Assembly: GCF_019278525.1 (NCBI RefSeq)
Contig: NZ_CP058986.1
Span: forward strand, 2,929,001 to 2,993,000
Length of the DNA: 64,000 nt
Direction of reading: 5' to 3'
DNA from: Polaribacter sp. HaHaR_3_91
Lineage (GTDB): Bacteria; Bacteroidota; Bacteroidia; Flavobacteriales; Flavobacteriaceae
The position numbers and the translations under genes were made by a program. This document shows positions 1-64,000 of the stretch, one piece after another. Under the pieces are notes generated by a model. The model saw nothing but the letters and a program-made list of their open reading frames with translations, was not told the origin of the DNA and did no database searches. The number at the start of each line of letters is the position of its first letter. Position 1 is the first letter of the stretch.

Positions 1-1
1 T

Positions 2-403
2 GCTTTCAAAACAATTAATATAGATGTAGTTACAGGATATACACTTTATGCACCACCATCAAACCCAAATGCAATGGTTAACTTACCGATTTATAGTAAT
101 GAAAAAGTAAAATACAGCTCTTTAGAAATCCCCATTGCAATAAGACATTATCTATTCCTTAATAATAAAAAAGTTTTATTTATTAATTCGGGTATTAACT
201 TAGACTTTCCTATAAAATTTAATGAAAAGGAAACTAAAATGAATAAAAACATAAGTTTTCTTTTAGGAATTGGATACCACTTTAATAATAAACTCAGTAT
301 AGAAGCACGTTATAATGCACCTAAAAAAATAACTTCAGAAAGTAATACTGAATATCCAAACATTCAAAGTTTCATGATTAAATTAGGATATTCTTTTAAT
401 TAA
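2..403 (+). CDS. C-terminal part of an outer-membrane beta-barrel protein (partial)
   Basis: The reading frame is open from the first complete codon of the window to a stop at 401-403, so the gene starts outside. About 133 residues remain. They show alternating hydrophobic and polar strands and end in LGYSFN, with a terminal aromatic-containing strand typical of outer-membrane barrels. The internal ATG at 74 is not a convincing start because the same barrel pattern continues upstream of it. This resembles the PorT-like or porin-family barrels common in Bacteroidota, but the exact family cannot be fixed from this fragment. It lies 29 bp before a lipoprotein gene and probably shares its transcript. 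Confidence 0.6.
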   Translation, partial: AFKTINIDVVTGYTLYAPPSNPNAMVNLPIYSNEKVKYSSLEIPIAIRHYLFLNNKKVLFINSGINLDFPIKFNEKETKMNKNISFLLGIGYHFNNKLSIEARYNAPKKITSESNTEYPNIQSFMIKLGYSFN

Positions 404-432
404 AAAATTACAAACTATACATTAAAAGAACT

Positions 433-1794
433 ATGAAAAAAATAATATCAATTCTATTAATACTAATATTGCTTTCATGCTCAAACGATGAGTCTCTTCC
501 TCATCAAAATTCAAATCCTGAAGAAATAAAACTAGAAAAAATTTCTTTTGAAGGAAAAACAGTTACTATAGATTGGAATACTGTTTTAGATGCAGATGAT
601 GATCTTATATATTATAGCTTATATATAAATTCTATTTTAGTAGAAAAAACAACTAAATCTATAAGCACATCACTCTTAGAGTATAACAATGAATATAGAG
701 GTAGAATCATTGCCACAGATAAAAACGGAGGAGTTTCTGAATTAGAATTCACTTTTGAAAGCCCTAAAAGTAAAATCCTACTTTTTTCAGATTCTTCTCA
801 AAACTTAATAGCATATGATTTAATTACAAATAAGACTTTGTGGGAATCTAGCACTTCGTTTATTGAAGCTCATACAACTTATAAAGACATGATTTTTTCA
901 GGTGTAAAAGGATTAAACGGTATTAACATCCTTACAGGTGAAATTGAATGGACAAGCAGTCCGGGTACTAATTATAATGAATATAGAAACATTATTACAG
1001 ATAATACCAATGTATATGCTTTTGATGCAAGTAGTAAACTTTATTGTGTAAATATTGAATCAAAAGAAAAATTATGGGATCGTAGTTTTCTTAATTATTA
1101 CGCAACACTATCTATCGATGAAACTAGAGTCTTTGTAAGCAGTAGAAATAATGATCATTTATACGCCATAAATAAAGTATCAGGACAAACAGATTGGAGT
1201 CTAAGGTTAAACGCAAGCTATAAATTTTTAACCAATCCTTTAATTAATAACGACCAAATATATATTGGGGATTACTATGGTATATTTTATGCATTGAATA
1301 AAAATAACGGAAGTAAAATATGGACTGTCGATATGGGAAGATATAATTCCTTTTTTGCAGCACCCACAATATTCGAAAACACTATAATAACAGGAACCTA
1401 TAGCACTCTTTATGCTTTGTATGAAAACAACGGCAATATTAAATGGACTTACAAACCTGAAGGAACAATAGAAACTTCTCCTTTTATACACAACAACAAT
1501 ATTTATATTGGTTTATCTAAAAATGGAACAGCAGAATTAGTCTGTTTAAATGCAGAAGACGGCAGTTTTAAATGGAAATATGATTTAAGTTCTAAAACAA
1601 CTACTTCTCCTATTGTTTACGAAGGCATTGTCTATATCGGTGATTGGGATAATAACTTCTATGCAATTAACGCGACTAATGGTAGCTTAGAATGGAAACT
1701 ACAAACAGATAATCCTATTATAAAGTCTCCAATAATTATTATTGGAAACAGTGATACTGTAATTTATCCTAGTTCTCACGGCTTAAAAAACTAA
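433..1794 (+). CDS. PQQ-binding-like beta-propeller lipoprotein
   Basis: The protein has 453 residues and opens with a lipoprotein signal peptide ending in a LLSCSN lipobox, so it should be anchored in an envelope membrane. Residues ~25-115 look like a fibronectin-type or Ig-like module. From ~115 to the end there are repeated blades built on A.D..TG...W patterns, for example NKNNGSKIWTV, NAEDGSFKWKY and NATNGSLEWKL. Such blades are typical of PQQ-like or BamB-like propellers (PF13360/PF13570). There is no sign of an enzyme active site, so a scaffolding or binding role is inferred. It sits between a barrel gene and a second lipoprotein gene on the same strand. Confidence 0.75.
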   Translation: MKKIISILLILILLSCSNDESLPHQNSNPEEIKLEKISFEGKTVTIDWNTVLDADDDLIYYSLYINSILVEKTTKSISTSLLEYNNEYRGRIIATDKNGGVSELEFTFESPKSKILLFSDSSQNLIAYDLITNKTLWESSTSFIEAHTTYKDMIFSGVKGLNGINILTGEIEWTSSPGTNYNEYRNIITDNTNVYAFDASSKLYCVNIESKEKLWDRSFLNYYATLSIDETRVFVSSRNNDHLYAINKVSGQTDWSLRLNASYKFLTNPLINNDQIYIGDYYGIFYALNKNNGSKIWTVDMGRYNSFFAAPTIFENTIITGTYSTLYALYENNGNIKWTYKPEGTIETSPFIHNNNIYIGLSKNGTAELVCLNAEDGSFKWKYDLSSKTTTSPIVYEGIVYIGDWDNNFYAINATNGSLEWKLQTDNPIIKSPIIIIGNSDTVIYPSSHGLKN

Positions 1795-1811
1795 CAAAAA
1801 TCCCCTATAAA

Positions 1812-3041
1812 ATGATTAAAAAAATCACAATATTAGTATACATAATATTTGCTCTTATAGCATGTTCTAAAGACGATGAACCCGATTTACCAATTGTTTT
1901 AAGCAATCAGAACACCATTAACTCATTTGACCTTACTATTAACGGAGAAATTATAAACGGAACTATAAACCAAATAGACAAAACAATACTATTTAGTTTA
2001 GCTGGAGCTGACATTTCTGCCTTAAAGCCTTCAATTGATTATTCTGAAAACGCAAATATATCACCTAACATAAACGAATCTCAAAATTTTAATAATGAAG
2101 TAGCATACACTGTATATGCAGAGAATGGAGACCCTAATATTTATAGAGTTATTGTTAACAATAGACCACTTAATTCAGAAAGTGAAATACTATCCTTTTC
2201 GGTCCTTGTTGAAAATAAAACTATTGAAGCCTATATTAATAAAGACAACAAAATTATTAATTTTAATATGGGAACATTAGATAAAAGTTCGCTTTTACCT
2301 ACAATATCAATTTCTGAAAACGCTACAATTTCTCCTGATATTACAATTCCTCAAAACTTTGAAGAACCAGTTAATTATACCGTTACCGCAGAAAACGGAG
2401 ATAAAACGGAATATACAATCATTGCTAATATGCCCCAAATTAGCGACAATAGTAACTCTTCATCGGCCCACCTTTACTATATTAGAGCAGATTTACGTAT
2501 TTCAGGTCAATTTTTAGACATGGATAAACCTGGTGCAGAAATCTACTTATACGATGGTAGTAATAAATATGAACTAAATATTTTAAGCCAAAACAGCTAT
2601 TCTTCTCAAGAAAACATTATTGAATATAGTCTAAATACTAAAATTACAGAAAATATACCAACTTACGGTAATTACAAAATAGTATATCAAACAAATTCAA
2701 TACGTATAGAATCAAGTCAATTTATAGATATACTTGCAGAAAGTGCTCCTAAATTCATTTCATTAAATCAAGATTCTTTTTCTTACAATGATATTTTAAA
2801 GATTACTGGTGAGAATATTACACAAACAATTGCAATTCCTTCAAATGGCTCTATATTTCAAATACAAAATTCTTCCAACTACGATTACACTGTAAATAGT
2901 GATAAAACTCAGGCAACATTAACACTTGATTACTATTATTTGTTTCCGGCATACTTTGGAAATCCTGCAGCTCCAAAAACCATTACTTTTTGGGGACCAG
3001 GAAGAAGGATAGGTGAATCATTTACAACTATATTCAATTAA
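1812..3041 (+). CDS. Lipoprotein with two DUF5018-like repeat domains
   Basis: The 409-residue protein begins with a lipoprotein signal ending in LIACSKDDEPD. Residues ~30-120 and ~122-205 are two copies of one module. The first ends VAYTVYAENGDPNIYRV and the second ends VNYTVTAENGDKTEYTI. This pattern is typical of DUF5018-type surface lipoproteins in Bacteroidota. The C-terminal ~200 residues look Ig-like or IPT-like. It begins 17 bp after the propeller lipoprotein and is followed about 110 bp later by a strong terminator, so it likely closes a three-gene envelope operon. Its molecular function is unknown. Confidence 0.65.
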   Translation: MIKKITILVYIIFALIACSKDDEPDLPIVLSNQNTINSFDLTINGEIINGTINQIDKTILFSLAGADISALKPSIDYSENANISPNINESQNFNNEVAYTVYAENGDPNIYRVIVNNRPLNSESEILSFSVLVENKTIEAYINKDNKIINFNMGTLDKSSLLPTISISENATISPDITIPQNFEEPVNYTVTAENGDKTEYTIIANMPQISDNSNSSSAHLYYIRADLRISGQFLDMDKPGAEIYLYDGSNKYELNILSQNSYSSQENIIEYSLNTKITENIPTYGNYKIVYQTNSIRIESSQFIDILAESAPKFISLNQDSFSYNDILKITGENITQTIAIPSNGSIFQIQNSSNYDYTVNSDKTQATLTLDYYYLFPAYFGNPAAPKTITFWGPGRRIGESFTTIFN

Positions 3042-3150
3042 ATTTATCTAATAATACTATTAAAGAAGATTAAAAGTTACTATAAAACAATGAAAAATTA
3101 AGTTTTCAAAACTGTAATTCTTCCAATACACTTTTTGCTAAATAAAAAAA

Positions 3151-3175
3151 TGCCTCAATTACTTGAGGCATTTTT
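3151..3175. terminator. Bidirectional intrinsic terminator
   Basis: TGCCTCAA-TTAC-TTGAGGCA forms a perfect 8-bp stem, preceded by seven A and followed by five T. It can stop the lipoprotein operon on + and the lrgAB transcript on -. Confidence 0.8.
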
Positions 3176-3301
3176 AATATAGCGTAATACTAAAATAAAG
3201 TATTCTACTTTACTACTACTCATACTTTTTTCAAATAACAAACCACCTTTATAGATTCCTTTCAAAACAGGACGTATATATATTCCTAACAAGCAACTTT
3301 C

Positions 3302-3997
3302 TTATATAATGCCAAGTAATGCTAAAATAATGGGAGTAAATATGGCCGTAAACAATCCGTTTAAAATAAGTCCCATACTTGAATATGCTCCAAATCGTTG
3401 ACTTATAGCCATCGCCTGAGCCGTTCCAAGCCCGTGACTTGCGGTCCCCATTGAAAGACTTTTAGACATTGGATTACTCACTTTAAATAGTTGTAAAATT
3501 TTAAAACCTGCTACTGATCCAAAAATTCCTACCATAACAACCATTGATGCAGTAAGAGATGGAATCCCCCCTATTGACTGTGAAATATCAATAGCAAGCG
3601 GAGTCGTAACAGACTTAGGTGCTATCGAAATTATTACATCATTTGAAGCTCCTAACCACTTAGCAATAAGAACCCCCGAAATTATACCTACTATAGAACC
3701 TACTAATTGTGAAATAAAAATAGGGATTACTTGTTTTTTAATTTTACTTAACTGAAGATATAACGGTACTCCTAATGCTACAATTGAAGGTTTTAGAAAA
3801 AACTCAATAAACTTACCTGCCTCATGATAAGTCTCATAAGAAATACCTGCTAATTTTAAAATGCCTATTACAGCAATTATTGTTATTAATATAGGATTTA
3901 GTAGAACTGAGTTGGTTTTATTTTGAAGATATTTTGTCAACCAATAAATACCTACAGTTATGGTTAACAACATATAAGGTTCTGAAATCAGTTTCAT
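3302..3997 (-). CDS. lrgB: LrgB/CidB family membrane protein
   Basis: The 231-residue protein is almost wholly hydrophobic, with about seven membrane segments. It carries the conserved LrgB features, including SIAPKSVTTPLAIDIS and the C-terminal GTASHGLGTAQAM motif. LrgB works with LrgA in a holin/antiholin-like or metabolite-export system in the inner membrane; pyruvate transport has been shown for some members. Its start overlaps the end of lrgA by 4 bp (ATGA), which indicates translational coupling. Length matches the family norm. Confidence 0.92.
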   Translation of the reverse strand: MKLISEPYMLLTITVGIYWLTKYLQNKTNSVLLNPILITIIAVIGILKLAGISYETYHEAGKFIEFFLKPSIVALGVPLYLQLSKIKKQVIPIFISQLVGSIVGIISGVLIAKWLGASNDVIISIAPKSVTTPLAIDISQSIGGIPSLTASMVVMVGIFGSVAGFKILQLFKVSNPMSKSLSMGTASHGLGTAQAMAISQRFGAYSSMGLILNGLFTAIFTPIILALLGII

Positions 3998-4359
3998 TTT
4001 TTATCTTTTGTTAGTTTCTTCAATCTTATTTTCCTCAACACTTGATGTGTAAAACTAGTGCTTAGTAAAACTAAAACAGTACTCCCCAGAATTGCTGCTA
4101 GTATTGGTACTAGTTCTTTTGAAATTAAATCAAGATAACACATAATAGCTACGCCCGGTGGTATAAAAAAAAAGACCATGTTATCTAAAAGAAAATCAGC
4201 AACTTCCTGTATCCATTTAAGTTTAATTACTTTAAATTGAAGTCCTGCTGTTAATAACAACATACCTATGATACTTGAAGGGATTTTAATCCCAGTGAAA
4301 TAAACTATAATCTCACCTAGAGCAAGACACATGAGTATTATGAATAATTGTCTAATCAT
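3994..4359 (-). CDS. lrgA: LrgA/CidA family membrane protein
   Basis: The 121-residue protein has four membrane segments and the LrgA/CidA signature IPSSIIGMLLL near residue 26, followed by VADFLLDNMVFFFIPPGVAIM. It is the small partner of LrgB. The operon order lrgA-lrgB with a 4-bp overlap is canonical. A TACTTTTG sequence just upstream could be its -7 element. Confidence 0.92.
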   Translation of the reverse strand: MIRQLFIILMCLALGEIIVYFTGIKIPSSIIGMLLLTAGLQFKVIKLKWIQEVADFLLDNMVFFFIPPGVAIMCYLDLISKELVPILAAILGSTVLVLLSTSFTHQVLRKIRLKKLTKDKK

Positions 4360-4377
4360 ACTATTATTTTTCTACTA

Positions 4378-4385
4378 CAAAAGTA
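4378..4385 (-). promoter_or_regulatory. Candidate TAnnTTTG promoter element for lrgAB
   Basis: Read on the minus strand, this is TACTTTTG, a match to the Bacteroidota -7 consensus, 18 nt upstream of the lrgA start. I see no clear -33 TTG at the ideal spacing, so support is partial. Confidence 0.35.
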
Positions 4386-4864
4386 GTGTTCTATAAAAAG
4401 ATAGAGCTGATAATTCTCATGAAACAATAATATTATTTTCTATAATATTTACATAAAAAAAGAAAGATTCATTAATAGAAATTAAGGATAAAAAAAATGA
4501 TTTTAAAAGACAAAAAACGAACCTTATAAAAAACCCAAATAATACACTTTGCAACTATTCAATACCTTTTTTCAAAAAGGTAAATCAACTTTATAGATTT
4601 CTTTTAGAATTAAATTGATAACTATTCCTAATAGTTACAAGAAATAAGACTACTAGCAAAAATTTATTATAGTCACTAAATTATTACTTTTTTTAAAACA
4701 AAACTTATAGGATTTTGATTGAAAAAAGAATGTTTCAACTCTTGATTTCTTAACTTAAAAAAGTAACTTAGCTAACATTAAATCTAAAAACGCGGCATAT
4801 TCATCTTAACGTTACCAGCAATTAAAAACAATAAAAAAGATTAATTAACAGAACAAACAATATA
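4386..4864. other. Gene-free stretch upstream of msrA
   Basis: No credible gene is seen here. The segment is AT-rich with poly-A/T tracts. Positions 4564-4629 resemble positions 3229-3288 downstream of lrgB, with about 70% identity over the last 46 bp. Near its right end is an attC-like core, described separately. Confidence 0.5.
4806..4823 (+). repeat. Orphan attC-like right-end core before msrA
   Basis: AACGTTACCAGCAATT at 4808-4823 differs by one base from AACGTTACCACCAATT, the right end of the fourth cassette repeat (55618-55633) about 51 kb away. The preceding bases contain CGC, ATTC and TTAACGTT in the same order as that repeat's right arm. No matching left half is visible. It may be a relic of a cassette insertion carrying msrA, or a chance match. 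Confidence 0.35.
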
Positions 4865-5383
4865 ATGGAAACGATATATATTGCAGGGGGCTGCCTTTGG
4901 GGCGTTCAAGAGTTTTTCAAACACATACCAGGTGTACTTGAAACCCAAGCCGGAAGAGCTAATGGAACTACCAAATCTACTAAAACAACCTATGATGGTT
5001 TTGCCGAATGTGTCAAAATAACCTTTAACCCTAAGGTTATTTCAGTTGAAGATTTAATACATCACTTATTAGAAATTATTGATCCTTATAGTATCAACCA
5101 ACAAGGAAACGATATCGGAGAGAAATATCGCACAGGCTTTTACAGCGATCATCAAAAACATCTGTTAAAAGCAAAAAATTGTATTCAAAAAATAGAACAG
5201 ACATTAAACCTTAAAAATAAAACCATAAAAAAAATAGCGATTGAAGTGCTTCCTTTAACTAATTTTATCCCGAGTGATGAAGAACATCAACATAGATTAA
5301 CCTTGCACCCGAATGATCATTCTTATTGCCACATTCCTTTAGACATACTGTATAAGTATAAAAAAAAGGTAAGTAATAATTAA
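4865..5383 (+). CDS. msrA: Peptide-methionine (S)-S-oxide reductase MsrA, variant type
   Basis: MsrA repairs oxidised methionine using a catalytic Cys. The 172-residue protein carries GGCLWG at residues 8-13, so Cys10 is the expected nucleophile, with Leu where most MsrA have Phe. QQGNDIGEKYRTGFYS and DEEHQHRL are also family-typical. The central segment QAGRANGTTKSTKTTYDGFAEC departs from the usual GY-GG...TGHAE pattern, which places it in a divergent MsrA subfamily. The gene stands alone, converges on a DMT gene and lies ~40 bp after an attC-like core, so acquisition as a cassette is possible but unproven. Confidence 0.85.
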   Translation: METIYIAGGCLWGVQEFFKHIPGVLETQAGRANGTTKSTKTTYDGFAECVKITFNPKVISVEDLIHHLLEIIDPYSINQQGNDIGEKYRTGFYSDHQKHLLKAKNCIQKIEQTLNLKNKTIKKIAIEVLPLTNFIPSDEEHQHRLTLHPNDHSYCHIPLDILYKYKKKVSNN

Positions 5384-5441
5384 CTAGGTAGCTAGAATTC
5401 TCCCAAGTCTGTTATTAAAACGAAGTATATAAAAGAGAATC

Positions 5442-6341
5442 TTAATCAGCCTTTATACTTTTAATTAATAAGGATTTAGAGCTATTTCTTTTATTGAGAT
5501 ATTCATTAAGTGCAAGAGAAGCAAAAATAAGACTTCCACCAATTAAAATCTTTTGAATATCTGCCTCTTTATTCCAAATAACAAGATTGACAATTAATCC
5601 TATTGGAACTAATGCATTATTCATAATTGCTAACGAGCCTGTATTTACCATAACAACACCTTTGTTCCAAAAAAAATAACCTAGTCCAGAAGCCACAGCG
5701 CCCAAATATATTAATACTCCCCACTGAACAGATGTGGTTGGCAACTTTTCTGTTGCCCCAAAAATGAAAAAAGCAATAAGTGCTACTAGAAATGCTCCAA
5801 TAAAGAACAACCCAAAAATAGTATGCTTTGGAGTACTTTTTAATTCAGGCGTAGATTTTAATAAATATTTATAAGCGATTTGACCTACAGCAAAGCAAAG
5901 GTTGGCACCTTGGGTAATCATAAAACCTAAAAATACATTTTCACTAATACTTGAGTATTGAATATAAGCAGCTCCTAAAACAGCTATTAAAGCAGTAAGC
6001 AGATGTCTTTTATGAAATTTTTTACTTAAAAAATCATTTAATAAAGTAATGTAAATTGGTGTAAGCACACTAAAAAGTAACACTTCTGGCACCGTAAGAA
6101 AACGAAACGATTGAAAGTAAAAACAATACATTAAACCCAATTGAACTGAACCAATTGCAATAAGTTTGTAAATTGTTGCTACTTTAATTTTCTTCAGCTT
6201 TAAAAAAGGTAAAAAAAGCATTGTAGCAACACCTATACGCATCAATACTGAAAACCAAGCATCAACAAACCCAGAAAGATATACACCAATTAAGCTAAAC
6301 GAAAAAGCCCAAATCATAGTAACTCCAAATAAATACTTCAT
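5442..6341 (-). CDS. EamA/DMT-family transporter
   Basis: The 299-residue protein has about ten membrane helices in two related halves, the usual architecture of drug/metabolite (EamA) exporters of the inner membrane. The second half contains VLIYLGAVASGLGYFFWNKG, a typical EamA box. The substrate cannot be predicted. It is monocistronic and faces msrA tail to tail. Its upstream region abuts the arsenic operon, but nothing links the two functionally. Confidence 0.85.
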   Translation of the reverse strand: MKYLFGVTMIWAFSFSLIGVYLSGFVDAWFSVLMRIGVATMLFLPFLKLKKIKVATIYKLIAIGSVQLGLMYCFYFQSFRFLTVPEVLLFSVLTPIYITLLNDFLSKKFHKRHLLTALIAVLGAAYIQYSSISENVFLGFMITQGANLCFAVGQIAYKYLLKSTPELKSTPKHTIFGLFFIGAFLVALIAFFIFGATEKLPTTSVQWGVLIYLGAVASGLGYFFWNKGVVMVNTGSLAIMNNALVPIGLIVNLVIWNKEADIQKILIGGSLIFASLALNEYLNKRNSSKSLLIKSIKAD

Positions 6342-6569
6342 AAAAAAACTAGATAAACAATAATTAATTAGACACCACTTAAAAAAACAAAAAATTAACT
6401 AAAAAAAGACAATGATTTTTAATGAATCTTCTAGTTACAATTAACAAAGCACTAAACAAAACCACTGTTTAATGTGATGATAGGACAAAGAAAAATAAAA
6501 AAAGTGAAAAAAAAATTATAAATTAAAATATCTCACTTTTTATGAGTAATGATAATAATAAAATGTGGT

Positions 6570-6598
6570 AAACTTATTTTACTAAAAAAATAAGTTTG
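6570..6598 (+). promoter_or_regulatory. arsR promoter element inside an inverted repeat
   Basis: TAAGTTTG at 6591-6598 fits the TAnnTTTG -7 consensus. It overlaps the right arm of a perfect 11-bp inverted repeat, AAACTTATTTT at 6570-6580 and AAAATAAGTTT at 6587-6597. No ideal -33 TTG is visible. The palindrome may be a second regulatory site or may be fortuitous in AT-rich DNA. Confidence 0.4.
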
Positions 6599-6613
6599 AC
6601 AGAACAAATATTA

Positions 6614-6629
6614 ATCGTAATATTGCAAT
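6614..6629. promoter_or_regulatory. Candidate ArsR operator 1
   Basis: ATCGTAATATTGCAAT is an imperfect palindrome (ATYGYAA/TTGCAAT) just downstream of the putative -7 element and 19 bp before arsR. An almost identical 16-mer occurs before the next gene at 7000-7015, which supports an operator for the regulator encoded here. Confidence 0.6.
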
Positions 6630-6648
6630 GAATAAATAAAGAAACAAA

Positions 6649-6981
6649 ATGGGATTAGCAAAAACTGAAATGTTTACGGATCAACAAAATGAAATTGCCT
6701 TGTTTGCTAAAGTTTTTGGTCATCCAGCAAGAGTAACTATTTTACAACATTTGTTTAAGATTGATTCTTGTGTTTGTGGTGATTTAGTAAGTGAAATCGG
6801 ATTGGCACAACCTACCATTTCTCAACACTTAAAAGAATTAAAACATTTAGGGTTGATAAAAGGAAGTGTAGAAGGGACAAGTGTTTGTTACTGCATTCAT
6901 AAAGAAAACTGGACCGCAATGAAAACAGTAATGTCAGAGTTTTTAGATCAAGATTTATCTCAAAAAACAGATTGCTGTTAA
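6649..6981 (+). CDS. arsR: ArsR-family metalloregulator
   Basis: The 110-residue protein has the winged-helix ArsR/SmtB fold: FGHPARVTILQHL, then the recognition helix in GLAQPTISQHLKELKHLGLI. The SCVCGDL segment near residue 40 matches the position of the ELCVCDL arsenite-sensing cysteines of ArsR, and the chain ends in CC. It should repress the ars operon until As(III) binds. It is the first gene of a four-gene cluster and has palindromic sites before itself and before the next gene. Confidence 0.9.
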   Translation: MGLAKTEMFTDQQNEIALFAKVFGHPARVTILQHLFKIDSCVCGDLVSEIGLAQPTISQHLKELKHLGLIKGSVEGTSVCYCIHKENWTAMKTVMSEFLDQDLSQKTDCC

Positions 6982-6999
6982 AAAAATTTACAAACATTA

Positions 7000-7015
7000 A
7001 TCGCAAAATTGCAAT
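7000..7015. promoter_or_regulatory. Candidate ArsR operator 2
   Basis: ATCGCAAAATTGCAAT lies between arsR and the DUF6428 gene and matches operator 1 at 14 of 16 bases; the upstream flank ATTA is shared as well. Its position shows that the next gene starts at 7032 and not at the earlier in-frame ATG at 6972, and suggests that it has its own regulated promoter. Confidence 0.6.
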
Positions 7016-7031
7016 AAACAAATATATCATT

Positions 7032-7499
7032 ATGAAATTATCAGAAGTAAAAGTAGCTCTAAAAGCTTTAAAAAAAATTGGTTTTCAATTACCAAACGGA
7101 GAATTAGTACCAAATCATTTTCATGTTACCGAAGTTGGGAAAATCACCAAAAATTTTATTGATTGCGGCGGAACCGTTAGAAACGAAGAAGTAGTAAACT
7201 TTCAACTTTGGAATGCCGATGATTATGACCACAGATTGTACCCAGAAAAATTATTAAACATTATAGAGCTTTCTGAAAAGGTTTTAGGCATCGGAAATTT
7301 AGAAATTGAAGTAGAATACCAAGCAGATACAATTGGTAAATTCGGACTTGATTTTGATGGAACAAACTTCTTACTAACTTCTAAGCAAACAGATTGTTTA
7401 GCCAAAGACAATTGCGGAATTCCGGAAGAAAAAACAAAATTACAATTTTCAGAAATAGCTACAGGAAATTCTTGTGCTCCAGGAAGTGGATGTTGTTAA
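7032..7499 (+). CDS. DUF6428 family protein of the arsenic operon
   Basis: The 155-residue protein begins MKLSEVKVALKALKKIGFQLPNG and matches what I recall of DUF6428 proteins, which are found in Bacteroidota ars operons. It is soluble with no signal peptide. It ends in a cysteine-rich tail (TDCLAKDNCG ... NSCAPGSGCC) that could bind a thiophilic metalloid, but that role is inferred. I chose the ATG at 7032 because an operator-like palindrome lies directly upstream and an earlier start would overlap arsR. Confidence 0.75.
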   Translation: MKLSEVKVALKALKKIGFQLPNGELVPNHFHVTEVGKITKNFIDCGGTVRNEEVVNFQLWNADDYDHRLYPEKLLNIIELSEKVLGIGNLEIEVEYQADTIGKFGLDFDGTNFLLTSKQTDCLAKDNCGIPEEKTKLQFSEIATGNSCAPGSGCC

Positions 7500-7527
7500 A
7501 CTAAAAAAAAAATCAACTTAAATAAAA

Positions 7528-8160
7528 ATGATCACAACACAAACAACACTATTTTCAGAAATAGAAAACGTAATTAAAGGTTTAAACTTTGCAGCCATAA
7601 CAGAAGAACGTAAAACCGTTTTACAACCTTTGGCAGATTATATTAAAACCAAAGTTTCTAATCAACAAGAAATTAGAATCAACTTTATTTGTACGCATAA
7701 TTCTAGAAGAAGCCATTTATCTCAGGTTTGGGCACAAGCAATGGCTAGCTATTTTAACGTTAAAAATGTATTTTGTTATTCTGGAGGAACAGAAGCTACT
7801 GCTCTTTTCCCGATGGCTGCAGAAACGTTGAAAAATCAAGGTTTCCATATTAAAACAATTTCAGATGGTAAAAACCCTGTTTATAGTATAAAATACGGAG
7901 AGAATGCACATCCTATTATTGGGTTTTCTAAAAAGTTAGATGACGATTTTAATCCGAAATCTGAATTTGCTGCTATTATGACTTGCTCGCAAGCGGATGG
8001 TGGTTGTCCGTTTATTGCTGGTGCAGAAAAACGTATTCCAATAACTTTTGAAGATCCAAAGGCATTTGACAATACACCTCAACAAGCAGAAAAATACCAA
8101 GAAAGAAGCTTGCAAATTGCAGCGGAATTATTTTACATTTTCTCACAAGTAAATTTATAA
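7528..8160 (+). CDS. arsC: Arsenate reductase-like low-molecular-weight phosphatase-fold protein
   Basis: The 210-residue protein carries the CX5R phosphate/arsenate-binding loop CTHNSRR at Cys55-Arg61, followed by SHLSQVWAQ. This is the fold of thioredoxin-coupled arsenate reductases and LMW tyrosine phosphatases. An extra N-terminal segment of ~50 residues precedes the loop. Further cysteines ([12 protein letters not shown] near residue 150) could relay the disulfide during reduction of As(V) to As(III). It lies 2 bp before the ACR3 exporter gene, which removes the product. Confidence 0.85.
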
Positions 8161-8162
8161 AA

Positions 8163-9203
8163 ATGGCTTCAAAAAAATTAAGTTTTCTAGACAGTTATTT
8201 AACTTTATGGATATTTGTTGCCATGGCAATTGGAGTAAGTTTGGGGTATTTAATTCCTACTTTTCCAAACATTATAAATTCCTTTAGCAGCGGAACTACA
8301 AATATTCCTATTGCAATTGGCTTAATATTAATGATGTATCCGCCTTTGGCGAAAGTAAACTACGCACTATTACCTAAGGTTTTTAAGAACACAAAAATCT
8401 TATCCATTTCACTAATTTTAAACTGGATTATTGGTCCTGTTTTAATGTTTATTTTGGCAATTACATTTTTACGTGACTATCCAGAATACATGGTCGGACT
8501 TATTTTAATTGGTTTGGCTCGTTGTATTGCAATGGTTTTGGTGTGGAATGATTTAGCAGAAGGAAGCGCTGAATACGGAGCTGGACTAGTGGCTTTAAAC
8601 AGTATATTTCAAGTTTTTGCATATAGTTTTTATGCATGGCTATTTATAACTGTACTTCCTCCCTATTTTGGGTTTGAAGGTGCAATTGTAGATATTTCCG
8701 TAGCTACTATTGCAGAGAGTGTTGCTATTTACTTAGGAGTTCCGTTTCTATTAGGTATTTTAAGTAGATTAATTTTAGTGAAATTAAAAGGAGAAGATTG
8801 GTACACAAACAAATTTATCCCTACAATTTCTCCATTAACCTTAATTGCATTGTTATTTACCATTGTAGTGATGTTTTCTTTAAAAGGAGAATTAATAGTA
8901 GAAATACCTATGGATGTATTAATCATCGCTGTTCCTTTATTAATTTACTTTACATTGATGTTTATTATTGGATTTTTCTTTACCAAAGCATCAGGGGCAG
9001 AATATGATAAAACTGCAGCCGTGGCATTTACAGCTGCAGGTAATAATTTTGAATTAGCAATAGCAGTTGCCATTGCTGTTTTCGGTTTAAACTCCGGACA
9101 GGCTTTTGCAGGTGTAATAGGTCCTTTAGTAGAAGTGCCTGCTTTAATTTTATTAGTACGTGTTTCTTTTTGGTTGAAGAAAAAATATTACAATAAAGCC
9201 TAG
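8163..9203 (+). CDS. arsB: ACR3-family arsenite efflux permease
   Basis: The 346-residue protein has ten hydrophobic segments and the ACR3 signature [13 protein letters not shown], which includes the conserved membrane cysteine essential for arsenite transport. The [18 protein letters not shown] motif in helix 9 is also typical. It exports As(III) across the inner membrane using the proton-motive force. As the last gene of the cluster, 2 bp after the reductase, it completes the detoxification pathway. Some databases name this type acr3. Confidence 0.93.
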
Positions 9204-9232
9204 TTTTATAAACATTTTACTATATAATAAGT

Positions 9233-9240
9233 TAAATTTG
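9233..9240 (+). promoter_or_regulatory. Candidate promoter of the antiporter gene
   Basis: TAAATTTG fits TAnnTTTG and lies 27 nt before the start codon at 9268. No convincing -33 element is seen. Confidence 0.35.
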
Positions 9241-9267
9241 TGTAAACCATCTTAAGTAATTGCACAA

Positions 9268-10761
9268 ATGAATTTAACCATTGAAAACATACTATTAGTA
9301 GGATCTATACTCCTTTTTATAAGTATTATTGTTGGTAAAACCTCCTATAAATTTGGAGTACCAACTTTAATACTTTTTTTAGCTATCGGAATGATGGCAG
9401 GATCAGAAGGGATTGGTGGTATTAATTTCGATGATCCAAAAATGGCACAATTTATAGGGATTGTTTCACTTAACTTTATCTTGTTTTCTGGTGGTTTAGA
9501 CACCAATTTTAAAGCAATAAAACCAATTTTAAAAGAAGGTCTAGTTTTATCTACTGTAGGTGTTTTACTTACGGCACTTTCCTTAGGTACTTTTGTTTGG
9601 TTTGTTACGGACTTTACGATATACGAAAGTTTACTTCTAGGCTCTATTGTTTCTTCTACAGATGCAGCTGCCGTTTTTTCCATTTTAAGATCAAAAAATT
9701 TAGCTTTAAAAAATAACTTAAGACAAACTTTAGAGTTAGAAAGTGGTAGTAACGACCCAATGGCATATGTATTAACATTGGCTTTTTTAACTTTAGTAAT
9801 CAACCAAGATTTAAGTATTGCTTCTATAATTCCAACATTTTTTCAACAAATGATTTTTGGTGGAATCGCAGGTTTTGGTTTTGGTAAATTAAGCGTATTT
9901 ATCATCAATAAAATCAAACTTGACTTCGAGGGTTTGTATCCTGTTTTAGTCATTGCCCTTATGTTTATTACTTTTTCGGCTACAGATGCAGTTGGCGGAA
10001 ATGGTTTTTTAGCAATTTACATTTGTGCTGTTTATTTAGGAAATCATGATTTAATACATAAATCTACCATTCTAAAAATGTTTGATGGTATGGCGTGGCT
10101 TATGCAAATTGTATTGTTTCTTACTTTAGGTTTGCTTGTTTTTCCTTCAGAAATAATCCCTTATATGGGCGTTGGAATCTTAATTTCTATATTTTTAATT
10201 TTAATTGCGAGACCAATAAGTGTTTTTATTAGTTTACTATTTTTTAAAATGAAACTTCGTAGACGTCTCTACATTTCTTGGGTTGGTTTACGTGGCGCTG
10301 TGCCTATTGTGTTTGCCACCTATCCGCTTTTAGCGGGAATAGACAAAGCAAATGTTATTTTTAATATTGTCTTTTTTATCTCGGTAACCTCTGTATTAAT
10401 ACAAGGTACCACATTATCTCTTTTTTCTAAATGGTTAAATGTTGCGCTACCAGAAAAATTAAGTCCGGTTGCAGAGAATGATCGTTATATTTTGAATTTA
10501 CCAAAATCTGCTATGAAAGAATTAAAAATTCCAGCAGACAGTACAGCTGTTAATAAACGAATTGTAGATTTACACTTTCCAACTTGTGCCTTTATAAGTA
10601 TGATAAAAAGAGACGGTAAATTTGTGCGCCCAGGGGGAGCAACTGTTATTGAAGCAAACGACACGCTTGTAATATTGCTAGACAATGATCACAGTATAAA
10701 AGAAGTTTGTGACGCATTTAATAAATACGGAATGAGTTATATTGAAAATGTAACCGAGTAA
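9268..10761 (+). CDS. K+(Na+)/H+ antiporter of the CPA1 (NhaP2-like) family with RCK_C domain
   Basis: The 497-residue protein has ~12 membrane helices (residues ~5-390) with CPA1 hallmarks SSTDAAAVFSILR and ELESGSNDPMAYVL. Both contain acidic residues of the ion-binding site. Residues ~405-480 form an RCK_C/TrkA-C cytosolic domain (HFPTCAFISMIKRDGKFVRP...GDTLVIL-type), usual in NhaP2-type potassium/proton antiporters. It probably controls cytosolic K+ or pH. It is transcribed separately from the ars genes. Confidence 0.88.
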   Translation: MNLTIENILLVGSILLFISIIVGKTSYKFGVPTLILFLAIGMMAGSEGIGGINFDDPKMAQFIGIVSLNFILFSGGLDTNFKAIKPILKEGLVLSTVGVLLTALSLGTFVWFVTDFTIYESLLLGSIVSSTDAAAVFSILRSKNLALKNNLRQTLELESGSNDPMAYVLTLAFLTLVINQDLSIASIIPTFFQQMIFGGIAGFGFGKLSVFIINKIKLDFEGLYPVLVIALMFITFSATDAVGGNGFLAIYICAVYLGNHDLIHKSTILKMFDGMAWLMQIVLFLTLGLLVFPSEIIPYMGVGILISIFLILIARPISVFISLLFFKMKLRRRLYISWVGLRGAVPIVFATYPLLAGIDKANVIFNIVFFISVTSVLIQGTTLSLFSKWLNVALPEKLSPVAENDRYILNLPKSAMKELKIPADSTAVNKRIVDLHFPTCAFISMIKRDGKFVRPGGATVIEANDTLVILLDNDHSIKEVCDAFNKYGMSYIENVTE

Positions 10762-10847
10762 TAAAAACGAACCTTTTTTAGTCTTATAAAATTGAAAAAT
10801 ACTGATATCTTATAGCAATTTAAAGCATATTGAATTCAATCATCAGT

Positions 10848-10884
10848 TTGCAATACCATTGCAAGAATAAGTTTCTATATTTGC
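10848..10884 (+). promoter_or_regulatory. Metal-responsive operator and promoter of the heavy-metal efflux block
   Basis: A perfect inverted repeat, TTGCAAT-ACC-ATTGCAA, occupies 10848-10864. TATATTTG, a -7 element, follows at 10877-10884, only 4 nt before the start codon of the first gene. The palindrome covers the -33 region, so a bound repressor would block transcription. The Fur-family regulator encoded at the end of this block is the obvious candidate binder. The assignment is inferred. Confidence 0.55.
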
Positions 10885-10888
10885 ATCA

Positions 10889-11197
10889 ATGAAATTTTTA
10901 ATATTTTTATTAGCTATTTATATTTTTGCACTCAACCTAACACCTTGTGCAGATTTTATTGTACCTAATGATCATGTACAAACCAAAATTTCACAAATTA
11001 CCGACAACCACAAACATCAAGACTCAGATTTATGTTCGCCTTTTTGTATTTGTCAATGTTGCCACGTAAACGCAACAGATCTTCAATTAACTTTTATAAA
11101 AATTGAAGTTTCTGAAATTTCGACACAAGGTTTTTTCTTTTTAAATGGCTCAGAAAAAGAGTATACTTCTTCAATTTTACAGCCTCCAATAGCATAA
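10889..11197 (+). CDS. DUF6660-like secreted Cys/His-rich protein
   Basis: The 102-residue protein has a signal peptide (MKFLIFLLAIYIFALNL) and a short cluster of metal-binding-type residues, HKHQDSDLCSPFCICQCCH, at ~50-68. It matches my recollection of DUF6660 proteins, which precede CusA/CzcA efflux genes in Flavobacteriia. A periplasmic metal-binding or sensing role is inferred. The promoter is so close to the ATG that the transcript may be leaderless. A 122-bp gap without a terminator leads to the RND gene. Confidence 0.7.
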   Translation: MKFLIFLLAIYIFALNLTPCADFIVPNDHVQTKISQITDNHKHQDSDLCSPFCICQCCHVNATDLQLTFIKIEVSEISTQGFFFLNGSEKEYTSSILQPPIA

Positions 11198-11319
11198 TTT
11201 AATTCTTTTACAGGATACTTATATCCCATTTTGAATCTTTTAGGTTCTTTTTATTTCGAATGATTCTATTAATATAATTGAATTATATCGAGATGTTTCA
11301 CTGAATTAAATCTTTTTTT

Positions 11320-14300
11320 ATGATTAATAAAATCATTGATTTCTCAATCAATAACAAGTTTATTATTGGTTTGCTTACGCTTACCATAATTGCAGCAGGT
11401 ATTTGGAGCATGACCAAAGTACCTATAGATGCTGTGCCAGATATTACAAACAACCAAGTACAAGTAATTACCCAAGCGCCAAACTTGGGCACAGAAGATA
11501 TTGAACAGATAGTAACCTACCCTGTAGAAATTGCCATGAGTAATCTGCCTAATGTTCAAGAAATTCGTTCTATTTCTCGCTTTGGTCTGTCTGTTGTTAC
11601 CGTTGTTTTTGATGACGATATGGGCACGTATTTGCCACGTCAATTAGTAGCAGAAAAACTAAACGATATTAAAGCTCACATTCCCGAAGGATTTGGAGAA
11701 CCATCCATGGGACCAATATCTTCTGGATTAGGAGAAATTTATCAATACACCTTAAAAGTAAAGCCAGCATTTAAAGACAAATACTCAATTACCGATTTGC
11801 GAACCATGCAAGATTGGATTGTACAACGTCAAATGGCCATGGTAAAAGGTGTTGTTGAGGTAAACTCCATAGGCGGAAAAATTAAGCAATATGAAGTTGC
11901 CTTAGATCCGAATGAATTAAGAGCAATTGGCTTAACTATTACCGATGTTTTCGAAGCGTTGGAAGCCAATAATCAAAATACAGGAGGTGCTTATATCGAA
12001 AAAAATCATCAAGCCAACTTTATTCGTGGAGAAGGATTGGCAAGAAATTTAGATGATATTAGACAAATTGTTATTAAAAACACTAATAACATTCCAATTA
12101 CAATTGGAGATATTGCAACCGTTCAATATGGTGCTGCCGTTCGTTATGGTGCTATGACTCAAGATGGAAATGGTGAGGTTGTTGGCGGAACAGTAATGAT
12201 GCTTAAAGGAGCAAACTCCAATGATGTTATAAAAAATGTAAAGGAAAGAATGGCTGAGATTGAAAAATCTTTACCAGAAGGTGTTAGTATAGAACCTTTA
12301 TTAGACAGAAGTAAACTGATTAAAGAAACAACATCTACAGTTTCGAAAAACCTAACTGAAGGCGCTCTAATCGTCATTTTTGTCCTCATTTTTTTATTAG
12401 GTAATTGGCGTGGTGGCTTAATTGTGGCTTCAACAATTCCATTATCATTATTAGTTGCTTTTATTTTAATGAATGCATTTGGTGTTTGGGCAAACCTAAT
12501 GAGTTTAGGAGCTATAGATTTCGGAATTATTGTTGACGGAGCCGTAATTATTGTAGAAAGCACTGTTTTTATTATAGCTACACAAGTCTTAAAAAAGAAG
12601 AAATTATCACAAAAAGAAAGGGATGGTGTAGCAGCAAATGCTTCTAAAAAAATGATGAATGCAGCCTTTTTTGGTCAACTTATCATCTTAATTGTGTTTT
12701 TACCCATTTTAGCATTAGAAGGTATCGAAGGAAAAATGTTTAAGCCAATGGCTTTAACATTCATATTTGCCATGATTGGCGCCATGATTCTTTGCTTAAC
12801 ATATGTACCAATGATGTCTGCCTTAATTTTAAGAACACCTAAATCTGACAAAAAATCGTATGGTGATAAATTTGTGATTTGGACAGAACGAAAATACCAA
12901 CCAATATTAGAGAAAGCTTTAAAAAACGGAAAACTAATTGTTGGTATCTCGGTCGTTTTATTTGGTGTAACTGTATTTATGTTCTCTAAAATGGGAGGAG
13001 AATTTATACCACAACTAGATGAAGGAGATATTGCATTTCACGCTATTCTAAAACCCGGTAGTTCTCTTACAGAAACACTTGAAACGACAACTCGAGTTGA
13101 GCAAATTGTAATGTCTAAGTTTCCAGAAGTTAAAAAAGTTGTTAGTAAAATAGGAGTTGCAGAAATCCCTACAGACCCCATGCCTATGGATCTAGCTGAT
13201 GTTTTTGTTATTCTGAAACCTAAAAATGAATGGACAACTGTAACTTCTAAAGACGAGTTAATTGAAAAAATAAAAGAAGCCGTAGAAATTATTCCAGGCG
13301 TAAATTATGAATTCACGCAACCTATGGAAATGCGTTTTAATGAATTGCTTGAAGGTGTTCGTGAAGATATTGCTATAAAAATTTATGGTGAAGACATTGA
13401 TATTCTTTCTAAAAAAGCCGAAGAAATTTCTAAAATTATTGCAGGAACAAAAGGTATTGGTGATATGAAAACGGAAGCTACCACAGGTTTACCACAAATA
13501 ACCATCACATATAATAGAAGTAAACTAGCGCAATATGGCTTGCAAATAAACATGCTGAATCAGATTGTTCAATCTGCATTTTCAGGAGGAACCGCTGGTA
13601 TTATCTTTGAAGGTGAAAAACGTTTTGATTTAGTAGTTCGTTTAAATTCTGAAAATAGAAAAGACATTTCAGACGTTCAAAACTTATTTATCAACTTGCC
13701 TTCTGGAATACAAGTTCCGCTTCGCGAAGTTGCAGATGTGAGTTATAAATCGGGGCCTATGCAAATAAGTAGAGACAATACCAATAGAAGAACTTATGTT
13801 GGTATTAATGTTAGAGGGCGTGATGTAAAATCTTTAGTAGAAGAAATTAAAGTAAAATTAGATGCGAAATTGGAATTACCTTCTGGGTATTTTATCCGCT
13901 ATGGGGGCGCTTTTGAAAACTTAGAACGTGCTAGTAATCGCTTGCAAACCGTTGTTCCGATTGCCTTGTTACTTATTTTTGTATTGATTTATTTTGCATT
14001 AAAATCGCTACCACAAACCTTAATGATTTACATAGCAATCCCCATGGCAACCATTGGCGGTGTTGTTGCATTATGGCTTAGAGACATGCCTTTTAGTATT
14101 TCTGCAGGTGTTGGTTTTATTGTACTCTTTGGAGTTGCTGTTCTTAACGGACTAGTAATGATTAGTGGTTTAAATGAATTAAAAGAAGAAGGTGTTACTA
14201 ATTTAAAAGATAGAATTATAGAAGGTACCAAAAGACGTATTAGACCTATAATGTTAACGGCTTTTACCGATGTTTTAGGTTTTTTACCAATGGCAATTTC

Positions 14301-15654
14301 ATCATCTGCAGGCGCAGAAGTGCAAAGACCTTTAGCAACCGTTGTTATTGGAGGTTTATTGTCGGCTACCCTATTAACACTATTCGTTTTACCTATTTTA
14401 TATCATTGGGTAGAAAACAAAACTTTCAATTTTAAGATGAATAAAAAACTCGTTACCAATACCGCTATTTTAGTATTTATACTCTTACTACCTATCGTAG
14501 GATATGCCCAAGAGTCTGTAAATAAGCTACCGATACTTTCAATGCAAGATGCTCTAAAATTATCAAAAGAAAATTATCCTAGTTTAAAACAAGGACAACT
14601 ACAAATTGAAAAACAGCAACTATTAAAAAGTACTGCTTTTGATTTTGGTACTACTCAAATTTATACAAGCGGAGAAGAACTAAACAATGGTGCTGGTGTT
14701 TACACAACTATTGGTTTAGGGCAATCTAACATTGATGTTTTTGGAATTTCATCTAAACGAAAATTAAATAAACAACGTATTCAATTGGCTGAAAAAGCCT
14801 ATCAACTTTCTGAGTTAGATTTAGAGCTAGAAGTAAAAAAAGCTTGGTCAAAAGTATTTCAGACAAAGAGCAACTACTATTTATATAAAGAATTAGACTC
14901 AATTTATACCAATTTCGAAAAATCTGTAAAGTTAAATTATGAAGTAGAAGCGATCTCTAAATTAGAATATTTAGCGGCTAGAAATCAAAAGTTACAGATT
15001 CAGAATAAAACAAAACAAGCCTATAGTGCATATATTATTGCAATACAACAATTCAATTTATGGTTTGTTTCTGATGAGTTGTTTACCGTATCAGATAAAT
15101 TTGAAGACCTAAATACTATTGATATCAGTGCGATTAACCCAGAATTGCATCCATTATACAGTCTTTCTCAGTTGCAAGTAACAGAAGCAGAAGCAAACTA
15201 TAAAGTAGCAAAAGCAGAAAACCTACCTAAATTGAATCTTAAAGGAGGTTTACAGGAAGTACAAGGAGTTTCCGGATTTTATAGTTATCAAATAGGTATT
15301 TCTATTCCCTTTTTATCTGGGAGAACAAAAGCACAAATTAAGACTGCTAAAATAGATACAGAAATAGCCAAAGCAAATGTACAATTCAAACAGAAAGAAA
15401 TTAAATCTAAATTATTTCAGGCAAAAGAAAATTATCAAAAATGGAAAACTTCTTGGTTGTTTTATAAAGAAGAAGTTTTAGCACTTGTAAAAAGTCAAAA
15501 AACAGGTGCTTTATTTGCTTACAAAGAAGGAGAGATTGATTATACCGCATTTACACAACTTATAAAGGAAGCCATACAGTCTGAATTAGACGCACAAGAT
15601 GCATTTATAAATTATTTAGAAAGTACTTTTGAATTACAATATTTTAAAAATTAA
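11320..15654 (+). CDS. czcA: CzcA-type heavy-metal RND efflux pump fused to a TolC-like outer-membrane factor
   Basis: The 1444-residue protein is a natural fusion. Residues ~1-1035 are a complete HME-RND pump with 12 membrane helices. Its helix-4 motif DFGIIVDGAVIIVES (~399-413) is of the Zn/Co/Cd type rather than the Cu/Ag type. Residues 1040-1444 are a TolC/CzcC-type outer-membrane efflux domain. It opens with MNKKLVTNTAILVFILLLPI...YAQ, which still looks like a signal peptide and may act as an internal membrane segment that delivers the domain to the periplasm. With the adaptor encoded next it should form a tripartite metal efflux complex. Confidence 0.92.
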   Translation: MINKIIDFSINNKFIIGLLTLTIIAAGIWSMTKVPIDAVPDITNNQVQVITQAPNLGTEDIEQIVTYPVEIAMSNLPNVQEIRSISRFGLSVVTVVFDDDMGTYLPRQLVAEKLNDIKAHIPEGFGEPSMGPISSGLGEIYQYTLKVKPAFKDKYSITDLRTMQDWIVQRQMAMVKGVVEVNSIGGKIKQYEVALDPNELRAIGLTITDVFEALEANNQNTGGAYIEKNHQANFIRGEGLARNLDDIRQIVIKNTNNIPITIGDIATVQYGAAVRYGAMTQDGNGEVVGGTVMMLKGANSNDVIKNVKERMAEIEKSLPEGVSIEPLLDRSKLIKETTSTVSKNLTEGALIVIFVLIFLLGNWRGGLIVASTIPLSLLVAFILMNAFGVWANLMSLGAIDFGIIVDGAVIIVESTVFIIATQVLKKKKLSQKERDGVAANASKKMMNAAFFGQLIILIVFLPILALEGIEGKMFKPMALTFIFAMIGAMILCLTYVPMMSALILRTPKSDKKSYGDKFVIWTERKYQPILEKALKNGKLIVGISVVLFGVTVFMFSKMGGEFIPQLDEGDIAFHAILKPGSSLTETLETTTRVEQIVMSKFPEVKKVVSKIGVAEIPTDPMPMDLADVFVILKPKNEWTTVTSKDELIEKIKEAVEIIPGVNYEFTQPMEMRFNELLEGVREDIAIKIYGEDIDILSKKAEEISKIIAGTKGIGDMKTEATTGLPQITITYNRSKLAQYGLQINMLNQIVQSAFSGGTAGIIFEGEKRFDLVVRLNSENRKDISDVQNLFINLPSGIQVPLREVADVSYKSGPMQISRDNTNRRTYVGINVRGRDVKSLVEEIKVKLDAKLELPSGYFIRYGGAFENLERASNRLQTVVPIALLLIFVLIYFALKSLPQTLMIYIAIPMATIGGVVALWLRDMPFSISAGVGFIVLFGVAVLNGLVMISGLNELKEEGVTNLKDRIIEGTKRRIRPIMLTAFTDVLGFLPMAISSSAGAEVQRPLATVVIGGLLSATLLTLFVLPILYHWVENKTFNFKMNKKLVTNTAILVFILLLPIVGYAQESVNKLPILSMQDALKLSKENYPSLKQGQLQIEKQQLLKSTAFDFGTTQIYTSGEELNNGAGVYTTIGLGQSNIDVFGISSKRKLNKQRIQLAEKAYQLSELDLELEVKKAWSKVFQTKSNYYLYKELDSIYTNFEKSVKLNYEVEAISKLEYLAARNQKLQIQNKTKQAYSAYIIAIQQFNLWFVSDELFTVSDKFEDLNTIDISAINPELHPLYSLSQLQVTEAEANYKVAKAENLPKLNLKGGLQEVQGVSGFYSYQIGISIPFLSGRTKAQIKTAKIDTEIAKANVQFKQKEIKSKLFQAKENYQKWKTSWLFYKEEVLALVKSQKTGALFAYKEGEIDYTAFTQLIKEAIQSELDAQDAFINYLESTFELQYFKN

Positions 15655-15658
15655 GACA

Positions 15659-16849
15659 ATGAAAAACACAATATATAACATTCTAACAGTATTAATTCTC
15701 TCAGTTTTATTAACTTCATGCGGTGATAAAAAAGCAGGTACACATGCACACAATATAGAAGTTAAAACAGAAGTAAAGCAAGAAGAACATCTTGAAGAAG
15801 CGATGCTTTCTGCACAACAATTTGATGCTTTAAAAATGAAAGTAGCAACTATAACTACAAGACAAATGAATGGTTTTGTAGAAGCAAATGGAACCTTAGA
15901 GGTTCCGCCACAAAATGAAGCAGCAATAACTACAGTTATAGGTGCAAATGTGGTTTCTATTAAAGTGATTGAAGGAGACAAAATAAATAAAGGGCAGGTT
16001 GTGGCCTACCTATCACATCCAAATATTATAAAAATGCAAACGGAATATTTAAATGCTTATAGCAATCGTAATTTTCTACAAAAGGGTTTTGAGCGTCAAG
16101 ATAAACTATACAAAGCTGGCGTTGGTTCTGGTGCTAATTTTCAAAAAGCAGCAGCTGAGTATGAAGCTTCAAAAGCATTAGTTAATGGAATGGCTGCACA
16201 ATTAAAACTGTTAAACATAAATACTTCTTCTGTTAGAAATGGCACTATTTTTCAACGTATTGCATTGCGAACTCCAATTGAAGGTTTTGTGCAAAAAGTT
16301 CAAGTAAAAATGGGTCAATATGTAGATCCACAAACAGAATTATTCGAAATTGTAGACACACATCACGTGCATGCTGATTTAATGGTTTTCGAAAAAGATG
16401 TTTACAAAGTAAAGAAAGGTCAGAAAATAACGTTTGATGTTCAATCGATTCCTAACCAAGAATTAACTGCAGAAATTTATTCGGTAGGTAAAACTTTTGA
16501 AGAAAATCCAAAAGCAATTCACATACACGCAGAAATAGAAAATAAAGAAGGAAATTTAATTCCGGGAATGTATATTAAAGGAAGAATTCAGGTAGAAAGC
16601 ACAGAAACAATGGCATTGCCAGAAAGTGCTATTACAAAAGAAGGAGATCATTTTTATGTTTTTTCTGTTGAAAAAGAAAATGATGCTTGGAGTTTTAAAC
16701 CCGTAGAGGTTATTCCAGGCCAAAAAGATGGTGACTGGATCGCTTTAACTTTTCCGAATGAAATAAATCCTAATACAAAATTTGCTTATAACAATGCGTA
16801 TTACCTTATTGCAGAAATGAAAAAAGGAGACGCAGAACATTCACATTAA
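15659..16849 (+). CDS. czcB: CzcB/CusB-type efflux periplasmic adaptor lipoprotein
   Basis: The protein has 396 residues if started at the ATG 15659, which gives a clean lipoprotein signal MKNTIYNILTVLILSVLLTSCG. An earlier in-frame ATG at 15629 lies inside czcA and would spoil the signal peptide. His-rich residues follow (GTHAHN), then lipoyl, alpha-hairpin and beta-barrel segments of membrane-fusion proteins (for example GTLEVPPQNEAAITTVIGANV and RTPIEGFVQKVQVKMGQYV). It ends in AEHSH. It links the RND pump to its fused outer-membrane domain. Its stop overlaps the next start by one base (TAATG). Confidence 0.92.
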   Translation: MKNTIYNILTVLILSVLLTSCGDKKAGTHAHNIEVKTEVKQEEHLEEAMLSAQQFDALKMKVATITTRQMNGFVEANGTLEVPPQNEAAITTVIGANVVSIKVIEGDKINKGQVVAYLSHPNIIKMQTEYLNAYSNRNFLQKGFERQDKLYKAGVGSGANFQKAAAEYEASKALVNGMAAQLKLLNINTSSVRNGTIFQRIALRTPIEGFVQKVQVKMGQYVDPQTELFEIVDTHHVHADLMVFEKDVYKVKKGQKITFDVQSIPNQELTAEIYSVGKTFEENPKAIHIHAEIENKEGNLIPGMYIKGRIQVESTETMALPESAITKEGDHFYVFSVEKENDAWSFKPVEVIPGQKDGDWIALTFPNEINPNTKFAYNNAYYLIAEMKKGDAEHSH

Positions 16850-17268
16850 TGACGCAAACAATAGAACATTTTTTAGAATCTAACAATATTCGGGTCACAG
16901 CAATGCGACTGCTTATTTACAAGTTTCTGGCAAAAAAACAAGTTGCTGTTACCTTAACGGATATTGAAAATGCTTTTGAAAAAGCAGACAGAACAACTTT
17001 ATACAGAACCATTAAAACTTTTGAAGAAAAGACAATTGTACATCAAATTGATGACGGAACGGGTATTACTAAATACGCCCTTTGTGCACAAGGATGTAAT
17101 TGTGAAATTGAAACCGATTTGCACCTACATTTTCATTGCAATCATTGTAATGAAACAGTTTGCTTAACAGATCATAAAATCCCACAAATAAAAGTACCCG
17201 ATGGTTTTATTTCAGAAAACATCAACCTCGTTGTAAAAGGAATATGTGATAAATGTAGTGAACAATAA
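16849..17268 (+). CDS. Fur-family metal-dependent repressor
   Basis: The 139-residue protein has the Fur winged helix (residues ~1-80; ALTDIENAF...DRTTLYRTIKTFEEK) and a C-terminal metal domain with HLHFHCNHCNETVC plus a final ICDKC. These give two CXXC pairs for structural zinc. The His-rich motif HLHFHC is typical of Fur/Zur proteins. Lying between a Zn/Co/Cd-type RND system and a P-type ATPase, it probably senses that metal and acts on the palindromes at 10848 and 17268. Whether it senses Zn, Fe or another metal cannot be read from sequence. Confidence 0.88.
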   Translation: MTQTIEHFLESNNIRVTAMRLLIYKFLAKKQVAVTLTDIENAFEKADRTTLYRTIKTFEEKTIVHQIDDGTGITKYALCAQGCNCEIETDLHLHFHCNHCNETVCLTDHKIPQIKVPDGFISENINLVVKGICDKCSEQ

Positions 17269-17286
17269 ATGCACTTCCGTTGCATT
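17268..17286. promoter_or_regulatory. Possible second operator of the metal block
   Basis: AATGCAC-TTCCG-TTGCATT is an imperfect inverted repeat (6 of 7 pairs) directly after the Fur-family gene and 39 bp before the P-type ATPase gene. Its half-site resembles that of the palindrome at 10848. Support is moderate. Confidence 0.35.
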
Positions 17287-17324
17287 GAATTTTATAGGAT
17301 CTTTGAGCTATAATTAAAAGCATT

Positions 17325-19277
17325 ATGAAAAAAAAGCAACTCAATTTAAGAGATATAAAACCAAGTTCAGAAAAAGAGCATCATCATGATGATGGACATA
17401 ATCACGATGGAGAACCAGGTGGTTTTAAAGCCTATATTCCGGCAATTGTAAGTTTTACAATGTTGATGACTGGTATTACCTTCGATTATTTTGATATTTC
17501 TTTTTTTAAAGATTGGGTCAGAATTATTTGGTACGGAATCGCATATATACCTGTTGGACTTCCCGTAGTTAAAGAAGGTTGGAAAAGTATTAAAAAAGGA
17601 GCTGTTTTTACCGAGTTTTTCTTAATGTCTATCGCAACTGTTGGTGCCTTTGTTATTGGCGAATATCCAGAAGGTGTTGCTGTAATGCTATTTTATGCCG
17701 TTGGCGAATTGTTTCAAAATGCCGCAGTAAATAGCGCAAAAGGAAACATCAAGGCATTGTTAGATGTCCGCCCAAAAGAAGCCAATGTTTTTAGAAACGG
17801 AAAAACAGAAAGCGTAACACCAGAAGAAGTTGTTATTGGCGAGAAAATTCAGGTTCGAGTAGGAGAAAAAATTCCGTTAGATGGAATTTTAACTTCAACA
17901 AAAGCGGCATTAAATACTGCCGCATTAACTGGAGAAAGCAAACCGAATACGATTAAAAAAGGTGATACTGTATTTGCAGGTAGTATTAACCTAGAAAGCG
18001 TCATTGAAGTTAAAGTTACCAAAGAATTTAAAGACAGTTCTATTGCTAGAATTTTAGATTTGGTACAAAATGCGACAGCCCGTAAATCTAAAACGGAATT
18101 GTTTATCAGAAAATTTGCACAAATTTACACACCAATTGTGGTATATCTTGCAATCGCTGTAACATTCTTACCGTACTTTTTTGTAGTTAATTATGTGTTT
18201 GCAGATTGGTTATATAAAGCCTTAATCTTCCTAGTAATTTCTTGTCCTTGTGCTTTGGTTATTTCTATTCCGTTAGGTTATTTTGGCGGATTAGGAGCAG
18301 CTTCTAAAAACGGAATCCTATTTAAAGGTGCTTCTTTTTTAGATACCATGACTAAAATAAACACATTGGTTCTAGACAAAACAGGAACTGTAACGAAAGG
18401 TGTTTTTAAAATTAAAAACATTAAAACGATTGGTTGGGAAGAAAAGGAGTTTATGAAATACCTTTTTGCTATAGAAGAACAATCTACGCACCCAATTGCA
18501 AAAGCGATCTTAGAATACAAAGCAGAAGAAGTATATTTTAAAGCTACAGAAGTATCTGAGATTGCAGGAAAAGGTTTAAAAGGAATCGTGAATAGAAGAA
18601 CTGCTTTAGTTGGTAACAAAGCTTTAATGATCGCTAACAAAATTGAAGTTCCTCAAGAAGTTGAAAACATTGTAGAATCGATTGTTTTAGTTGCCATTGA
18701 CGGAGTCTTTGTTGGTTATGTAGTAATTGCAGATGAATTAAAAGACGATACAAAACAAACCATTATCAACCTACATAAAATCGGTATTGAAAACATTATA
18801 ATGCTTTCTGGTGATAAAGATTCTATTACTCAAAAAGTAGCATCAGAATTAGGTATTAAAATCGCCAAAGGCGGATTATTACCAGAAGACAAATTACATG
18901 AAGTAGAACTTTTAAAGCAAAATCCTGCAAATAAAATTGCATTTATTGGTGATGGTATTAATGACGCACCCGTTTTAGCTACAAGTGATGTTGGTATTGC
19001 CATGGGAGGTTTAGGTAGTGATGTTGCCATTGAAACTGCAGATGTTATTATTCAGACAGATCAACCTTCTAAAGTAATAAAAGCGATAAAAATAAGTCGT
19101 TCTACACGTAAAATTATATGGCAAAATATAGCACTCGCTTTTGGTGTAAAATTAGTTGTAATGATTTTAGGAACTCTGGGCTTAGCAACCATGTGGGAAG
19201 CCGTTTTTGCTGATGTAGGCGTTGCTTTATTAGCCATTTTAAATGCAGTTAGACTACAAAAAATGCAGTACGATTAA
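17325..19277 (+). CDS. zntA: Zn2+/Cd2+/Pb2+-type P1B ATPase
   Basis: The 650-residue heavy-metal P-type ATPase has the membrane metal site CPC at Cys307-Cys309 in SCPCALVISIPLG, the phosphorylation motif DKTGT at Asp351, the HP dipeptide in STHPIAK and the hinge GDGINDAPVLA. There is no N-terminal HMA domain. Instead residues ~14-32 are His/Asp-rich (HHHDDGHNHDGE), which may bind zinc. Motif pattern and context suggest Zn/Cd export from the cytosol. It complements the RND system, which handles periplasmic metal. A terminator follows. Confidence 0.93.
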   Translation: MKKKQLNLRDIKPSSEKEHHHDDGHNHDGEPGGFKAYIPAIVSFTMLMTGITFDYFDISFFKDWVRIIWYGIAYIPVGLPVVKEGWKSIKKGAVFTEFFLMSIATVGAFVIGEYPEGVAVMLFYAVGELFQNAAVNSAKGNIKALLDVRPKEANVFRNGKTESVTPEEVVIGEKIQVRVGEKIPLDGILTSTKAALNTAALTGESKPNTIKKGDTVFAGSINLESVIEVKVTKEFKDSSIARILDLVQNATARKSKTELFIRKFAQIYTPIVVYLAIAVTFLPYFFVVNYVFADWLYKALIFLVISCPCALVISIPLGYFGGLGAASKNGILFKGASFLDTMTKINTLVLDKTGTVTKGVFKIKNIKTIGWEEKEFMKYLFAIEEQSTHPIAKAILEYKAEEVYFKATEVSEIAGKGLKGIVNRRTALVGNKALMIANKIEVPQEVENIVESIVLVAIDGVFVGYVVIADELKDDTKQTIINLHKIGIENIIMLSGDKDSITQKVASELGIKIAKGGLLPEDKLHEVELLKQNPANKIAFIGDGINDAPVLATSDVGIAMGGLGSDVAIETADVIIQTDQPSKVIKAIKISRSTRKIIWQNIALAFGVKLVVMILGTLGLATMWEAVFADVGVALLAILNAVRLQKMQYD

Positions 19278-19308
19278 GCATCATAATTACTTATTAAAAC
19301 AAAATAAA

Positions 19309-19352
19309 GTCTCACTTAAACTGAAATCAGTTCAATTTAAGTGAGGCTTTTT
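19309..19352 (+). terminator. Intrinsic terminator after the P-type ATPase gene
   Basis: CTCACTTAAA (19311-19320) pairs with TTTAAGTGAG (19336-19345), with a smaller ACTGA/TCAGT stem inside and a GCTTTTT tail. Confidence 0.75.
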
Positions 19353-19376
19353 AACTTATTTACTCTTTAAGCAAGA

Positions 19377-19940
19377 CTACTCTTCACTTCCCCAAGGAGC
19401 AGAAGGTGTTTCAATTTCTTTTGTGACATCAAACTTTACAGAAAAGTATCTTTCAGAACCAATTCTTCTTAGATTATATGTAAAACTTGTTTCATCAATA
19501 GTTACCCACCAAACATTGGTTGCTGCTGACGGAATTAAATCTGCAGTTTGTTTATCCGCAGGAAAAACTTGAAGATTAGCTAACCCAACATTCGAACTCA
19601 TGCCTCCATATTGTGTAATTTTATATTCTGATCCATCTTTGTGCCTATGATCGTGTTTTAATTGAATCAAATTATCTTTATCCATTGTAAAAACCCACGT
19701 TCTAGATTTGTCATCACCCACAAAAAAAGGAATTCTAATGGTATTTTCTTCACAAGAACGCACATGCATTACTAATTTCTCACCTGTAAAACCATCGCCT
19801 TCTTTTCCTCCTGCAACAATTTCTCCTTCATAAGATTTGCCACAATGTGTTGCTAAAGCATCCCAAAACACTACAGAATTTGGTACACCTTGTGCTAATA
19901 ATTGAATTGGTAACAATAATAGAAATACTAATTTTTTCAT
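19377..19940 (-). CDS. Conserved secreted protein of unknown function
   Basis: The 187-residue protein has a signal peptide (MKKLVFLLLLPIQLLAQ). It then shows FWDALATHCGKSYEGEIVAGG, a beta-rich centre with MHVRSCEENTIRIPFFVGDDKSR, and HDHRHKDGS. Two cysteines in the first 70 residues could form a disulfide. I do not recognise a characterised family. It converges on the metal block and is transcribed towards its terminator. It does not look like a metal-binding protein apart from the short HDHRHK patch. Confidence 0.7.
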   Translation of the reverse strand: MKKLVFLLLLPIQLLAQGVPNSVVFWDALATHCGKSYEGEIVAGGKEGDGFTGEKLVMHVRSCEENTIRIPFFVGDDKSRTWVFTMDKDNLIQLKHDHRHKDGSEYKITQYGGMSSNVGLANLQVFPADKQTADLIPSAATNVWWVTIDETSFTYNLRRIGSERYFSVKFDVTKEIETPSAPWGSEE

Positions 19941-19989
19941 ATTTTAATTTTAAATAATCGGATGAAGATACACTTTTTAAGCATAAAAA

Positions 19990-20015
19990 AACACCTCATT
20001 TACATGAGGCGTTTT
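19990..20015 (-). terminator. Intrinsic terminator after sucC
   Basis: On the minus strand CCTCAT-GTAA-ATGAGG is followed by TGTTTTTTT, placed 24 bp downstream of the sucC stop. Confidence 0.75.
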
Positions 20016-20038
20016 AAGTATTTATAAAACTTTAAGTA

Positions 20039-21235
20039 TTAAGCTCCTAAAACTTCAGCAACTTTATCTGCAGCTTCTTGAAATTCTGTAGCAGAAATAA
20101 TTTCCATTCCAGAATTGTCAATTAATTCTTTTGCTTCAACAGCGTTTGTACCTTGTAATCTACAAATAATTGGCACAGTAATTTTGTCTCCCATACTTCT
20201 GTAAGCATCTACAACACCTTGTGCAACTCTATCACAACGTACAATACCTCCAAAAATGTTTACTAAAATTGCTTTTACATTCGGGTCTTTTAAGATAATA
20301 CCGAAAGCAGTTTCAACTCTAGCTGCATCTGCAGTACCACCAACGTCTAAAAAGTTAGCAGGCTCTCCTCCAGATTCTTTAATTAAATCCATAGTTCCCA
20401 TTGCTAAACCAGCTCCGTTTACCATACAACCGACGTTTCCATCTAAATCTACATAGTTTAAACCAGCAGCTTTTGCTTCAACCTCAATTGGGTTTTCTTC
20501 ACGTAAATCACGCATTGCTGCATAATCTTTATGTCTGTATAATGCATTTTCATCTAAAGAAACTTTAGCATCAACTGCCATAATTTTAGAATCAGATGTT
20601 TTTAATACTGGATTAATTTCAAACATAGCAGAATCTGAACCAATATACGCTTTGTATAAATTGGTAACAAATTTTGTCATTTCTTTAAAAGCAACTCCAG
20701 ATAAACCTAAGTTAAAAGCAACTTTACGTGCTTGAAAAGGCATGATTCCTAATAAAGGATCAATTTCTTCAGTAAAAATTAAGTGCGGAGTTTCTTCTGC
20801 AACAGTTTCAATATCCATTCCACCTTCTGTAGAATACATAATCATGTTTTTACCAGTTGCTCTGTTTAATAAGACAGACATATAGTATTCATCTGGCTCA
20901 GAATCTCCAGGATAATATACATCCTCACAGATTAAAACTTGATTCACTAATTTTCCTTCTGCAGAAGTTTGAGGAGTAACTAACATCATTCCTAAAATAT
21001 CATCAGAAATACTTTTTACTTCGTCTAAGTTTTTAGCCAACTTAACTCCACCACCTTTACCACGACCACCTGCGTGAACTTGTGCTTTAATTACATGCCA
21101 ACCAGTTCCTGTTTCTTCTGTAAGCTTTTTCGCAACTTCTACTGCCTCTGCAGGAGTACTTGCAACAATTCCACGTTGTATTCTAACGCCAAAACTGTTT
21201 AATATTTCTTTTCCTTGATATTCGTGTAAGTTCAT
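20039..21235 (-). CDS. sucC: Succinyl-CoA synthetase (ADP-forming) beta subunit
   Basis: The 398-residue protein starts MNLHEYQGKEILNSFGV and contains the ATP-grasp residues in KAQVHAGGRGKGGGVKLAK and the C-terminal ligase domain with NIFGGIVRCDRVAQGV. It forms the nucleotide-binding half of the TCA-cycle enzyme that makes ATP from succinyl-CoA. The alpha subunit gene sucD is not next to it here, which is common in Bacteroidota. Length and motifs are standard. Confidence 0.97.
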   Translation of the reverse strand: MNLHEYQGKEILNSFGVRIQRGIVASTPAEAVEVAKKLTEETGTGWHVIKAQVHAGGRGKGGGVKLAKNLDEVKSISDDILGMMLVTPQTSAEGKLVNQVLICEDVYYPGDSEPDEYYMSVLLNRATGKNMIMYSTEGGMDIETVAEETPHLIFTEEIDPLLGIMPFQARKVAFNLGLSGVAFKEMTKFVTNLYKAYIGSDSAMFEINPVLKTSDSKIMAVDAKVSLDENALYRHKDYAAMRDLREENPIEVEAKAAGLNYVDLDGNVGCMVNGAGLAMGTMDLIKESGGEPANFLDVGGTADAARVETAFGIILKDPNVKAILVNIFGGIVRCDRVAQGVVDAYRSMGDKITVPIICRLQGTNAVEAKELIDNSGMEIISATEFQEAADKVAEVLGA

Positions 21236-21257
21236 CTGTAAATGTTTAAAACGGAAT

Positions 21258-21290
21258 CAAAAATACAAATTCATATATAAAAAGGTGCAA
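21258..21290 (-). promoter_or_regulatory. Candidate sucC promoter
   Basis: On the minus strand TTTG (21291-21288) is followed after ~22 nt by TATTTTTG (21265-21258), 22 nt before the sucC start. Confidence 0.45.
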
Positions 21291-21472
21291 AGTTTCTATT
21301 AAAAATTTATTAATGCTATTTATCTTAAATTTTATAGAGATATTTTATTACAAAAAAGTGTAACATTTTAACAAGATACTCGTCTTTATAATAACGAACA
21401 AAATAGACTTATGTATCTAAAACAGAAAAGAGATATTGGTTTTGTACGTACAGATAATCAACCAAAAATTAT

Positions 21473-23896
21473 ATGTTTAAAAGAATAATTCTACTGCTTA
21501 TTGCAGTGTTATCAATAGCTCCGCTATCTGCTCAAAATAAAAAAAACAGAAAAACTATTAAAACTACAAGGGTTAAAAAAACTCTTAAAATAGATGGTCT
21601 TTTAAATGATGTAGTATGGGAAAAGGCAGAAGTTTGTACAGACTTTGTTGACTTAAGACCAAATAATGGTAAATTAGTTTTAGAAGAATATCAAACAACT
21701 GTTAAGGTTATTTATGATGATGATGCCATCTATATTTCTGCTCAAATGAACGATCCAGACCCAGAAGGTATTCCGCAGGAGTTTGCAACAAGAGATAATT
21801 TTAGTATTGCAGACTTCTTTATGGTTACCATAAACCCTAACGACGATGGTCAAAATCCTTTTGAATTTTTAGTTCAAACTACCGGAAACCAAGCTGATGC
21901 TAAAGTTTCTAACGGAGATGAAGACTTTAATTGGAGTGCTGTTTGGGAAAGTGTTGCAAAAATTAATGATAAAGGTTGGGCTGTAGAAATGAAAATTCCC
22001 TACAGAGCACTTCGTTTTGCAAACAGACCAATACAATCTTGGGGGTTTAATTTTCACCGAAGGTTAGAGAAATTAAACGCTCATCATACCTGGACGCACA
22101 TTGACAATGCTGTTGGAAGATGGACGCAATACGATGGTTTAATTGAAGATTTTATAGATCTTAAACCACCAACAAGATTAAATCTTTACCCATATGCTTC
22201 TGCAACTGCTAATACTTTTGAAGGACATACAAAATATGATTGGAGTGTTGGAATGGATATTAAATATGGTTTAACTGAAAATTTTACTTTAGATGCTACT
22301 CTAATTCCAGATTTTAGTCAGGTTGGTTTTGATGATGTTGAATTAAATTTAGGCCCTTTTGAACAACAATTTACTGAACAAAGGCAATTTTTTACAGAAG
22401 GAACCGAATTATTTAACAAAGCAAACCTTTTTTACTCTAGAAGAATAGGTAGTGACCCAATAGATCAATTTAACGTAGAAAGCACTTTAACTTCGGATGA
22501 AGAAACTACAGATTACCCAAGTAAAGTAACCATGTTAAATGCTATAAAAGTTTCTGGAAGAACAAAAAGCGGACTGGGAATTGGATTTTTTAATGCCATT
22601 ACAGAAAAAACAGAAGCAACCATAAAAAATAATTCTACTGGAGACACTAGAAAAGAAGTGATAGCCCCTTTTACAAACTACAATATTTTAGTTTTAGACC
22701 AACAGTTTAATCAGAATTCTACAGTAACATTAATCAACACAAATGTTACAAGAGACGGCAGGTTTAGAGATGCAAATGTAACTGCTTTAGATTGGCACAT
22801 AGAAACAAAAGACAGTAAATACAATGCAGATGGCTCTGTTAAGATGAGTAATATTTCTGATGACATTAACAACCCAAACACCGGGTATACATTTGATAAT
22901 AGCTTTGGATATAATTCTGATCACTGGAACTGGGAATTGGGTTATAATTTTGAAAACAAAGATTTTAACCCGAATGATTTAGGAATTCTTTTTAGCAACA
23001 ACGAACAATCTATTTATGGTAGCGCAGGGTGGCGAACTTTACAGCCAACCAAAAATTATAATTGGTATAATATTTACTACTACAACAATGCTAATTTTCA
23101 ACATTATTCTGGCATTTATACTGGTTTTACTGTTAGTGCAGGAATTGAAGCCCAGACAAGAAATAGATTTACTTTTGGAGGAAACTTAAACTACAATACA
23201 GAAGAAAAAGATTTCTTTGAACCAAGACAAGGATCTACAAGTGGCATTTATTTTCTACAACCAGAAAGAAAAAATATAAATATTTGGATCTCTACCAACT
23301 CACAAAAAAAATTAGAAGTGAATGCAGATATTTATTATTCTGCCTACAACAATTACAACAAGGCAGCTTACGGCTTTAGCATTGCACCTCGTTATAGATT
23401 TACAAATCAGTTTTCTTTACAATATCAATTAGATTATAATAAAACGGATAATGATTTAGGTTTTGTAGATAAAGTAAACACCAACATTATCTTCGGTAAA
23501 AGAGATCGAAAAAACTACACCAACACCATTGCTAGTAAATATAGTTTTAGCACCAATTCTTCTTTATCTCTTAGTTTTAGACATTATTGGGGCGCTGTGA
23601 ACTATAACGATTACTACAATCTTAACACAAACGGTGGATTAGACTCAAACACAACCTATAATAGCGATAATGTAAACTTTAATAGTTGGAATTTAGACCT
23701 GAGTTACATTTGGCAATTTGCCCCAGGGAGTCAGTTAATTGCTTTTTACAGAAATGCAATTTTTAATGAAGACACAAACGCAGACTTAAATTTCAGTAAA
23801 AACTTAGACAACTTATTTAAGGAATCACAAAGACATACGTTTTCTGTTAGGCTTGTTTATTTTATCGATTATAACAAATTGAAAAATATTTTTTAA
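21473..23896 (+). CDS. DUF5916 outer-membrane protein with N-terminal CBM9-like domain
   Basis: The 807-residue protein has a signal peptide (MFKRIILLLIAVLSIAPLSAQ). Residues ~30-210 form a family-9 carbohydrate-binding-like domain (KIDGLLNDVVWEKAE...IYISAQMNDPDPEG), and a long beta-barrel-like DUF5916 region follows to the end, with many aromatic alternating strands. It lies in the outer membrane by inference. Function is not established; the CBM9-like part suggests ligand binding. It has its own terminator. Confidence 0.85.
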   Translation: MFKRIILLLIAVLSIAPLSAQNKKNRKTIKTTRVKKTLKIDGLLNDVVWEKAEVCTDFVDLRPNNGKLVLEEYQTTVKVIYDDDAIYISAQMNDPDPEGIPQEFATRDNFSIADFFMVTINPNDDGQNPFEFLVQTTGNQADAKVSNGDEDFNWSAVWESVAKINDKGWAVEMKIPYRALRFANRPIQSWGFNFHRRLEKLNAHHTWTHIDNAVGRWTQYDGLIEDFIDLKPPTRLNLYPYASATANTFEGHTKYDWSVGMDIKYGLTENFTLDATLIPDFSQVGFDDVELNLGPFEQQFTEQRQFFTEGTELFNKANLFYSRRIGSDPIDQFNVESTLTSDEETTDYPSKVTMLNAIKVSGRTKSGLGIGFFNAITEKTEATIKNNSTGDTRKEVIAPFTNYNILVLDQQFNQNSTVTLINTNVTRDGRFRDANVTALDWHIETKDSKYNADGSVKMSNISDDINNPNTGYTFDNSFGYNSDHWNWELGYNFENKDFNPNDLGILFSNNEQSIYGSAGWRTLQPTKNYNWYNIYYYNNANFQHYSGIYTGFTVSAGIEAQTRNRFTFGGNLNYNTEEKDFFEPRQGSTSGIYFLQPERKNINIWISTNSQKKLEVNADIYYSAYNNYNKAAYGFSIAPRYRFTNQFSLQYQLDYNKTDNDLGFVDKVNTNIIFGKRDRKNYTNTIASKYSFSTNSSLSLSFRHYWGAVNYNDYYNLNTNGGLDSNTTYNSDNVNFNSWNLDLSYIWQFAPGSQLIAFYRNAIFNEDTNADLNFSKNLDNLFKESQRHTFSVRLVYFIDYNKLKNIF

Positions 23897-23916
23897 AACT
23901 TCTTACTTTATAAACA

Positions 23917-23956
23917 CAACGGATATTCTTAATAACAAAGGATATCCGTTTTTTTA
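23917..23956 (+). terminator. Intrinsic terminator after the DUF5916 gene
   Basis: AACGGATAT (23918-23926) pairs with ATATCCGTT (23942-23950), followed by a T-run (23949-23955). Confidence 0.75.
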
Positions 23957-24004
23957 TGAGTAAAATTAAAGTCTTTTTTATACATTCGTTACAAAGTTAT
24001 AGGT

Positions 24005-24667
24005 ATGATAATAGGTAAAAACATTCACAAATATTATGGGGATGTAGAAGTTTTAAAAGGAGTAGATTTACATATTAAAAAAGGAGAAATCGTTGCTATT
24101 GTTGGTCCATCCGGAGCAGGAAAAACAACTTTACTTCAAATTTTAGGCACCTTAGACAAACCTCAAAAAGATCAAAACTACGAGTTAAAACTAAATAACG
24201 TTTCACTAAAAAACCTCGCAGACAAAAAACTTTCTTCTTTTAGAAACCAGCATATTGGCTTTATATTTCAATTTCATCAATTATTACCAGAATTTACGGC
24301 TTTAGAAAATGTTTGTATTCCTGCTTTTATTGCTAAAAAATCGAAATTAGAAACAGAAACAAGAGCTAAAGAAATACTTACATTTTTAGGATTATCGCAC
24401 AGAATAAGTCACAAACCAAACGAACTTTCTGGAGGAGAACAACAAAGAGTTGCCGTTGCCAGAGCATTAATTAACAATCCTTCCGTTATATTAGCGGATG
24501 AACCTAGTGGTAATCTAGATAGTGAATCTGCTAAAAACTTACACGAATTGTTCTTTAAATTGCGTGATGAATTTGGACAAACCTTTGTAATTATTACGCA
24601 TAATGAAGAATTAGCAAACATGGCAGATAGAAAATTAACCATGATTGACGGTAAAATTATAGAATAG
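24005..24667 (+). CDS. ABC transporter ATP-binding protein (LolD/MacB type)
   Basis: The 220-residue ATPase has Walker A GPSGAGKT (residues ~38-45), signature LSGGEQQR, Walker [14 protein letters not shown] and the switch His in [10 protein letters not shown]. The pattern is that of LolD-like ATPases, which power lipoprotein release or extrusion of macromolecules. No permease gene is adjacent; the neighbours are a CPBP protease and TIGR02757. A role in lipoprotein transport is therefore inferred from sequence type only. Confidence 0.88.
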
Positions 24668-24712
24668 TGTAACATTTCTAAGTTTAATACTACTTATAAA
24701 TAAACCTAGATA

Positions 24713-25258
24713 ATGAAAGAAACCTTTAACAATGTAATTAGCTATTTAAAAAATCCAGTACCAGGCATAGATCCCAATAAGAATGCTGGTTATCGCATTA
24801 AAGTATTCTTTCACCTATTTGTTATAAGCATAGCAACCAGCATTATAATCACTCCTTTATTCAGTTTAATTCAAGAGTTACAACTTGTAGATTTTGAAAC
24901 TCATAAACTAGAAGAAATGTTTAAAGACTTGTCTTTTATTCAAGTTTTATTATTAGGTTCTATCCTTACTCCTATTTTAGAAGAAACCTTATTTAGAGCC
25001 CCAATTACTATTTTTGTAAAACCTAAATCGTTTAAATATGCCTTTTATATTTTTACACTAATTTTTGGTTTTATACATATTAGCAATTTTGAAATCACCA
25101 CAAACGTCCTATTACTCTCTCCCATATTAATCTTACCACAATTATTAGTTGGTGGTTATTTTGGATATATAAGAGTAAAATTTGGCTTATTATGGGCGAT
25201 GTTACTTCATGGAAGTTATAATGGTTTTTTATTTTTAATGAGTTTTTTATTTGAGTAG
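24713..25258 (+). CDS. CPBP-family intramembrane glutamic endopeptidase
   Basis: The 181-residue protein has about five membrane helices and the CPBP motifs: E90-E91-T-L-F-R95 (EExxxR), His122 in FIHISNF and His166 in LLHGSYN. These are the residues expected at the active site of Rce1-like intramembrane proteases. Substrates are unknown. It lies 45 bp after the ABC ATPase gene and 6 bp before TIGR02757 and probably shares their transcript. Confidence 0.88.
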   Translation: MKETFNNVISYLKNPVPGIDPNKNAGYRIKVFFHLFVISIATSIIITPLFSLIQELQLVDFETHKLEEMFKDLSFIQVLLLGSILTPILEETLFRAPITIFVKPKSFKYAFYIFTLIFGFIHISNFEITTNVLLLSPILILPQLLVGGYFGYIRVKFGLLWAMLLHGSYNGFLFLMSFLFE

Positions 25259-25264
25259 ATAAAT

Positions 25265-26029
25265 ATGAAGAAATCTGAATTAAAAGAATTTTTAGACGAG
25301 AAGGTAGTTCTATATAACACCCCTAATTTTATTGAATCTGACCCAATTCAGATTCCGCATTTGTTCACAAAAAAGGAAGATATTGAAATTTCAGGCTTTT
25401 TAACAGCAACTATTTCTTGGGGAAATCGAACCATGATTATTAAAAACGCCACTAAAATGATGGATTATTTTGATCATTCTCCTTTTGATTTTGTTATAAA
25501 TCATGAAGAAAATGATTTAAAAATTCTTGAAAACTTCGTGCACAGAACTTTTAATTCAATCGATTTACAACAATTTATAACGTCTTTAAAACACATTTAC
25601 ACGCATCACCAAGGACTAGAAAAGGTGTTGTTGGTTGATGAAAAACAGACCGATTATAAGCATGCAATTCATCATCTAAAACAAGTTTTTTTTGAAACTC
25701 CTCATCAACAAAGAACTCAAAAACACATCTCAGATCCACTAAAAAACTCGGCCGCAAAAAGGATAAATATGTTCTTAAGATGGATGGTTAGAAACGATAA
25801 TTCTGGGGTAGATTTTGGCATTTGGAAAACCCACAAACCAGCAAATTTATCATGCCCATTAGACGTACATTCTGGTAATGTTGCGCGTAAATTAAAACTC
25901 CTTTTAAGGAAACAAAACGACTGGAAAGCACTTTCTGAATTAGATACAAACTTGCGAAAACTAGATCCAAATGACCCAGTAAAATATGATTTCGCTTTGT
26001 TTGGTTTAGGTGTTTTTGAAAAATTTTAA
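25265..26029 (+). CDS. TIGR02757 family protein
   Basis: The 254-residue soluble protein shows the hallmark segments of TIGR02757: FLTATISWGNRTMIIKNA, KRINMFLRWMVRNDNSGVDFGIW and CPLDVHSGNVARKLKLL. Family members occur widely in Bacteroidota and have no firmly known function. The Lys-containing core and the Asp in PLDVH recall helix-hairpin-helix DNA glycosylases, but that is only suggestive. Confidence 0.85.
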   Translation: MKKSELKEFLDEKVVLYNTPNFIESDPIQIPHLFTKKEDIEISGFLTATISWGNRTMIIKNATKMMDYFDHSPFDFVINHEENDLKILENFVHRTFNSIDLQQFITSLKHIYTHHQGLEKVLLVDEKQTDYKHAIHHLKQVFFETPHQQRTQKHISDPLKNSAAKRINMFLRWMVRNDNSGVDFGIWKTHKPANLSCPLDVHSGNVARKLKLLLRKQNDWKALSELDTNLRKLDPNDPVKYDFALFGLGVFEKF

Positions 26030-26227
26030 CGACTCTCAAAACTCTAAAAAAGACAAATAAAGCAGTTTATTACAACTAATCTAAAGTTCCTTTTTATCCC
26101 TTGTTCTGCTATTTCTATTTTCAAATTAAAGGTTATTATTTCGTTTTAATTTCAAAAGATTATCTTTCACATTTCTAAATCTATTTTTTAAATTTAACTT
26201 TTTTCGAATCACATCTAAACATGATAA

Positions 26228-28177
26228 ATGCAATTTAAAAACCCAGAAATATTATACTTTTTAGCACTGTTAATCATACCGATTATAGTGCATCTTTTTC
26301 AACTACAAAAGTTCGTAAAAGTACCTTTTACAAATGTTGCTTTTTTACAAAAATTAGCACAACAAACACGTAAAAGTTCACGTATAAAAAAGTGGTTAAT
26401 ATTAGGTACAAGAACACTTTTATTTACCGCTATTATTTTTGCATTTTCACAACCTTATTTCAGCAACAAAACAGCAAACAAAAAACAACATAACTTCATC
26501 TATTTAGACAACTCTTTAAGTACAAATACAAAAGGAAAAAGAGGGAATTTATTACAAATAGCAGCCCAAGAAATTATAGAAAACGCATCAGAAAAAGATG
26601 TATATTCGCTGCAGACAAATTCCAGTTTCTACGACAGAATTACAAAGTCAGAACTAAAAAACGTTCTATTAAAGGTTAAAGAAACTTCAAAAAAATTAGA
26701 TTTACCTACTGTTTTACTAAAATTCGACTCAAAAACAAAAAGTAAAACCAACACTCTAAATAGAACAATATTAATATCTGATTTTCATAACACTTACAAA
26801 AACGAGTTTACAAATGTAACACCTGATTTATCAGCCATAAAACTAGAATCTTCCATAAAAAACAACATTTCTATAGACAGTGTTTTCGTTACTGATTATA
26901 GCGGCAATAATTTCACACTCAATGTTCTTGTAAAAAACCAAGGGGAAACAAAAAACAACATTCCTGTTGCTGTTTACAACAATAACAAACTAATTAGTAA
27001 ACTCTCCTCCTCTTTTAAAAAAGACACTTTAAAAAACGTTCAATTTAAAATTCAAAACCAGGCAGAATTTAACGGTAAAATAACCATTAATTTTAGCGAC
27101 ACTTTCGCCTTTGATAATGTATTTTATTTCACCATAAAAAATGATCAAAAAATCAATATTTTATCAATCGGAAACAAAGCTAATTTCCTTCCAAAAATTT
27201 ACACTAAAAATGAATTTAACCTCACACAATCTACAGTCCAAAACACCAACTATAATTCCATTTTAAAACAGCAATTAATTATCCTAAATGAGGTAGAAGA
27301 TATAACTGAAATACTATCTAAAAAAATCATTGAATTTTTTAAAAACGGAGGAAGTCTTGTAATTATTCCACATAAAAACTTGAATATTAATTCTTACAAT
27401 TCTTTGTTTCAAAATTTGAGTTTAGGTAAAATTCAACCTAAAAAAACAGACAGTTTAAAAATTACAAACATCAACTATAAGCATCCACTTTTTCAAAATG
27501 TATTTTCAAAAAAAGTGACAAATTTTCAATATCCAACAGTGCAACATTACTACCCTTTCTCTTCAAATAATAAAAGTACAATTGTAGCTTTTGAAAACGG
27601 AAGTTCTTTTATTTCTCAAATTAAAAATGGAGAAAATAACACCTTTTGGATATCGAGTTCTCTAGACACAAAAAACAGTAATTTTATAAATTCTCCTTTA
27701 ATAGTTCCTGTGTTTTACAACTTCGGAAAAATGAGTTTTAAACACCCTAAATTATTCTATAGAATTGCATCAGAAAACACCATTGATATTGAAACAAATA
27801 TTAAAAAAGACAAGGTGTTAAAAATTGCAAATTCTGAAAATTCTTTTATTCCGTTGCAAAAGAAATTTCAAAATAAAATAAGTATCACCACAAAAGAACA
27901 ACCATTAAAATCTGGCATATATAGCATCCTACAAAATACAGATACCATTCAAAAAATTGCATACAATTATGCTAAGGAAGAAAGTTTGTTAAATTTTCTG
28001 GACTTAAATGAACTAAAAGAAACCAATCAAAATATTACTGTTTCTAATTCAGTTGCAGACGTTTTTAAAAAAATCAACAAAAAAAATGAAGTTCATTGGC
28101 TTTGGAAATGGTTTTTATCGTTGGCAATTGTATCTTTGCTTTTAGAAATTTTGATTTTAAAATTCTATAAACCATGA
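26228..28177 (+). CDS. BatA-domain (aerotolerance-type) membrane protein
   Basis: The 649-residue protein begins with the BatA N-terminal domain: a membrane helix (NPEILYFLALLIIPIIVHLFQL), then FVKVPFTNVAFLQ...RTLLFTAIIFAFSQPYF with a second helix. A von Willebrand-like region with degenerate motifs (HNFIYLDNSLS) and a long beta-rich periplasmic part follow. A last helix near 625-645 (WLWKWFLSLAIVSLLLEIL) anchors the C terminus. Such proteins often work with MoxR ATPases, and one is encoded ~10 kb away. It overlaps the next gene by 4 bp. Confidence 0.85.
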   Translation: MQFKNPEILYFLALLIIPIIVHLFQLQKFVKVPFTNVAFLQKLAQQTRKSSRIKKWLILGTRTLLFTAIIFAFSQPYFSNKTANKKQHNFIYLDNSLSTNTKGKRGNLLQIAAQEIIENASEKDVYSLQTNSSFYDRITKSELKNVLLKVKETSKKLDLPTVLLKFDSKTKSKTNTLNRTILISDFHNTYKNEFTNVTPDLSAIKLESSIKNNISIDSVFVTDYSGNNFTLNVLVKNQGETKNNIPVAVYNNNKLISKLSSSFKKDTLKNVQFKIQNQAEFNGKITINFSDTFAFDNVFYFTIKNDQKINILSIGNKANFLPKIYTKNEFNLTQSTVQNTNYNSILKQQLIILNEVEDITEILSKKIIEFFKNGGSLVIIPHKNLNINSYNSLFQNLSLGKIQPKKTDSLKITNINYKHPLFQNVFSKKVTNFQYPTVQHYYPFSSNNKSTIVAFENGSSFISQIKNGENNTFWISSSLDTKNSNFINSPLIVPVFYNFGKMSFKHPKLFYRIASENTIDIETNIKKDKVLKIANSENSFIPLQKKFQNKISITTKEQPLKSGIYSILQNTDTIQKIAYNYAKEESLLNFLDLNELKETNQNITVSNSVADVFKKINKKNEVHWLWKWFLSLAIVSLLLEILILKFYKP

Positions 28178-29427
28178 CTACGCTTTTAAAATCGGCAACG
28201 ATTATAGATACTTCAAGCCCATATCATCACCAACAAAAAGACATTTTAATTACCAACGGAATCATTACTAAAATTGAGGATTCTATAGAAGACAACAATT
28301 ATCAAGTGGTAACGCTAGATAACTTGCATGTTTCTTGTGGTTGGTTTGATTCGAGTGTTTCTTTTGGGGAACCTGGCTATGAAGAACGAGAAAACATTAA
28401 AAACGGATTAAATGTTGCTGCAAAAAGTGGCTTTACAGCCGTAGCAGTAAACGCAAACTCAAACCCAGTAATAGACAATAAGGCAGCGGTTGAGTATTTA
28501 ATACACAAAGCAAACGGATTTGCTACAAGCCTCTACCCTATTGCTGCACTAACACAAAACAGCAAAGGTGTTGATATTGCCGAATTGTATGACATGCAAC
28601 AATCTGGTGCCATTGCTTTTGCAGATTACAACAAGCCAATTGCAAAAGATAATTTGATGAAAATTGCACTTTTGTATGCTCAGAATTTTGATGGCTTGAT
28701 TTTTAGCTTTCCTAAAAACAACTCTATTGCAGGAGAAGGAATTGCAAATGAAGGCATTAATAGCACGAGATTAGGATTGAAAGGAAGCCCTGCTTTAGCA
28801 GAGCACATACAAATTGCAAGAGATCTATATTTATTAGAATATACAGGAGGAAAATTACATATTCCAACTATTTCTACCACAAAATCTGTTGAGCTAATTA
28901 AAGAAGCTAAAAAGAAAGGCTTGCAAGTTACCTGCAGTGTCTCTGTACATCATTTAACTTTATCTGACGATGAATTACATGGTTTCGACAGTAACTTTAA
29001 GGTAAACCCTCCTTTAAGAACTAAAACCGATTTAAAAAGCCTGATAAAAGGAATTAAATCTGGAGTTATTGATATTATCACTTCAGACCACAACCCTATT
29101 GACATAGAGCATAAAAAATTAGAATTTAGTGAAGCAAAAGACGGAACTATTGGTTTAGAAAGTGCTTTTGGAGCAATTAATTCAGTTTTAGGTTTAGAAG
29201 ATTTTATAGAAAATATTACAAGTAAACCAAAAGCTATTTTTGGTATAGAAAATCTTTCTATTCAAGAAAACAATAAAGCTGAAATTACTTTATTCAATCC
29301 TGAACAGAATTACACTTTTACAAAAGAGGATATTTTATCAACCTCTAAAAACAGCGCTTTTTTAGATAAAAAATTAAAAGGGAAAGCCTACGGAATTTAC
29401 GCTAACAATCAATTAATATTAAAATAA
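28174..29427 (+). CDS. Dihydroorotase-like amidohydrolase lacking the HxH metal site
   Basis: The 417-residue protein has the amidohydrolase barrel of type-I dihydroorotases, with QVTCSVSVHHLTLSDDEL, NPPLRTKTDLKSLI and IITSDHNPI. Where active enzymes have D-x-H-x-H-x-R-E-P-G, it reads D59-S-S61-V-S63-F-G65-E-P-G. Both metal-binding His and the substrate-binding Arg are gone. It is therefore probably not a working dihydroorotase but a paralogue with another or a structural role. It starts inside the last codons of the BatA gene, so it is translationally coupled to a membrane protein rather than to pyrimidine genes. Confidence 0.85.
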   Translation: MTTLLKSATIIDTSSPYHHQQKDILITNGIITKIEDSIEDNNYQVVTLDNLHVSCGWFDSSVSFGEPGYEERENIKNGLNVAAKSGFTAVAVNANSNPVIDNKAAVEYLIHKANGFATSLYPIAALTQNSKGVDIAELYDMQQSGAIAFADYNKPIAKDNLMKIALLYAQNFDGLIFSFPKNNSIAGEGIANEGINSTRLGLKGSPALAEHIQIARDLYLLEYTGGKLHIPTISTTKSVELIKEAKKKGLQVTCSVSVHHLTLSDDELHGFDSNFKVNPPLRTKTDLKSLIKGIKSGVIDIITSDHNPIDIEHKKLEFSEAKDGTIGLESAFGAINSVLGLEDFIENITSKPKAIFGIENLSIQENNKAEITLFNPEQNYTFTKEDILSTSKNSAFLDKKLKGKAYGIYANNQLILK

Positions 29428-29432
29428 ACAGC

Positions 29433-29759
29433 ATGCAAAATCAGACAGCAAACGAAGGAAAAACAATGGCAATTATAAGTCATTTTTGGATTATAGGCTT
29501 AATCATTGCTTTTTTCATGAACAACAGCACAAAGAATTCTTTTGCTAATTTTTACATCAGACAAATGATAGGCTTAAATTTAATTCAATTTTTAAACGGA
29601 TGGATTATTTATAACTACCTAGGAAATACAGCAGGAATAATTGTAAGTACTATTTTATTGGTTTTATGGGTTATTTCATTAATGGGAGCTGTTAAAGGTG
29701 AAGAAAAAATTATTCCTGTAGTTGGAGATCAGTTTCAAGAATGGTTTAAGAACATATAA
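29433..29759 (+). CDS. Small DUF4870-like membrane protein
   Basis: The 108-residue protein has three hydrophobic segments (AIISHFWIIGLIIAFFM, MIGLNLIQFLNGWIIY and IIVSTILLVLWVISLMGAV) and ends in IPVVGDQFQEWFKNI. Layout and wording resemble DUF4870/Tic20-like membrane proteins of unknown function. It lies 5 bp after the dihydroorotase-like gene and 21 bp before the esterase gene, so it belongs to the same operon. Confidence 0.7.
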   Translation: MQNQTANEGKTMAIISHFWIIGLIIAFFMNNSTKNSFANFYIRQMIGLNLIQFLNGWIIYNYLGNTAGIIVSTILLVLWVISLMGAVKGEEKIIPVVGDQFQEWFKNI

Positions 29760-29780
29760 TTAGATTAAAAAAGAATATAA

Positions 29781-30422
29781 ATGAGCGATTTACAATACAT
29801 AGTTAGGCAACCAAAAACAATAGCTGAAAACCCGCCATTATTAATTTTATTACATGGTTACGGAAGTAATGAACAAGATTTATTCTCTTTTGCTGAAGAA
29901 TTACCAGATGAATTTTTAATTATCAGCGCACAAGCACCTAATGCATTGGGTGCCGGTAGCTACGCTTGGTACGCTATTAATTTTGATGATGTAAATGGTA
30001 AGTTCTCAGATCTAAAACAAGCAAAAGAATCTATAGATAAAATTGCCATTTTTATTGATGAAATAAAAGCAAAATACAATACAGCCTCAGACAAAACTTT
30101 TTTATTAGGTTTTAGTCAAGGTGCTATATTAAGTTATTCTTTAAGTTTTTTCTACCCAAATAAAGTACAGCATGTAATTGCATTAAGTGGTTACATTAAT
30201 ACAGAACTACTACCTGCATCTATTTCTAAAGAGATTAAAACAGACTACTATTGCTCTCATGGTTCTGTAGACCAAGTTTTACCTATAGAATGGGCTCGAA
30301 AAAGCAAACCTTTCTTAGATAGTTTAGATTTTAAAAACGTGTACTCAGAATATCCGGTAGGTCACGGAGTTGCTCCACAGAATTTTTATAGTTTTAAAAC
30401 CTGGATTGAAGAACGTTTATAA
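29781..30422 (+). CDS. Alpha/beta-hydrolase of the phospholipase/carboxylesterase family
   Basis: The 213-residue protein has the oxyanion segment LLHGYGSNEQDL, the nucleophile motif GFSQG, a catalytic Asp in GSVDQVLP and His in PVGHGVAPQ. This matches the YpfH-like or acyl-protein-thioesterase-like carboxylesterases. It is cytosolic, with no signal peptide. It closes the operon that starts with the BatA gene and is followed by a terminator. Confidence 0.88.
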   Translation: MSDLQYIVRQPKTIAENPPLLILLHGYGSNEQDLFSFAEELPDEFLIISAQAPNALGAGSYAWYAINFDDVNGKFSDLKQAKESIDKIAIFIDEIKAKYNTASDKTFLLGFSQGAILSYSLSFFYPNKVQHVIALSGYINTELLPASISKEIKTDYYCSHGSVDQVLPIEWARKSKPFLDSLDFKNVYSEYPVGHGVAPQNFYSFKTWIEERL

Positions 30423-30490
30423 GCTTGTTTATTTTAAACTTTTAAAAGTGTATACAGAATCAATAAAAGCTTTAAAAGACATATAAAGAA

Positions 30491-30517
30491 CCTCAAACAC
30501 TCGTTTGAGGCTTTTTA
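30491..30517 (+). terminator. Intrinsic terminator after the esterase gene
   Basis: CCTCAAAC-ACTC-GTTTGAGG is a perfect 8-bp stem followed by CTTTTTATTT. Confidence 0.85.
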
Positions 30518-30620
30518 TTTACAAATAAATAAAACTCAGCAATAGACAGAAATCTATCTTATTTATAAATTTGAACCACAAATAAAACCCAACAATACAT
30601 TTACCATTAAATTATAACGC

Positions 30621-31067
30621 ATGAATACGCTAATAAAAGTAATTGAAGCAGAAGAAATTTTGACAATAATTCCGCTTTTAACAAAATTAAATTCAAAAAC
30701 TCCTTTAGATATATTAAAAGAACGCGTGATAGAAATATCAAAAAACACCAATTACGAATGCGTAGGTCTATATGTTGATGAAAAATTAGTAGGAATATCT
30801 GGACTTTGGTACTCTACAAGACACTATATTGGTAAATCCGTAGAGCCAGATCACGTAATTATTGACGACTCTGTTCGTGGACAAGGACTTGGAAAACAAT
30901 TCTTTAATTGGATAGATAGTCACGTTAAAAATAAAGGCTGCGAAGCGATTGAGCTAAATGCTTATTCTAGCAATCCTAAATCTCATAAGTTCTATTATAA
31001 TGAAGGATACAACATCTATGGCTTCCATTTTTTAAAGGTTTTACGAGACGATAAAAAATTTTATTAA
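30621..31067 (+). CDS. GNAT-family N-acetyltransferase
   Basis: The 148-residue protein shows the acetyl-CoA-binding motif A in HVIIDDSVRGQGLGKQFFNW and motif B in AIELNAYSSNPKSHKFYYNEGY. The substrate is unknown. TAAATTTG at 30566-30573 may be its promoter. It stands alone between a terminator and the tRNA-Gly gene. Confidence 0.87.
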   Translation: MNTLIKVIEAEEILTIIPLLTKLNSKTPLDILKERVIEISKNTNYECVGLYVDEKLVGISGLWYSTRHYIGKSVEPDHVIIDDSVRGQGLGKQFFNWIDSHVKNKGCEAIELNAYSSNPKSHKFYYNEGYNIYGFHFLKVLRDDKKFY

Positions 31068-31084
31068 TTTTTTCAAAAAAAAGC

Positions 31085-31114
31085 TTGCGGAACTCAAAAA
31101 ACATATTATATTTG
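31085..31114 (+). promoter_or_regulatory. Promoter of tRNA-Gly
   Basis: TTG at 31085-31087, a spacer of exactly 19 nt and TATATTTG at 31107-31114 form a full Bacteroidota promoter, 18 nt before the mature tRNA. The tRNA-Met and HU promoters have the same form and spacing. Confidence 0.8.
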
Positions 31115-31132
31115 CAACCGCTTACCAATAAT

Positions 31133-31205
31133 GCGAAAGTAGCTCAGTTGGTAGAGCGTCAGCCTTCCAAGCTGAATGTCGCCGGTTCGAACCCGGTCTT
31201 TCGCT
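31133..31205 (+). tRNA. tRNA-Gly (anticodon TCC)
   Basis: The 73-nt cloverleaf has acceptor arms GCGAAAG and CTTTCGC, D-arm GCTC/GAGC, anticodon stem TCAGC/GCTGA around CTTCCAA (anticodon TCC), T-arm GCCGG-TTCGAAC-CCGGT and discriminator T. CCA is not encoded. Confidence 0.97.
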
Positions 31206-31206
31206 C

Positions 31207-31243
31207 AAAAGACTTCATATTTAATATGAAGTCTTTTTTTTGT
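31207..31243. terminator. Terminator between tRNA-Gly and the ppk2 genes
   Basis: AAAAGACTTCATATT pairs perfectly with AATATGAAGTCTTTT around a single T, followed by a T-run. The 15-bp stem works in both directions and also serves the convergent ppk2 operon. Confidence 0.85.
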
Positions 31244-31272
31244 TTAAAATATTAAAAAAGATTTAGAAGTTT

Positions 31273-32052
31273 TTAAACCTCTAAATCTTTATCATAAGGA
31301 ATACGGTTTAAAATGTGATTAATTACATTTACACGCGCTTCTGTTTTTCTATTTGCTCTTATTATCTTCCAAGGAGAAATATCTGTATTTGTTTTCTCAA
31401 ACATTGCTTTTTTATACTCTGTATAATCATCCCACAGCAATTGAGCCTTTTCATCTAACTTTGTCATTTTCCATTGCTTTAATGGATCACTTTTTATGTC
31501 TGCAAAACGTTTTGCTTGCTCTTTTTTAGAAATAGACATATATATTTTAACTAAATGAATTCCCGATTCTAAAATCATTCTTTCGAAATCATTAACCTGG
31601 TTCATAAATATTTTATATTCCTCTTGTGTACAAAAGTCATTAACAGGTTCTATAACCGCTCTGTTGTACCAACTTCTATCGAAAAACACTATTTCTCCTG
31701 CTTTTGGGAACTGCTCTACATATCTCTGAAAATACCATTGAGACTGCTCATCTTCCGATGGTTTCGGCAGCGCAACAATACGCATATGACGCGGATTGAT
31801 ACGTTCTGTTAATCTTCTAATCGCTCCTCCCTTACCTGCAGCATCTCTACCCTGAAAAACAATAATTATCCTTTCATTATTATTAATAGCCCATTTTTGT
31901 AAACGAATCAATTCTACTTGCAAGCCCTCAAGCTTCTTTTGATAATCTACGTATCTAATGGCTCTTTCTATATTTAAAGGTTCTTTAGACAAAAGCGCTA
32001 ACAAACCTTTCTTAGAATTTAGTTTTTTTAAATTTTTAGGTGATATTTCCAT
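31273..32052 (-). CDS. ppk2: Polyphosphate kinase 2 (second of tandem pair)
   Basis: The 259-residue PPK2 has Walker A FQGRDAAGKGGAIRR (~66-80), a Walker-B-like IVFFDRSWYNRAVIEPV and a lid region with SKKEQAKRFADIKSDPLKQWKMT. PPK2 enzymes make nucleoside triphosphates (or diphosphates) from polyphosphate. It follows a paralogous gene by 7 bp. The pair has diverged, which suggests different nucleotide preferences or hetero-oligomers, but neither is provable here. Confidence 0.93.
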   Translation of the reverse strand: MEISPKNLKKLNSKKGLLALLSKEPLNIERAIRYVDYQKKLEGLQVELIRLQKWAINNNERIIIVFQGRDAAGKGGAIRRLTERINPRHMRIVALPKPSEDEQSQWYFQRYVEQFPKAGEIVFFDRSWYNRAVIEPVNDFCTQEEYKIFMNQVNDFERMILESGIHLVKIYMSISKKEQAKRFADIKSDPLKQWKMTKLDEKAQLLWDDYTEYKKAMFEKTNTDISPWKIIRANRKTEARVNVINHILNRIPYDKDLEV

Positions 32053-32059
32053 ATTAAAT

Positions 32060-32914
32060 TTAATCTATATTAGTATTAGATCTATAATAACGCATTACAA
32101 CATTAGGATCTGGGGTTAATACTGTTTTTGCTTCTTTATCCTCATAATCAAACTGAGATAATACGTGCCTAATAGCTTCTAACCTTGCTACTTTTTTATC
32201 ATTCGTTTTTATCATCATCCAAGGACTGTAAGAGGTATGTGTCTTAGAGAACATCTCGCCCTTATAATGCGTGTATCTATCCCAAAGAATTTGCCCTTGC
32301 TTATCAACAGGACTAAATTTCCATCTTTTTAATGGATTTTCTTTTCTGCCTTCAAAACGCTTTAGTTGCTCTTCTTTACTAATTGATAACCAAAACTTAA
32401 TAATAATAACCCCGTCTTCGTACATCATATGCTCAAACTCGGGCACTTGCACTAAAAACTCTTTATATTGTTGATCTGAACAAAACCCCATAACAGGCTC
32501 TACTACCGCTCTATTATACCAGCTTCTATCAAAAAAAACAATTTCACCAGGGTTTGGCAATTCTTTTATATAACGTTGAAAATACCATTGTCCTTTTTCT
32601 ATTTCTGTAGGTTTATTTAAAGCAACCAACCTACTAGAACGTGGGTTTAGGTGCTCCATAAACCTACGAATATTACCACCTTTACCGGCAGCATCTCTTC
32701 CTTCAAAAATAATTGCAACACGCTTGTTGTTATTAGAAATCCATCTTTGTAATTTAACAAGCTCTATCTGAAGCAACCTTAGCTCTTCATTATAAATAAT
32801 TGTTTTCTTTACTTTCTTACAAGCAGCATTCTTTTCTCCTATAAGTGCTAATAACTCTTGATTGTTTTTAACATTCTTAAAGTCTTCTGAACTTAATCCT
32901 TCTTTAATTTCCAT
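32060..32914 (-). CDS. ppk2: Polyphosphate kinase 2 (first of tandem pair)
   Basis: The 284-residue PPK2 carries FEGRDAAGKGGNIRR as Walker A, IVFFDRSWYNRAVVEPVMGFC, and a lid with SKEEQLKRFEGRKENPLKRWKFSPVDKQ. Compared with its neighbour it has ~20 extra residues at each end, including the tail VLTPDPNVVMRYYRS. It is the promoter-proximal gene of the two-gene operon. Confidence 0.93.
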   Translation of the reverse strand: MEIKEGLSSEDFKNVKNNQELLALIGEKNAACKKVKKTIIYNEELRLLQIELVKLQRWISNNNKRVAIIFEGRDAAGKGGNIRRFMEHLNPRSSRLVALNKPTEIEKGQWYFQRYIKELPNPGEIVFFDRSWYNRAVVEPVMGFCSDQQYKEFLVQVPEFEHMMYEDGVIIIKFWLSISKEEQLKRFEGRKENPLKRWKFSPVDKQGQILWDRYTHYKGEMFSKTHTSYSPWMMIKTNDKKVARLEAIRHVLSQFDYEDKEAKTVLTPDPNVVMRYYRSNTNID

Positions 32915-32993
32915 AAATTCTATTTACTCGGACTAAAATAACTACTTTTTTTTAGAAATGCATTAAAAAAAAATCATTTTAAATAAGTTATTT

Positions 32994-33001
32994 TATATTT
33001 G
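32994..33001 (+). promoter_or_regulatory. -7 element of the lpxR-like gene
   Basis: TATATTTG lies only 6 nt before the ATG at 33008, so the start point is expected at or next to the start codon. An in-frame TTG at 32999 overlaps this element and cannot be the start. Confidence 0.55.
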
Positions 33002-33007
33002 TTACTT

Positions 33008-33958
33008 ATGAAATACTTTATACTTATTCTAGTTGTCTTTATATCGTCATACACAATTGCTCAAGAAAAATTCTCAAAAGAAATTAGCTTAATCACAGAT
33101 AACGATTTATATGTTTCTACAGTTAGAGATAGATATTATACAAGTGGAATTTTCTTAAGTTATAGCTACCTTTCTAAAAATAAAAAAGAGTCTTTGGATA
33201 AACGAATTTTAGAATGGAAAATAAATCAGGAAATGTATACTCCTTTTAAAGCTACAGTTCAAAACGCTAGCAATCACGACAGACCTTTTGCAGGGTATTT
33301 ATATGGGAGCTTCGGCATAAAAAGAATCTATAAGAACAACCAAATTTTTAACACTACTGCTCAAATTGGGGTAATAGGCAGTAATTCTTACGCAGAAGAA
33401 TTACAAGAGTTGATACATAATGTTTATGGCTTTAAAGAAGCAGTAGGCTGGGAACATCAAATAGAAAATGCTTTTGCTTTAAATTTTAATGTGGAATATT
33501 TAAAAACAATTGTAAACAACCAAAACCAGCTTTTTGACATCACTTGGACCAACAACGTAAATTTAGGTTCTGTCTATACAAATATTTCTACAGGAGTTTA
33601 TAGTAGAATTGGATTAAAACCTCTTCAGAACTTAGCTAATTCAATTGCCTTTGATACAAACCTAAATAACGAACATACTAATTACTTTAGAGAAGTTGAA
33701 TCTTTTTTTTACATAAAACCAATGTTGCGTTACGCAGTTTATGACGCAACTTTACAGGGAAGTTTCCTCAACAAAACGAGCCCAATTACAAAGGATTTAA
33801 AGCCAATTGTCTTTCACCTAGAATTAGGATTAAAATTTACTGCAAACCGTTTTAACTTTGGATACTCATTTCACTACAATACAAGCAAATCTAAAGATTT
33901 ACGATTTACGAATGGACATAGATACGGTAGCATCGCAATTAACTATCTATTGAAATAA
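33008..33958 (+). CDS. LpxR-family lipid A deacylase-like outer-membrane protein
   Basis: The protein has 316 residues from the ATG at 33008, with a signal peptide MKYFILILVVFISSYTIAQ. ISLITDNDLYVSTVRDRYYTSGIFLSY holds the Asn-Asp pair and the D-YYT-G signature of the LpxR (DUF2219) family. HDRPFAGYLYG and EAVGWEHQIEN are the further conserved blocks, the latter with the expected active-site His. LpxR removes the 3'-acyloxyacyl chain of lipid A in the outer membrane. Activity in this organism is inferred. Confidence 0.85.
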   Translation: MKYFILILVVFISSYTIAQEKFSKEISLITDNDLYVSTVRDRYYTSGIFLSYSYLSKNKKESLDKRILEWKINQEMYTPFKATVQNASNHDRPFAGYLYGSFGIKRIYKNNQIFNTTAQIGVIGSNSYAEELQELIHNVYGFKEAVGWEHQIENAFALNFNVEYLKTIVNNQNQLFDITWTNNVNLGSVYTNISTGVYSRIGLKPLQNLANSIAFDTNLNNEHTNYFREVESFFYIKPMLRYAVYDATLQGSFLNKTSPITKDLKPIVFHLELGLKFTANRFNFGYSFHYNTSKSKDLRFTNGHRYGSIAINYLLK

Positions 33959-33989
33959 CCTAATTTTAATTAACAAAAATAGCTCGTAA

Positions 33990-35414
33990 CTATTCCTCAA
34001 AAAACTCATCTTTAAAACCGATTAAATATAATTTTTCTTGCGCCCTAGTTAATGCGGTATACAACCATCTATAATATTCTTTAGATACTCCTTCGGGTAA
34101 ATAAGGCTGCTCTATAAACACAGTTTTCCATTGCCCTCCTTGAGATTTATGGCAGGTCATAGCATAAGAAAACTTAACTTGTAATGCATTAAAAAACAAA
34201 TTCTTTTTAATTTCCAGAAACTGTTTAGACTTCGATTTTAAATGTGCATAATCTTCTTTTACTGCCTGATATAATTTATTAGATTCCTCATAAGTTAAAG
34301 AAGGAGTTTCACTCGTTAAAGTATCTAACAACAAAACGGTTTCAAAAGGCTGCATTTCTGGATAATCAATCATACTTACTTCTACTTCTGCAAATTTGAA
34401 ACCATACAATTCTTTAATAGAAAATATTTTTAAGACCTCACAAATATCTCCATTGGCAATAAAACCTGCGGTTGAATTTTCTTTTAACCAGAAATAGTTG
34501 TTTTTTACAACCATTATATAGTCTCCAGCAGAAATTTCATTTTCTTGCCCACGAATTTTCATTCTAATTTGCTGATTATAGTCATTTGCTCTTTTATTAG
34601 AACGCACAATAAATGCAGTATCCTCTACACCATCACTTTCATAAGCAGTAACTAAAGCGTCTTCTATATCATAACCATCATCTAAACGAACAATATCAGG
34701 GAAATCAACATCAAACTTAAAATTAATAGTATCATTTTGAATCATTAACCTCAATAAGGTAGCATTTGCAAGAATTCCAGAATCTTCATGCTGACGCATA
34801 ACTTCATCTAATTCAATTTCAGTGACATTCTTATGATAGTCATACACCAAGGTATCTTCTTCTAAAGCAGGACTAATATTTAACTTTACAGGAGGTAATT
34901 GAGCAGTATCACCTATAAATATCAATTTACACTGATGACCAGAGTACACATATCTAATTAAATCGTCTAATAATGATCCCGAATCGAATAATTGTTGATT
35001 CTGCCTACTATCAGGAATCATAGAAGCCTCATCCACAATAAAAATAGTATTTCTATGCTTATTAGGTTGCAAAACAAAACCTACACCACCATTTGACTGT
35101 TTTTTAGGAAAATATATTTTTTTATGAATTGTAAATGCAGGTCTTTTAGAATATATAGAAATTACTTTTGCTGCTCGCCCTGTTGGCGCTAGTAAAACTG
35201 CTTTTTTACCAATAGCTCCCAAACTATTAACATAAGCACTAATACTTGTTGTTTTCCCGGTACCAGCGTACCCCTTTAATAAAAACAATGCATCTGTATC
35301 TTCTGTAAAGCTAAAATCGCTTAAAAGATTTAATAATTTATTCTGCTTCGTTGTTGGTGAAAATTGAAATTTTTTCAATAATTCTACGTAAAAATCGGCT
35401 CTTTTATTTATCAT
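33990..35414 (-). CDS. RecD-like superfamily I DNA helicase
   Basis: With the start at 35414 (MINKRADFYVELLKKF) the protein has 474 residues. An earlier in-frame ATG at 35468 would lie upstream of the probable promoter (35438-35431). Motif I is GYAGTGKTTS, motif II IFIVDEASM, motif III GDTAQLPPV, and the C-terminal UvrD-C part has YAMTCHKSQGGQWKTVFIE and YTALTRAQEKLYL. This is the AAA_30/UvrD_C_2 type, similar to RecD2 without its N-terminal domains. A role in DNA repair or recombination is likely. Confidence 0.88.
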   Translation of the reverse strand: MINKRADFYVELLKKFQFSPTTKQNKLLNLLSDFSFTEDTDALFLLKGYAGTGKTTSISAYVNSLGAIGKKAVLLAPTGRAAKVISIYSKRPAFTIHKKIYFPKKQSNGGVGFVLQPNKHRNTIFIVDEASMIPDSRQNQQLFDSGSLLDDLIRYVYSGHQCKLIFIGDTAQLPPVKLNISPALEEDTLVYDYHKNVTEIELDEVMRQHEDSGILANATLLRLMIQNDTINFKFDVDFPDIVRLDDGYDIEDALVTAYESDGVEDTAFIVRSNKRANDYNQQIRMKIRGQENEISAGDYIMVVKNNYFWLKENSTAGFIANGDICEVLKIFSIKELYGFKFAEVEVSMIDYPEMQPFETVLLLDTLTSETPSLTYEESNKLYQAVKEDYAHLKSKSKQFLEIKKNLFFNALQVKFSYAMTCHKSQGGQWKTVFIEQPYLPEGVSKEYYRWLYTALTRAQEKLYLIGFKDEFFEE

Positions 35415-35430
35415 ATAAAAATTAATACAA

Positions 35431-35438
35431 CAAAGATA
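35431..35438 (-). promoter_or_regulatory. -7 element of the helicase gene
   Basis: On the minus strand this reads TATCTTTG, 16 nt before the chosen start codon at 35414. It supports that start over the longer open frame. Confidence 0.45.
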
Positions 35439-35481
35439 CATTGATTTGTAAATAAAAGTTTTTATCATAAAAAAAAAATTG

Positions 35482-35489
35482 TAGATTTG
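35482..35489 (+). promoter_or_regulatory. -7 element of the DUF3822/rsmD operon
   Basis: TAGATTTG lies 30 nt before the ATG at 35520 and is back to back with the helicase promoter. No clear -33 at 19 nt is visible. Confidence 0.4.
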
Positions 35490-35519
35490 CCTTAGGACTA
35501 TTAAAAAAAATACTTAACA

Positions 35520-36254
35520 ATGGGATTACTTGGAATGATTTTGGCAGCTGTTTTAGTTGCAATATTACTAGCTTTTATTATAGTTAAATTTTTACCATTA
35601 AAACTAAGGTGGATTGCCTCTATATTACTTTTGGCATTAACCGCTTTTTTAGTTTCTAAAATATACTACGGTATTATGGAGCCAATTATTTTTAACAAAA
35701 CAAAAGTTGTTAAGTACAGCAAAGTTGTTGATAAATTAAAAATAATTAGAGATGCAGAAGTTAAACATTTTGAAGTAACAGGAACATACACTAAAGACAA
35801 AAATGCTTTATTGCAATTTATTGACACTGCTAGATTAGCTTTAACAGAAACAAAAACTGTTGTTGAAAAAGAAGATAGAGGTGGTGGAATTATTATTGAT
35901 GTAGAAAAAAAGAAAGTAGATACTATAGGTTACGAGCCAGTTTCTAAATACTTTAAAGGTAAAAACTACAAAGAGATGTTTAAAGTACCTGGTGTAGAAG
36001 GAAAAGAGTTTGATATTGAAGTAGGAACAGTAGAAAAAGTACCAGGAATGGTAGTACCAACATTCTATGTAAAAACAGATAAGAAAGACATTTTAAAAGG
36101 AATGAATGAATCTCTTTTAAAACAAGAATTAGAGCAAGTTGCAACAGACCAAATTAAAGGAGAATTTGTTTCTGTAGGTTCTTTAGATGAAGTTTCAACT
36201 GGTGGTAACTGGCCTCCTGCTTATGATAAAAAAGACCGTGATCAAGAAGAATAG
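35520..36254 (+). CDS. Conserved membrane protein of unknown function
   Basis: The 244-residue protein has two N-terminal membrane helices (LLGMILAAVLVAILLAFIIVKFL and RWIASILLLALTAFLVSKIYYGI). A mainly charged domain follows, with VVDKLKIIRDAEVKHFEVTGTYTKDKNALLQFID. That stretch recalls the start of pseudopilin-like domains, but no pilus genes are near. It is the first gene of an operon with DUF3822 and rsmD. I do not recognise a characterised family. Confidence 0.75.
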   Translation: MGLLGMILAAVLVAILLAFIIVKFLPLKLRWIASILLLALTAFLVSKIYYGIMEPIIFNKTKVVKYSKVVDKLKIIRDAEVKHFEVTGTYTKDKNALLQFIDTARLALTETKTVVEKEDRGGGIIIDVEKKKVDTIGYEPVSKYFKGKNYKEMFKVPGVEGKEFDIEVGTVEKVPGMVVPTFYVKTDKKDILKGMNESLLKQELEQVATDQIKGEFVSVGSLDEVSTGGNWPPAYDKKDRDQEE

Positions 36255-37059
36255 TAGAAATACTGTAACACACTCAAAAGATACAAAGTTATCCATTCAA
36301 TTTAATTTGGATGGATTTTCTTTTTGTATCATAAACAACACTACAAAAGAAACTAATTATTTTTCTGAATATGTTTTTAAAGAGAAACAATTAACTCCAG
36401 AGAATCTATTAAAAAAAATAGAAGAAATATTTAAAACAGATATACATTTACAAAAAGATTTTTCTTCTGTTTTAGTTATTCATCAAAACAATTTATTTTC
36501 ACTAGTACCTAATCAATATTTTTCTGAAGACGTACTTTCTGAATATCTTAACTTTAATATTAAAACATTGGCCACAGATTTTATTGCATATGATGATATA
36601 GAAACCATCAATGCAAAAAATGTATATGTGCCTTATGTAAATATTAATAATTACTTATTTCAAAATTTTGGAGAGTTTGAATACCAACATCATTTAACTA
36701 TTTTAATTGAAAAATTAATTTCAACTAATAATTCTGACGATAAAAAGGTATTTGTAAATGTTTCTAAAGAAAATTACGACATTGTTGTACTAGAAAATAA
36801 ACAATTGCAATTTTCCAATTCATTTAATTTTCAAACAAAAGAAGATTTTATCTATTATATCTTATTTACATTCGAACAATTAAAGTTAGATGTAGAGAAA
36901 ATAGGTTTATTTTTTACGGGAGATATTGAGCCAGAATCTGAAATTTACAAAATAACGTATCAATACATTAGAAATGTTTCCTTTTTAGAAAGCAACAACA
37001 AAATTTTTAATGAATTAGATGCTTCTAAACATTCTAATTATATACTTTTAAATTCATGA
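36223..37059 (+). CDS. DUF3822 family protein
   Basis: With the ATG at 36223 the protein has 278 residues (MIKKTVIKKN...LSIQFNLDGFSFCIINN), matching the usual start of DUF3822 proteins, which sit beside rsmD in Bacteroidota. The gene overlaps its upstream neighbour by 32 bp. The fold appears to be of the actin/hexokinase-like type (FVNVSKENYDIVVLEN..., GLFFTGDIEPESE), which is tentative. Its end overlaps rsmD by 4 bp. Confidence 0.75.
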   Translation: MIKKTVIKKNSRNTVTHSKDTKLSIQFNLDGFSFCIINNTTKETNYFSEYVFKEKQLTPENLLKKIEEIFKTDIHLQKDFSSVLVIHQNNLFSLVPNQYFSEDVLSEYLNFNIKTLATDFIAYDDIETINAKNVYVPYVNINNYLFQNFGEFEYQHHLTILIEKLISTNNSDDKKVFVNVSKENYDIVVLENKQLQFSNSFNFQTKEDFIYYILFTFEQLKLDVEKIGLFFTGDIEPESEIYKITYQYIRNVSFLESNNKIFNELDASKHSNYILLNS

Positions 37060-37595
37060 GAATAATTTCTGGAAAACACAAAAGTAGACGTTTATCAGCG
37101 CCTAAGAACTTACCTGTTCGCCCTACAACAGATATGGCAAAGGAATCGTTGTTTAACATTTTAAATAACACGTATTTCTTTGATAGTATTGCTGTAATAG
37201 ACCTTTTTTCTGGTACAGGAAACATTAGTTACGAATTTGGTTCTAGAGGAACAAAAGATATTTACGCTATAGATGCTCACTTTGGATGTATAAAATATAT
37301 CAACGAAACAGCTAAAGTTTTAGACTTACCAATAAATACTTTTAAAAGTGATGTTTACAAGTTTTTAGAAAAGACTTCTTTACAAGCAGATATTATTTTT
37401 GCTGACCCACCTTACGATTTTGAAGAAGAACAATTTTTAAAAATAGTAGATTTAGTTTTTACTAGAAAACTACTAAAGGAAGAAGGTGTTTTAATTGTTG
37501 AACACTCTAAACATACAGAACTTTCTAAACATGAAAACCACAGTTACGACAAGCGCTACGGAGGAAATGTATTTAGTTTCTTTGAAAACGAATAA
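37056..37595 (+). CDS. rsmD: 16S rRNA (guanine966-N2)-methyltransferase RsmD
   Basis: The 179-residue protein opens with RIISGKHKSRRL and RPTTDMAKESLFNIL, has the SAM-binding loop VIDLFSGTGNISYEFGSRG and the catalytic DPPY motif (FADPPYDF). It methylates G966 of 16S rRNA during 30S assembly. It is coupled to DUF3822 by a 4-bp overlap. Confidence 0.93.
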   Translation: MRIISGKHKSRRLSAPKNLPVRPTTDMAKESLFNILNNTYFFDSIAVIDLFSGTGNISYEFGSRGTKDIYAIDAHFGCIKYINETAKVLDLPINTFKSDVYKFLEKTSLQADIIFADPPYDFEEEQFLKIVDLVFTRKLLKEEGVLIVEHSKHTELSKHENHSYDKRYGGNVFSFFENE

Positions 37596-37621
37596 TTTTT
37601 ATCAATTAAAAGTTTACTCAT

Positions 37622-37653
37622 AAAAAAAACACGGCAAATGCCGTGTTTTTTTT
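37622..37653. terminator. Bidirectional terminator between rsmD and the moxR operon
   Basis: ACACGGCA-AA-TGCCGTGT, flanked by eight A and eight T, is a strong symmetrical terminator for both converging operons. Confidence 0.88.
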
Positions 37654-37675
37654 ATGTATGAAAAATATAATATAT

Positions 37676-38629
37676 CTATAATAGAGACTTTATAATATCT
37701 GCGACTGTAATTCCTTCTGCCTCTGCTTTGTAATTTTTTACAATTCTGTGCGATAAAATAGGGATTGCTACTGCTTTCACATTCTCGATATCCGGAGAAA
37801 ACTTTCCGTTTACAACTGCATGTGCTTTTGCTGCTAAGATTAAGTTTTGAGATGCTCTTGGTCCTGCACCCCAATCTAAGTAAGATTTTACTAAGTCTGT
37901 CGCTTCTTTAGATTTTGGTCTTGTTTTACCAACTAAACCAACTGCATATTCTATTACATTATCTGCAACAGGAATTTTACGTATTAGTTTTTGAATTTCA
38001 ACAATTTCTTCCGCCGAAAACAATGGATTTATAGTGGTGTTTTTATTACCTGTTGTACTTTTTACAACTGCTACCTCTTCTTCAAATGAAGGATATTCTA
38101 AATAAATAGAAAACATAAATCGATCTAATTGAGCTTCAGGTAAAGGATATGTCCCTTCTTGCTCAATTGGGTTTTGTGTTGCTAATACAAAGAATGGTAA
38201 GTCTAATTTATAATGATTCCCAGAAACCGTTACAGAACGCTCTTGCATTGCCTCTAATAAAGCTGCCTGCGTTTTTGGTGGAGTTCTGTTAATTTCATCA
38301 GCAAGAATAATATTAGAGAAAATAGGTCCTTTTATAAATTTAAAATGTCTGTTTTCATCTAAAATTTCACTCCCTAAAATGTCGGAAGGCATTAAATCTG
38401 GCGTAAACTGAATTCTTTTAAAACCTAATCCTAAAGCATCTGACACTGTATTTACTAACAAAGTTTTAGCCAAACCAGGTACACCAACTAATAATGAATG
38501 TCCCCCGCAAAAAATAGACAATAAAGTAAAATTAACAGCCTCATGCTGACCTATAATTACTTTACCTATTTCTGTTTTTAGCGCGTTGTATTTATCTACT
38601 AAATCCTTTACAGCTTTAACGTCAGACAT
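37676..38629 (-). CDS. MoxR-family AAA+ ATPase
   Basis: The 317-residue AAA_3 ATPase has Walker A GVPGLAKT (~47-54), Walker B IILADEINRTPPKTQAALLEAMQE, sensor 1 LATQNPIEQEGTYPLPEAQLDRF and the C-terminal lid with GAGPRASQNLILAAKAHA. MoxR proteins are chaperone-like and act with von Willebrand/BatA-type membrane proteins. Here it is the last gene of an operon of periplasmic folding factors, with a one-base overlap with the upstream gene. Confidence 0.92.
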   Translation of the reverse strand: MSDVKAVKDLVDKYNALKTEIGKVIIGQHEAVNFTLLSIFCGGHSLLVGVPGLAKTLLVNTVSDALGLGFKRIQFTPDLMPSDILGSEILDENRHFKFIKGPIFSNIILADEINRTPPKTQAALLEAMQERSVTVSGNHYKLDLPFFVLATQNPIEQEGTYPLPEAQLDRFMFSIYLEYPSFEEEVAVVKSTTGNKNTTINPLFSAEEIVEIQKLIRKIPVADNVIEYAVGLVGKTRPKSKEATDLVKSYLDWGAGPRASQNLILAAKAHAVVNGKFSPDIENVKAVAIPILSHRIVKNYKAEAEGITVADIIKSLL

Positions 38630-40011
38630 TATTTATTTACTGCTTTTTTCCAATTCTTATCAAACGTACATTTACTATGTGTAAGTCCGATGTTAATGTA
38701 AGTGTCTTTTATTTTTTCTTTAGACCATTTTGTAATAGTTTCTTCTTTCTTTTTTTGAAGTGCTAGTTGCTGTACTTTAACGTAATCATCAATAATATTT
38801 GCAACATGCGTATCTGTTCTACCTTTCATTAAAATGAATTTAAACATTTTATCTCCAGATCTTTCTTCATCATAAAAAGGGTCTGTCATTTCACCTTTTT
38901 TAAGATCACTTACTCTTGCATAAAAAGCAGGATCCATTCTTGTTAAATCGAATTTAGATTCTCCTGTGGATGGGTTAATAATAAGCCCGCCACTATTCCT
39001 TGTATCCTCGTCATCAGAATATTTTTTAACAGCTTCCTCAAAAGTTAAAGCTCCTTCTCTAATTTTTTGAACAATACTATCTGCTTTCACTTTAAGCTCA
39101 TTCATTTTAGAATCTGGAACTTCTGGTTGCATTAATATATGAGAAGCAACTCTTGTATTTCCTTTAACTGCATGCAATTGCATAATATGATAACCAAATT
39201 CAGATTTAAATGGTTTAGAAACCTGACCAATATCTAAAGTAAAAGCCATTTCTTTAAATTCTTTAATAAAAGCAGATTCTTTTGTCACTGTATACTCTCC
39301 TCCATTATTTGTAACTCCAGGATCATCTGAATTAATAATCGCTTTCATTCTAAAGTTAGATCCGTCTTCTATATCCTTTTTAATTTCTAATAACTTAGCA
39401 ATAACTCTTTCTGTTTCTTCTTTTGTAGGGACTGCTGTTAAAACTATTTGAGCCAATTCTATCTCTGCAGGAAACTGAGGTAATTCTCCTTTTTCTTTTA
39501 ATCCATTAAAATACAAACGAACTTCTTCTGGAGTAACATCTATTTTTTCTGTAATTTTTAATTGTTCTTTTTCAATTAAAAGATTTTCTGTTTGAACCGT
39601 AGTCAGTTCCTTTTTTAAATCTTCTAAATCATTAAAACCATAAGCTTTAATTACTTTGTCTATATTTCCGTATTGTTGTGTAAAGTACTGAATACTTCTA
39701 TCTACTTTATCAGAAATTTCAGCATCAGAAACTGTAACACTATCTACAACTGCGTGATGTGCCATTAATTTCTGCTGCATTAATTCTTCTAGCATTTCGC
39801 AGTCTGAAATTTGCACTTTCCCTTCGCTTCTTACCTCTACCTCTTGCTTAAATTTAGCAATATCAGAATCTAAAACTATGTTTTTACCAATAACAACGGC
39901 TACACCATCTATTTTCACCTTTTGTGCGGAAGTTTGCAGTCCTAAAAAGCATAAGAATAATGCAAAAATTGATGATTTAATATATTTTAAAATTGTTGTT
40001 CTGTGTTGCAT
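38629..40011 (-). CDS. SurA-like periplasmic peptidyl-prolyl isomerase
   Basis: The 460-residue protein has a signal peptide (MQHRTTILKYIKSSIFALFLCFLGLQTSAQ), a SurA_N chaperone region (~31-175) and two parvulin-type domains (~180-290 and ~290-400). Those domains contain FKSEFGYHIMQLHAVKG and VASHILMQPEVPD. It should assist folding of outer-membrane proteins. It overlaps the upstream lipoprotein gene by 35 bp, a compact operon arrangement. Confidence 0.9.
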   Translation of the reverse strand: MQHRTTILKYIKSSIFALFLCFLGLQTSAQKVKIDGVAVVIGKNIVLDSDIAKFKQEVEVRSEGKVQISDCEMLEELMQQKLMAHHAVVDSVTVSDAEISDKVDRSIQYFTQQYGNIDKVIKAYGFNDLEDLKKELTTVQTENLLIEKEQLKITEKIDVTPEEVRLYFNGLKEKGELPQFPAEIELAQIVLTAVPTKEETERVIAKLLEIKKDIEDGSNFRMKAIINSDDPGVTNNGGEYTVTKESAFIKEFKEMAFTLDIGQVSKPFKSEFGYHIMQLHAVKGNTRVASHILMQPEVPDSKMNELKVKADSIVQKIREGALTFEEAVKKYSDDEDTRNSGGLIINPSTGESKFDLTRMDPAFYARVSDLKKGEMTDPFYDEERSGDKMFKFILMKGRTDTHVANIIDDYVKVQQLALQKKKEETITKWSKEKIKDTYINIGLTHSKCTFDKNWKKAVNK

Positions 40012-40822
40012 CTTTTACTATTATTTTTTCTATCTCTCTTAATAATTCAATTTTACGTTTATGTAAAATCATTTGTTCTATGGTTGGTGTAATATAACTT
40101 AATGGCGCAATAGAATTACGCTCTAAAACATCGTTTATAGCCACCAAATATAAACCTATTGAGTCTTGTTTTTCGATGAATTTTGTTTTTTTTAACAGTT
40201 TTTCCTTGGAAAAAGGAAGTTTTAACAAAATGTTATCTAATTGCGTCCAAACAGAGTCGTTAAATTGATGTGATTTAAAACTCAACTCTTGTTTTTCTAA
40301 TTTTTCTAAATCAGTAATATCATCCGATTTAAAAAGCTTTAAAATATTCTTTTTATCTTTAATATTATTATCTACATGAAGATATCTTATTTTAACTAGC
40401 TCTTCATTTAATTTAAAATTCTCCATATTCAACATATAATATTCCGCTAATTCCTCTTCAGAAATAACAGTATCTAATTGTTGTTTTACAAGTTGTTCTT
40501 TAAAATTATTAATTAATAGACTTTCTTTATAATCTTTAACTAAATTGTCTATTTGATTTACCGTTTCTAGAGAAATATTATTCTTTGCTTTTTCTAGCAA
40601 AAGTCTTTTAATTGCCCAATTTTGAATATAGCTTTTTACCAACACTAAGCTATCTACATTACTTATATTTTTAGGTAACACATTTGCTAAGTCTTCTTTA
40701 AAAAGCTTTTCCGCATTAACAGAAGCCACAATTTCTGAGGTGTTAATTTCTTTTTCTTTCATTGTAAAAAATTCACAAGAAGAAAATAGCACTACACAAA
40801 ATAGGAAAACAATGTATTTCAT
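39977..40822 (-). CDS. SurA_N-like lipoprotein without a recognisable isomerase domain
   Basis: The 281-residue lipoprotein has the signal MKYIVFLFCVVLFSSCEFF, then an alpha-helical region (ASVNAEKLFKEDLANVLP...VKSYIQNWAIKRLLLEKA) like the N-terminal chaperone part of SurA/PpiD proteins. The C-terminal half lacks the parvulin signature HILI/GYH. It is likely a non-catalytic chaperone subunit of the same pathway. It lies between two isomerase genes, overlapping one and abutting the other. Confidence 0.78.
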   Translation of the reverse strand: MKYIVFLFCVVLFSSCEFFTMKEKEINTSEIVASVNAEKLFKEDLANVLPKNISNVDSLVLVKSYIQNWAIKRLLLEKAKNNISLETVNQIDNLVKDYKESLLINNFKEQLVKQQLDTVISEEELAEYYMLNMENFKLNEELVKIRYLHVDNNIKDKKNILKLFKSDDITDLEKLEKQELSFKSHQFNDSVWTQLDNILLKLPFSKEKLLKKTKFIEKQDSIGLYLVAINDVLERNSIAPLSYITPTIEQMILHKRKIELLREIEKIIVKDATQNNNFKIY

Positions 40823-42456
40823 TATTTATTTTCGTAAAATTTAATTAACTTTTTTAATTCCTTTTTACTCACTTTAACTTTACTTTTCTTTCTTAAATCT
40901 GCAATCCAATTTTCGTCTAAAAAGTTTTGATAATCATTAATCACCTGTCCTTTTATACTATCTAAATCGCTTGTTGCATAAGTATCCTTTTGGTTCTCAA
41001 AGAACTTTTGCAATCCAATTGAATCGTTAGAAGACTTTGTCCAGATTTTTTCTTGCATCAATTCAAAAAGCAACAAACCATCTTCATATTCTTTTAAAGT
41101 ATATGCATATTCTGGTTCTGTATAAATTAAATTCTCTTTATAATAGGTAAGAATTTGATCATCTTTAAACATTTCAAAAAGTTTAAAAACAGCTAAATGC
41201 CTTCTATTTCTAATATATTTTATAAAAGTTTCTTGTGTAATATTTTTATCATTTATACTAATAATTGTATTCTGTAATGAGTCTTTTGGAATTGCTCTTA
41301 GGTTTTTACGATCTAAAATCTTTTTAGCTTCATCATATTCTGTTATTGTGTACTCTTTTTTCAATTTATTTACAACTGCATCTTCAGACAACTGCATTCT
41401 AGAACTCTTTTTTATCTTTTCTTTTAATTCAACTTTCATTTCATCAAAAGATTTAATAGGATGTTTTTTTAACAATTGTACAATATGCCAACCAAACTGA
41501 CTTCTAAATGGTTTAGAGAAATCTGATACGTTTTCTAAAGCGAAGGCTGCATCATCAAATGATTTCACCATTCTTCCTGCTCCAAATTTACCTAGCTTAC
41601 CTCCATTATTTTTAGAACCCGGATCTTCTGAGTATTTTTTTGCTAAATCGTCAAAACGCTCTTTATTATTTAATTTAGCATAAATACTATCTATCTTCAC
41701 TTTACCAACAGCAGTGGTGTCTCTTATTAAAATATGTGCTGCTTCAATTTCTCCTTTAGATTCCTTTACATCATCAACTTGCATAATATGATATCCAAAT
41801 TGTGTTTTAAATGGCATAGAAATTTCACCAACCTTAGTAGCATACGCAGCAACCTCAAAAGGATACACCATATTAAAAGCAGAGAAATAGCCTAAATTAC
41901 CACCATTTCCTTTTCTTCCTGTTTTAGGATCGTCTTGTGCAGATCTATCTTCTGAATATTGTGCCGCTATTGCTTCAAACTGTTCACCTTTTATAATTCT
42001 TTCTCTTAGTTCTAAGATTTTATTATAAACCATTAAGGTATCTTTTGGTGATGCTTCTCTTGGCAATCTTATTAAAATATGCTTTGCCTTTACCTGATTT
42101 TTAGTTCTAAAATAAGCGTCTTTCACTAATTGATCTATAAAAGTAGTATCTTGTAAATAAGGTGCAGAAAGCTGATTTTTATAAGACTCCATTTCTCTTT
42201 TATAAGAAGGCAATGTATCTAAATTAATAGCATAAGCTTCATTTACTTTTAGCTTATAATTAATATATAAATCTAAATTTTTAGTAACACTTTTAGCCTC
42301 TTCATTATCTATAGCATCTAAATTTTTTTCATAGACTCTTTTAAATTCAGAAACAGTTGTTGTTTCACCATCAATTGTAATTAATGTTTTATCTTTCTTT
42401 TGTGAGAAGACAGACATTGATACACTTAAAACAAATAATAAAACTATTTTTTTCAT
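40822..42456 (-). CDS. Periplasmic peptidyl-prolyl isomerase with two parvulin domains
   Basis: The 544-residue protein has a signal peptide (MKKIVLLFVLSVSMSVFSQ) and two clear PpiC domains at ~120-230 and ~235-335. These show KAKHILIRLPRE...FKTQFGYHIMQVDDVK and AAHILIRDTTAV...FRSQFGWHIVQLLKK. The C-terminal ~200 residues are helical. It probably acts with the two following SurA-like proteins in outer-membrane protein biogenesis. Confidence 0.92.
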   Translation of the reverse strand: MKKIVLLFVLSVSMSVFSQKKDKTLITIDGETTTVSEFKRVYEKNLDAIDNEEAKSVTKNLDLYINYKLKVNEAYAINLDTLPSYKREMESYKNQLSAPYLQDTTFIDQLVKDAYFRTKNQVKAKHILIRLPREASPKDTLMVYNKILELRERIIKGEQFEAIAAQYSEDRSAQDDPKTGRKGNGGNLGYFSAFNMVYPFEVAAYATKVGEISMPFKTQFGYHIMQVDDVKESKGEIEAAHILIRDTTAVGKVKIDSIYAKLNNKERFDDLAKKYSEDPGSKNNGGKLGKFGAGRMVKSFDDAAFALENVSDFSKPFRSQFGWHIVQLLKKHPIKSFDEMKVELKEKIKKSSRMQLSEDAVVNKLKKEYTITEYDEAKKILDRKNLRAIPKDSLQNTIISINDKNITQETFIKYIRNRRHLAVFKLFEMFKDDQILTYYKENLIYTEPEYAYTLKEYEDGLLLFELMQEKIWTKSSNDSIGLQKFFENQKDTYATSDLDSIKGQVINDYQNFLDENWIADLRKKSKVKVSKKELKKLIKFYENK

Positions 42457-42467
42457 AAACTACTTAA

Positions 42468-42749
42468 TTATAATGATATGATTCCTTTAATTTTTTCAGC
42501 TTTTAAATAATAATAAATTACTTTATCTGAACTTTCTATCTTTAATACGATAGAAACGCTCACATATTTCCCCGTCTTAGATTTTTTTGTATTAATTACT
42601 GCCCCAGAATCGTTAAATAAATCTTCTACTTCTTGTACCTGATTACCATCTGTAGGTACAATAAATTTATACATATAATCTGCAGGAAACTTTGTAGTAT
42701 CGTCTAATTGGCTCTTTAACTTTTTATAAAATTCTTTTTTATCACTCAT
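42468..42749 (-). CDS. DUF493 (YbeD-like) family protein
   Basis: The 93-residue cytosolic protein matches DUF493: FPADYMYKFIVPTDGNQVQEVEDLF, then KTKKSKTGKYVSVSIVLKIESSDKVIYYYLKAEKIKGIISL-like ACT-type strands. Family function is unknown; an ACT-like regulatory fold is known for YbeD. It is the first gene of the isomerase operon, 11 bp upstream. Confidence 0.85.
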   Translation of the reverse strand: MSDKKEFYKKLKSQLDDTTKFPADYMYKFIVPTDGNQVQEVEDLFNDSGAVINTKKSKTGKYVSVSIVLKIESSDKVIYYYLKAEKIKGIISL

Positions 42750-42833
42750 AAAAATACTTTCTTAAATCTAAATTAATTATAAACAACAAGACACAAAATT
42801 ACGTTAAAAATTAGTTTTATAAAGAGATTCATT

Positions 42834-42841
42834 TATTTTTG
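42834..42841 (+). promoter_or_regulatory. -7 element of the AAA_28-recQ-fmt operon
   Basis: TATTTTTG fits TAnnTTTG and ends 4 nt before the ATG at 42846, so a leaderless transcript is likely. Confidence 0.45.
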
Positions 42842-42845
42842 TGAA

Positions 42846-43388
42846 ATGCAGCAAAAAATAGTCTTAATAGGTGGACCTGGAACAGGAAAAACTTCCGTTA
42901 TAAATGAATTAACAAATAGAGGGTATTTTTGTATGCCTGAAATTTCTAGAGAAGTAACCTTAGAAGCTCAAAAAAAAGGAATCGATCAACTGTTTTTAAC
43001 AGAACCTTTATTATTTAGCAAAATGCTTTTAGAAGGCAGAGAAAAACAATTTTTAGAAGCGAATAAAAGCGAGCAAAAACTAGTCTTTTTTGATAGAGGA
43101 ATTCCGGATGTTCATGCATATATGGATTATTTTAAAACCGACTATCCAGCAACATTTTTCGAAAAATGCAATCTTTATAAATACACTAAAATTTTTCATT
43201 TCTCTCCTTGGAAAGACATTCATATAACTGATAACGAGCGCTATGAATCTTTTGAAGAAACCACTGAAATAGACCGATTTTTAATGAAATCTTATACTGA
43301 TTTAGGGTACGCAATAATTAATGTTCCTTTTGGCTCTTTAAAAGAAAGAACAGATTTTGTTATAAATTCGCTTGCTTGCGAATTATGA
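42846..43388 (+). CDS. AAA_28 (NadR/TTD14-like) P-loop ATPase
   Basis: The 180-residue protein has Walker A GGPGTGKT at residues 9-16, then GYFCMPEISREV, and a Walker-B-like LVFFDRGIPDVHAYMDYF. This pattern is typical of AAA_28 proteins, which resemble nucleotide kinases. The substrate is unknown. The end overlaps recQ (ATGA). Confidence 0.83.
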   Translation: MQQKIVLIGGPGTGKTSVINELTNRGYFCMPEISREVTLEAQKKGIDQLFLTEPLLFSKMLLEGREKQFLEANKSEQKLVFFDRGIPDVHAYMDYFKTDYPATFFEKCNLYKYTKIFHFSPWKDIHITDNERYESFEETTEIDRFLMKSYTDLGYAIINVPFGSLKERTDFVINSLACEL

Positions 43389-45277
43389 TTTCGCCAAAAG
43401 AAATATTAAAAAAATATTGGTGCTTTTCTGAATTTAGACCCCAACAAGAAGAAATAATTACGGCATCTTTAGCACAAAAAGATGTAATTGCATTACTGCC
43501 AACAGGTGGAGGAAAATCTATCTGTTTTCAAATTCCGGCTTTAGCACAAGAAGGTGTCTGTTTAGTTATTTCTCCTTTAATTGCTTTAATGCAAGATCAG
43601 GTAGAAAACTTAACTCAAAAAGGAATAAAAGCAACAACCATTAAATCTGGTTCTACACAAGATGAAATGATAACATTGTTTGACAATGTTAAATTCGGAG
43701 GCATCAAATTCTTATATCTTTCTCCAGAAAGGTTGCAATCTTACTTTATTCAACAGAAAATAAAAGAATTAAACGTTAATTTAATTGCTATTGATGAAGC
43801 ACATTGTATTTCTGAATGGGGACATGATTTTAGACCCTCTTATAGAAACATCAATATATTAAGAGAATTAAAACCAGAAACTCCTTTTATCGCTTTAACA
43901 GCAACGGCAAACCAAAAAGTTCTTGGTGATATTGAAAAAAACCTTGAATTAAAAGAACCACAACTTTTTAAAAAATCTTTTTACCGAGAAAATTTAGCGT
44001 ATCAGATATTTACGATTGAAGATAAATTACAACGCTTACTTCAAATATTTACAAAAACGAAAACACCTGCAATTGTTTATGTCAATTCTAGAAAAAAAAC
44101 AGCTCAGATAGCCTCATTTTTAAATGCAAATAATTTTAAAAGTTCCTTTTACCACGCTGGATTATCATCCGTAGAAAAAAATATTTCTTTTGAAAATTGG
44201 ATGACAGAAAAAACACCCATTATAGTGGCTACAAATGCCTTCGGAATGGGAATTGACAAAGCAAACGTTGGTTTGGTTATTCATTTAGACTTGCCAACAA
44301 GCATCGAAAATTACGTACAAGAAACTGGTAGAGCAGGTAGAAGTGGTAAAAAATCGTTTGCCGTTTTATTGTATAACAAAAGTGATGTTTTATTATTTAA
44401 AGAACGCTTAGAAAAAAAATTATTAAGCATCTCTGAAATTAAAGAAATCCACAGAAAATTATATCAATATTTTAGAATTTCTTTAGGCGAATTAAGCGAA
44501 GAATCTTATTCTTTTAATCTTTTAGAGTTTTCTAAAAAGTATAATTATTCCGTATTAAAAGTAGATACTGCTCTTAAAATATTAGCTAATAACGGAATTA
44601 TAGAAATTAGCAATCAGTATAACAAAAAATCTACATTGCAGTTTATTGTGAACAGTAAAACGGTTTTAAATTATTTGGATAAAAATCCTATAATTAAAAA
44701 TTTTACCAACGCTATATTAAGAACCTATGCTGGTTTATTTGAGGAGGAAGTAAAAATTGATGAATTTTTTATCGCTAAAAAATCTGGTTTAACCACCAAT
44801 CTTGTTTTAGCAAATTTTGAACGTTTAGAAAAGGATAATATAATTGCTTACAAACCCATAAAAAATGATGCAGAACTCTTATTTTTAGTACCAAGGGAAG
44901 ATGATTATACTATAAATAGGTCTTCTAGAGAAATGAAGCAATTCATCCATCAGAAAAAACAAAAATCTGAAGATTTAATTGCTTTTGTAAATAACAATTC
45001 CGTTTGTAGAAGTAATCAAGTTTTAAGTTATTTTGATGAAATAAAAACCGAAAAATGTGGCATTTGTGATGTTTGTATTGCAGAAAACAGAAAGCCTACC
45101 AAAAATTTAGCATCAGAAATACTACTACTATTAAAAGAGCAACAAGTTTTATCATCCCAAGAAATTAGTGCTTCTTTAGTAGCAGATGAAAAAGACATTT
45201 TAATACATTTGCGACAACTATTAACAGATGATAAAATAAAAATCAATCATCAGAATAAATACCAATTAATCCACTAA
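43385..45277 (+). CDS. recQ: ATP-dependent DNA helicase RecQ
   Basis: From the ATG at 43385 the protein has 630 residues. It shows motif 0 FSEFRPQQEEII, Walker A ALLPTGGGKS, the DEAH box IAIDEAHCISEWGHDFRP, motif VI QETGRAGRSGK and a RecQ zinc-binding domain with four Cys, ending in EKCGICDVC. There is no HRDC domain, so this is the short RecQ type common in Bacteroidota. The ATG overlaps the upstream stop codon. A TTG 9 bp upstream is in frame but less likely. Confidence 0.95.
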   Translation: MISPKEILKKYWCFSEFRPQQEEIITASLAQKDVIALLPTGGGKSICFQIPALAQEGVCLVISPLIALMQDQVENLTQKGIKATTIKSGSTQDEMITLFDNVKFGGIKFLYLSPERLQSYFIQQKIKELNVNLIAIDEAHCISEWGHDFRPSYRNINILRELKPETPFIALTATANQKVLGDIEKNLELKEPQLFKKSFYRENLAYQIFTIEDKLQRLLQIFTKTKTPAIVYVNSRKKTAQIASFLNANNFKSSFYHAGLSSVEKNISFENWMTEKTPIIVATNAFGMGIDKANVGLVIHLDLPTSIENYVQETGRAGRSGKKSFAVLLYNKSDVLLFKERLEKKLLSISEIKEIHRKLYQYFRISLGELSEESYSFNLLEFSKKYNYSVLKVDTALKILANNGIIEISNQYNKKSTLQFIVNSKTVLNYLDKNPIIKNFTNAILRTYAGLFEEEVKIDEFFIAKKSGLTTNLVLANFERLEKDNIIAYKPIKNDAELLFLVPREDDYTINRSSREMKQFIHQKKQKSEDLIAFVNNNSVCRSNQVLSYFDEIKTEKCGICDVCIAENRKPTKNLASEILLLLKEQQVLSSQEISASLVADEKDILIHLRQLLTDDKIKINHQNKYQLIH

Positions 45278-45279
45278 TT

Positions 45280-46230
45280 ATGAAAGACATGCGTATTGTT
45301 TTTATGGGAACTCCAGATTTTGCTGTTACTATTTTAAAGCATTTGGTAGAAAATGATTATAATGTAGTTGGTGTTATTACAGCAGCAGACAAACCAGCAG
45401 GAAGAGGAAGAAAGTTAAATGAATCTGCAGTAAAAAAATATGCAACTTCGGTAAATTTGCCAATTTTGCAACCTACCAACTTAAAAAACGAAGATTTTAA
45501 TATAGAATTAAAAAATTTAAATGCTGATGTACAAATTGTAGTCGCTTTTAGAATGTTGCCTAAAGTAGTTTGGCAAATGCCCAAATATGGTACTTTTAAT
45601 TTACACGCTTCTTTATTACCAGAATATAGAGGTGCAGCACCAATACATTGGGCAATTATAAATGGAGAAACTAAAACGGGTGTAACCACTTTTTTTATTG
45701 ATGATAAAATTGATACTGGAGAAATTATCTTACAAGAAGAAATAGCAGTTTCAGAGACAGAAACAGTTGGTACATTACATGACAAGTTAATGTTTTTAGG
45801 AGCCGATTTAGTTGGTAAAACTATAGACTTAATTGCTACAGAAAAAGTAACCACGACAAAACAACCAGATTTAGAAGAAAAATCTGCTTCTAAATTAAAT
45901 CCTGAAAATTGCAGAATAGATTGGACAGATTCTTTAGACAACATCTATAATAAAATTAGAGGTTTAAACCCTTTTCCAGCAGCTTGGACAATCATCAAAA
46001 ATGGAGAAGATGAAATAACAGCAAAAATCTATGCCATTAGAAAAGAAATAGAAAAAGAAGCTCATGATTTTGAAATTGGTAAAATAATTGCTACTAAAAA
46101 AGAATTAAAAGTAGCTGTTGATGGCGGTTTCATTATTATTGATGAAATAAAACTATCTGGAAAGAAAAAAATGGATGCAAAAAGTTTATTAAATGGCTAT
46201 AATTTTTCTTCTGAGGCGAATGTCTTCTAA
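45280..46230 (+). CDS. fmt: Methionyl-tRNA formyltransferase
   Basis: The 316-residue protein has RIVFMGTPDFAVTILKHL at the start, the formyl-folate motif NLHASLLPEYRGAAPIHWAI with the catalytic Asn-His pair, and the C-terminal tRNA-binding domain (KSASKLNPENCRIDW...IRGLNPFPAAWT). It formylates Met-tRNAfMet for initiation. It starts 2 bp after the recQ stop. Confidence 0.96.
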   Translation: MKDMRIVFMGTPDFAVTILKHLVENDYNVVGVITAADKPAGRGRKLNESAVKKYATSVNLPILQPTNLKNEDFNIELKNLNADVQIVVAFRMLPKVVWQMPKYGTFNLHASLLPEYRGAAPIHWAIINGETKTGVTTFFIDDKIDTGEIILQEEIAVSETETVGTLHDKLMFLGADLVGKTIDLIATEKVTTTKQPDLEEKSASKLNPENCRIDWTDSLDNIYNKIRGLNPFPAAWTIIKNGEDEITAKIYAIRKEIEKEAHDFEIGKIIATKKELKVAVDGGFIIIDEIKLSGKKKMDAKSLLNGYNFSSEANVF

Positions 46231-46335
46231 AGCCTTTATCCGTAAGGTTTTTACAGATTTTCGTTATTTCCAACTACCTTTATTAACAATTTACACATAT
46301 TTATTAACAAAAAGGTGCTTTTTTTGCACTCAAAT

Positions 46336-46365
46336 TTGCGTAAACCCTTAATCCATCTATATTTG
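46336..46365 (+). promoter_or_regulatory. Promoter of the HU gene
   Basis: TTG at 46336-46338, 19 nt, then TATATTTG at 46358-46365: a full consensus promoter giving a ~45-nt leader before the ATG at 46417. Confidence 0.75.
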
Positions 46366-46416
46366 TTAAGCTATTAAGCAAAAAATATACAATTAATTTT
46401 AAAAAATTTATTTATT

Positions 46417-46689
46417 ATGAACAAGTCAGATTTAATCGATGCAATGGCTGCTGATGCAGGAATTTCTAAAGTAGCAGCTAAAGCGGCATTAGAATCTTTT
46501 ACAGACAATGTAACTTCTGCTTTAAAAGGTGGTGATAAAGTTGCATTAGTTGGTTTCGGTACATTCTCTGTTTCTAACAGAGCTGCTAGAACTGGTAGAA
46601 ATCCTCAAACAGGAAAAACTATAGAAATTGCTGCTAAAAACGTAGCTAAATTTAAAGCTGGAGCTGGTTTAAGCGACGCTGTAAACTAA
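46417..46689 (+). CDS. hup: HU-family DNA-binding protein
   Basis: The 90-residue protein is a complete [30 protein letters not shown], then [26 protein letters not shown] with the DNA-intercalating Pro of the beta arm, ending [13 protein letters not shown]. It compacts and bends DNA and may assist site-specific recombination. It has its own consensus promoter and a strong terminator. Confidence 0.97.
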
Positions 46690-46711
46690 AACATATAGTT
46701 TTAAAGTATAT

Positions 46712-46745
46712 AAAAGCTCTCTTTTTTAAGAGGGCTTTTTTTTAT
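46712..46745 (+). terminator. Intrinsic terminator after HU
   Basis: AAAAGCTCTCTT pairs with AAGAGGGCTTTT around TTTT (one G-T pair), followed by a T-run. Confidence 0.85.
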
Positions 46746-46789
46746 GAAAATTTTTATTATATTTAACATAACTATTTTAAATCAAAAAT

Positions 46790-47338
46790 TTGAAACTAAA
46801 TAAAGGTAAATTATTAATTGCAGAACCAGCTATTTTAAACGATAGCGCCTTTAATAGAACTATAGTCTTATTAACAGAACACACCTCTAGTAATTCTGTT
46901 GGCTTTATCTTAAATAGACCTTTAGATTATACTATTAATGATTTGCTACCAGAAATTGACTGTAATTTTCCAGTATATCAAGGTGGTCCTGTAGAGCAAG
47001 ATAACTTGTACTTTGTACATAAAGTACCACAACTACTTCCGGATAGTATAGAGGTTGCTAACGGAATATTTTGGGGAGGAAGTTTTGAGTGTTTAAAGGA
47101 TTTGTTAAACACTGACACCTTAAAAGCATCTGATATTCGTTTTTTCTTAGGATATTCTGGCTGGGAAAAAGAACAACTAGACCAAGAAATGAATCAAAAT
47201 TCATGGTTTGTAGGTGACAATGATTTCGAAAATATTTTTTCCATGGACGATGAAAGCCTATGGAAAAATAAATTACTACAAAAAGGAGGCAATTATAAGC
47301 TTTGGGCAAATGCCCCCAGTGATTTTAATTTAAATTAA
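46790..47338 (+). CDS. YqgE/AlgH family protein
   Basis: The 182-residue protein starts with TTG, the only start that gives the family N-terminus KLNKGKLLIAEPAILNDSAFNRTIVLLTEH. NSVGFILNRPL, YQGGPVEQDNLYFVH and FFLGYSGWEKEQLDQEM are conserved YqgE blocks. Function is unclear. Its stop codon overlaps that of the convergent aminotransferase gene. Confidence 0.9.
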   Translation: MKLNKGKLLIAEPAILNDSAFNRTIVLLTEHTSSNSVGFILNRPLDYTINDLLPEIDCNFPVYQGGPVEQDNLYFVHKVPQLLPDSIEVANGIFWGGSFECLKDLLNTDTLKASDIRFFLGYSGWEKEQLDQEMNQNSWFVGDNDFENIFSMDDESLWKNKLLQKGGNYKLWANAPSDFNLN

Positions 47339-48168
47339 ACACCCGTAATTTGTAATACTTTTAAATTACCTGCTATTTTCTTTCCAATCTCTGTAGTAAA
47401 TACTTTTTTCTTATACCCAGTTACTGGTTGTACACCAATTATTGCATTTGTGATAAACACTTCGTCTGCTTTTTGTATTTCAAAAGGAGATATTGAAGTT
47501 TCCTCTAACGTAAAATCTTTGTTTTTAGATAAAATTTCAATTACCTTATTACGTACAATCCCTTTTATACAACCTTCTGAAAGTGCTGGCGTTTTAATAA
47601 CATTTCCTTTAATTACAAATATATTTCCATTTGTAACTTCTACTACTCCCTTTTTTTCATTTAATAAAATACAATTGTCTAAATCATTTTCGTCAGCAAA
47701 AATACTTGCCAAAGTATTCAGCATTCTGTTATTGGTTTTTATGGTTGATAAAAGCCCAGAATAATTATAAAAATCTTTATAAACATCTAAAGAATAAGAT
47801 TCTTTTGTCTGATAAGAACTTTCCGAAGCTTCTATAGTGTAATCTATTTTATTAGTTTTAGGAGTGTACAAACCACCGTCTTTTCTAAAAACATTTAAAC
47901 GAACTCTATATGTATTTGCAGATCCTTGGGATGCGACAGTTTTTAAAATTTCTTGTTCTAAAAACTCTAAAGTAAACTCCATAGGAATTCTCATACGCAA
48001 CATTCTCATAGAGGCCATTAATCTAAAATAATGATCTTCCCAAAAAACCACTTTTTTATGCATCACTTTTACAGATTCAAAAATGGCGTCACCATATTTA
48101 AAAGCTCTATTTTCTGATGATAATTTTATATTTTCAGGGTCTATTAACGCTCCATTAAAGTTAATCAT
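47335..48168 (-). CDS. Class IV PLP-dependent aminotransferase
   Basis: The 277-residue protein has the fold-type IV pattern: FKYGDAIFESVKVM, a likely PLP lysine in TIKTNNRMLNTLAS, CILLNEKKGVVEVTNGNIFVIKG and FITNAIIGVQPVTGY. It belongs with aminodeoxychorismate lyase (PabC), branched-chain or D-amino-acid aminotransferases. The substrate is not clear; a PabC-like folate role is possible. It starts MINFNGALIDPENIKLS. Confidence 0.85.
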   Translation of the reverse strand: MINFNGALIDPENIKLSSENRAFKYGDAIFESVKVMHKKVVFWEDHYFRLMASMRMLRMRIPMEFTLEFLEQEILKTVASQGSANTYRVRLNVFRKDGGLYTPKTNKIDYTIEASESSYQTKESYSLDVYKDFYNYSGLLSTIKTNNRMLNTLASIFADENDLDNCILLNEKKGVVEVTNGNIFVIKGNVIKTPALSEGCIKGIVRNKVIEILSKNKDFTLEETSISPFEIQKADEVFITNAIIGVQPVTGYKKKVFTTEIGKKIAGNLKVLQITGV

Positions 48169-48225
48169 AAATACATTTTTTTTAGCCTTGCGAAATTAAT
48201 GCTTTTTAAAATATTTTAGCATAAA

Positions 48226-48252
48226 AAAACTCAACAATAATGTTGAGTTTTA
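48226..48252 (-). terminator. Intrinsic terminator after the START-like gene
   Basis: AAACTCAACA-ATAA-TGTTGAGTTT is a perfect 10-bp stem with A and T runs on its two sides. On the minus strand it ends the START-like gene. Confidence 0.7.
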
Positions 48253-48331
48253 TATTTTAATTATATGTGTTAAACCACAAAGAATACAAAGTTTTAATTG
48301 AATAATACTATTACCCAATAAAAGCTAAAAC

Positions 48332-48715
48332 TTAAGCACCAATAGTGTGTCTTAATTCATCAATTTGATTTTCCCAAAGTTGTTTAGACTCCTCTACTTC
48401 ATCTTCATCATCAGCAAAATCTGTAATAACTAAAGAAACATCTTTAGTTAATGCATCAACTTGAATCTTAATTTCAAAATAACTATCATCTCCTTCACTC
48501 TCTACCCACTTAAAACGGATTCTATCATCTGTTTTTTTTGTGATCAATTCAGCAATTTCTTCTTCTCCTTCCCAAGTAAAGCTATATTCTTTACCTCTAG
48601 AGTTTACTTTATCTGCAAACCATTCTTGCAAATTAGAAGGTGATGAGATGTACTGATACAACATGTGAGGCGATGCGTGAATAGCTATTTCTAGTTCGAA
48701 TTTTATTTTATCCAT
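48332..48715 (-). CDS. START-like (SRPBCC) domain protein
   Basis: The 127-residue protein reads KIKFELEIAIHASPHMLYQYISSPSNLQEWFADKVN..., the standard opening of the START/AHSA1-like helix-grip fold. The C-terminal half is acidic (DFADDEDEVEESKQLW). The ligand is unknown. It is conserved in Flavobacteriia next to the class IV aminotransferase. Confidence 0.85.
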   Translation of the reverse strand: MDKIKFELEIAIHASPHMLYQYISSPSNLQEWFADKVNSRGKEYSFTWEGEEEIAELITKKTDDRIRFKWVESEGDDSYFEIKIQVDALTKDVSLVITDFADDEDEVEESKQLWENQIDELRHTIGA

Positions 48716-48778
48716 TATTATTTTCTTAGGTTGACAATATAGTTATTAATTCTTTTTAAAAAAAATTTAAAACAGTTC

Positions 48779-48808
48779 TTGCCAGTTTGTAAAATTCTAC
48801 TATATTTG
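48779..48808 (+). promoter_or_regulatory. Promoter of tRNA-Met
   Basis: TTG at 48779-48781, a 19-nt spacer and TATATTTG at 48801-48808 form a full consensus promoter 15 nt before the tRNA. Confidence 0.8.
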
Positions 48809-48823
48809 CAGCCTCAAAACAAT

Positions 48824-48897
48824 GGCGAGGTAGCTCAGTTGGTTAGAGCGCAGGATTCATAACCCTGAGGTCACGGGTTCAAATCCCGTTCTCGCTA
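48824..48897 (+). tRNA. tRNA-Met (anticodon CAT)
   Basis: The 74-nt cloverleaf has acceptor GGCGAGG/TCTCGCT, D-arm GCTC/GAGC, anticodon loop TTCATAA (CAT), T-arm ACGGG-TTCAAAT-CCCGT and discriminator A. It looks like an elongator tRNA; a lysidine-type Ile tRNA with the same anticodon cannot be fully excluded. Its 3' end is the likely integration site of the following island. Confidence 0.95.
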
Positions 48898-48920
48898 CTA
48901 TTTTAAATCAATAAAAAACA

Positions 48921-48948
48921 ACAGTTTAGGTCTCTAAACTGTTTTTTT
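48921..48948 (+). terminator. Terminator between tRNA-Met and the integrase
   Basis: ACAGTTTAG-GTCT-CTAAACTGT is a perfect 9-bp stem followed by seven T. The integrase ATG comes directly after it, so the integrase is poorly expressed from the tRNA transcript. Confidence 0.8.
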
Positions 48949-50418
48949 ATGCAATCAATTTACCATTACCTTACCCTAACAACAGAAATTGAACACGATT
49001 TTGAACACGATTCTAAAGTTTTAAACCTTTTTTCTTCCCCAAAAATCTATACAGCAAAAGGAGATTTATCTAAGCGATGGTACATCTATTTTTCCTTCAG
49101 AAATCCAAAAACAGGGAAATTGGAACGAATGGCAAATGTATATGGTAAAGTAAACCAATACAAAACCAAAGAGAATAGAATGAGCATCTTGTCTTCTTAT
49201 AGAAAAAACTTGTTGTTTTTACTAAAACAAGGCTTCAATCCTTTCATAGATAACTCCGAGTTGTATGAGCAGTTGAAAAATCACACTGTTGATATAGAAC
49301 TAGAAGAAACTCTTAAAGAAGAAGCAATATCTCCATCAAAAATAAACGAATCTGTAAAAAATGCTGTAAAGGAAGCCCTAGATGAAAATATGATTACTTC
49401 ACTTTTAGAAAATGTAATTCTAAAGGGAGACTTATCTAAAACAACCAAAAAACCTATAAAAAACAACCAAAAAGAAATTCACATAAAAGAACAAAATACT
49501 GGGAATAAGAATCAAGAAGAAATGTCTATTGTAAAAGCTTTTGACTTTGCGCTAAGCTTAAAAGAAAAGGCAGTAAGTAGTGGAACGATAAAAGATTATA
49601 AAAGAAAAGCAAAACTTTTTATTATTTGGATGGAAGAAACGCATCCAACCAAAAAGAATATAAGAGAAATTTCTAGAAAAGATTTATTAGATTATTTTAA
49701 TGGAATTGTTTTAAAAACAAGCGCAAGAAATCGTAATAATTACAGAACAGAATTAGGAAGTATCTTCCAAGTATTAAAAAATAATGAATTGGTTGCTGAA
49801 AACTATATTCAATCAATTCCTGTATTAAAATCCAAAACAGAAAGAAATAAGGTTTACACATTAAAAGAGCAACAAAATATATTTGAATATTTAGAAAAAC
49901 AAGATCAACTATTATTACTATTCATAAAATTCGTTTCTTATAGTTTCATTAGACCTATTGAGGTTTGTAGAATAAGAATTAAGGACATTAATTTAGAAAC
50001 TAAAACCGTTCAATTTAAGGCTAAGAATAGCCCTTTAAAAACAAAAATTATTCCTAGTATTTTATTTGATGAATTACCAGATTTATCAAAGTTAGATAAG
50101 GAATCCTTTTTATTTACTCCAGAAACAATTGGAGCTTTCTGGGATGCAAATGAAACTAATAGAAGAGATCATTTTTCTAAAAGATTTAGAAAAGTTGTAA
50201 AAGACCATTTTAAATTGAATGAAGATTATGGAATTTATAGTTTTAGACATACCTTTATCTCAAAATTATATAGAAAACTGAGAGAAAATGCTTCTCCTTT
50301 TGAAGCTAAGAGTAATTTAATGCTGATTACAGGACATAAATCAATGAGTGCATTGGAAAAATATTTAAGAGAAATTGATGCAGAGTTGCCAGAAGATTAC
50401 TCAAAATTATTTAAGTAA
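48949..50418 (+). CDS. Phage-type tyrosine recombinase (tRNA-associated integrase)
   Basis: The 489-residue protein has an N-terminal arm domain (RWYIYFSFRNPKTGKLER), a SAM-like core-binding domain (~195-290) and a catalytic domain. In that domain Arg335 (SFIRPIEVCR), Arg433 (YSFRHTF, with Tyr430 in place of the usual first His), His463 (TGHKSM) and nucleophile Tyr472 (EKYLRE) are visible. This type integrates elements into tRNA genes. The gene begins 52 bp after tRNA-Met, which marks the left edge of an island. Confidence 0.9.
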   Translation: MQSIYHYLTLTTEIEHDFEHDSKVLNLFSSPKIYTAKGDLSKRWYIYFSFRNPKTGKLERMANVYGKVNQYKTKENRMSILSSYRKNLLFLLKQGFNPFIDNSELYEQLKNHTVDIELEETLKEEAISPSKINESVKNAVKEALDENMITSLLENVILKGDLSKTTKKPIKNNQKEIHIKEQNTGNKNQEEMSIVKAFDFALSLKEKAVSSGTIKDYKRKAKLFIIWMEETHPTKKNIREISRKDLLDYFNGIVLKTSARNRNNYRTELGSIFQVLKNNELVAENYIQSIPVLKSKTERNKVYTLKEQQNIFEYLEKQDQLLLLFIKFVSYSFIRPIEVCRIRIKDINLETKTVQFKAKNSPLKTKIIPSILFDELPDLSKLDKESFLFTPETIGAFWDANETNRRDHFSKRFRKVVKDHFKLNEDYGIYSFRHTFISKLYRKLRENASPFEAKSNLMLITGHKSMSALEKYLREIDAELPEDYSKLFK

Positions 50419-50421
50419 AAA

Positions 50422-50712
50422 ATGAGCAAAGAAACTAGAAAAGTAAATGTAATTTATCAGGAGCTTAGAAAGAGGGTATTTTACCCTCTTTTACTTAATT
50501 CCCCAAAATTCTATTTCGAACACTTAATTGAACAAGTACAAATCTAACAAATAGAATGGGTGTTTGATGTTTTGATATTAGCAAGAAAGAAAATGGATAT
50601 TGTTTTTATTGATGATAAAGATGAATCACAAGAAATTTTAAATAAACGGAGTCTTTTAAACGAAAACTTGTTTGATTTAGTAGACTGTCAAATAGAACTC
50701 AAAACTAATTAA
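50422..50712 (+). pseudogene. Small gene interrupted by an in-frame stop
   Basis: An ATG at 50422 opens MSKETRKVNVIYQELRKR... for 41 codons to a TAA at 50545-50547. The same frame then continues without a stop through VFDVLILARKKMDIVFIDDKDE to 50712. Both halves read like protein, so a ~96-codon gene may have been broken by one nonsense change. No family is recognised. Alternatively the two parts are unrelated short frames. Confidence 0.35.
50471..50494 (+). terminator. Terminator-like hairpin after the integrase
   Basis: AGAGGGTA-TTT-TACCCTCT forms a perfect 8-bp stem followed by TTTAC. It lies inside the interrupted small frame, which argues that the frame may not be a functional gene. Confidence 0.5.
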
Positions 50713-51377
50713 TTTTTCTTTTTCACCTAAAAAACTGCTATAACAATACCCAATATGTTTCCTAATAATACTATTGCTTAGCTCGAACTCACTCTATTTA
50801 ACAACTTTTTTATAACTCCATAATAGTATAAAAATCAAGTGCAATTATTTTACATTGCCTATATTATGCGTTAATTATACGTAAAATTAACGCATAATTC
50901 AACTATAAATATACTTAAATTCATAATTATTTTTAATGAAAATAAAGAGTATTATATAGAACAAAAATTTAAACTAATGACTTTTCAAAGCATCTAACCC
51001 CACTCCTATCCCAAATAACATTAATGTAATACAAGTTTGTAATACAAAACTTGATTTGTGTTACAAGTATTTTATCAATCCATTTAAAGTATCTCCTCCA
51101 TATTTTGATAATGATTTTTCTTGGAAAAATCGAGATAATGTAACTAACTATAGTTTTACTCCCAATAAATACAAATCATTGCTTACAACTTACCATACAT
51201 TTAAATACAGAAGTATAATTTGATAATTAAGAAAAATATTTGAATTATCTAAAAAAGACATTGTATATATCTTTACATTACACTCGAATCAAAAATCGAC
51301 GAATTAAATCTATTAAAGCACAAAGCTACACACTTCTTATTTAGTTTATTTTCAATACATTAGATAATTATTTAGCT
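50713..51377. other. Gene-free AT-rich region before the second recombinase
   Basis: No credible gene is seen. It contains a strong 13-bp inverted repeat (50864-50897, listed separately) and a weaker one: TGTAATACAA (51025-51034) against TTGTGTTACA (51056-51065), 9 of 10 pairs, with an extra TAATACAA between. These could be regulatory or recombinase sites. Confidence 0.5.
50864..50897. repeat. 13-8-13 inverted repeat upstream of the IntI-like recombinase
   Basis: TTATGCGTTAATT (50864-50876) and AATTAACGCATAA (50885-50897) are perfect complements separated by 8 bp. The geometry resembles a tyrosine-recombinase core site, and it could also be an operator. It is the only long perfect palindrome in this gene-free stretch. 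Confidence 0.55.
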
Positions 51378-52493
51378 ATGAAATCTATTATTTTACTTCC
51401 TAACATTCATAAGGGTTCAAATATTGTTATGATTAATTTTCCTTTTGATCAGGAAATAAAAAATCATTTAAAATTATTACCCGAGGTACAATGGAGCCAA
51501 AATTTGAAATCTTTCTACATTAAAGATTCTTCAAGTAATAGGAGTTTATTATATAACCATATTCGACTAAAAAAATGGTTTGTTAATTATGAAAAACTTA
51601 AAAAAAAAGTTATACCTCCGTCAAAAGAAATCTACAAATTGGTCTTACCTGCTTTATCTATCTACTTAACTTCAGAATTAAAAAAGTTTAAAAGATGGTT
51701 GCAACAAAAAAGATTAAGTGAGAATACTGTTAATACTTATGTGGAAGTAACTGCATACTTTCTTCGTTATGGATTACTAAAAAAAAATGAAGATTATTCA
51801 ATAAAATTAATTGAACAGTTTAACTATGACTTTATATTTAGAGCAAACAGATCCGTATCCTATCAAAATCAATGCATTAATGGAATCAAAAAATTTCTTT
51901 TTTTTAAAGGTATAGAAATTAATTTATTAAATATTGAAAGACCTAAGAAAGAAAAGAAATTACCAGCAGTTTTAAGTGTTGCAGAAATTAAAGCCATATT
52001 TAATAATCTTACAAATCTAAAGCATAAAACATTATTAAGTCTTCTTTATTCTGGTGGACTCAGAATTGGGGAAGCATTAAATTTAAAAGTTGATGATATT
52101 GATAGCAAAAGAATGTTAATTCATATTAAGCAAGCTAAGGGAAAAAAAGACAGGTATACTTTGCTCTCGTATTCTTTTTTAATACTTCTTAGAGAGTACT
52201 ATTTAGCTTATAAACCTAAAGTTTTTCTTTTTGAAGGGCAAAATGGACATAAATACAGTGGTGCCAGTGCTCAAGCTGTGTTAAAAAAAGCATTGAAAAA
52301 TACTAAAATTACAAAAAAGGTTACATTACACACTTTAAGACACTCTTTTGCAACACATTTATTAGAAAATGGAACAGATATTAGGTATATACAAGAATTA
52401 TTAGGTCATAGTAGCCCAAAAACGACAATGATATATACTCATGTTACAAAAACTAGTCTTAAAAATATTAAAAATCCTTTTGATGAATTGTAG
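51378..52493 (+). CDS. IntI/Xer-like tyrosine recombinase, presumed integrase of the cassette array
   Basis: The 371-residue protein has an extra N-terminal module (~1-75; LKLLPEVQWSQNLKSFYIKD), a SAM-like domain (~95-180) and a catalytic domain. All six-type residues are present: Arg229 (GGLRIGE), Lys254-257 region (KQAKGKKDR), His318 and Arg321 (HTLRHSF), His344 (LLGHSS), Tyr353 (MIYTHV). The stretch from 270 to 318 is short and lacks the ~20-residue insertion that marks true IntI. The C-terminal end, NPFDEL, recalls the SPLD-L end of integron integrases. It points towards the array, with its 3' end adjacent. Confidence 0.85.
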   Translation: MKSIILLPNIHKGSNIVMINFPFDQEIKNHLKLLPEVQWSQNLKSFYIKDSSSNRSLLYNHIRLKKWFVNYEKLKKKVIPPSKEIYKLVLPALSIYLTSELKKFKRWLQQKRLSENTVNTYVEVTAYFLRYGLLKKNEDYSIKLIEQFNYDFIFRANRSVSYQNQCINGIKKFLFFKGIEINLLNIERPKKEKKLPAVLSVAEIKAIFNNLTNLKHKTLLSLLYSGGLRIGEALNLKVDDIDSKRMLIHIKQAKGKKDRYTLLSYSFLILLREYYLAYKPKVFLFEGQNGHKYSGASAQAVLKKALKNTKITKKVTLHTLRHSFATHLLENGTDIRYIQELLGHSSPKTTMIYTHVTKTSLKNIKNPFDEL

Positions 52494-52587
52494 GAATAAA
52501 TTACTTTTAAAGAATCATATTCAATGTATAAATATAATCATAAAACTTCAGCATATAAACCCAATTAAGAGATATATACTGATATAA

Positions 52588-52614
52588 CATAAGCATATAA
52601 ACAAGTTGCCAAAA
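52588..52614 (+). repeat. Candidate attI-like site or degenerate right-end core
   Basis: GCATATAAACAAGTTGCC (52593-52610) resembles the right arms of the cassette repeats, such as CATACAAAACAACGTTGCC, with GTTGCC at the expected crossover. It lies ~110 bp after the recombinase stop, where an attachment site would be expected. Confidence 0.4.
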
Positions 52615-52840
52615 ATTGCCCAAAACCAAGCAAAACGTTGGAAAAAAAACAATAAAACTTCTGAATTTCAAAATATTAGATACTGTCTCAATATTGAGGA
52701 ATTCTAAGAAATTTAGTTTGTTATAAAGATTACAATAGTTTGAAAATATTTAGATTCTTAAAATAAAGTTTGTGGAATATTCTATCAAACTCAAAATTTG
52801 AAAAAGGCGGAGAAATCTCATTTTTTTTTAAAATAAAAGA

Positions 52841-52987
52841 AACCACTCAAACGCTGAATTTCCAATTATTGCGGAATGAAAATCTTTGTGGAATTTTAAC
52901 TCAAACGAAAATTTAAAATATGGAAAAATCTCGTAAATCAAAACGTGAAAAACCACTCAAATGTTGAATTCCAAATATTGGCGGAAT
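52841..52987 (+). repeat. Decayed direct repeats
   Basis: AACCACTCAAACGCTGAATT (from 52841) and AACCACTCAAATGTTGAATT (from 52951) start two 37-bp copies that both end in GCGGAAT. They are spaced 110 bp apart, with further partial echoes (CACTCCAACGCT). They may be remnants of duplicated DNA. Confidence 0.5.
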
Positions 52988-53046
52988 TATCACTCCAACG
53001 CTAAATCTCGAAAATAATTACCTAACTCGGAAAAACAAAAAACAAC

Positions 53047-53187
53047 TTTAGGCAACACCGTGTAAAAAAAATTACTTATTTTTAGCTTTATCAAAGTTAG
53101 TTACATTTTTGTAAACTCCTATTTTCCTACGGAAAATAGCCGTTCACTTTAAACGTAACTTTCCTTAACACAAACACGTTGGCAATA
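53047..53187 (+). repeat. attC-like site 1
   Basis: The left core TTTAGGCAAC ends at 53056 and the right core GTTGGCAATA starts at 53178; AAC to GTT spans 127 bp. The tip hairpin is CTATTTTCC-TAC-GGAAAATAG (53119-53139). Inner arms AGTTAC (53099-53104) and GTAACT (53155-53160) pair. It is the most diverged of the seven. Confidence 0.75.
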
Positions 53188-53206
53188 ATTTAAAAAAAAT
53201 CTCGAA

Positions 53207-53803
53207 TTGAATAGAATAATAGGAATTTTATTGACAATTTCACTTCTGTTTTCTTGTAATAAAGAAAATAAAACATCAAATCCTTTAGTAATAAAATATC
53301 AAGAAAAAGGAGTTTCCTATCAAATGGAAAATAAGACTGATAGTGCTATTTTTTATTACAAAAAAGCTATAAAATTAGAACCAAATGAAATAGCAAGTAT
53401 AGAAAGTTTGGTGAAAATATATTGGCTAAATGAACAGCCTCAGTTAGCTTTAAAAGCTATAAATGAATTACCAAATAAAACTCAGAAAAGAAGTCCTATT
53501 CTTATTTTAGAAGGAATGACTCTTGAAAAAATGAATAGATTGAATGATGCTATGGAATTATATAAACAAGCGTATAATCTAATTACTGAAATTAAATATG
53601 AAAACGAAAAAAACATTATTGAATTTATTGGTTATTTAACTTTGCAAACTGTTATTGGGAAAAAGGAAAAATCCCTAAAAGAGTTTAAAAAGCTGAAAGA
53701 AAAAAAATTGACTGAAACTGAAAGACAATATGTTAATTTCATAGAACCAATTATTAGAAATTATAAAGGTGGTGGATATAATGGAATTTTAGGAAATGAA
53801 TAA
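53207..53803 (+). CDS. Cassette 1: TPR-repeat lipoprotein
   Basis: The 198-residue protein starts at TTG 53207, which alone gives a proper lipoprotein signal (NRIIGILLTISLLFSCNK). Residues ~30-130 hold TPR-like repeats (GVSYQMENKTDSAIFYYKKAIKLEPNE, GMTLEKMNRLNDAMELYKQAY). It probably scaffolds protein contacts at a membrane. The start lies 29 nt after GTT of site 1 and the stop 12 nt before AAC of site 2, so it fills its cassette. Confidence 0.75.
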   Translation: MNRIIGILLTISLLFSCNKENKTSNPLVIKYQEKGVSYQMENKTDSAIFYYKKAIKLEPNEIASIESLVKIYWLNEQPQLALKAINELPNKTQKRSPILILEGMTLEKMNRLNDAMELYKQAYNLITEIKYENEKNIIEFIGYLTLQTVIGKKEKSLKEFKKLKEKKLTETERQYVNFIEPIIRNYKGGGYNGILGNE

Positions 53804-53808
53804 AAAAC

Positions 53809-53948
53809 TATTGCCAACACCTTGTATAAAAAATTGCTATATTTAGCATAAACTAAAACTTGTTGCTTTTTTGCAAACTTCTGAATTTCCGCTGGAAATT
53901 CCTCGTTCACAAAATCGCAACTTTCCATACAAAACAACGTTGTAAACA
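53809..53948 (+). repeat. attC-like site 2
   Basis: The left core TATTGCCAAC ends at 53818 and the right core GTTGTAAAC starts at 53939; AAC to GTT is 126 bp. The tip is GAATTTCC-GCT-GGAAATTC (53883-53901), with outer arms TTGTAT (53822-53827) and ATACAA (53927-53932). It is nearly identical to site 6. Confidence 0.85.
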
Positions 53949-53970
53949 ATGCCCAAACTGACCGTTGAAA

Positions 53971-54315
53971 ATGAATTTAGACGAACTGACAAAAAATATT
54001 CGAAAAGTTTCCAAAGAAGAAATAGTTAAAAAATTAGCCGACAATATTCAAGAATGGAAAAAAGATGAAAGAAATGTTGTTGAATTAAGAAATAATGTTG
54101 AACGATTTATTGGAAATACGTGGATTGAAAAACAAACAGATTTTGACAAAATTTACGGAATGTGGACTGAATTTAGAAACTCTGCAATTGACGGAATTGG
54201 AGGAATGACAATTAATGAAAGACTTTACTGGTTTGGACTTTTTGATTTATTTGAAAACGCAAAAGATAACGTTGAACAAGATAAATACTACCAAAAATTA
54301 ATGGCGAAAAAATGA
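53971..54315 (+). CDS. Cassette 2, gene a: small protein of unknown function
   Basis: From the ATG at 53971 (MNLDELTKNIRKVSKEEIVKKL) the protein has 114 residues, mainly helical and charged, with no signal or membrane segment. A TTG 6 bp upstream is a less likely start. TWIEKQTDFDKIYGMWTEFRNSAIDGIGG is its most distinctive part. I recognise no family. Its stop overlaps the next gene's ATG by 4 bp, so the cassette is a coupled two-gene unit. Confidence 0.65.
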   Translation: MNLDELTKNIRKVSKEEIVKKLADNIQEWKKDERNVVELRNNVERFIGNTWIEKQTDFDKIYGMWTEFRNSAIDGIGGMTINERLYWFGLFDLFENAKDNVEQDKYYQKLMAKK

Positions 54316-54860
54316 AAATTAAAAAAGTAATTTTTGCTATTTTGACTTTACAAATAGGACTATATTTTCTTATTGGAGATTTTATGTTGGAAAAGGAATT
54401 ATTTAATGAATTTGAAGAATTTAGCAAAAGGAGATTAGCGAATGAATATAATGTTGAAAATGATACGATTTCAGAACGTTTTTATTTCACTTCTTGCGGA
54501 GATGAATTTTTTAGAAATAATGAAAAATTAGAAAATAAAGTTAGAAGCACAAATACAAAACGATATTACAATGCTGAAAAATATTTATTTATTGAAAAAT
54601 CGGAATATTATCAAAATACTCTTGAATTTTACTATGAGAAAGTAGATGAAGAAAATGAGACAAATTTAGTTAGATTTGGAGCTTGTAGAATTAGTGATAT
54701 TCCTTTTATATCAACAAAAATTGAATTGATTGAAAGTTTTTCAACTCATAAAGATTTTCACGCAATGCATTATAACGAACAAATGTTGGAATACAAAGTG
54801 AACTATATTTTGGTTATTTTTAAATGGGTGAGAATTAGTAAAAAAATTAAAAAGAATTGA
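54312..54860 (+). CDS. Cassette 2, gene b: membrane-anchored protein of unknown function
   Basis: The 182-residue protein has one N-terminal hydrophobic segment (VIFAILTLQIGLYFLIGDFML), an uncleaved signal anchor by appearance, then a polar extracytoplasmic domain (FYFTSCGDEFFRNNEK...RFGACRISDIPF). Two separated Cys may form a disulfide. It has no recognised family. It ends 19 nt before AAC of site 3. Confidence 0.62.
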   Translation: MKIKKVIFAILTLQIGLYFLIGDFMLEKELFNEFEEFSKRRLANEYNVENDTISERFYFTSCGDEFFRNNEKLENKVRSTNTKRYYNAEKYLFIEKSEYYQNTLEFYYEKVDEENETNLVRFGACRISDIPFISTKIELIESFSTHKDFHAMHYNEQMLEYKVNYILVIFKWVRISKKIKKN

Positions 54861-54872
54861 AATTAAAAGCAC

Positions 54873-55011
54873 AGTTTACAACACCGTGTATAATTAATTG
54901 CTTGGTTTTAGCCAATTTACGAAAGTCCTCGCGGACTTTCTATCTGTGATTTATTTACTAACTTTAGTGCTTAAAACACGCAACTAATCATACACAACAA
55001 CGTTATGCAAA
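54873..55011 (+). repeat. attC-like site 3
   Basis: The left core GTTTACAAC ends at 54882 and the right core GTTATGCAAA starts at 55002; AAC to GTT is 125 bp. The tip is GAAAGTCC-TCGC-GGACTTTC (54921-54940). The arms GTGTATAATTA and TAATCATACAC pair at 10 of 11. The block TTTAGTGCTTAA lies in the right half here (54963-54974), but in the left half of sites 4, 5 and 7. Confidence 0.85.
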
Positions 55012-55032
55012 ATGTAACAGAACGAAAACTCA

Positions 55033-55500
55033 ATGGAAGAACAAAAACCAAAATCAATTAAAACAATCGGACTTTTAGTCGCAATCTTTTCTGGATTTAT
55101 AATTTTCAGTAATGGAATGGGAGCTGTAGCTTGGTCTGTAATCGGAATGGGAGATGACTTAAATAATAATGAGACTGAAACTGACCCTATCTCTTTTCTT
55201 TTTTCTCACTATTTAGAAATGTGCCTCATAATGCTCTTAATCGGAATTGCTTATTTAATTGGCGGAATATTTATAAGAAAATATAAGTTATGGGCAAATA
55301 GAATGGTTAGTGGTTTATCAATCCTAATTTTTTTAATTATTTGGGGACTGATGATTGCTATGTCAATATCTGTTGGAAAACAAGATGGAATGGAAGCTTT
55401 TAGTTATGGTGCAATTTTGAATGCGTTTTTTTGGTCAACACCAATTGCTCTTTTAATTTGGTTCCTGAATAAGAAAAAAATAAAAAAACACTTTGCATAA
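55033..55500 (+). CDS. Cassette 3: small multi-pass membrane protein
   Basis: The 155-residue protein has four hydrophobic segments (TIGLLVAIFSGFIIFSNGMG, YLEMCLIMLLIGIAYLIGGIFI, MVSGLSILIFLIIWGLMIAMSI and GAILNAFFWSTPIALLIWFL) with short charged ends. Function is unknown. The stop codon TAA (55498-55500) is itself part of the left core of site 4, which shows how tightly the cassette is packed. Confidence 0.72.
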   Translation: MEEQKPKSIKTIGLLVAIFSGFIIFSNGMGAVAWSVIGMGDDLNNNETETDPISFLFSHYLEMCLIMLLIGIAYLIGGIFIRKYKLWANRMVSGLSILIFLIIWGLMIAMSISVGKQDGMEAFSYGAILNAFFWSTPIALLIWFLNKKKIKKHFA

Positions 55501-55630
55501 CACCGTATAAAAATAATTGCGGTTTAGTGCTTAATCAAAGGTCGTTGCGTGTTTGTAACGTCTGATTTTCCTTCGGAAAATCCTCGCATACAAACCCGCA
55601 ACTATTCTTATACATCAACGTTACCACCAA
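55492..55630 (+). repeat. attC-like site 4
   Basis: The left core TTTGCATAAC ends at 55501 and the right core GTTACCACCA starts at 55620; AAC to GTT is 124 bp. The tip is GATTTTCC-TTC-GGAAAATC (55564-55582), with arms TTGCGG (55517-55522) and CCGCAA (55596-55601). Confidence 0.85.
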
Positions 55631-55693
55631 TTACCAAAATGTACTTTCCTGAAATAGGTTGACTAAAAATTAAACACTTAATTATAGTCACTT

Positions 55694-56152
55694 ATGAAAA
55701 CACAAAAACAACCTTGGCGAAAAAAAACGTACGAAAAAGCAACTTTAGAACTCAAATTATTCGTCGTTGACCAAATTCAGAATGGACAGATTTCCACAAA
55801 CTTTGCTTCCAAAAAATATGATGTTCCTAGAACTACAATTGGGTATTGGATCAAAAAATATAGTACTTTAGTCCAACAAAATACAGGTATGAGTAAATTA
55901 GATGAGATTAAAAAACTAAAGGAACGTATTGAAGAATTGGAGTTTGTAAAGGAATTTCAACAAGATATTATTGCTGACATGGAAATCATTACTGGAGTCG
56001 ATTTGTCAAAAAAGTCGTTGCCCAAAACATTAGCGAAAGAGATAGAACTAAAAAAGAAAAACCGTTTAAAAGAAAATGGTTCTATGAGTGTTTTGGGATT
56101 AGTAAACAAGCTTTCTACAAAAGACTCAAAACCCAAGAAAACAAACGACTAA
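55694..56152 (+). CDS. IS3-family transposase OrfA (copy 1)
   Basis: The 152-residue protein has a helix-turn-helix (ATLELKLFVVDQIQNGQIST...YDVPRTTIGYWIKKYS) and a C-terminal leucine-zipper-like coiled coil (DEIKKLKERIEELEFVKEFQ). A slippery heptamer A-AAA-AAG at 56050-56056 allows a -1 frameshift into orfB, giving the fused transposase. Confidence 0.92.
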   Translation: MKTQKQPWRKKTYEKATLELKLFVVDQIQNGQISTNFASKKYDVPRTTIGYWIKKYSTLVQQNTGMSKLDEIKKLKERIEELEFVKEFQQDIIADMEIITGVDLSKKSLPKTLAKEIELKKKNRLKENGSMSVLGLVNKLSTKDSKPKKTND

Positions 56153-56172
56153 ACGATGAAAAAGTCATCGAA

Positions 56173-56946
56173 ATGATACAGGAATATCGAAAATTAGTTG
56201 GTATGAGAACTGGCGGAATTAAGTTATATGATGAACTTAAACAAGACTTTATAAAACAAGGTATTAAAATAGGTAGAGACAAGTTGTACGATGTGTTAAG
56301 GCTTCACAATTTACTTGTTCCTAGGCTTAAAAACTATGTAACAACAACAAACTCTAATCATCAATTTAGAAAATATAAAAACCTAATTAAAGACCAAGTT
56401 CCTACTCGACCAGAACAACTATGGGTAAGCGATATAACATACATTAAAACAGACAATGGACACAATTACCTAGCAATCGTTACAGATGCATATTCTAAGC
56501 AAATTATGGGCTATAAATTAGATAACAACATGAAGACATCACTTTGTTCAGAAGCGCTAGAAATGGCTATTAAAAATAGAAAATACCCTGATAAAAAATT
56601 AATACATCATTCTGACAGAGGTTTTCAATACTGTAACCCCAAATACACAGCATTTGCAGAAGAAAATGGCATAATGATGAGCATGACAGAACAATATGAT
56701 CCTTATGAAAACGCAATTGCAGAGCGAATTAATAGAACTTTAAAATATGAATATGGACTTAGAAATTGCATTAAAAACACTGCCATTGCTCAAGAAGTAA
56801 CAAAACAAGCAGTATATATTTACAACAATTTAAGAACCCATTTTAGCTTAGAATTAAGAAAACCAGCTGAAGTACATTTAAATCCAAACATCAAATACAA
56901 ATCATATCGAAGAAATAATGTAAATTTGACTGAACTAACAATTTGA
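56173..56946 (+). CDS. IS3-family transposase OrfB, DDE domain (copy 1)
   Basis: The first ATG of the frame gives 257 residues with the DDE triad Asp87 (WVSDITY), Asp148 (HHSDRGFQY) and Glu184 (NAIAERINRTLK); the 35-residue gap between the last two is the rKve-type spacing. Homology extends upstream in frame (CFGISKQAFYKRL) to the slippery site at 56050, so the native product is an OrfAB fusion made by -1 frameshifting. Confidence 0.93.
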   Translation: MIQEYRKLVGMRTGGIKLYDELKQDFIKQGIKIGRDKLYDVLRLHNLLVPRLKNYVTTTNSNHQFRKYKNLIKDQVPTRPEQLWVSDITYIKTDNGHNYLAIVTDAYSKQIMGYKLDNNMKTSLCSEALEMAIKNRKYPDKKLIHHSDRGFQYCNPKYTAFAEENGIMMSMTEQYDPYENAIAERINRTLKYEYGLRNCIKNTAIAQEVTKQAVYIYNNLRTHFSLELRKPAEVHLNPNIKYKSYRRNNVNLTELTI

Positions 56947-57055
56947 AAACAAAACTAGTTCAAAATATTTTTTGCCTTCTAAACGGCTAAAAAAATCTTT
57001 TGAACGGTATAAATTAACCTAAAAAAAGGTCAACCTATATCAGTATAATACAAAA

Positions 57056-57547
57056 ATGACTGAAAAACAAAATGAAATATGGAATAAAATTCAAAATTTT
57101 GAAATTGACGACATAGATTCTTCATTCAGTTTTACAGATAGATTAGCAAGAGAAAATGATTGGTCAATAGAATATTCACTGAGAACAGTATTGGAATACA
57201 AAAAATTTATTTTTCTGATTACTATTTCAGATTTCCCCCAAACACCTTCAGACCAAATTGACCAAGTCTGGCATCTTCATTTACTTTACACAGAATCATA
57301 TTGGATTGAACTTTGTAAAAACACAATAAATAAAAATATTCATCACGGACCAACAAAAGGCTCTGAGGAAAGAACTTTATTTAAAGAACAGTATTCAAAA
57401 ACACTTGATTTTTACGAGTTAATATTTAATGAAAAACCACCAAGTGACATTTGGGTTGATATTGACACTAGATTTAATGAGATTCACTTTACAAGAGTTA
57501 ATAGAAATAGAAATTGGATAATACCTAAACTACGATTTAAAAAGTAA
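57056..57547 (+). CDS. Cassette 4, gene a: glycine-rich-domain (DUF1399-like) protein
   Basis: The 163-residue protein contains FPQTPSDQIDQVWHLHLLYTESYWIELC, the hallmark P-S--ID-VWH-HLL-T--Y of the N-terminal domain of glycine-rich-domain-containing proteins (DUF1399). Function in bacteria is unknown. Its ATG begins 3 nt after the IS right end, with its A inside the target duplication, so the IS has separated the gene from its native leader but left the coding sequence whole. It is coupled by a 1-bp overlap to the Cys-rich protein gene. Confidence 0.75.
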   Translation: MTEKQNEIWNKIQNFEIDDIDSSFSFTDRLARENDWSIEYSLRTVLEYKKFIFLITISDFPQTPSDQIDQVWHLHLLYTESYWIELCKNTINKNIHHGPTKGSEERTLFKEQYSKTLDFYELIFNEKPPSDIWVDIDTRFNEIHFTRVNRNRNWIIPKLRFKK

Positions 57548-58365
57548 TGAAAATACTATCTCAAATAACACCTGCAGAAACAATGCTAATTAAAGATTGT
57601 ACCTCTGTACAATTGAAAGATTTAATGAAGTTTACTTTTATGGATTTACTTCTAAAAAAAGTAATTGAAATTAAAGAAATAAATAAAAAGTCTCATCCTA
57701 GAGACAACTACATTAGAACTTACACGTATGTTATTTCAGGTAAAAACTTTAATAAATACCAGCCAAAAAATCACGAATTAATTTATTTGAGTCCATTTAT
57801 AAAAAGTCCTTCAATTCAAATACTTTTTAAGAATTTTATAAAAATGGCTTACGACTCCTCAAACGGAGGCTGGAATTTTAAAAAATCGACAAGAAGTAAT
57901 CGAGAAATCAACCCTTATTTTAAGCAATCATTCTTGTTGAATTTATTTAGGTTAAATAAACTAACTGACAACGGAAACAAACTAAGGAGAGAAATATCTA
58001 ACTATTTAAATGAGGTTGATAAAAGTATAGACCATTTGCTTCATAATGATAAGAAGAAAGGATTAGAGTTATTATTGAGAATTGGAGGAAACATTTTCCT
58101 ATTAAAGAACTTAGATTTTCAACTTTTAAAAACAATTGATAAAGAATTACTAAATCAACAGAAAGTTTTATATAGTGATACTTATGATTCTGATAGTGAT
58201 TGGTGGTTATATGTTGACTTTTTTGAAGACGATTATATGTTTGATTCATATTTTGATAGTTTTGATGACACTTTAGATTCATTTGATTCTGAATTTGATG
58301 CATCTGGTTGCTCTTCTTGTGACAGTGGATGTAGTAGTTGCGGTGGTTGTGGCGGATGTGATTAA
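57547..58365 (+). CDS. Cassette 4, gene b: acidic, Cys-rich-tailed protein (TIGR04222-like partner)
   Basis: The 272-residue protein has a helical body (~1-200) with no clear membrane segment. A strongly acidic aromatic stretch follows (YDSDSDWWLYVDFFEDDYMFDSYFDSFDD), then a tail with eight Cys in ~20 residues (SGCSSCDSGCSSCGGC and onward). Such Gly/Cys-rich tails are known from TIGR04222 proteins found next to glycine-rich-domain genes. The pairing supports a joint function, possibly metal binding or a processed peptide. Both ideas are inferred. Confidence 0.6.
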   Translation: MKILSQITPAETMLIKDCTSVQLKDLMKFTFMDLLLKKVIEIKEINKKSHPRDNYIRTYTYVISGKNFNKYQPKNHELIYLSPFIKSPSIQILFKNFIKMAYDSSNGGWNFKKSTRSNREINPYFKQSFLLNLFRLNKLTDNGNKLRREISNYLNEVDKSIDHLLHNDKKKGLELLLRIGGNIFLLKNLDFQLLKTIDKELLNQQKVLYSDTYDSDSDWWLYVDFFEDDYMFDSYFDSFDDTLDSFDSEFDASGCSSCDSGCSSCGGCGGCD

Positions 58366-58368
58366 AAA

Positions 58369-58508
58369 CTGGTGGTAACATCGCATAAAAATAATGCGTA
58401 GATTAGTGCTTAAACAAAGAACAGTGCTTTTTTGCTACTTCTGATTTTCCTGCGGAAAATCCTCGCACACAAAAACGCACTATTCTTATACGTAACCGTT
58501 GGCAATAA
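58369..58508 (+). repeat. attC-like site 5
   Basis: The left core TGGTGGTAAC ends at 58379 and the right core GTTGGCAATA starts at 58498; AAC to GTT is 124 bp. The tip is GATTTTCC-TGC-GGAAAATC (58443-58461). The arms AATGCGT and ACGCACT pair at 6 of 7. Confidence 0.85.
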
Positions 58509-58571
58509 TTTAAAAAATGTACTTTCCTGAAATAGGTTGACTAAAAATTAAACACTTAATTATAGTCACTT

Positions 58572-59030
58572 ATGAAAACACAAAAACAACCTTGGCGAAA
58601 AAAAACGTACGAAAAAGCAACTTTAGAACTCAAATTATTCGTCGTTGACCAAATTCAGAATGGACAGATTTCCACAAACTTTGCTTCCAAAAAATATGAT
58701 GTTCCTAGAACTACAATTGGGTATTGGATCAAAAAATATAGTACTTTAGTCCAACAAAATACAGGTATGAGTAAATTAGATGAGATTAAAAAACTAAAGG
58801 AACGTATTGAAGAATTGGAGTTTGTAAAGGAATTTCAACAAGATATTATTGCTGACATGGAAATCATTACTGGAGTCGATTTGTCAAAAAAGTCGTTGCC
58901 CAAAACATTAGCGAAAGAGATAGAACTAAAAAAGAAAAACCGTTTAAAAGAAAATGGTTCTATGAGTGTTTTGGGATTAGTAAACAAGCTTTCTACAAAA
59001 GACTCAAAACCCAAGAAAACAAACGACTAA
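58572..59030 (+). CDS. IS3-family transposase OrfA (copy 2)
   Basis: The translated product is identical to OrfA of copy 1 (152 residues). The frameshift heptamer A-AAA-AAG lies at 58928-58934. Confidence 0.92.
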   Translation: MKTQKQPWRKKTYEKATLELKLFVVDQIQNGQISTNFASKKYDVPRTTIGYWIKKYSTLVQQNTGMSKLDEIKKLKERIEELEFVKEFQQDIIADMEIITGVDLSKKSLPKTLAKEIELKKKNRLKENGSMSVLGLVNKLSTKDSKPKKTND

Positions 59031-59050
59031 ACGATGAAAAAGTCATCGAA

Positions 59051-59824
59051 ATGATACAGGAATATCGAAAATTAGTTGGTATGAGAACTGGCGGAATTAA
59101 GTTATATGATGAACTTAAACAAGACTTTATAAAACAAGGTATTAAAATAGGTAGAGACAAGTTGTACGATGTGTTAAGGCTTCACAATTTACTTGTTCCT
59201 AGGCTTAAAAACTATGTAACAACAACAAACTCTAATCATCAATTTAGAAAATATAAAAACCTAATTAAAGACCAAGTTCCTACTCGACCAGAACAACTAT
59301 GGGTAAGCGATATAACATACATTAAAACAGACAATGGACACAATTACCTAGCAATCGTTACAGATGCATATTCTAAGCAAATTATGGGCTATAAATTAGA
59401 TAACAACATGAAGACATCACTTTGTTCAGAAGCGCTAGAAATGGCTATTAAAAATAGAAAATACCCTGATAAAAAATTAATACATCATTCTGACAGAGGT
59501 TTTCAATACTGTAACCCCAAATACACAGCATTTGCAGAAGAAAATGGCATAATGATGAGCATGACAGAACAATATGATCCTTATGAAAACGCAATTGCAG
59601 AGCGAATTAATAGAACTTTAAAATATGAATATGGACTTAGAAATTGCATTAAAAACACTGCCATTGCTCAAGAAGTAACAAAACAAGCAGTATATATTTA
59701 CAACAATTTAAGAACCCATTTTAGCTTAGAATTAAGAAAACCAGCTGAAGTACATTTAAATCCAAACATCAAATACAAATCATATCGAAGAAATAATGTA
59801 AATTTGACTGAACTAACAATTTGA
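59051..59824 (+). CDS. IS3-family transposase OrfB, DDE domain (copy 2)
   Basis: The product is identical to OrfB of copy 1, with the DDE triad intact. The element appears competent for transposition. Confidence 0.93.
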   Translation: MIQEYRKLVGMRTGGIKLYDELKQDFIKQGIKIGRDKLYDVLRLHNLLVPRLKNYVTTTNSNHQFRKYKNLIKDQVPTRPEQLWVSDITYIKTDNGHNYLAIVTDAYSKQIMGYKLDNNMKTSLCSEALEMAIKNRKYPDKKLIHHSDRGFQYCNPKYTAFAEENGIMMSMTEQYDPYENAIAERINRTLKYEYGLRNCIKNTAIAQEVTKQAVYIYNNLRTHFSLELRKPAEVHLNPNIKYKSYRRNNVNLTELTI

Positions 59825-59968
59825 AAACAAAACTAGTTCAAAATATTTTTTGCCTTCTAAACGGCTAAAAAAATCTTTTGAACGGTATAAATTAACCTAA
59901 AAAAAGGTCAACCTATATCAGTATAATACAAAAACGCTAGTAAAACTAAAAAATTAACAAACTAAAAA

Positions 59969-61522
59969 ATGAGCTTATTTAAGAGATTGTCACCTGAATA
60001 TAATTCAAATCAAAATAATACAACTGCAAACTTTTTTATTGGAACACCAGAAGCTGAAGGAGAAACTACATTAAACTCAAAAATAAAGTTAGCAGAAATG
60101 TTTGGAGATTATTTGAATATTTTTCCTGAATTAGATAGTGAAAAATTTATTATAACAGGTAGAAAAGGTTCTGGAAAATCAGCAATAGCAGAGTATATAT
60201 ATTATACAGCACAAAACGATGCTAACTCCTTTTGCAGTTTCATTAAAACAAGAGATTTTGATAGTAATAAAATAGTTCAACTAGGAAAAGAAGCAGGTTT
60301 TCCTATCGAAGAAAAATTACTTTTTGAGTGGTTAATTTTAACAAAACTAATTTCCTTATTGACAGAAGATCAATCAGTAAATGATATTAAGTCATATAAA
60401 GATTTAAAAATATTTTTGCAAAGGAATTCTGGACTAGTTGATATAAAAAGTTATGAAATAAAAGAAATTGTAAGAGAACAGTCATTTGAGGTTAATATTG
60501 AATATTTAAAACGAGTTTTTTCTGCATTATTTAATAGAAAAATTGGAATTAAAGAACACAAAGCTCCATTCTATAAAATACTACAACCTTTAAAAGAAGT
60601 AGTCCTTAAACTATTAAAAGAAAATATAGGCTCAGGAAATGAATTCTATTTAATATTTGATGATTTAGATATAGGTTTTAAAGAAAACAATAAAAAAACT
60701 GTTGAAAATATAACAAATATTTTGAGAGTTGCCAAAGATTATAATATTGATTATTTTGGAAAAGAAGGTCTTAAAGCAAAAGTGATAATTCTTTTAAGAG
60801 ATGACTTGAAAAGAATTATTGTAAAACATAATGCAGATACAGCAAAACTATTCTCTTCTTATGAAATTCCTCTAATTTGGTATGAACATGATAAGTTTAG
60901 AAATGATGAAAATTCTGTAGGTCTAAAAAAACTAATAAATAAAAGAATTTCTTTAAACTTTGAAAAGAAAGGAATTGATTATGATAAAAATGATTCTTGG
61001 AATTCTTTATTCAAAAATGAATATCAATATTCAGGTAGTAGTTTTAAACATTTAATTGACTATACATTTTTTAGACCAAGAGATTTAATTCTACTGCTAA
61101 AACCCTTACCAAGAAATTCTTATGACATTCCTATAAAATTCTATAATGCGAAAAGTTTAATTAAATCTTTTGTAGAAGAATTAATTCTTGAGGTAAAAAA
61201 CGAATTATCTGCAAGTTTTAATGAAGAGGATATAACTAAAATTTTTCTTGCTCTAAAGAACTTAAAAAAAAATCAACCACTTGACAAAGTAGATTTAATA
61301 AATGAATTTTCAAACGTAAATTTAGAATACGATAAAGAATTGGCATTAATATTACTATTCGAATATAGTATATTAGGAAATATTGACAATGATGATTATT
61401 CTTCAACAAAAATTTACTTTAAACATCGTGAAAAATTAGATGAACCTTGCATACCTAACTTCGATATGAAATTTATTTATCATAAAGCTATTGAAGAATA
61501 TTTAGATAAACGTGAAAAATAA
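59969..61522 (+). CDS. Cassette 5: P-loop ATPase of the Sll1717 type
   Basis: The 517-residue protein has Walker A GRKGSGKS (~65-72) and a Walker-B-like YLIFDDLDIGF (~230), then VIILLRDDLKRII and an RPRDLI motif (~355). The C-terminal half is helical. This fits the Sll1717-family P-loop ATPases, STAND/AAA-like proteins of uncertain role that often occur in accessory or defence loci. No nuclease or other effector domain is obvious in it. It starts 38 nt after the IS and ends 8 nt before AAC of site 6. Confidence 0.75.
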   Translation: MSLFKRLSPEYNSNQNNTTANFFIGTPEAEGETTLNSKIKLAEMFGDYLNIFPELDSEKFIITGRKGSGKSAIAEYIYYTAQNDANSFCSFIKTRDFDSNKIVQLGKEAGFPIEEKLLFEWLILTKLISLLTEDQSVNDIKSYKDLKIFLQRNSGLVDIKSYEIKEIVREQSFEVNIEYLKRVFSALFNRKIGIKEHKAPFYKILQPLKEVVLKLLKENIGSGNEFYLIFDDLDIGFKENNKKTVENITNILRVAKDYNIDYFGKEGLKAKVIILLRDDLKRIIVKHNADTAKLFSSYEIPLIWYEHDKFRNDENSVGLKKLINKRISLNFEKKGIDYDKNDSWNSLFKNEYQYSGSSFKHLIDYTFFRPRDLILLLKPLPRNSYDIPIKFYNAKSLIKSFVEELILEVKNELSASFNEEDITKIFLALKNLKKNQPLDKVDLINEFSNVNLEYDKELALILLFEYSILGNIDNDDYSSTKIYFKHREKLDEPCIPNFDMKFIYHKAIEEYLDKREK

Positions 61523-61664
61523 CTACCACCAACACCTTGTATAAAAAATTGCTATATTTAGCTTAATTTAAAACTAGTCGCTTTTTTGCAAACTTCTGAA
61601 TTTCCGCTGGAAATTCCTCGTTCACAAAATCGCAACTTTCCATACAAAACAACGTTGCCATTAA
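61522..61664 (+). repeat. attC-like site 6
   Basis: The left core CTACCACCAAC ends at 61533 and the right core GTTGCCATTA starts at 61654; AAC to GTT is 126 bp. The tip is GAATTTCC-GCT-GGAAATTC (61598-61616). It differs from site 2 only at a few positions of the left arm. Its left core does not match the start of cassette 5. Confidence 0.85.
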
Positions 61665-61692
61665 TACGAAAACTCAAACCTTGAATTAGAAA

Positions 61693-61887
61693 ATGGAAGA
61701 ATTTGACATATTTGCTATTTTATTTATTGCTTTCGGAATTTACTGTGCGATTGGTTTGAAAAAAGATTATGCTGATTACAAAAAATCAAATCATTATTTA
61801 GAATACAATATTTACATTAGAAATATAGGAGTTGTTGTTGGAGGTATAATTATGTTCTTTTATGAACTTTCAAGATTATTTTCCTAA
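61693..61887 (+). CDS. Cassette 6: 64-residue membrane protein
   Basis: The short protein MEEFDIFAILFIAFGIYCAIG... has two hydrophobic segments (~6-22 and ~45-61) around a polar loop with DYADYKKS. It starts 39 nt after GTT, as other cassette genes do. Function is unknown. The remaining ~240 bp of the cassette hold no clear gene. Confidence 0.55.
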   Translation: MEEFDIFAILFIAFGIYCAIGLKKDYADYKKSNHYLEYNIYIRNIGVVVGGIIMFFYELSRLFS

Positions 61888-62125
61888 TCATTAAAATAAC
61901 AAGTTTAAAGCATAAAAAACTTAATTTGAATTAAGCAACGTGGAATTTACTACTCAAGTAATGAAAAAAAATAGAAAACGGAACTGAATAAAAAAACTTT
62001 CCGACTTCTACTCTTTGGGAAAAATATGAATCGGAATTTAAACAAGTTTGAATAAATTAAAAACGGAGAAAAACATATGCTTCGGAAAAAAGAAAACGGA
62101 ATGATTTCTATGTAAAAAAAAAGTA

Positions 62126-62267
62126 CTAATGGCAACAACGTGTATAAAAAATTGCGTAGTTTAGTGCTTAACCAAAGGTAGTTGCATTTTTGTTGCGTCT
62201 GATTTTCCTTCGGAAAATCCTCGCACACAAAACCGCAACTTTCCATACACAAACACGTTACCTGCAA
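62126..62267 (+). repeat. attC-like site 7
   Basis: The left core CTAATGGCAAC ends at 62136 and the right core GTTACCTGC starts at 62257; AAC to GTT is 126 bp. The tip is GATTTTCC-TTC-GGAAAATC (62201-62219). GTGTAT and ATACAC form the outer arms. Confidence 0.85.
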
Positions 62268-62292
62268 GCTAAAAAAACATCGAGAATAAAAT

Positions 62293-64000
62293 ATGATTGA
62301 ATCAATTCTATTAAAAAATATTGCTTCGTATGACCAAAATGGAATTGAAATTTCCAATTTAAAGAAAGTCAATTTTTTCTTTGGAGCAAACGGCTCAGGA
62401 AAATCAACGATTGCAAAATATTTTCACAATTTAAGTAAAAACCCAATTGACAGAATTTCTGATTTCAATGATTGTAGTAATAATGGTTACGACCAAACAA
62501 ATCATCAAATATTAGTTTATGATGAGAATTTCATTGATTTCAACTTTAATAGAAATTCAGTTTTAAAAGGTGTTTTTTCATTAAATCAAACCAACGATAC
62601 TATTGATAGGGAAATAAGCACAAAACAATCCGAAATAGAAACTATAAGAGTAAGTACAGAAAGAAAACAATCTTTAAAACAAAGGATAGAAAGTAACAAA
62701 AGACAGAAAAAAATAGAATTACTAGATTTTTGCTGGGCTAAAAGAAACAATTTCTCTTCGTTCTCTAAATTAAATTTAGGTTTTTCAGGAAGTAAGCAGA
62801 ATCATCTTCAACAACTAAAAACAATTCTTGTAAATCTTCCTAGTACAATTTCTTCAATGTCTGAATTATCAACTAGCTATAATGAACTTTATGAAAAAGA
62901 GATTTTAGAAATTCAAACTACAATAAGTTCTAGTTTATATAAGGAAATTCGACAGTTAGAATCAGAATTAAAACCACTAATTTCAGAAATTATTGTAGGA
63001 AATGAAGATGTTAATATTGATGGACTAATAAAATCACTTAATTCTAGAAGTTGGGTAGAAACTGGAGTGAATTTTCTTAATGAAGTTGACACTACTTGTC
63101 CTTTTTGTCAAAAGGAAACTATTGACGAAAACCTAAGAACACAATTTAATCAATATTTTGATAAAACTTCAAAACAACAAATCGAACTAATTGAAAATTT
63201 ATACACCCAATACAAAACTAAAACTACTTTATTTTTAGAAAATGTTTTAGAGATACAGAGTATATTTAATCCGAATAATATTGTTTCTAACTCTTATATT
63301 CAATTGCAAGAATTATTTGCCAGAAATAATAATGAAATTGATTTGAAAATTAAAAACTCAAATGAAAAAAAAGATATAATTTCCATAAACACACTGAAAG
63401 AATCTTTATCAACAATTATTAATTTAATCAAAACAAATAACAAAGCTTTACTTGAACTTGACCAAAATAAAAGAAATCTTATTTCTAGAATTTGGGCATA
63501 TTTGGCAGAAAAAAGTAAAACAAAAATTGCAGAATTTGAGGTTAAAGAAATTAAATATCAAAAAATTGATACTCTAGCTAATCAAATAATCGCTGATTAC
63601 AACACAAATAGTTTAACTCTTAAGCGACAAATTGAAGTATTAAGAAGTCAAACAGTAAATACTCAAGACGCAGTTGAGAATATCAATTTAATTTTAAAAA
63701 ATTCAGGTTTTGAAAGTTTTGAAATTAAAGAAAAAGATTTAGTTAATAATATTTCACAATATTATTTAAAAAGACCAAATACAACAACGGAAGACCCTAT
63801 TTTCAAAACACTAAGCGAAGGTGAAAAAAGTTTTATTTCATTCTTATATTTTTATCAATTATGTATAGGAACCGATGATATAACTAACAATAGTAGTAAA
63901 AGAAAAATCATAGTTATTGATGATCCTGTGTCTAGTCTTGATAGTCAAGCATTATTTGTGATTTCTTCTTTAATTCATCAGTTAATACTTAGAAAAGGAA
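62293..64000 (+). CDS. Cassette 7: AAA_13 / RloC-like zinc-hook ATPase (partial)
   Basis: The frame opens at 62293, 36 nt after GTT of site 7, and stays open to the window end (569 residues). Walker A is GANGSGKS (31-38). A long coiled coil carries a Rad50-type hook C269-P-F-C272 near its middle. Then come the ABC signature LSEGEK (507-512) and Walker B IIVIDDPVSSLD (from 539). This is the layout of AAA_13 proteins such as RloC, a DNA-damage-responsive anticodon nuclease. The nuclease part, if any, lies outside the window. An antiviral role is inferred. Confidence 0.8.
   Translation, partial: MIESILLKNIASYDQNGIEISNLKKVNFFFGANGSGKSTIAKYFHNLSKNPIDRISDFNDCSNNGYDQTNHQILVYDENFIDFNFNRNSVLKGVFSLNQTNDTIDREISTKQSEIETIRVSTERKQSLKQRIESNKRQKKIELLDFCWAKRNNFSSFSKLNLGFSGSKQNHLQQLKTILVNLPSTISSMSELSTSYNELYEKEILEIQTTISSSLYKEIRQLESELKPLISEIIVGNEDVNIDGLIKSLNSRSWVETGVNFLNEVDTTCPFCQKETIDENLRTQFNQYFDKTSKQQIELIENLYTQYKTKTTLFLENVLEIQSIFNPNNIVSNSYIQLQELFARNNNEIDLKIKNSNEKKDIISINTLKESLSTIINLIKTNNKALLELDQNKRNLISRIWAYLAEKSKTKIAEFEVKEIKYQKIDTLANQIIADYNTNSLTLKRQIEVLRSQTVNTQDAVENINLILKNSGFESFEIKEKDLVNNISQYYLKRPNTTTEDPIFKTLSEGEKSFISFLYFYQLCIGTDDITNNSSKRKIIVIDDPVSSLDSQALFVISSLIHQLILRKG

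Follow-up and report, generated by a model that had tools for sequence, protein, structure and literature searches.

The window, a 64,000-nucleotide stretch of Polaribacter sp. HaHaR_3_91 (contig NZ_CP058986.1, positions 2,929,001 to 2,993,000), contains an intact tyrosine recombinase gene, an attI-like region and, downstream, compact co-oriented genes separated by attC-like sites. A first-pass annotation had described the recombinase, the genes and seven attC-like repeats, and we re-found all seven on the + strand with lengths of 124–127 bp from AAC to GTT. In the list below, "ends" gives the number of positions out of six at which the two ends of a cassette are complementary, a match being at least five.

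51378..52493, + strand: XerA-like tyrosine recombinase, 371 aa (Pfam PF00589, 133 bits)
52494..52607, + strand: attI-like region, insertion point GTT at 52605-52607, core ATAAACAAGTT
52605..53056, + strand: cassette 0, no + strand ORF of at least 50 aa; ends 5/6 (by eye)
53054..53180, + strand: attC-like site 1
53178..53818, + strand: cassette 1, TPR-repeat ORF 53207-53803; ends 6/6
53816..53941, + strand: attC-like site 2
53939..54882, + strand: cassette 2, ORFs 53965-54315 and 54312-54860 of no convincing family; ends 6/6
54880..55004, + strand: attC-like site 3, with a different central hairpin
55002..55501, + strand: cassette 3, hydrophobic ORF 55033-55500 (by eye); ends 6/6
55499..55622, + strand: attC-like site 4
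55620..58379, + strand: cassette 4, ORFs 57056-57547 and 57547-58365, interrupted by an IS; ends 6/6
55640..57052, + strand: IS3-family element, copy 1, 1413 bp, 20 nt after the start of GTT
58377..58500, + strand: attC-like site 5
58498..61533, + strand: cassette 5, Sll1717-family ATPase 59969-61522; ends 3/6, no match
58518..59930, + strand: IS3-family element, copy 2, again 20 nt after GTT
61531..61656, + strand: attC-like site 6
61654..62136, + strand: cassette 6, small hydrophobic ORF 61693-61887 (by eye); ends 6/6
62134..62259, + strand: attC-like site 7
62257..64000 and beyond the window, + strand: cassette 7, PDC-S06-type candidate defence protein of 759 aa from 62293

The longest ORF points forward in 29 of the 31 cassettes that have matching ends, an ORF of at least 60 aa and no IS by exact left end (46 intervals examined). 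Two copies of one IS3-family element split the array in the window, and the mismatched ends of cassette 5 perhaps reflect rearrangement via these copies. The ends of cassette 7 and of the next site found agree at 0 of 6 positions, so a site may be missed there. An identical copy of cassette 4 lies later in the same array, beyond the window, between other neighbours. IS1111-attC elements are insertion sequences that target attC; the insertions described here likewise lie at attC-type sites, but they belong to the IS3 family and sit 20 nt downstream of the core.

The covariance model built from 21 sites of the genome, the seven window sites among them, describes an imperfect hairpin with conserved structure (23 pairs, 12 of them with two-sided changes). 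The central hairpin reported for all seven window sites is of the TTTCC/GGAAA type in six; site 3 departs from it. At E ≤ 0.01 the model finds at least 61 sites in the genome, a count based on the scoring of 150 out of 6481 first-look candidates and in which the 21 model-building sites match by construction. The array extends at least 8.7 kb beyond the window end (C1:2993000), with a site at C1:3001547-3001671. An Rfam scan of window positions 45000-64000 returned one tRNA and nothing else, and a query with a single site found no match in phage and plasmid collections. Some single site copies are scattered through the genome, as might be expected of dispersed repeats or terminators (MITE/REP-like) that happen to sit between genes. 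That explanation is extremely improbable: the units have GTT boundaries and cassette-specific complementary ends, and strand and position link the sites to the recombinase. Sites lie downstream of the recombinase on its strand in 160 of 160 cases in one set and 65 of 65 in another (the sets have one genome in common), contrary to the unlinked repeats that the first-pass annotation had named as grounds for rejecting an integron.

The recombinase has an extra N-terminal domain (about residues 1-76) followed by a core-binding domain and a catalytic domain. Its best relatives among solved structures are archaeal XerA/XerC-like proteins (PDB 5hxy, 4a8e), and a Foldseek list likewise places recombinases of this type among the best structural relatives. 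The protein scores 208.3 bits against NF040815 (XerA-type), below the curated cut-off of 220. The spacing between the K-motif and HxLRH is 64 residues in the window protein and 68 in 5hxy; the archaeal proteins differ from it in that the Polaribacter recombinase carries the extra domain and adjoins cassette arrays. The N-terminal domain weakly resembles XPB/HARP domains, and a search of its sequence against solved structures gave chance-level matches only.

A degenerate but ordinary IntI integron would also have AAC/GTT ends, a hairpin, an attI site and one-directional cassettes, and IntI4 ranks with the closest relatives of the recombinase among solved structures. We consider this reading very unlikely, with archaeal XerA/XerC-like proteins as the best solved relatives. 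The motif spacing is 107 in IntI4 but 64–70 in 50 of 50 aligned rows (from two alignments, which share the window protein and probably one further genome), and the IntI additional domain is absent; the alignment to 2a3v breaks in two around the missing segment. The window protein scores 192 bits against the integron integrase profile TIGR02249 (cut-off 265), and at E 1e-60 this profile found no match in 149 genomes of the family or in control genomes, a blank that, given the controls, does not speak for an absence of IntI from the family. The sites differ as well. The right cores of the seven window sites are GTTGGCA, GTTGTAA, GTTATGC, GTTACCA, GTTGGCA, GTTGCCA and GTTACCT, none of which fits GTTRRRY, as had been observed; this type of core does occur at a few sites elsewhere in the genome (6 of 56). 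Across 396 sites, RRRY follows the right core in 30 and both R-box consensuses (RYYYAAC and GTTRRRY) are present in 6, while the first base after the right core is a purine in 389.

In place of the RYYY/RRRY consensus, the outer half of the site consists of a cassette-specific N6/7 segment, a conserved position 8 and about three further pairs. Each cassette starts with GTT-N6; at its other end the same N6 recurs as the reverse complement, before AAC, and N6 varies between cassettes. At a threshold of at least 5 of 6 positions, this complementarity was found in 309 of 381 pairs of neighbouring sites from four sets: 38 of 46 (shuffle maximum 12 in 20,000 shuffles), 106 of 141 (maximum 20), 30 of 34 (maximum 11) and 135 of 160 (maximum 22), with 5,000 shuffles for each of the last three. 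Within a site, the left arm matches the right arm far less often (4/56, 10/160 and 18/180). The 72 non-matching pairs, which include cassette 5 in the window, may reflect missed sites, rearrangement or decay. Both ends had changed in concert in 9 of 13 homologous pairs with differing words, counted after requiring complementarity in both members; the other four all involve L118_17052, a cassette with non-matching ends. In 210 of 242 matching pairs (two sets), the top strand has A on the right and C on the left at position 8, which gives a G.T wobble when the bottom strand folds. The circular R-box of classical integrons is complementary too, within its short consensus. The mutual complementarity of a cassette's two ends was absent from the first-pass annotation.

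The N6/7 segment is nearly free in sequence, has an overlap-like length and is bounded by conserved bases on both sides. It could instead be the crossover (overlap) at which a tyrosine recombinase acts on double-stranded DNA, with an inner arm (...AACAACGTT) on one side and an outer arm (AAT/AAG...) on the other; cassettes would then move as in coupling-sequence elements. Tyrosine recombinases generally accept any overlap that matches its partner, which would suit such a site. However, the N6 copies within a cassette are inverted rather than direct, and N6 mostly changes from one cassette to the next, which leaves no homologous double-stranded partner. The hairpin that makes up the site body is conserved and covaries, and when six attI copies are aligned, the cassettes that come first do not have one N6 in common. 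We regard a crossover role as unlikely and favour an R-box used in a folded single strand.

Folding predictions are consistent with the single-strand reading. The bottom strand, for which the first-pass annotation had suggested folding each site, is more stable than the top in 38 of 38 sites (DNA energy model, 15-nt flanks), energies that do not indicate which strand is cut and an advantage that is due in part to G.T pairs. The circle form folds better than the array form in 35 of 38 sites, by a mean of 6.4 kcal/mol, and its hairpin has a z of about -6.7 versus mononucleotide shuffles (mean of 17 sites). The bottom strand of the sites is the lagging template in two genomes with clear GC skew, the opposite of the template in the SCI rule as given in an excerpt of PMC11023631. 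In three other genomes (G131, G125 and G368) the skew is too weak to orient the sites.

Comparison of recombinase loci places the insertion point in an attI-like site about 110 nt past the recombinase stop. Homology to four Polaribacter loci and to the genome's second recombinase copy stops at this point, the GTT, and beyond near-identical attI copies the first cassettes differ between loci. In 22 of 26 loci a TATA..AGTT motif stands before the first core, and the position of the attI-like site recurs as well; the reverse-strand figures of this survey are no control, as an inverted pair reads on both strands. Array content varies between species, as predicted for an integron: behind the conserved recombinase-attI module, no cassette DNA was found that the window array has in common with six related loci, some of which include little downstream sequence, and only the site DNA is common to them. 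There are also whole cassettes that different genomes share. A fossil array, whose recombinase was lost or inactivated in this lineage and whose variation now comes from IS elements and homologous recombination, would fit the second recombinase copy, which is split over two reading-frame pieces, the many IS copies seen and the absence of the GTT end in 2 of 22 pattern-found sites. We judge it quite improbable, as the window recombinase is full length with all catalytic motifs looked for, identical cassettes occur in different contexts and different first cassettes follow the near-identical attI copies.

The system extends well beyond this genome. Many arrays detected by one model adjoin homologues of the recombinase at 51378, the support that the first-pass annotation had looked for. 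Of 149 family genomes, 91 have both recombinase and sites and 25 sites only, which makes 116 with sites; 9 have the recombinase only and 24 neither (Fisher p 1e-7), recombinase-absent genomes being those with no recombinase match at threshold. Sites are mostly absent from one genus of the family (g128). By the covariance model, 59 of 80 named recombinase loci are without a site; in a group of 20 recombinase loci, 1 is without one within 20 kb. A search for repeats at four distant loci found them in three and none in L187. A wider range of Bacteroidota shows the end rule in a model-free form. This survey imposes an A/G pair at position 8, which the survey of TATA..AGTT and first cores does not; as controls it uses upstream stretches and a single mononucleotide shuffle of each locus, and all that its reverse-strand figures test is which way the A/G pair points. 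Sixteen CPR/archaeal Xer-like loci gave 1 link, the same as their shuffle.

Among known systems, Xer/dif modules are genes flanked by short dif sites of about 28 bp, in contrast to the 124–127 bp hairpins found here, which do not have the form of short dif sites. Classical integrons (IntI-attI-attC, including the sedentary chromosomal integrons of Vibrio) are similar in their one-directional array adjoining a tyrosine recombinase, attI insertion at GTT, AAC...GTT hairpin sites, cassettes common to different genomes and a bottom strand predicted to be more stable. They differ in their recombinase, as IntI has an additional domain where this one has another N-terminal domain, and in that here the recombinase gene is co-directional with the array. 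Judged from sequence, the system is one that works like an integron, as "non-canonical integron" implied, yet it lies outside the IntI/attC family by two defining features, the recombinase domains and the R-box. Reviews, as excerpted, count Bacteroidota among integron-bearing phyla (PMC8618304, PMC9668308), and Salinibacter ruber M1 is the sole complete integron in Bacteroidetes proper named in the excerpted text of IntegronFinder 2.0 (PMC9024848). The literature searched, preprints lying outside it, yielded no description of such a system.

We conclude that the locus is very probably an integron-like gene-capture platform of Bacteroidota, with a XerA-like recombinase, an attI-like site and folded single-strand cassette sites. 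The sequence comparisons show an attI insertion point, GTT-to-AAC cassette units, cassettes common to different genomes, co-orientation with the recombinase, a covarying hairpin and the mutually complementary ends of each cassette. The recombinase encoded just upstream would capture circular cassettes at the attI-like site ending in AGTT, and each cassette would contribute its own site as a single-stranded hairpin, most likely folded from the bottom strand. The complementary cassette ends would pair only in the circle, so that the R-box stem would be continuous there and broken in the array; circles may therefore be good substrates and stored cassettes poor ones. Position 8 would mark the bottom strand as the folding strand, and the variable R-box may be read by shape, possibly aided by the HARP/XPB-like N-terminal domain.

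More tentatively, the system could be a second, independently assembled class of integron that is widespread in Bacteroidota. A XerA-like recombinase would have gained a HARP/XPB-type domain for branched-DNA recognition in place of the IntI additional domain. The topology of the R-box would act as a switch, with circles integrating efficiently and cassettes in storage largely locked. Strand choice would fall to position 8, where the bottom strand has a fixed G.T wobble and the top strand A.C, and repair across the circle's hairpin would copy one end to the other, keeping them in register.

If the reading as an integron-like platform is correct, folded single-strand cassette capture is possible without IntI. 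Circle-only pairing of the R-box is a candidate switch that would make cassettes mobile as circles and stable in arrays, and their cargo includes candidate antiphage genes. Because both the recombinase and the sites are different, the usual integron search rules likely miss this system of marine flavobacteria: most sampled genera of the family (115 of 148) would carry cassette sites that searches for IntI and RYYYAAC/GTTRRRY have likely missed.

The window (C1:2929001-2993000 of a 4.21-Mb single-contig genome) contains a recombinase gene followed by a one-directional cassette array. The first-pass annotation had described AAC-to-GTT repeats of fixed length in such an array, and the description holds: seven sites of 124–127 bp, starting with AAC and ending with GTT, lie between the cassettes, and the array extends at least 8.7 kb beyond the window. 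The features discussed below are:

48949-50418: another tyrosine recombinase gene just upstream, adjoining a tRNA gene (48824-48897), which may encode the integrase of a distinct element
51378-52493: recombinase gene, followed by the array
52494-52607 (+): attI-like region
55640-57052 and 58518-59930: IS3-family element copies (further copies in retrieved loci L008, L009, L010, L068, L069 and L070)
59969-61522: cassette gene, Sll1717-family P-loop ATPase (267 bits), weakly similar to mad8
62293-64000: cassette gene (complete at L007:16293-18572), 759-aa protein matching PADLOC PDC-S06 (613 bits), a candidate antiphage protein by this similarity

A covariance model built on 21 sites from this genome had two-sided changes in 12 of 23 pairs and identified 61 sites genome-wide at E <= 0.01 (150 of 6481 candidates scored). 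These sites form the window array, an array downstream of another recombinase copy with a broken reading frame, several groups without a close recombinase homologue nearby, and singletons. The second copy (G000:C1:3037282-3038396, in L010) is 97–98% identical, is split into two reading-frame pieces and has its own distinct array downstream.

The cassettes share an unusual architecture. Each starts with GTT and a six-base word, and the reverse complement of this word precedes the AAC at its end. The match is 6 of 6 in window cassettes 1, 2, 3, 4 and 6; it fails in cassette 5 (3 of 6), an IS carrier, and is 0 of 6 for the interval from site 7 to the next detected site. Across the window's genome, 38 of 46 neighbouring pairs less than 8 kb apart agree at 5 or 6 positions, whereas 20,000 shuffles never gave more than 12 such pairs and the two arms of the same site agree to this extent in only 4 of 56. 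Test sets from elsewhere, which overlap in some genomes (e.g., different arrays of G006, G014, G061 and G145), gave similar counts: 106 of 141 pairs at 20 recombinase loci of other genomes (maximum of 20 in 5,000 shuffles; same-site, 10 of 160), 30 of 34 at nine named loci with several sites (shuffle maximum 11), and 135 of 160 at the 19 of 20 further array loci that gave usable pairs (shuffle maximum 22; same-site, 18 of 180). Past the word, position 7 usually pairs, position 8 has no Watson-Crick pair and positions 9–11 mostly pair again. In two sets, 210 of 242 matching pairs have a right-hand A and a left-hand C at position 8 of the top strand, and this places a G opposite a T on the bottom strand. 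With this wobble the bottom-strand stem runs without a break, whereas the top-strand stem is interrupted.

The sites are linked to the recombinase in strand and position. All 160 sites at the 20 recombinase loci lie downstream on the recombinase strand (at one locus, no site lies within 20 kb), as do all 65 sites detected in 21 of 80 named loci, with one genome apparently common to both sets. Of 149 family genomes, 91 have recombinase and sites, 24 have neither, 9 have just the recombinase and 25 just sites (p 1e-7; E <= 1e-50 for the recombinase and 1e-4 for sites). Many recombinase matches in family genomes sit no more than a few kb from the start of a contig, and sites are spread along several short contigs (e.g., L265 and L267–L272). 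Draft assemblies seem to break at the repeats, which may make array sizes underestimates.

In a phylum sample, sites were found in 28 of 296 genomes, 13 of them outside the family, and were mostly lacking in g128, a genus of the family. Because the site model is biased towards the family, we added a model-free scan for the end rule with the A/G pair imposed at position 8, covering 78 of the 80 named loci (66 with sufficient downstream sequence). It returned 57 links in 17 loci with 53–82% relatives and 53 links, some repeating one word, in 33 loci with about 33–53% relatives, including Chitinophaga, Pedobacter, Belliella, Solitalea and Saprospiraceae. Neither group had any link after one shuffle per locus, and 3 links turned up in 412 kb of upstream sequence. 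Sixteen loci with CPR/archaeal Xer-like genes had 1 link, equal to the 1 in their shuffle. When position 8 was left free and positions 9–11 were required, A/G occupied it in 49 of 49 and 47 of 48 links. At three loci of other Bacteroidota (L169, L174 and L177), the repeats that follow the recombinase differ clearly in sequence, suggesting that several site families probably exist in the phylum.

We found no description of this system in the full texts searched, a set that left most subscription papers and all preprints outside reach. Published taxon-specific attC models span 11 taxa, none of them Bacteroidota (PMC8352920). Two attC sites have been predicted in Polaribacter phage P12002L, and one of them is active with IntI1 (PMC9892861). 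A search of a phage collection with one of our sites gave zero matches.

The closest relatives of the window recombinase in the genome collection are from Polaribacter (79–82% identical), and these names point to Flavobacteriaceae as the family. The protein has a Phage_integrase domain, and its best named families, NF040815 (208 bits; cut-off 220) and TIGR02249 (192; cut-off 265), both score under cut-off. Among proteins of solved structure, archaeal XerA and XerC-like proteins are its best relatives, with IntI4 next. The spacing from the catalytic lysine motif to HxLRH is 64–70 in 50 of 50 aligned rows, a range that includes XerA (68), whereas it is 107 in IntI4; thus, the additional domain of classical IntI is absent. 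An N-terminal domain (residues about 1–76; pLDDT 83.8 in the full model and 87.4 in the domain model) is predicted and is also found in aligned Bacteroidota relatives. Foldseek gave it zero matches at E <= 0.001; the top matches were YciH (0.097) and XPB helicase (0.31), with the HARP substrate-recognition domain of SMARCAL1 at rank 6 (0.46). Pfam HARP was matched by 1 of 27 domain members (0.0022). HARP and the N-terminal part of XPB recognize branched or damaged DNA, and the weak likeness of the predicted fold to them is a lead. Eight of the 27 members (alignment A6) also weakly matched Pfam DUF5710 (best E 0.00018).

The window is homologous to four Polaribacter loci through the recombinase and up to the GTT at 52605-52607, with differing cassettes beyond; the genome's own second recombinase copy diverges at the same GTT. 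The model-free end rule gave a link in 36 of 60 named loci examined, of which 26 have their first core 48–142 nt past the recombinase stop. TATA shortly precedes AGTT in 22 of the 26, with exactly ATAAACAAGTT in 9. This recurring position and motif identify, from sequence, an attI-like site. One cassette occurs twice in the window array as identical full-length copies, the identity continuing past the GTT for only 2 bases at the left end and 1 at the right. Whole GTT-to-AAC cassettes are also common to different genomes (e.g., 678 bp at 93%, 585 bp at 86.5% and 3.7 kb at 90%). Comparison at the sequence level establishes that the insertion point is fixed, that cassettes form units and are shared between genomes, and that the sites are linked to the recombinase.

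All 12 copies of the IS3-family element, located by their exact left end in retrieved stretches of the window's genome, are oriented like the adjacent site, and each lies exactly 20 nt past the point where that site's GTT begins. They cover about 10 cassette contexts, two being duplicated cassettes. Direct repeats of 3 bp flank the seven copies that have both ends at 1413 bp; the repeat is AAA in six (with A-rich flanks) and TCA in one. The element looks as if it targets these recombination sites.

Cassette ends also change in concert. Among 378 cassettes, 44 full-length homologous pairs comprised 31 with the same word at both ends and 13 with different words. Nine of these 13 pairs had changed jointly at both ends, with both members 6 of 6 complementary. 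They represent about four independent events, some altering three bases simultaneously, in cassettes 67–90% identical elsewhere. The other four all include one single cassette with non-matching ends. Because these ends lie hundreds of bases apart in the array, they seem to be paired in some intermediate, for which a circular cassette is the obvious candidate.

Folding is consistent with such a circle. The first-pass annotation had called for folding the bottom strand of each site, which proved more stable than the top in all 38 sites folded. When the cassette end, site and own cassette start were joined as in the circle, the mean bottom-strand energy was -26.8 kcal/mol, compared to -20.5 for the array form and -20.6 with random cassette starts, and the circle form was the more stable in 35 of 38 sites. 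We infer that the recombinase takes in a circular cassette at attI via its folded bottom strand. In the circle, the R-box would be a continuous stem of GTT, N6/7, G.T and about 3 bp. After integration the right half would belong to the next cassette and the stem would be mostly broken past GTT. This would promote capture and work against excision. Classical R-boxes are self-complementary in the circle too, inside a fixed consensus, whereas the arrays described here have abandoned the consensus and retained the pairing.

The orientation of the sites relative to replication also differs from that reported for sedentary chromosomal integrons. Of the readable GC-skew samples from the window's genome, 9 of the 10 below 2.2 Mb are positive and 8 of the 9 above it are negative. 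The bottom strand is the lagging-strand template for 59 of the 61 model-found sites, clustered sites not being independent, and an additional site search gave one further exception. In G014, another genome with clear GC skew, the 11 sites listed agree in orientation. Sedentary chromosomal integrons, in contrast, are reported to have the opposite orientation (PMC11023631). We speculate that the exposed orientation may be tolerable if mispaired R-boxes already damp excision from the array.
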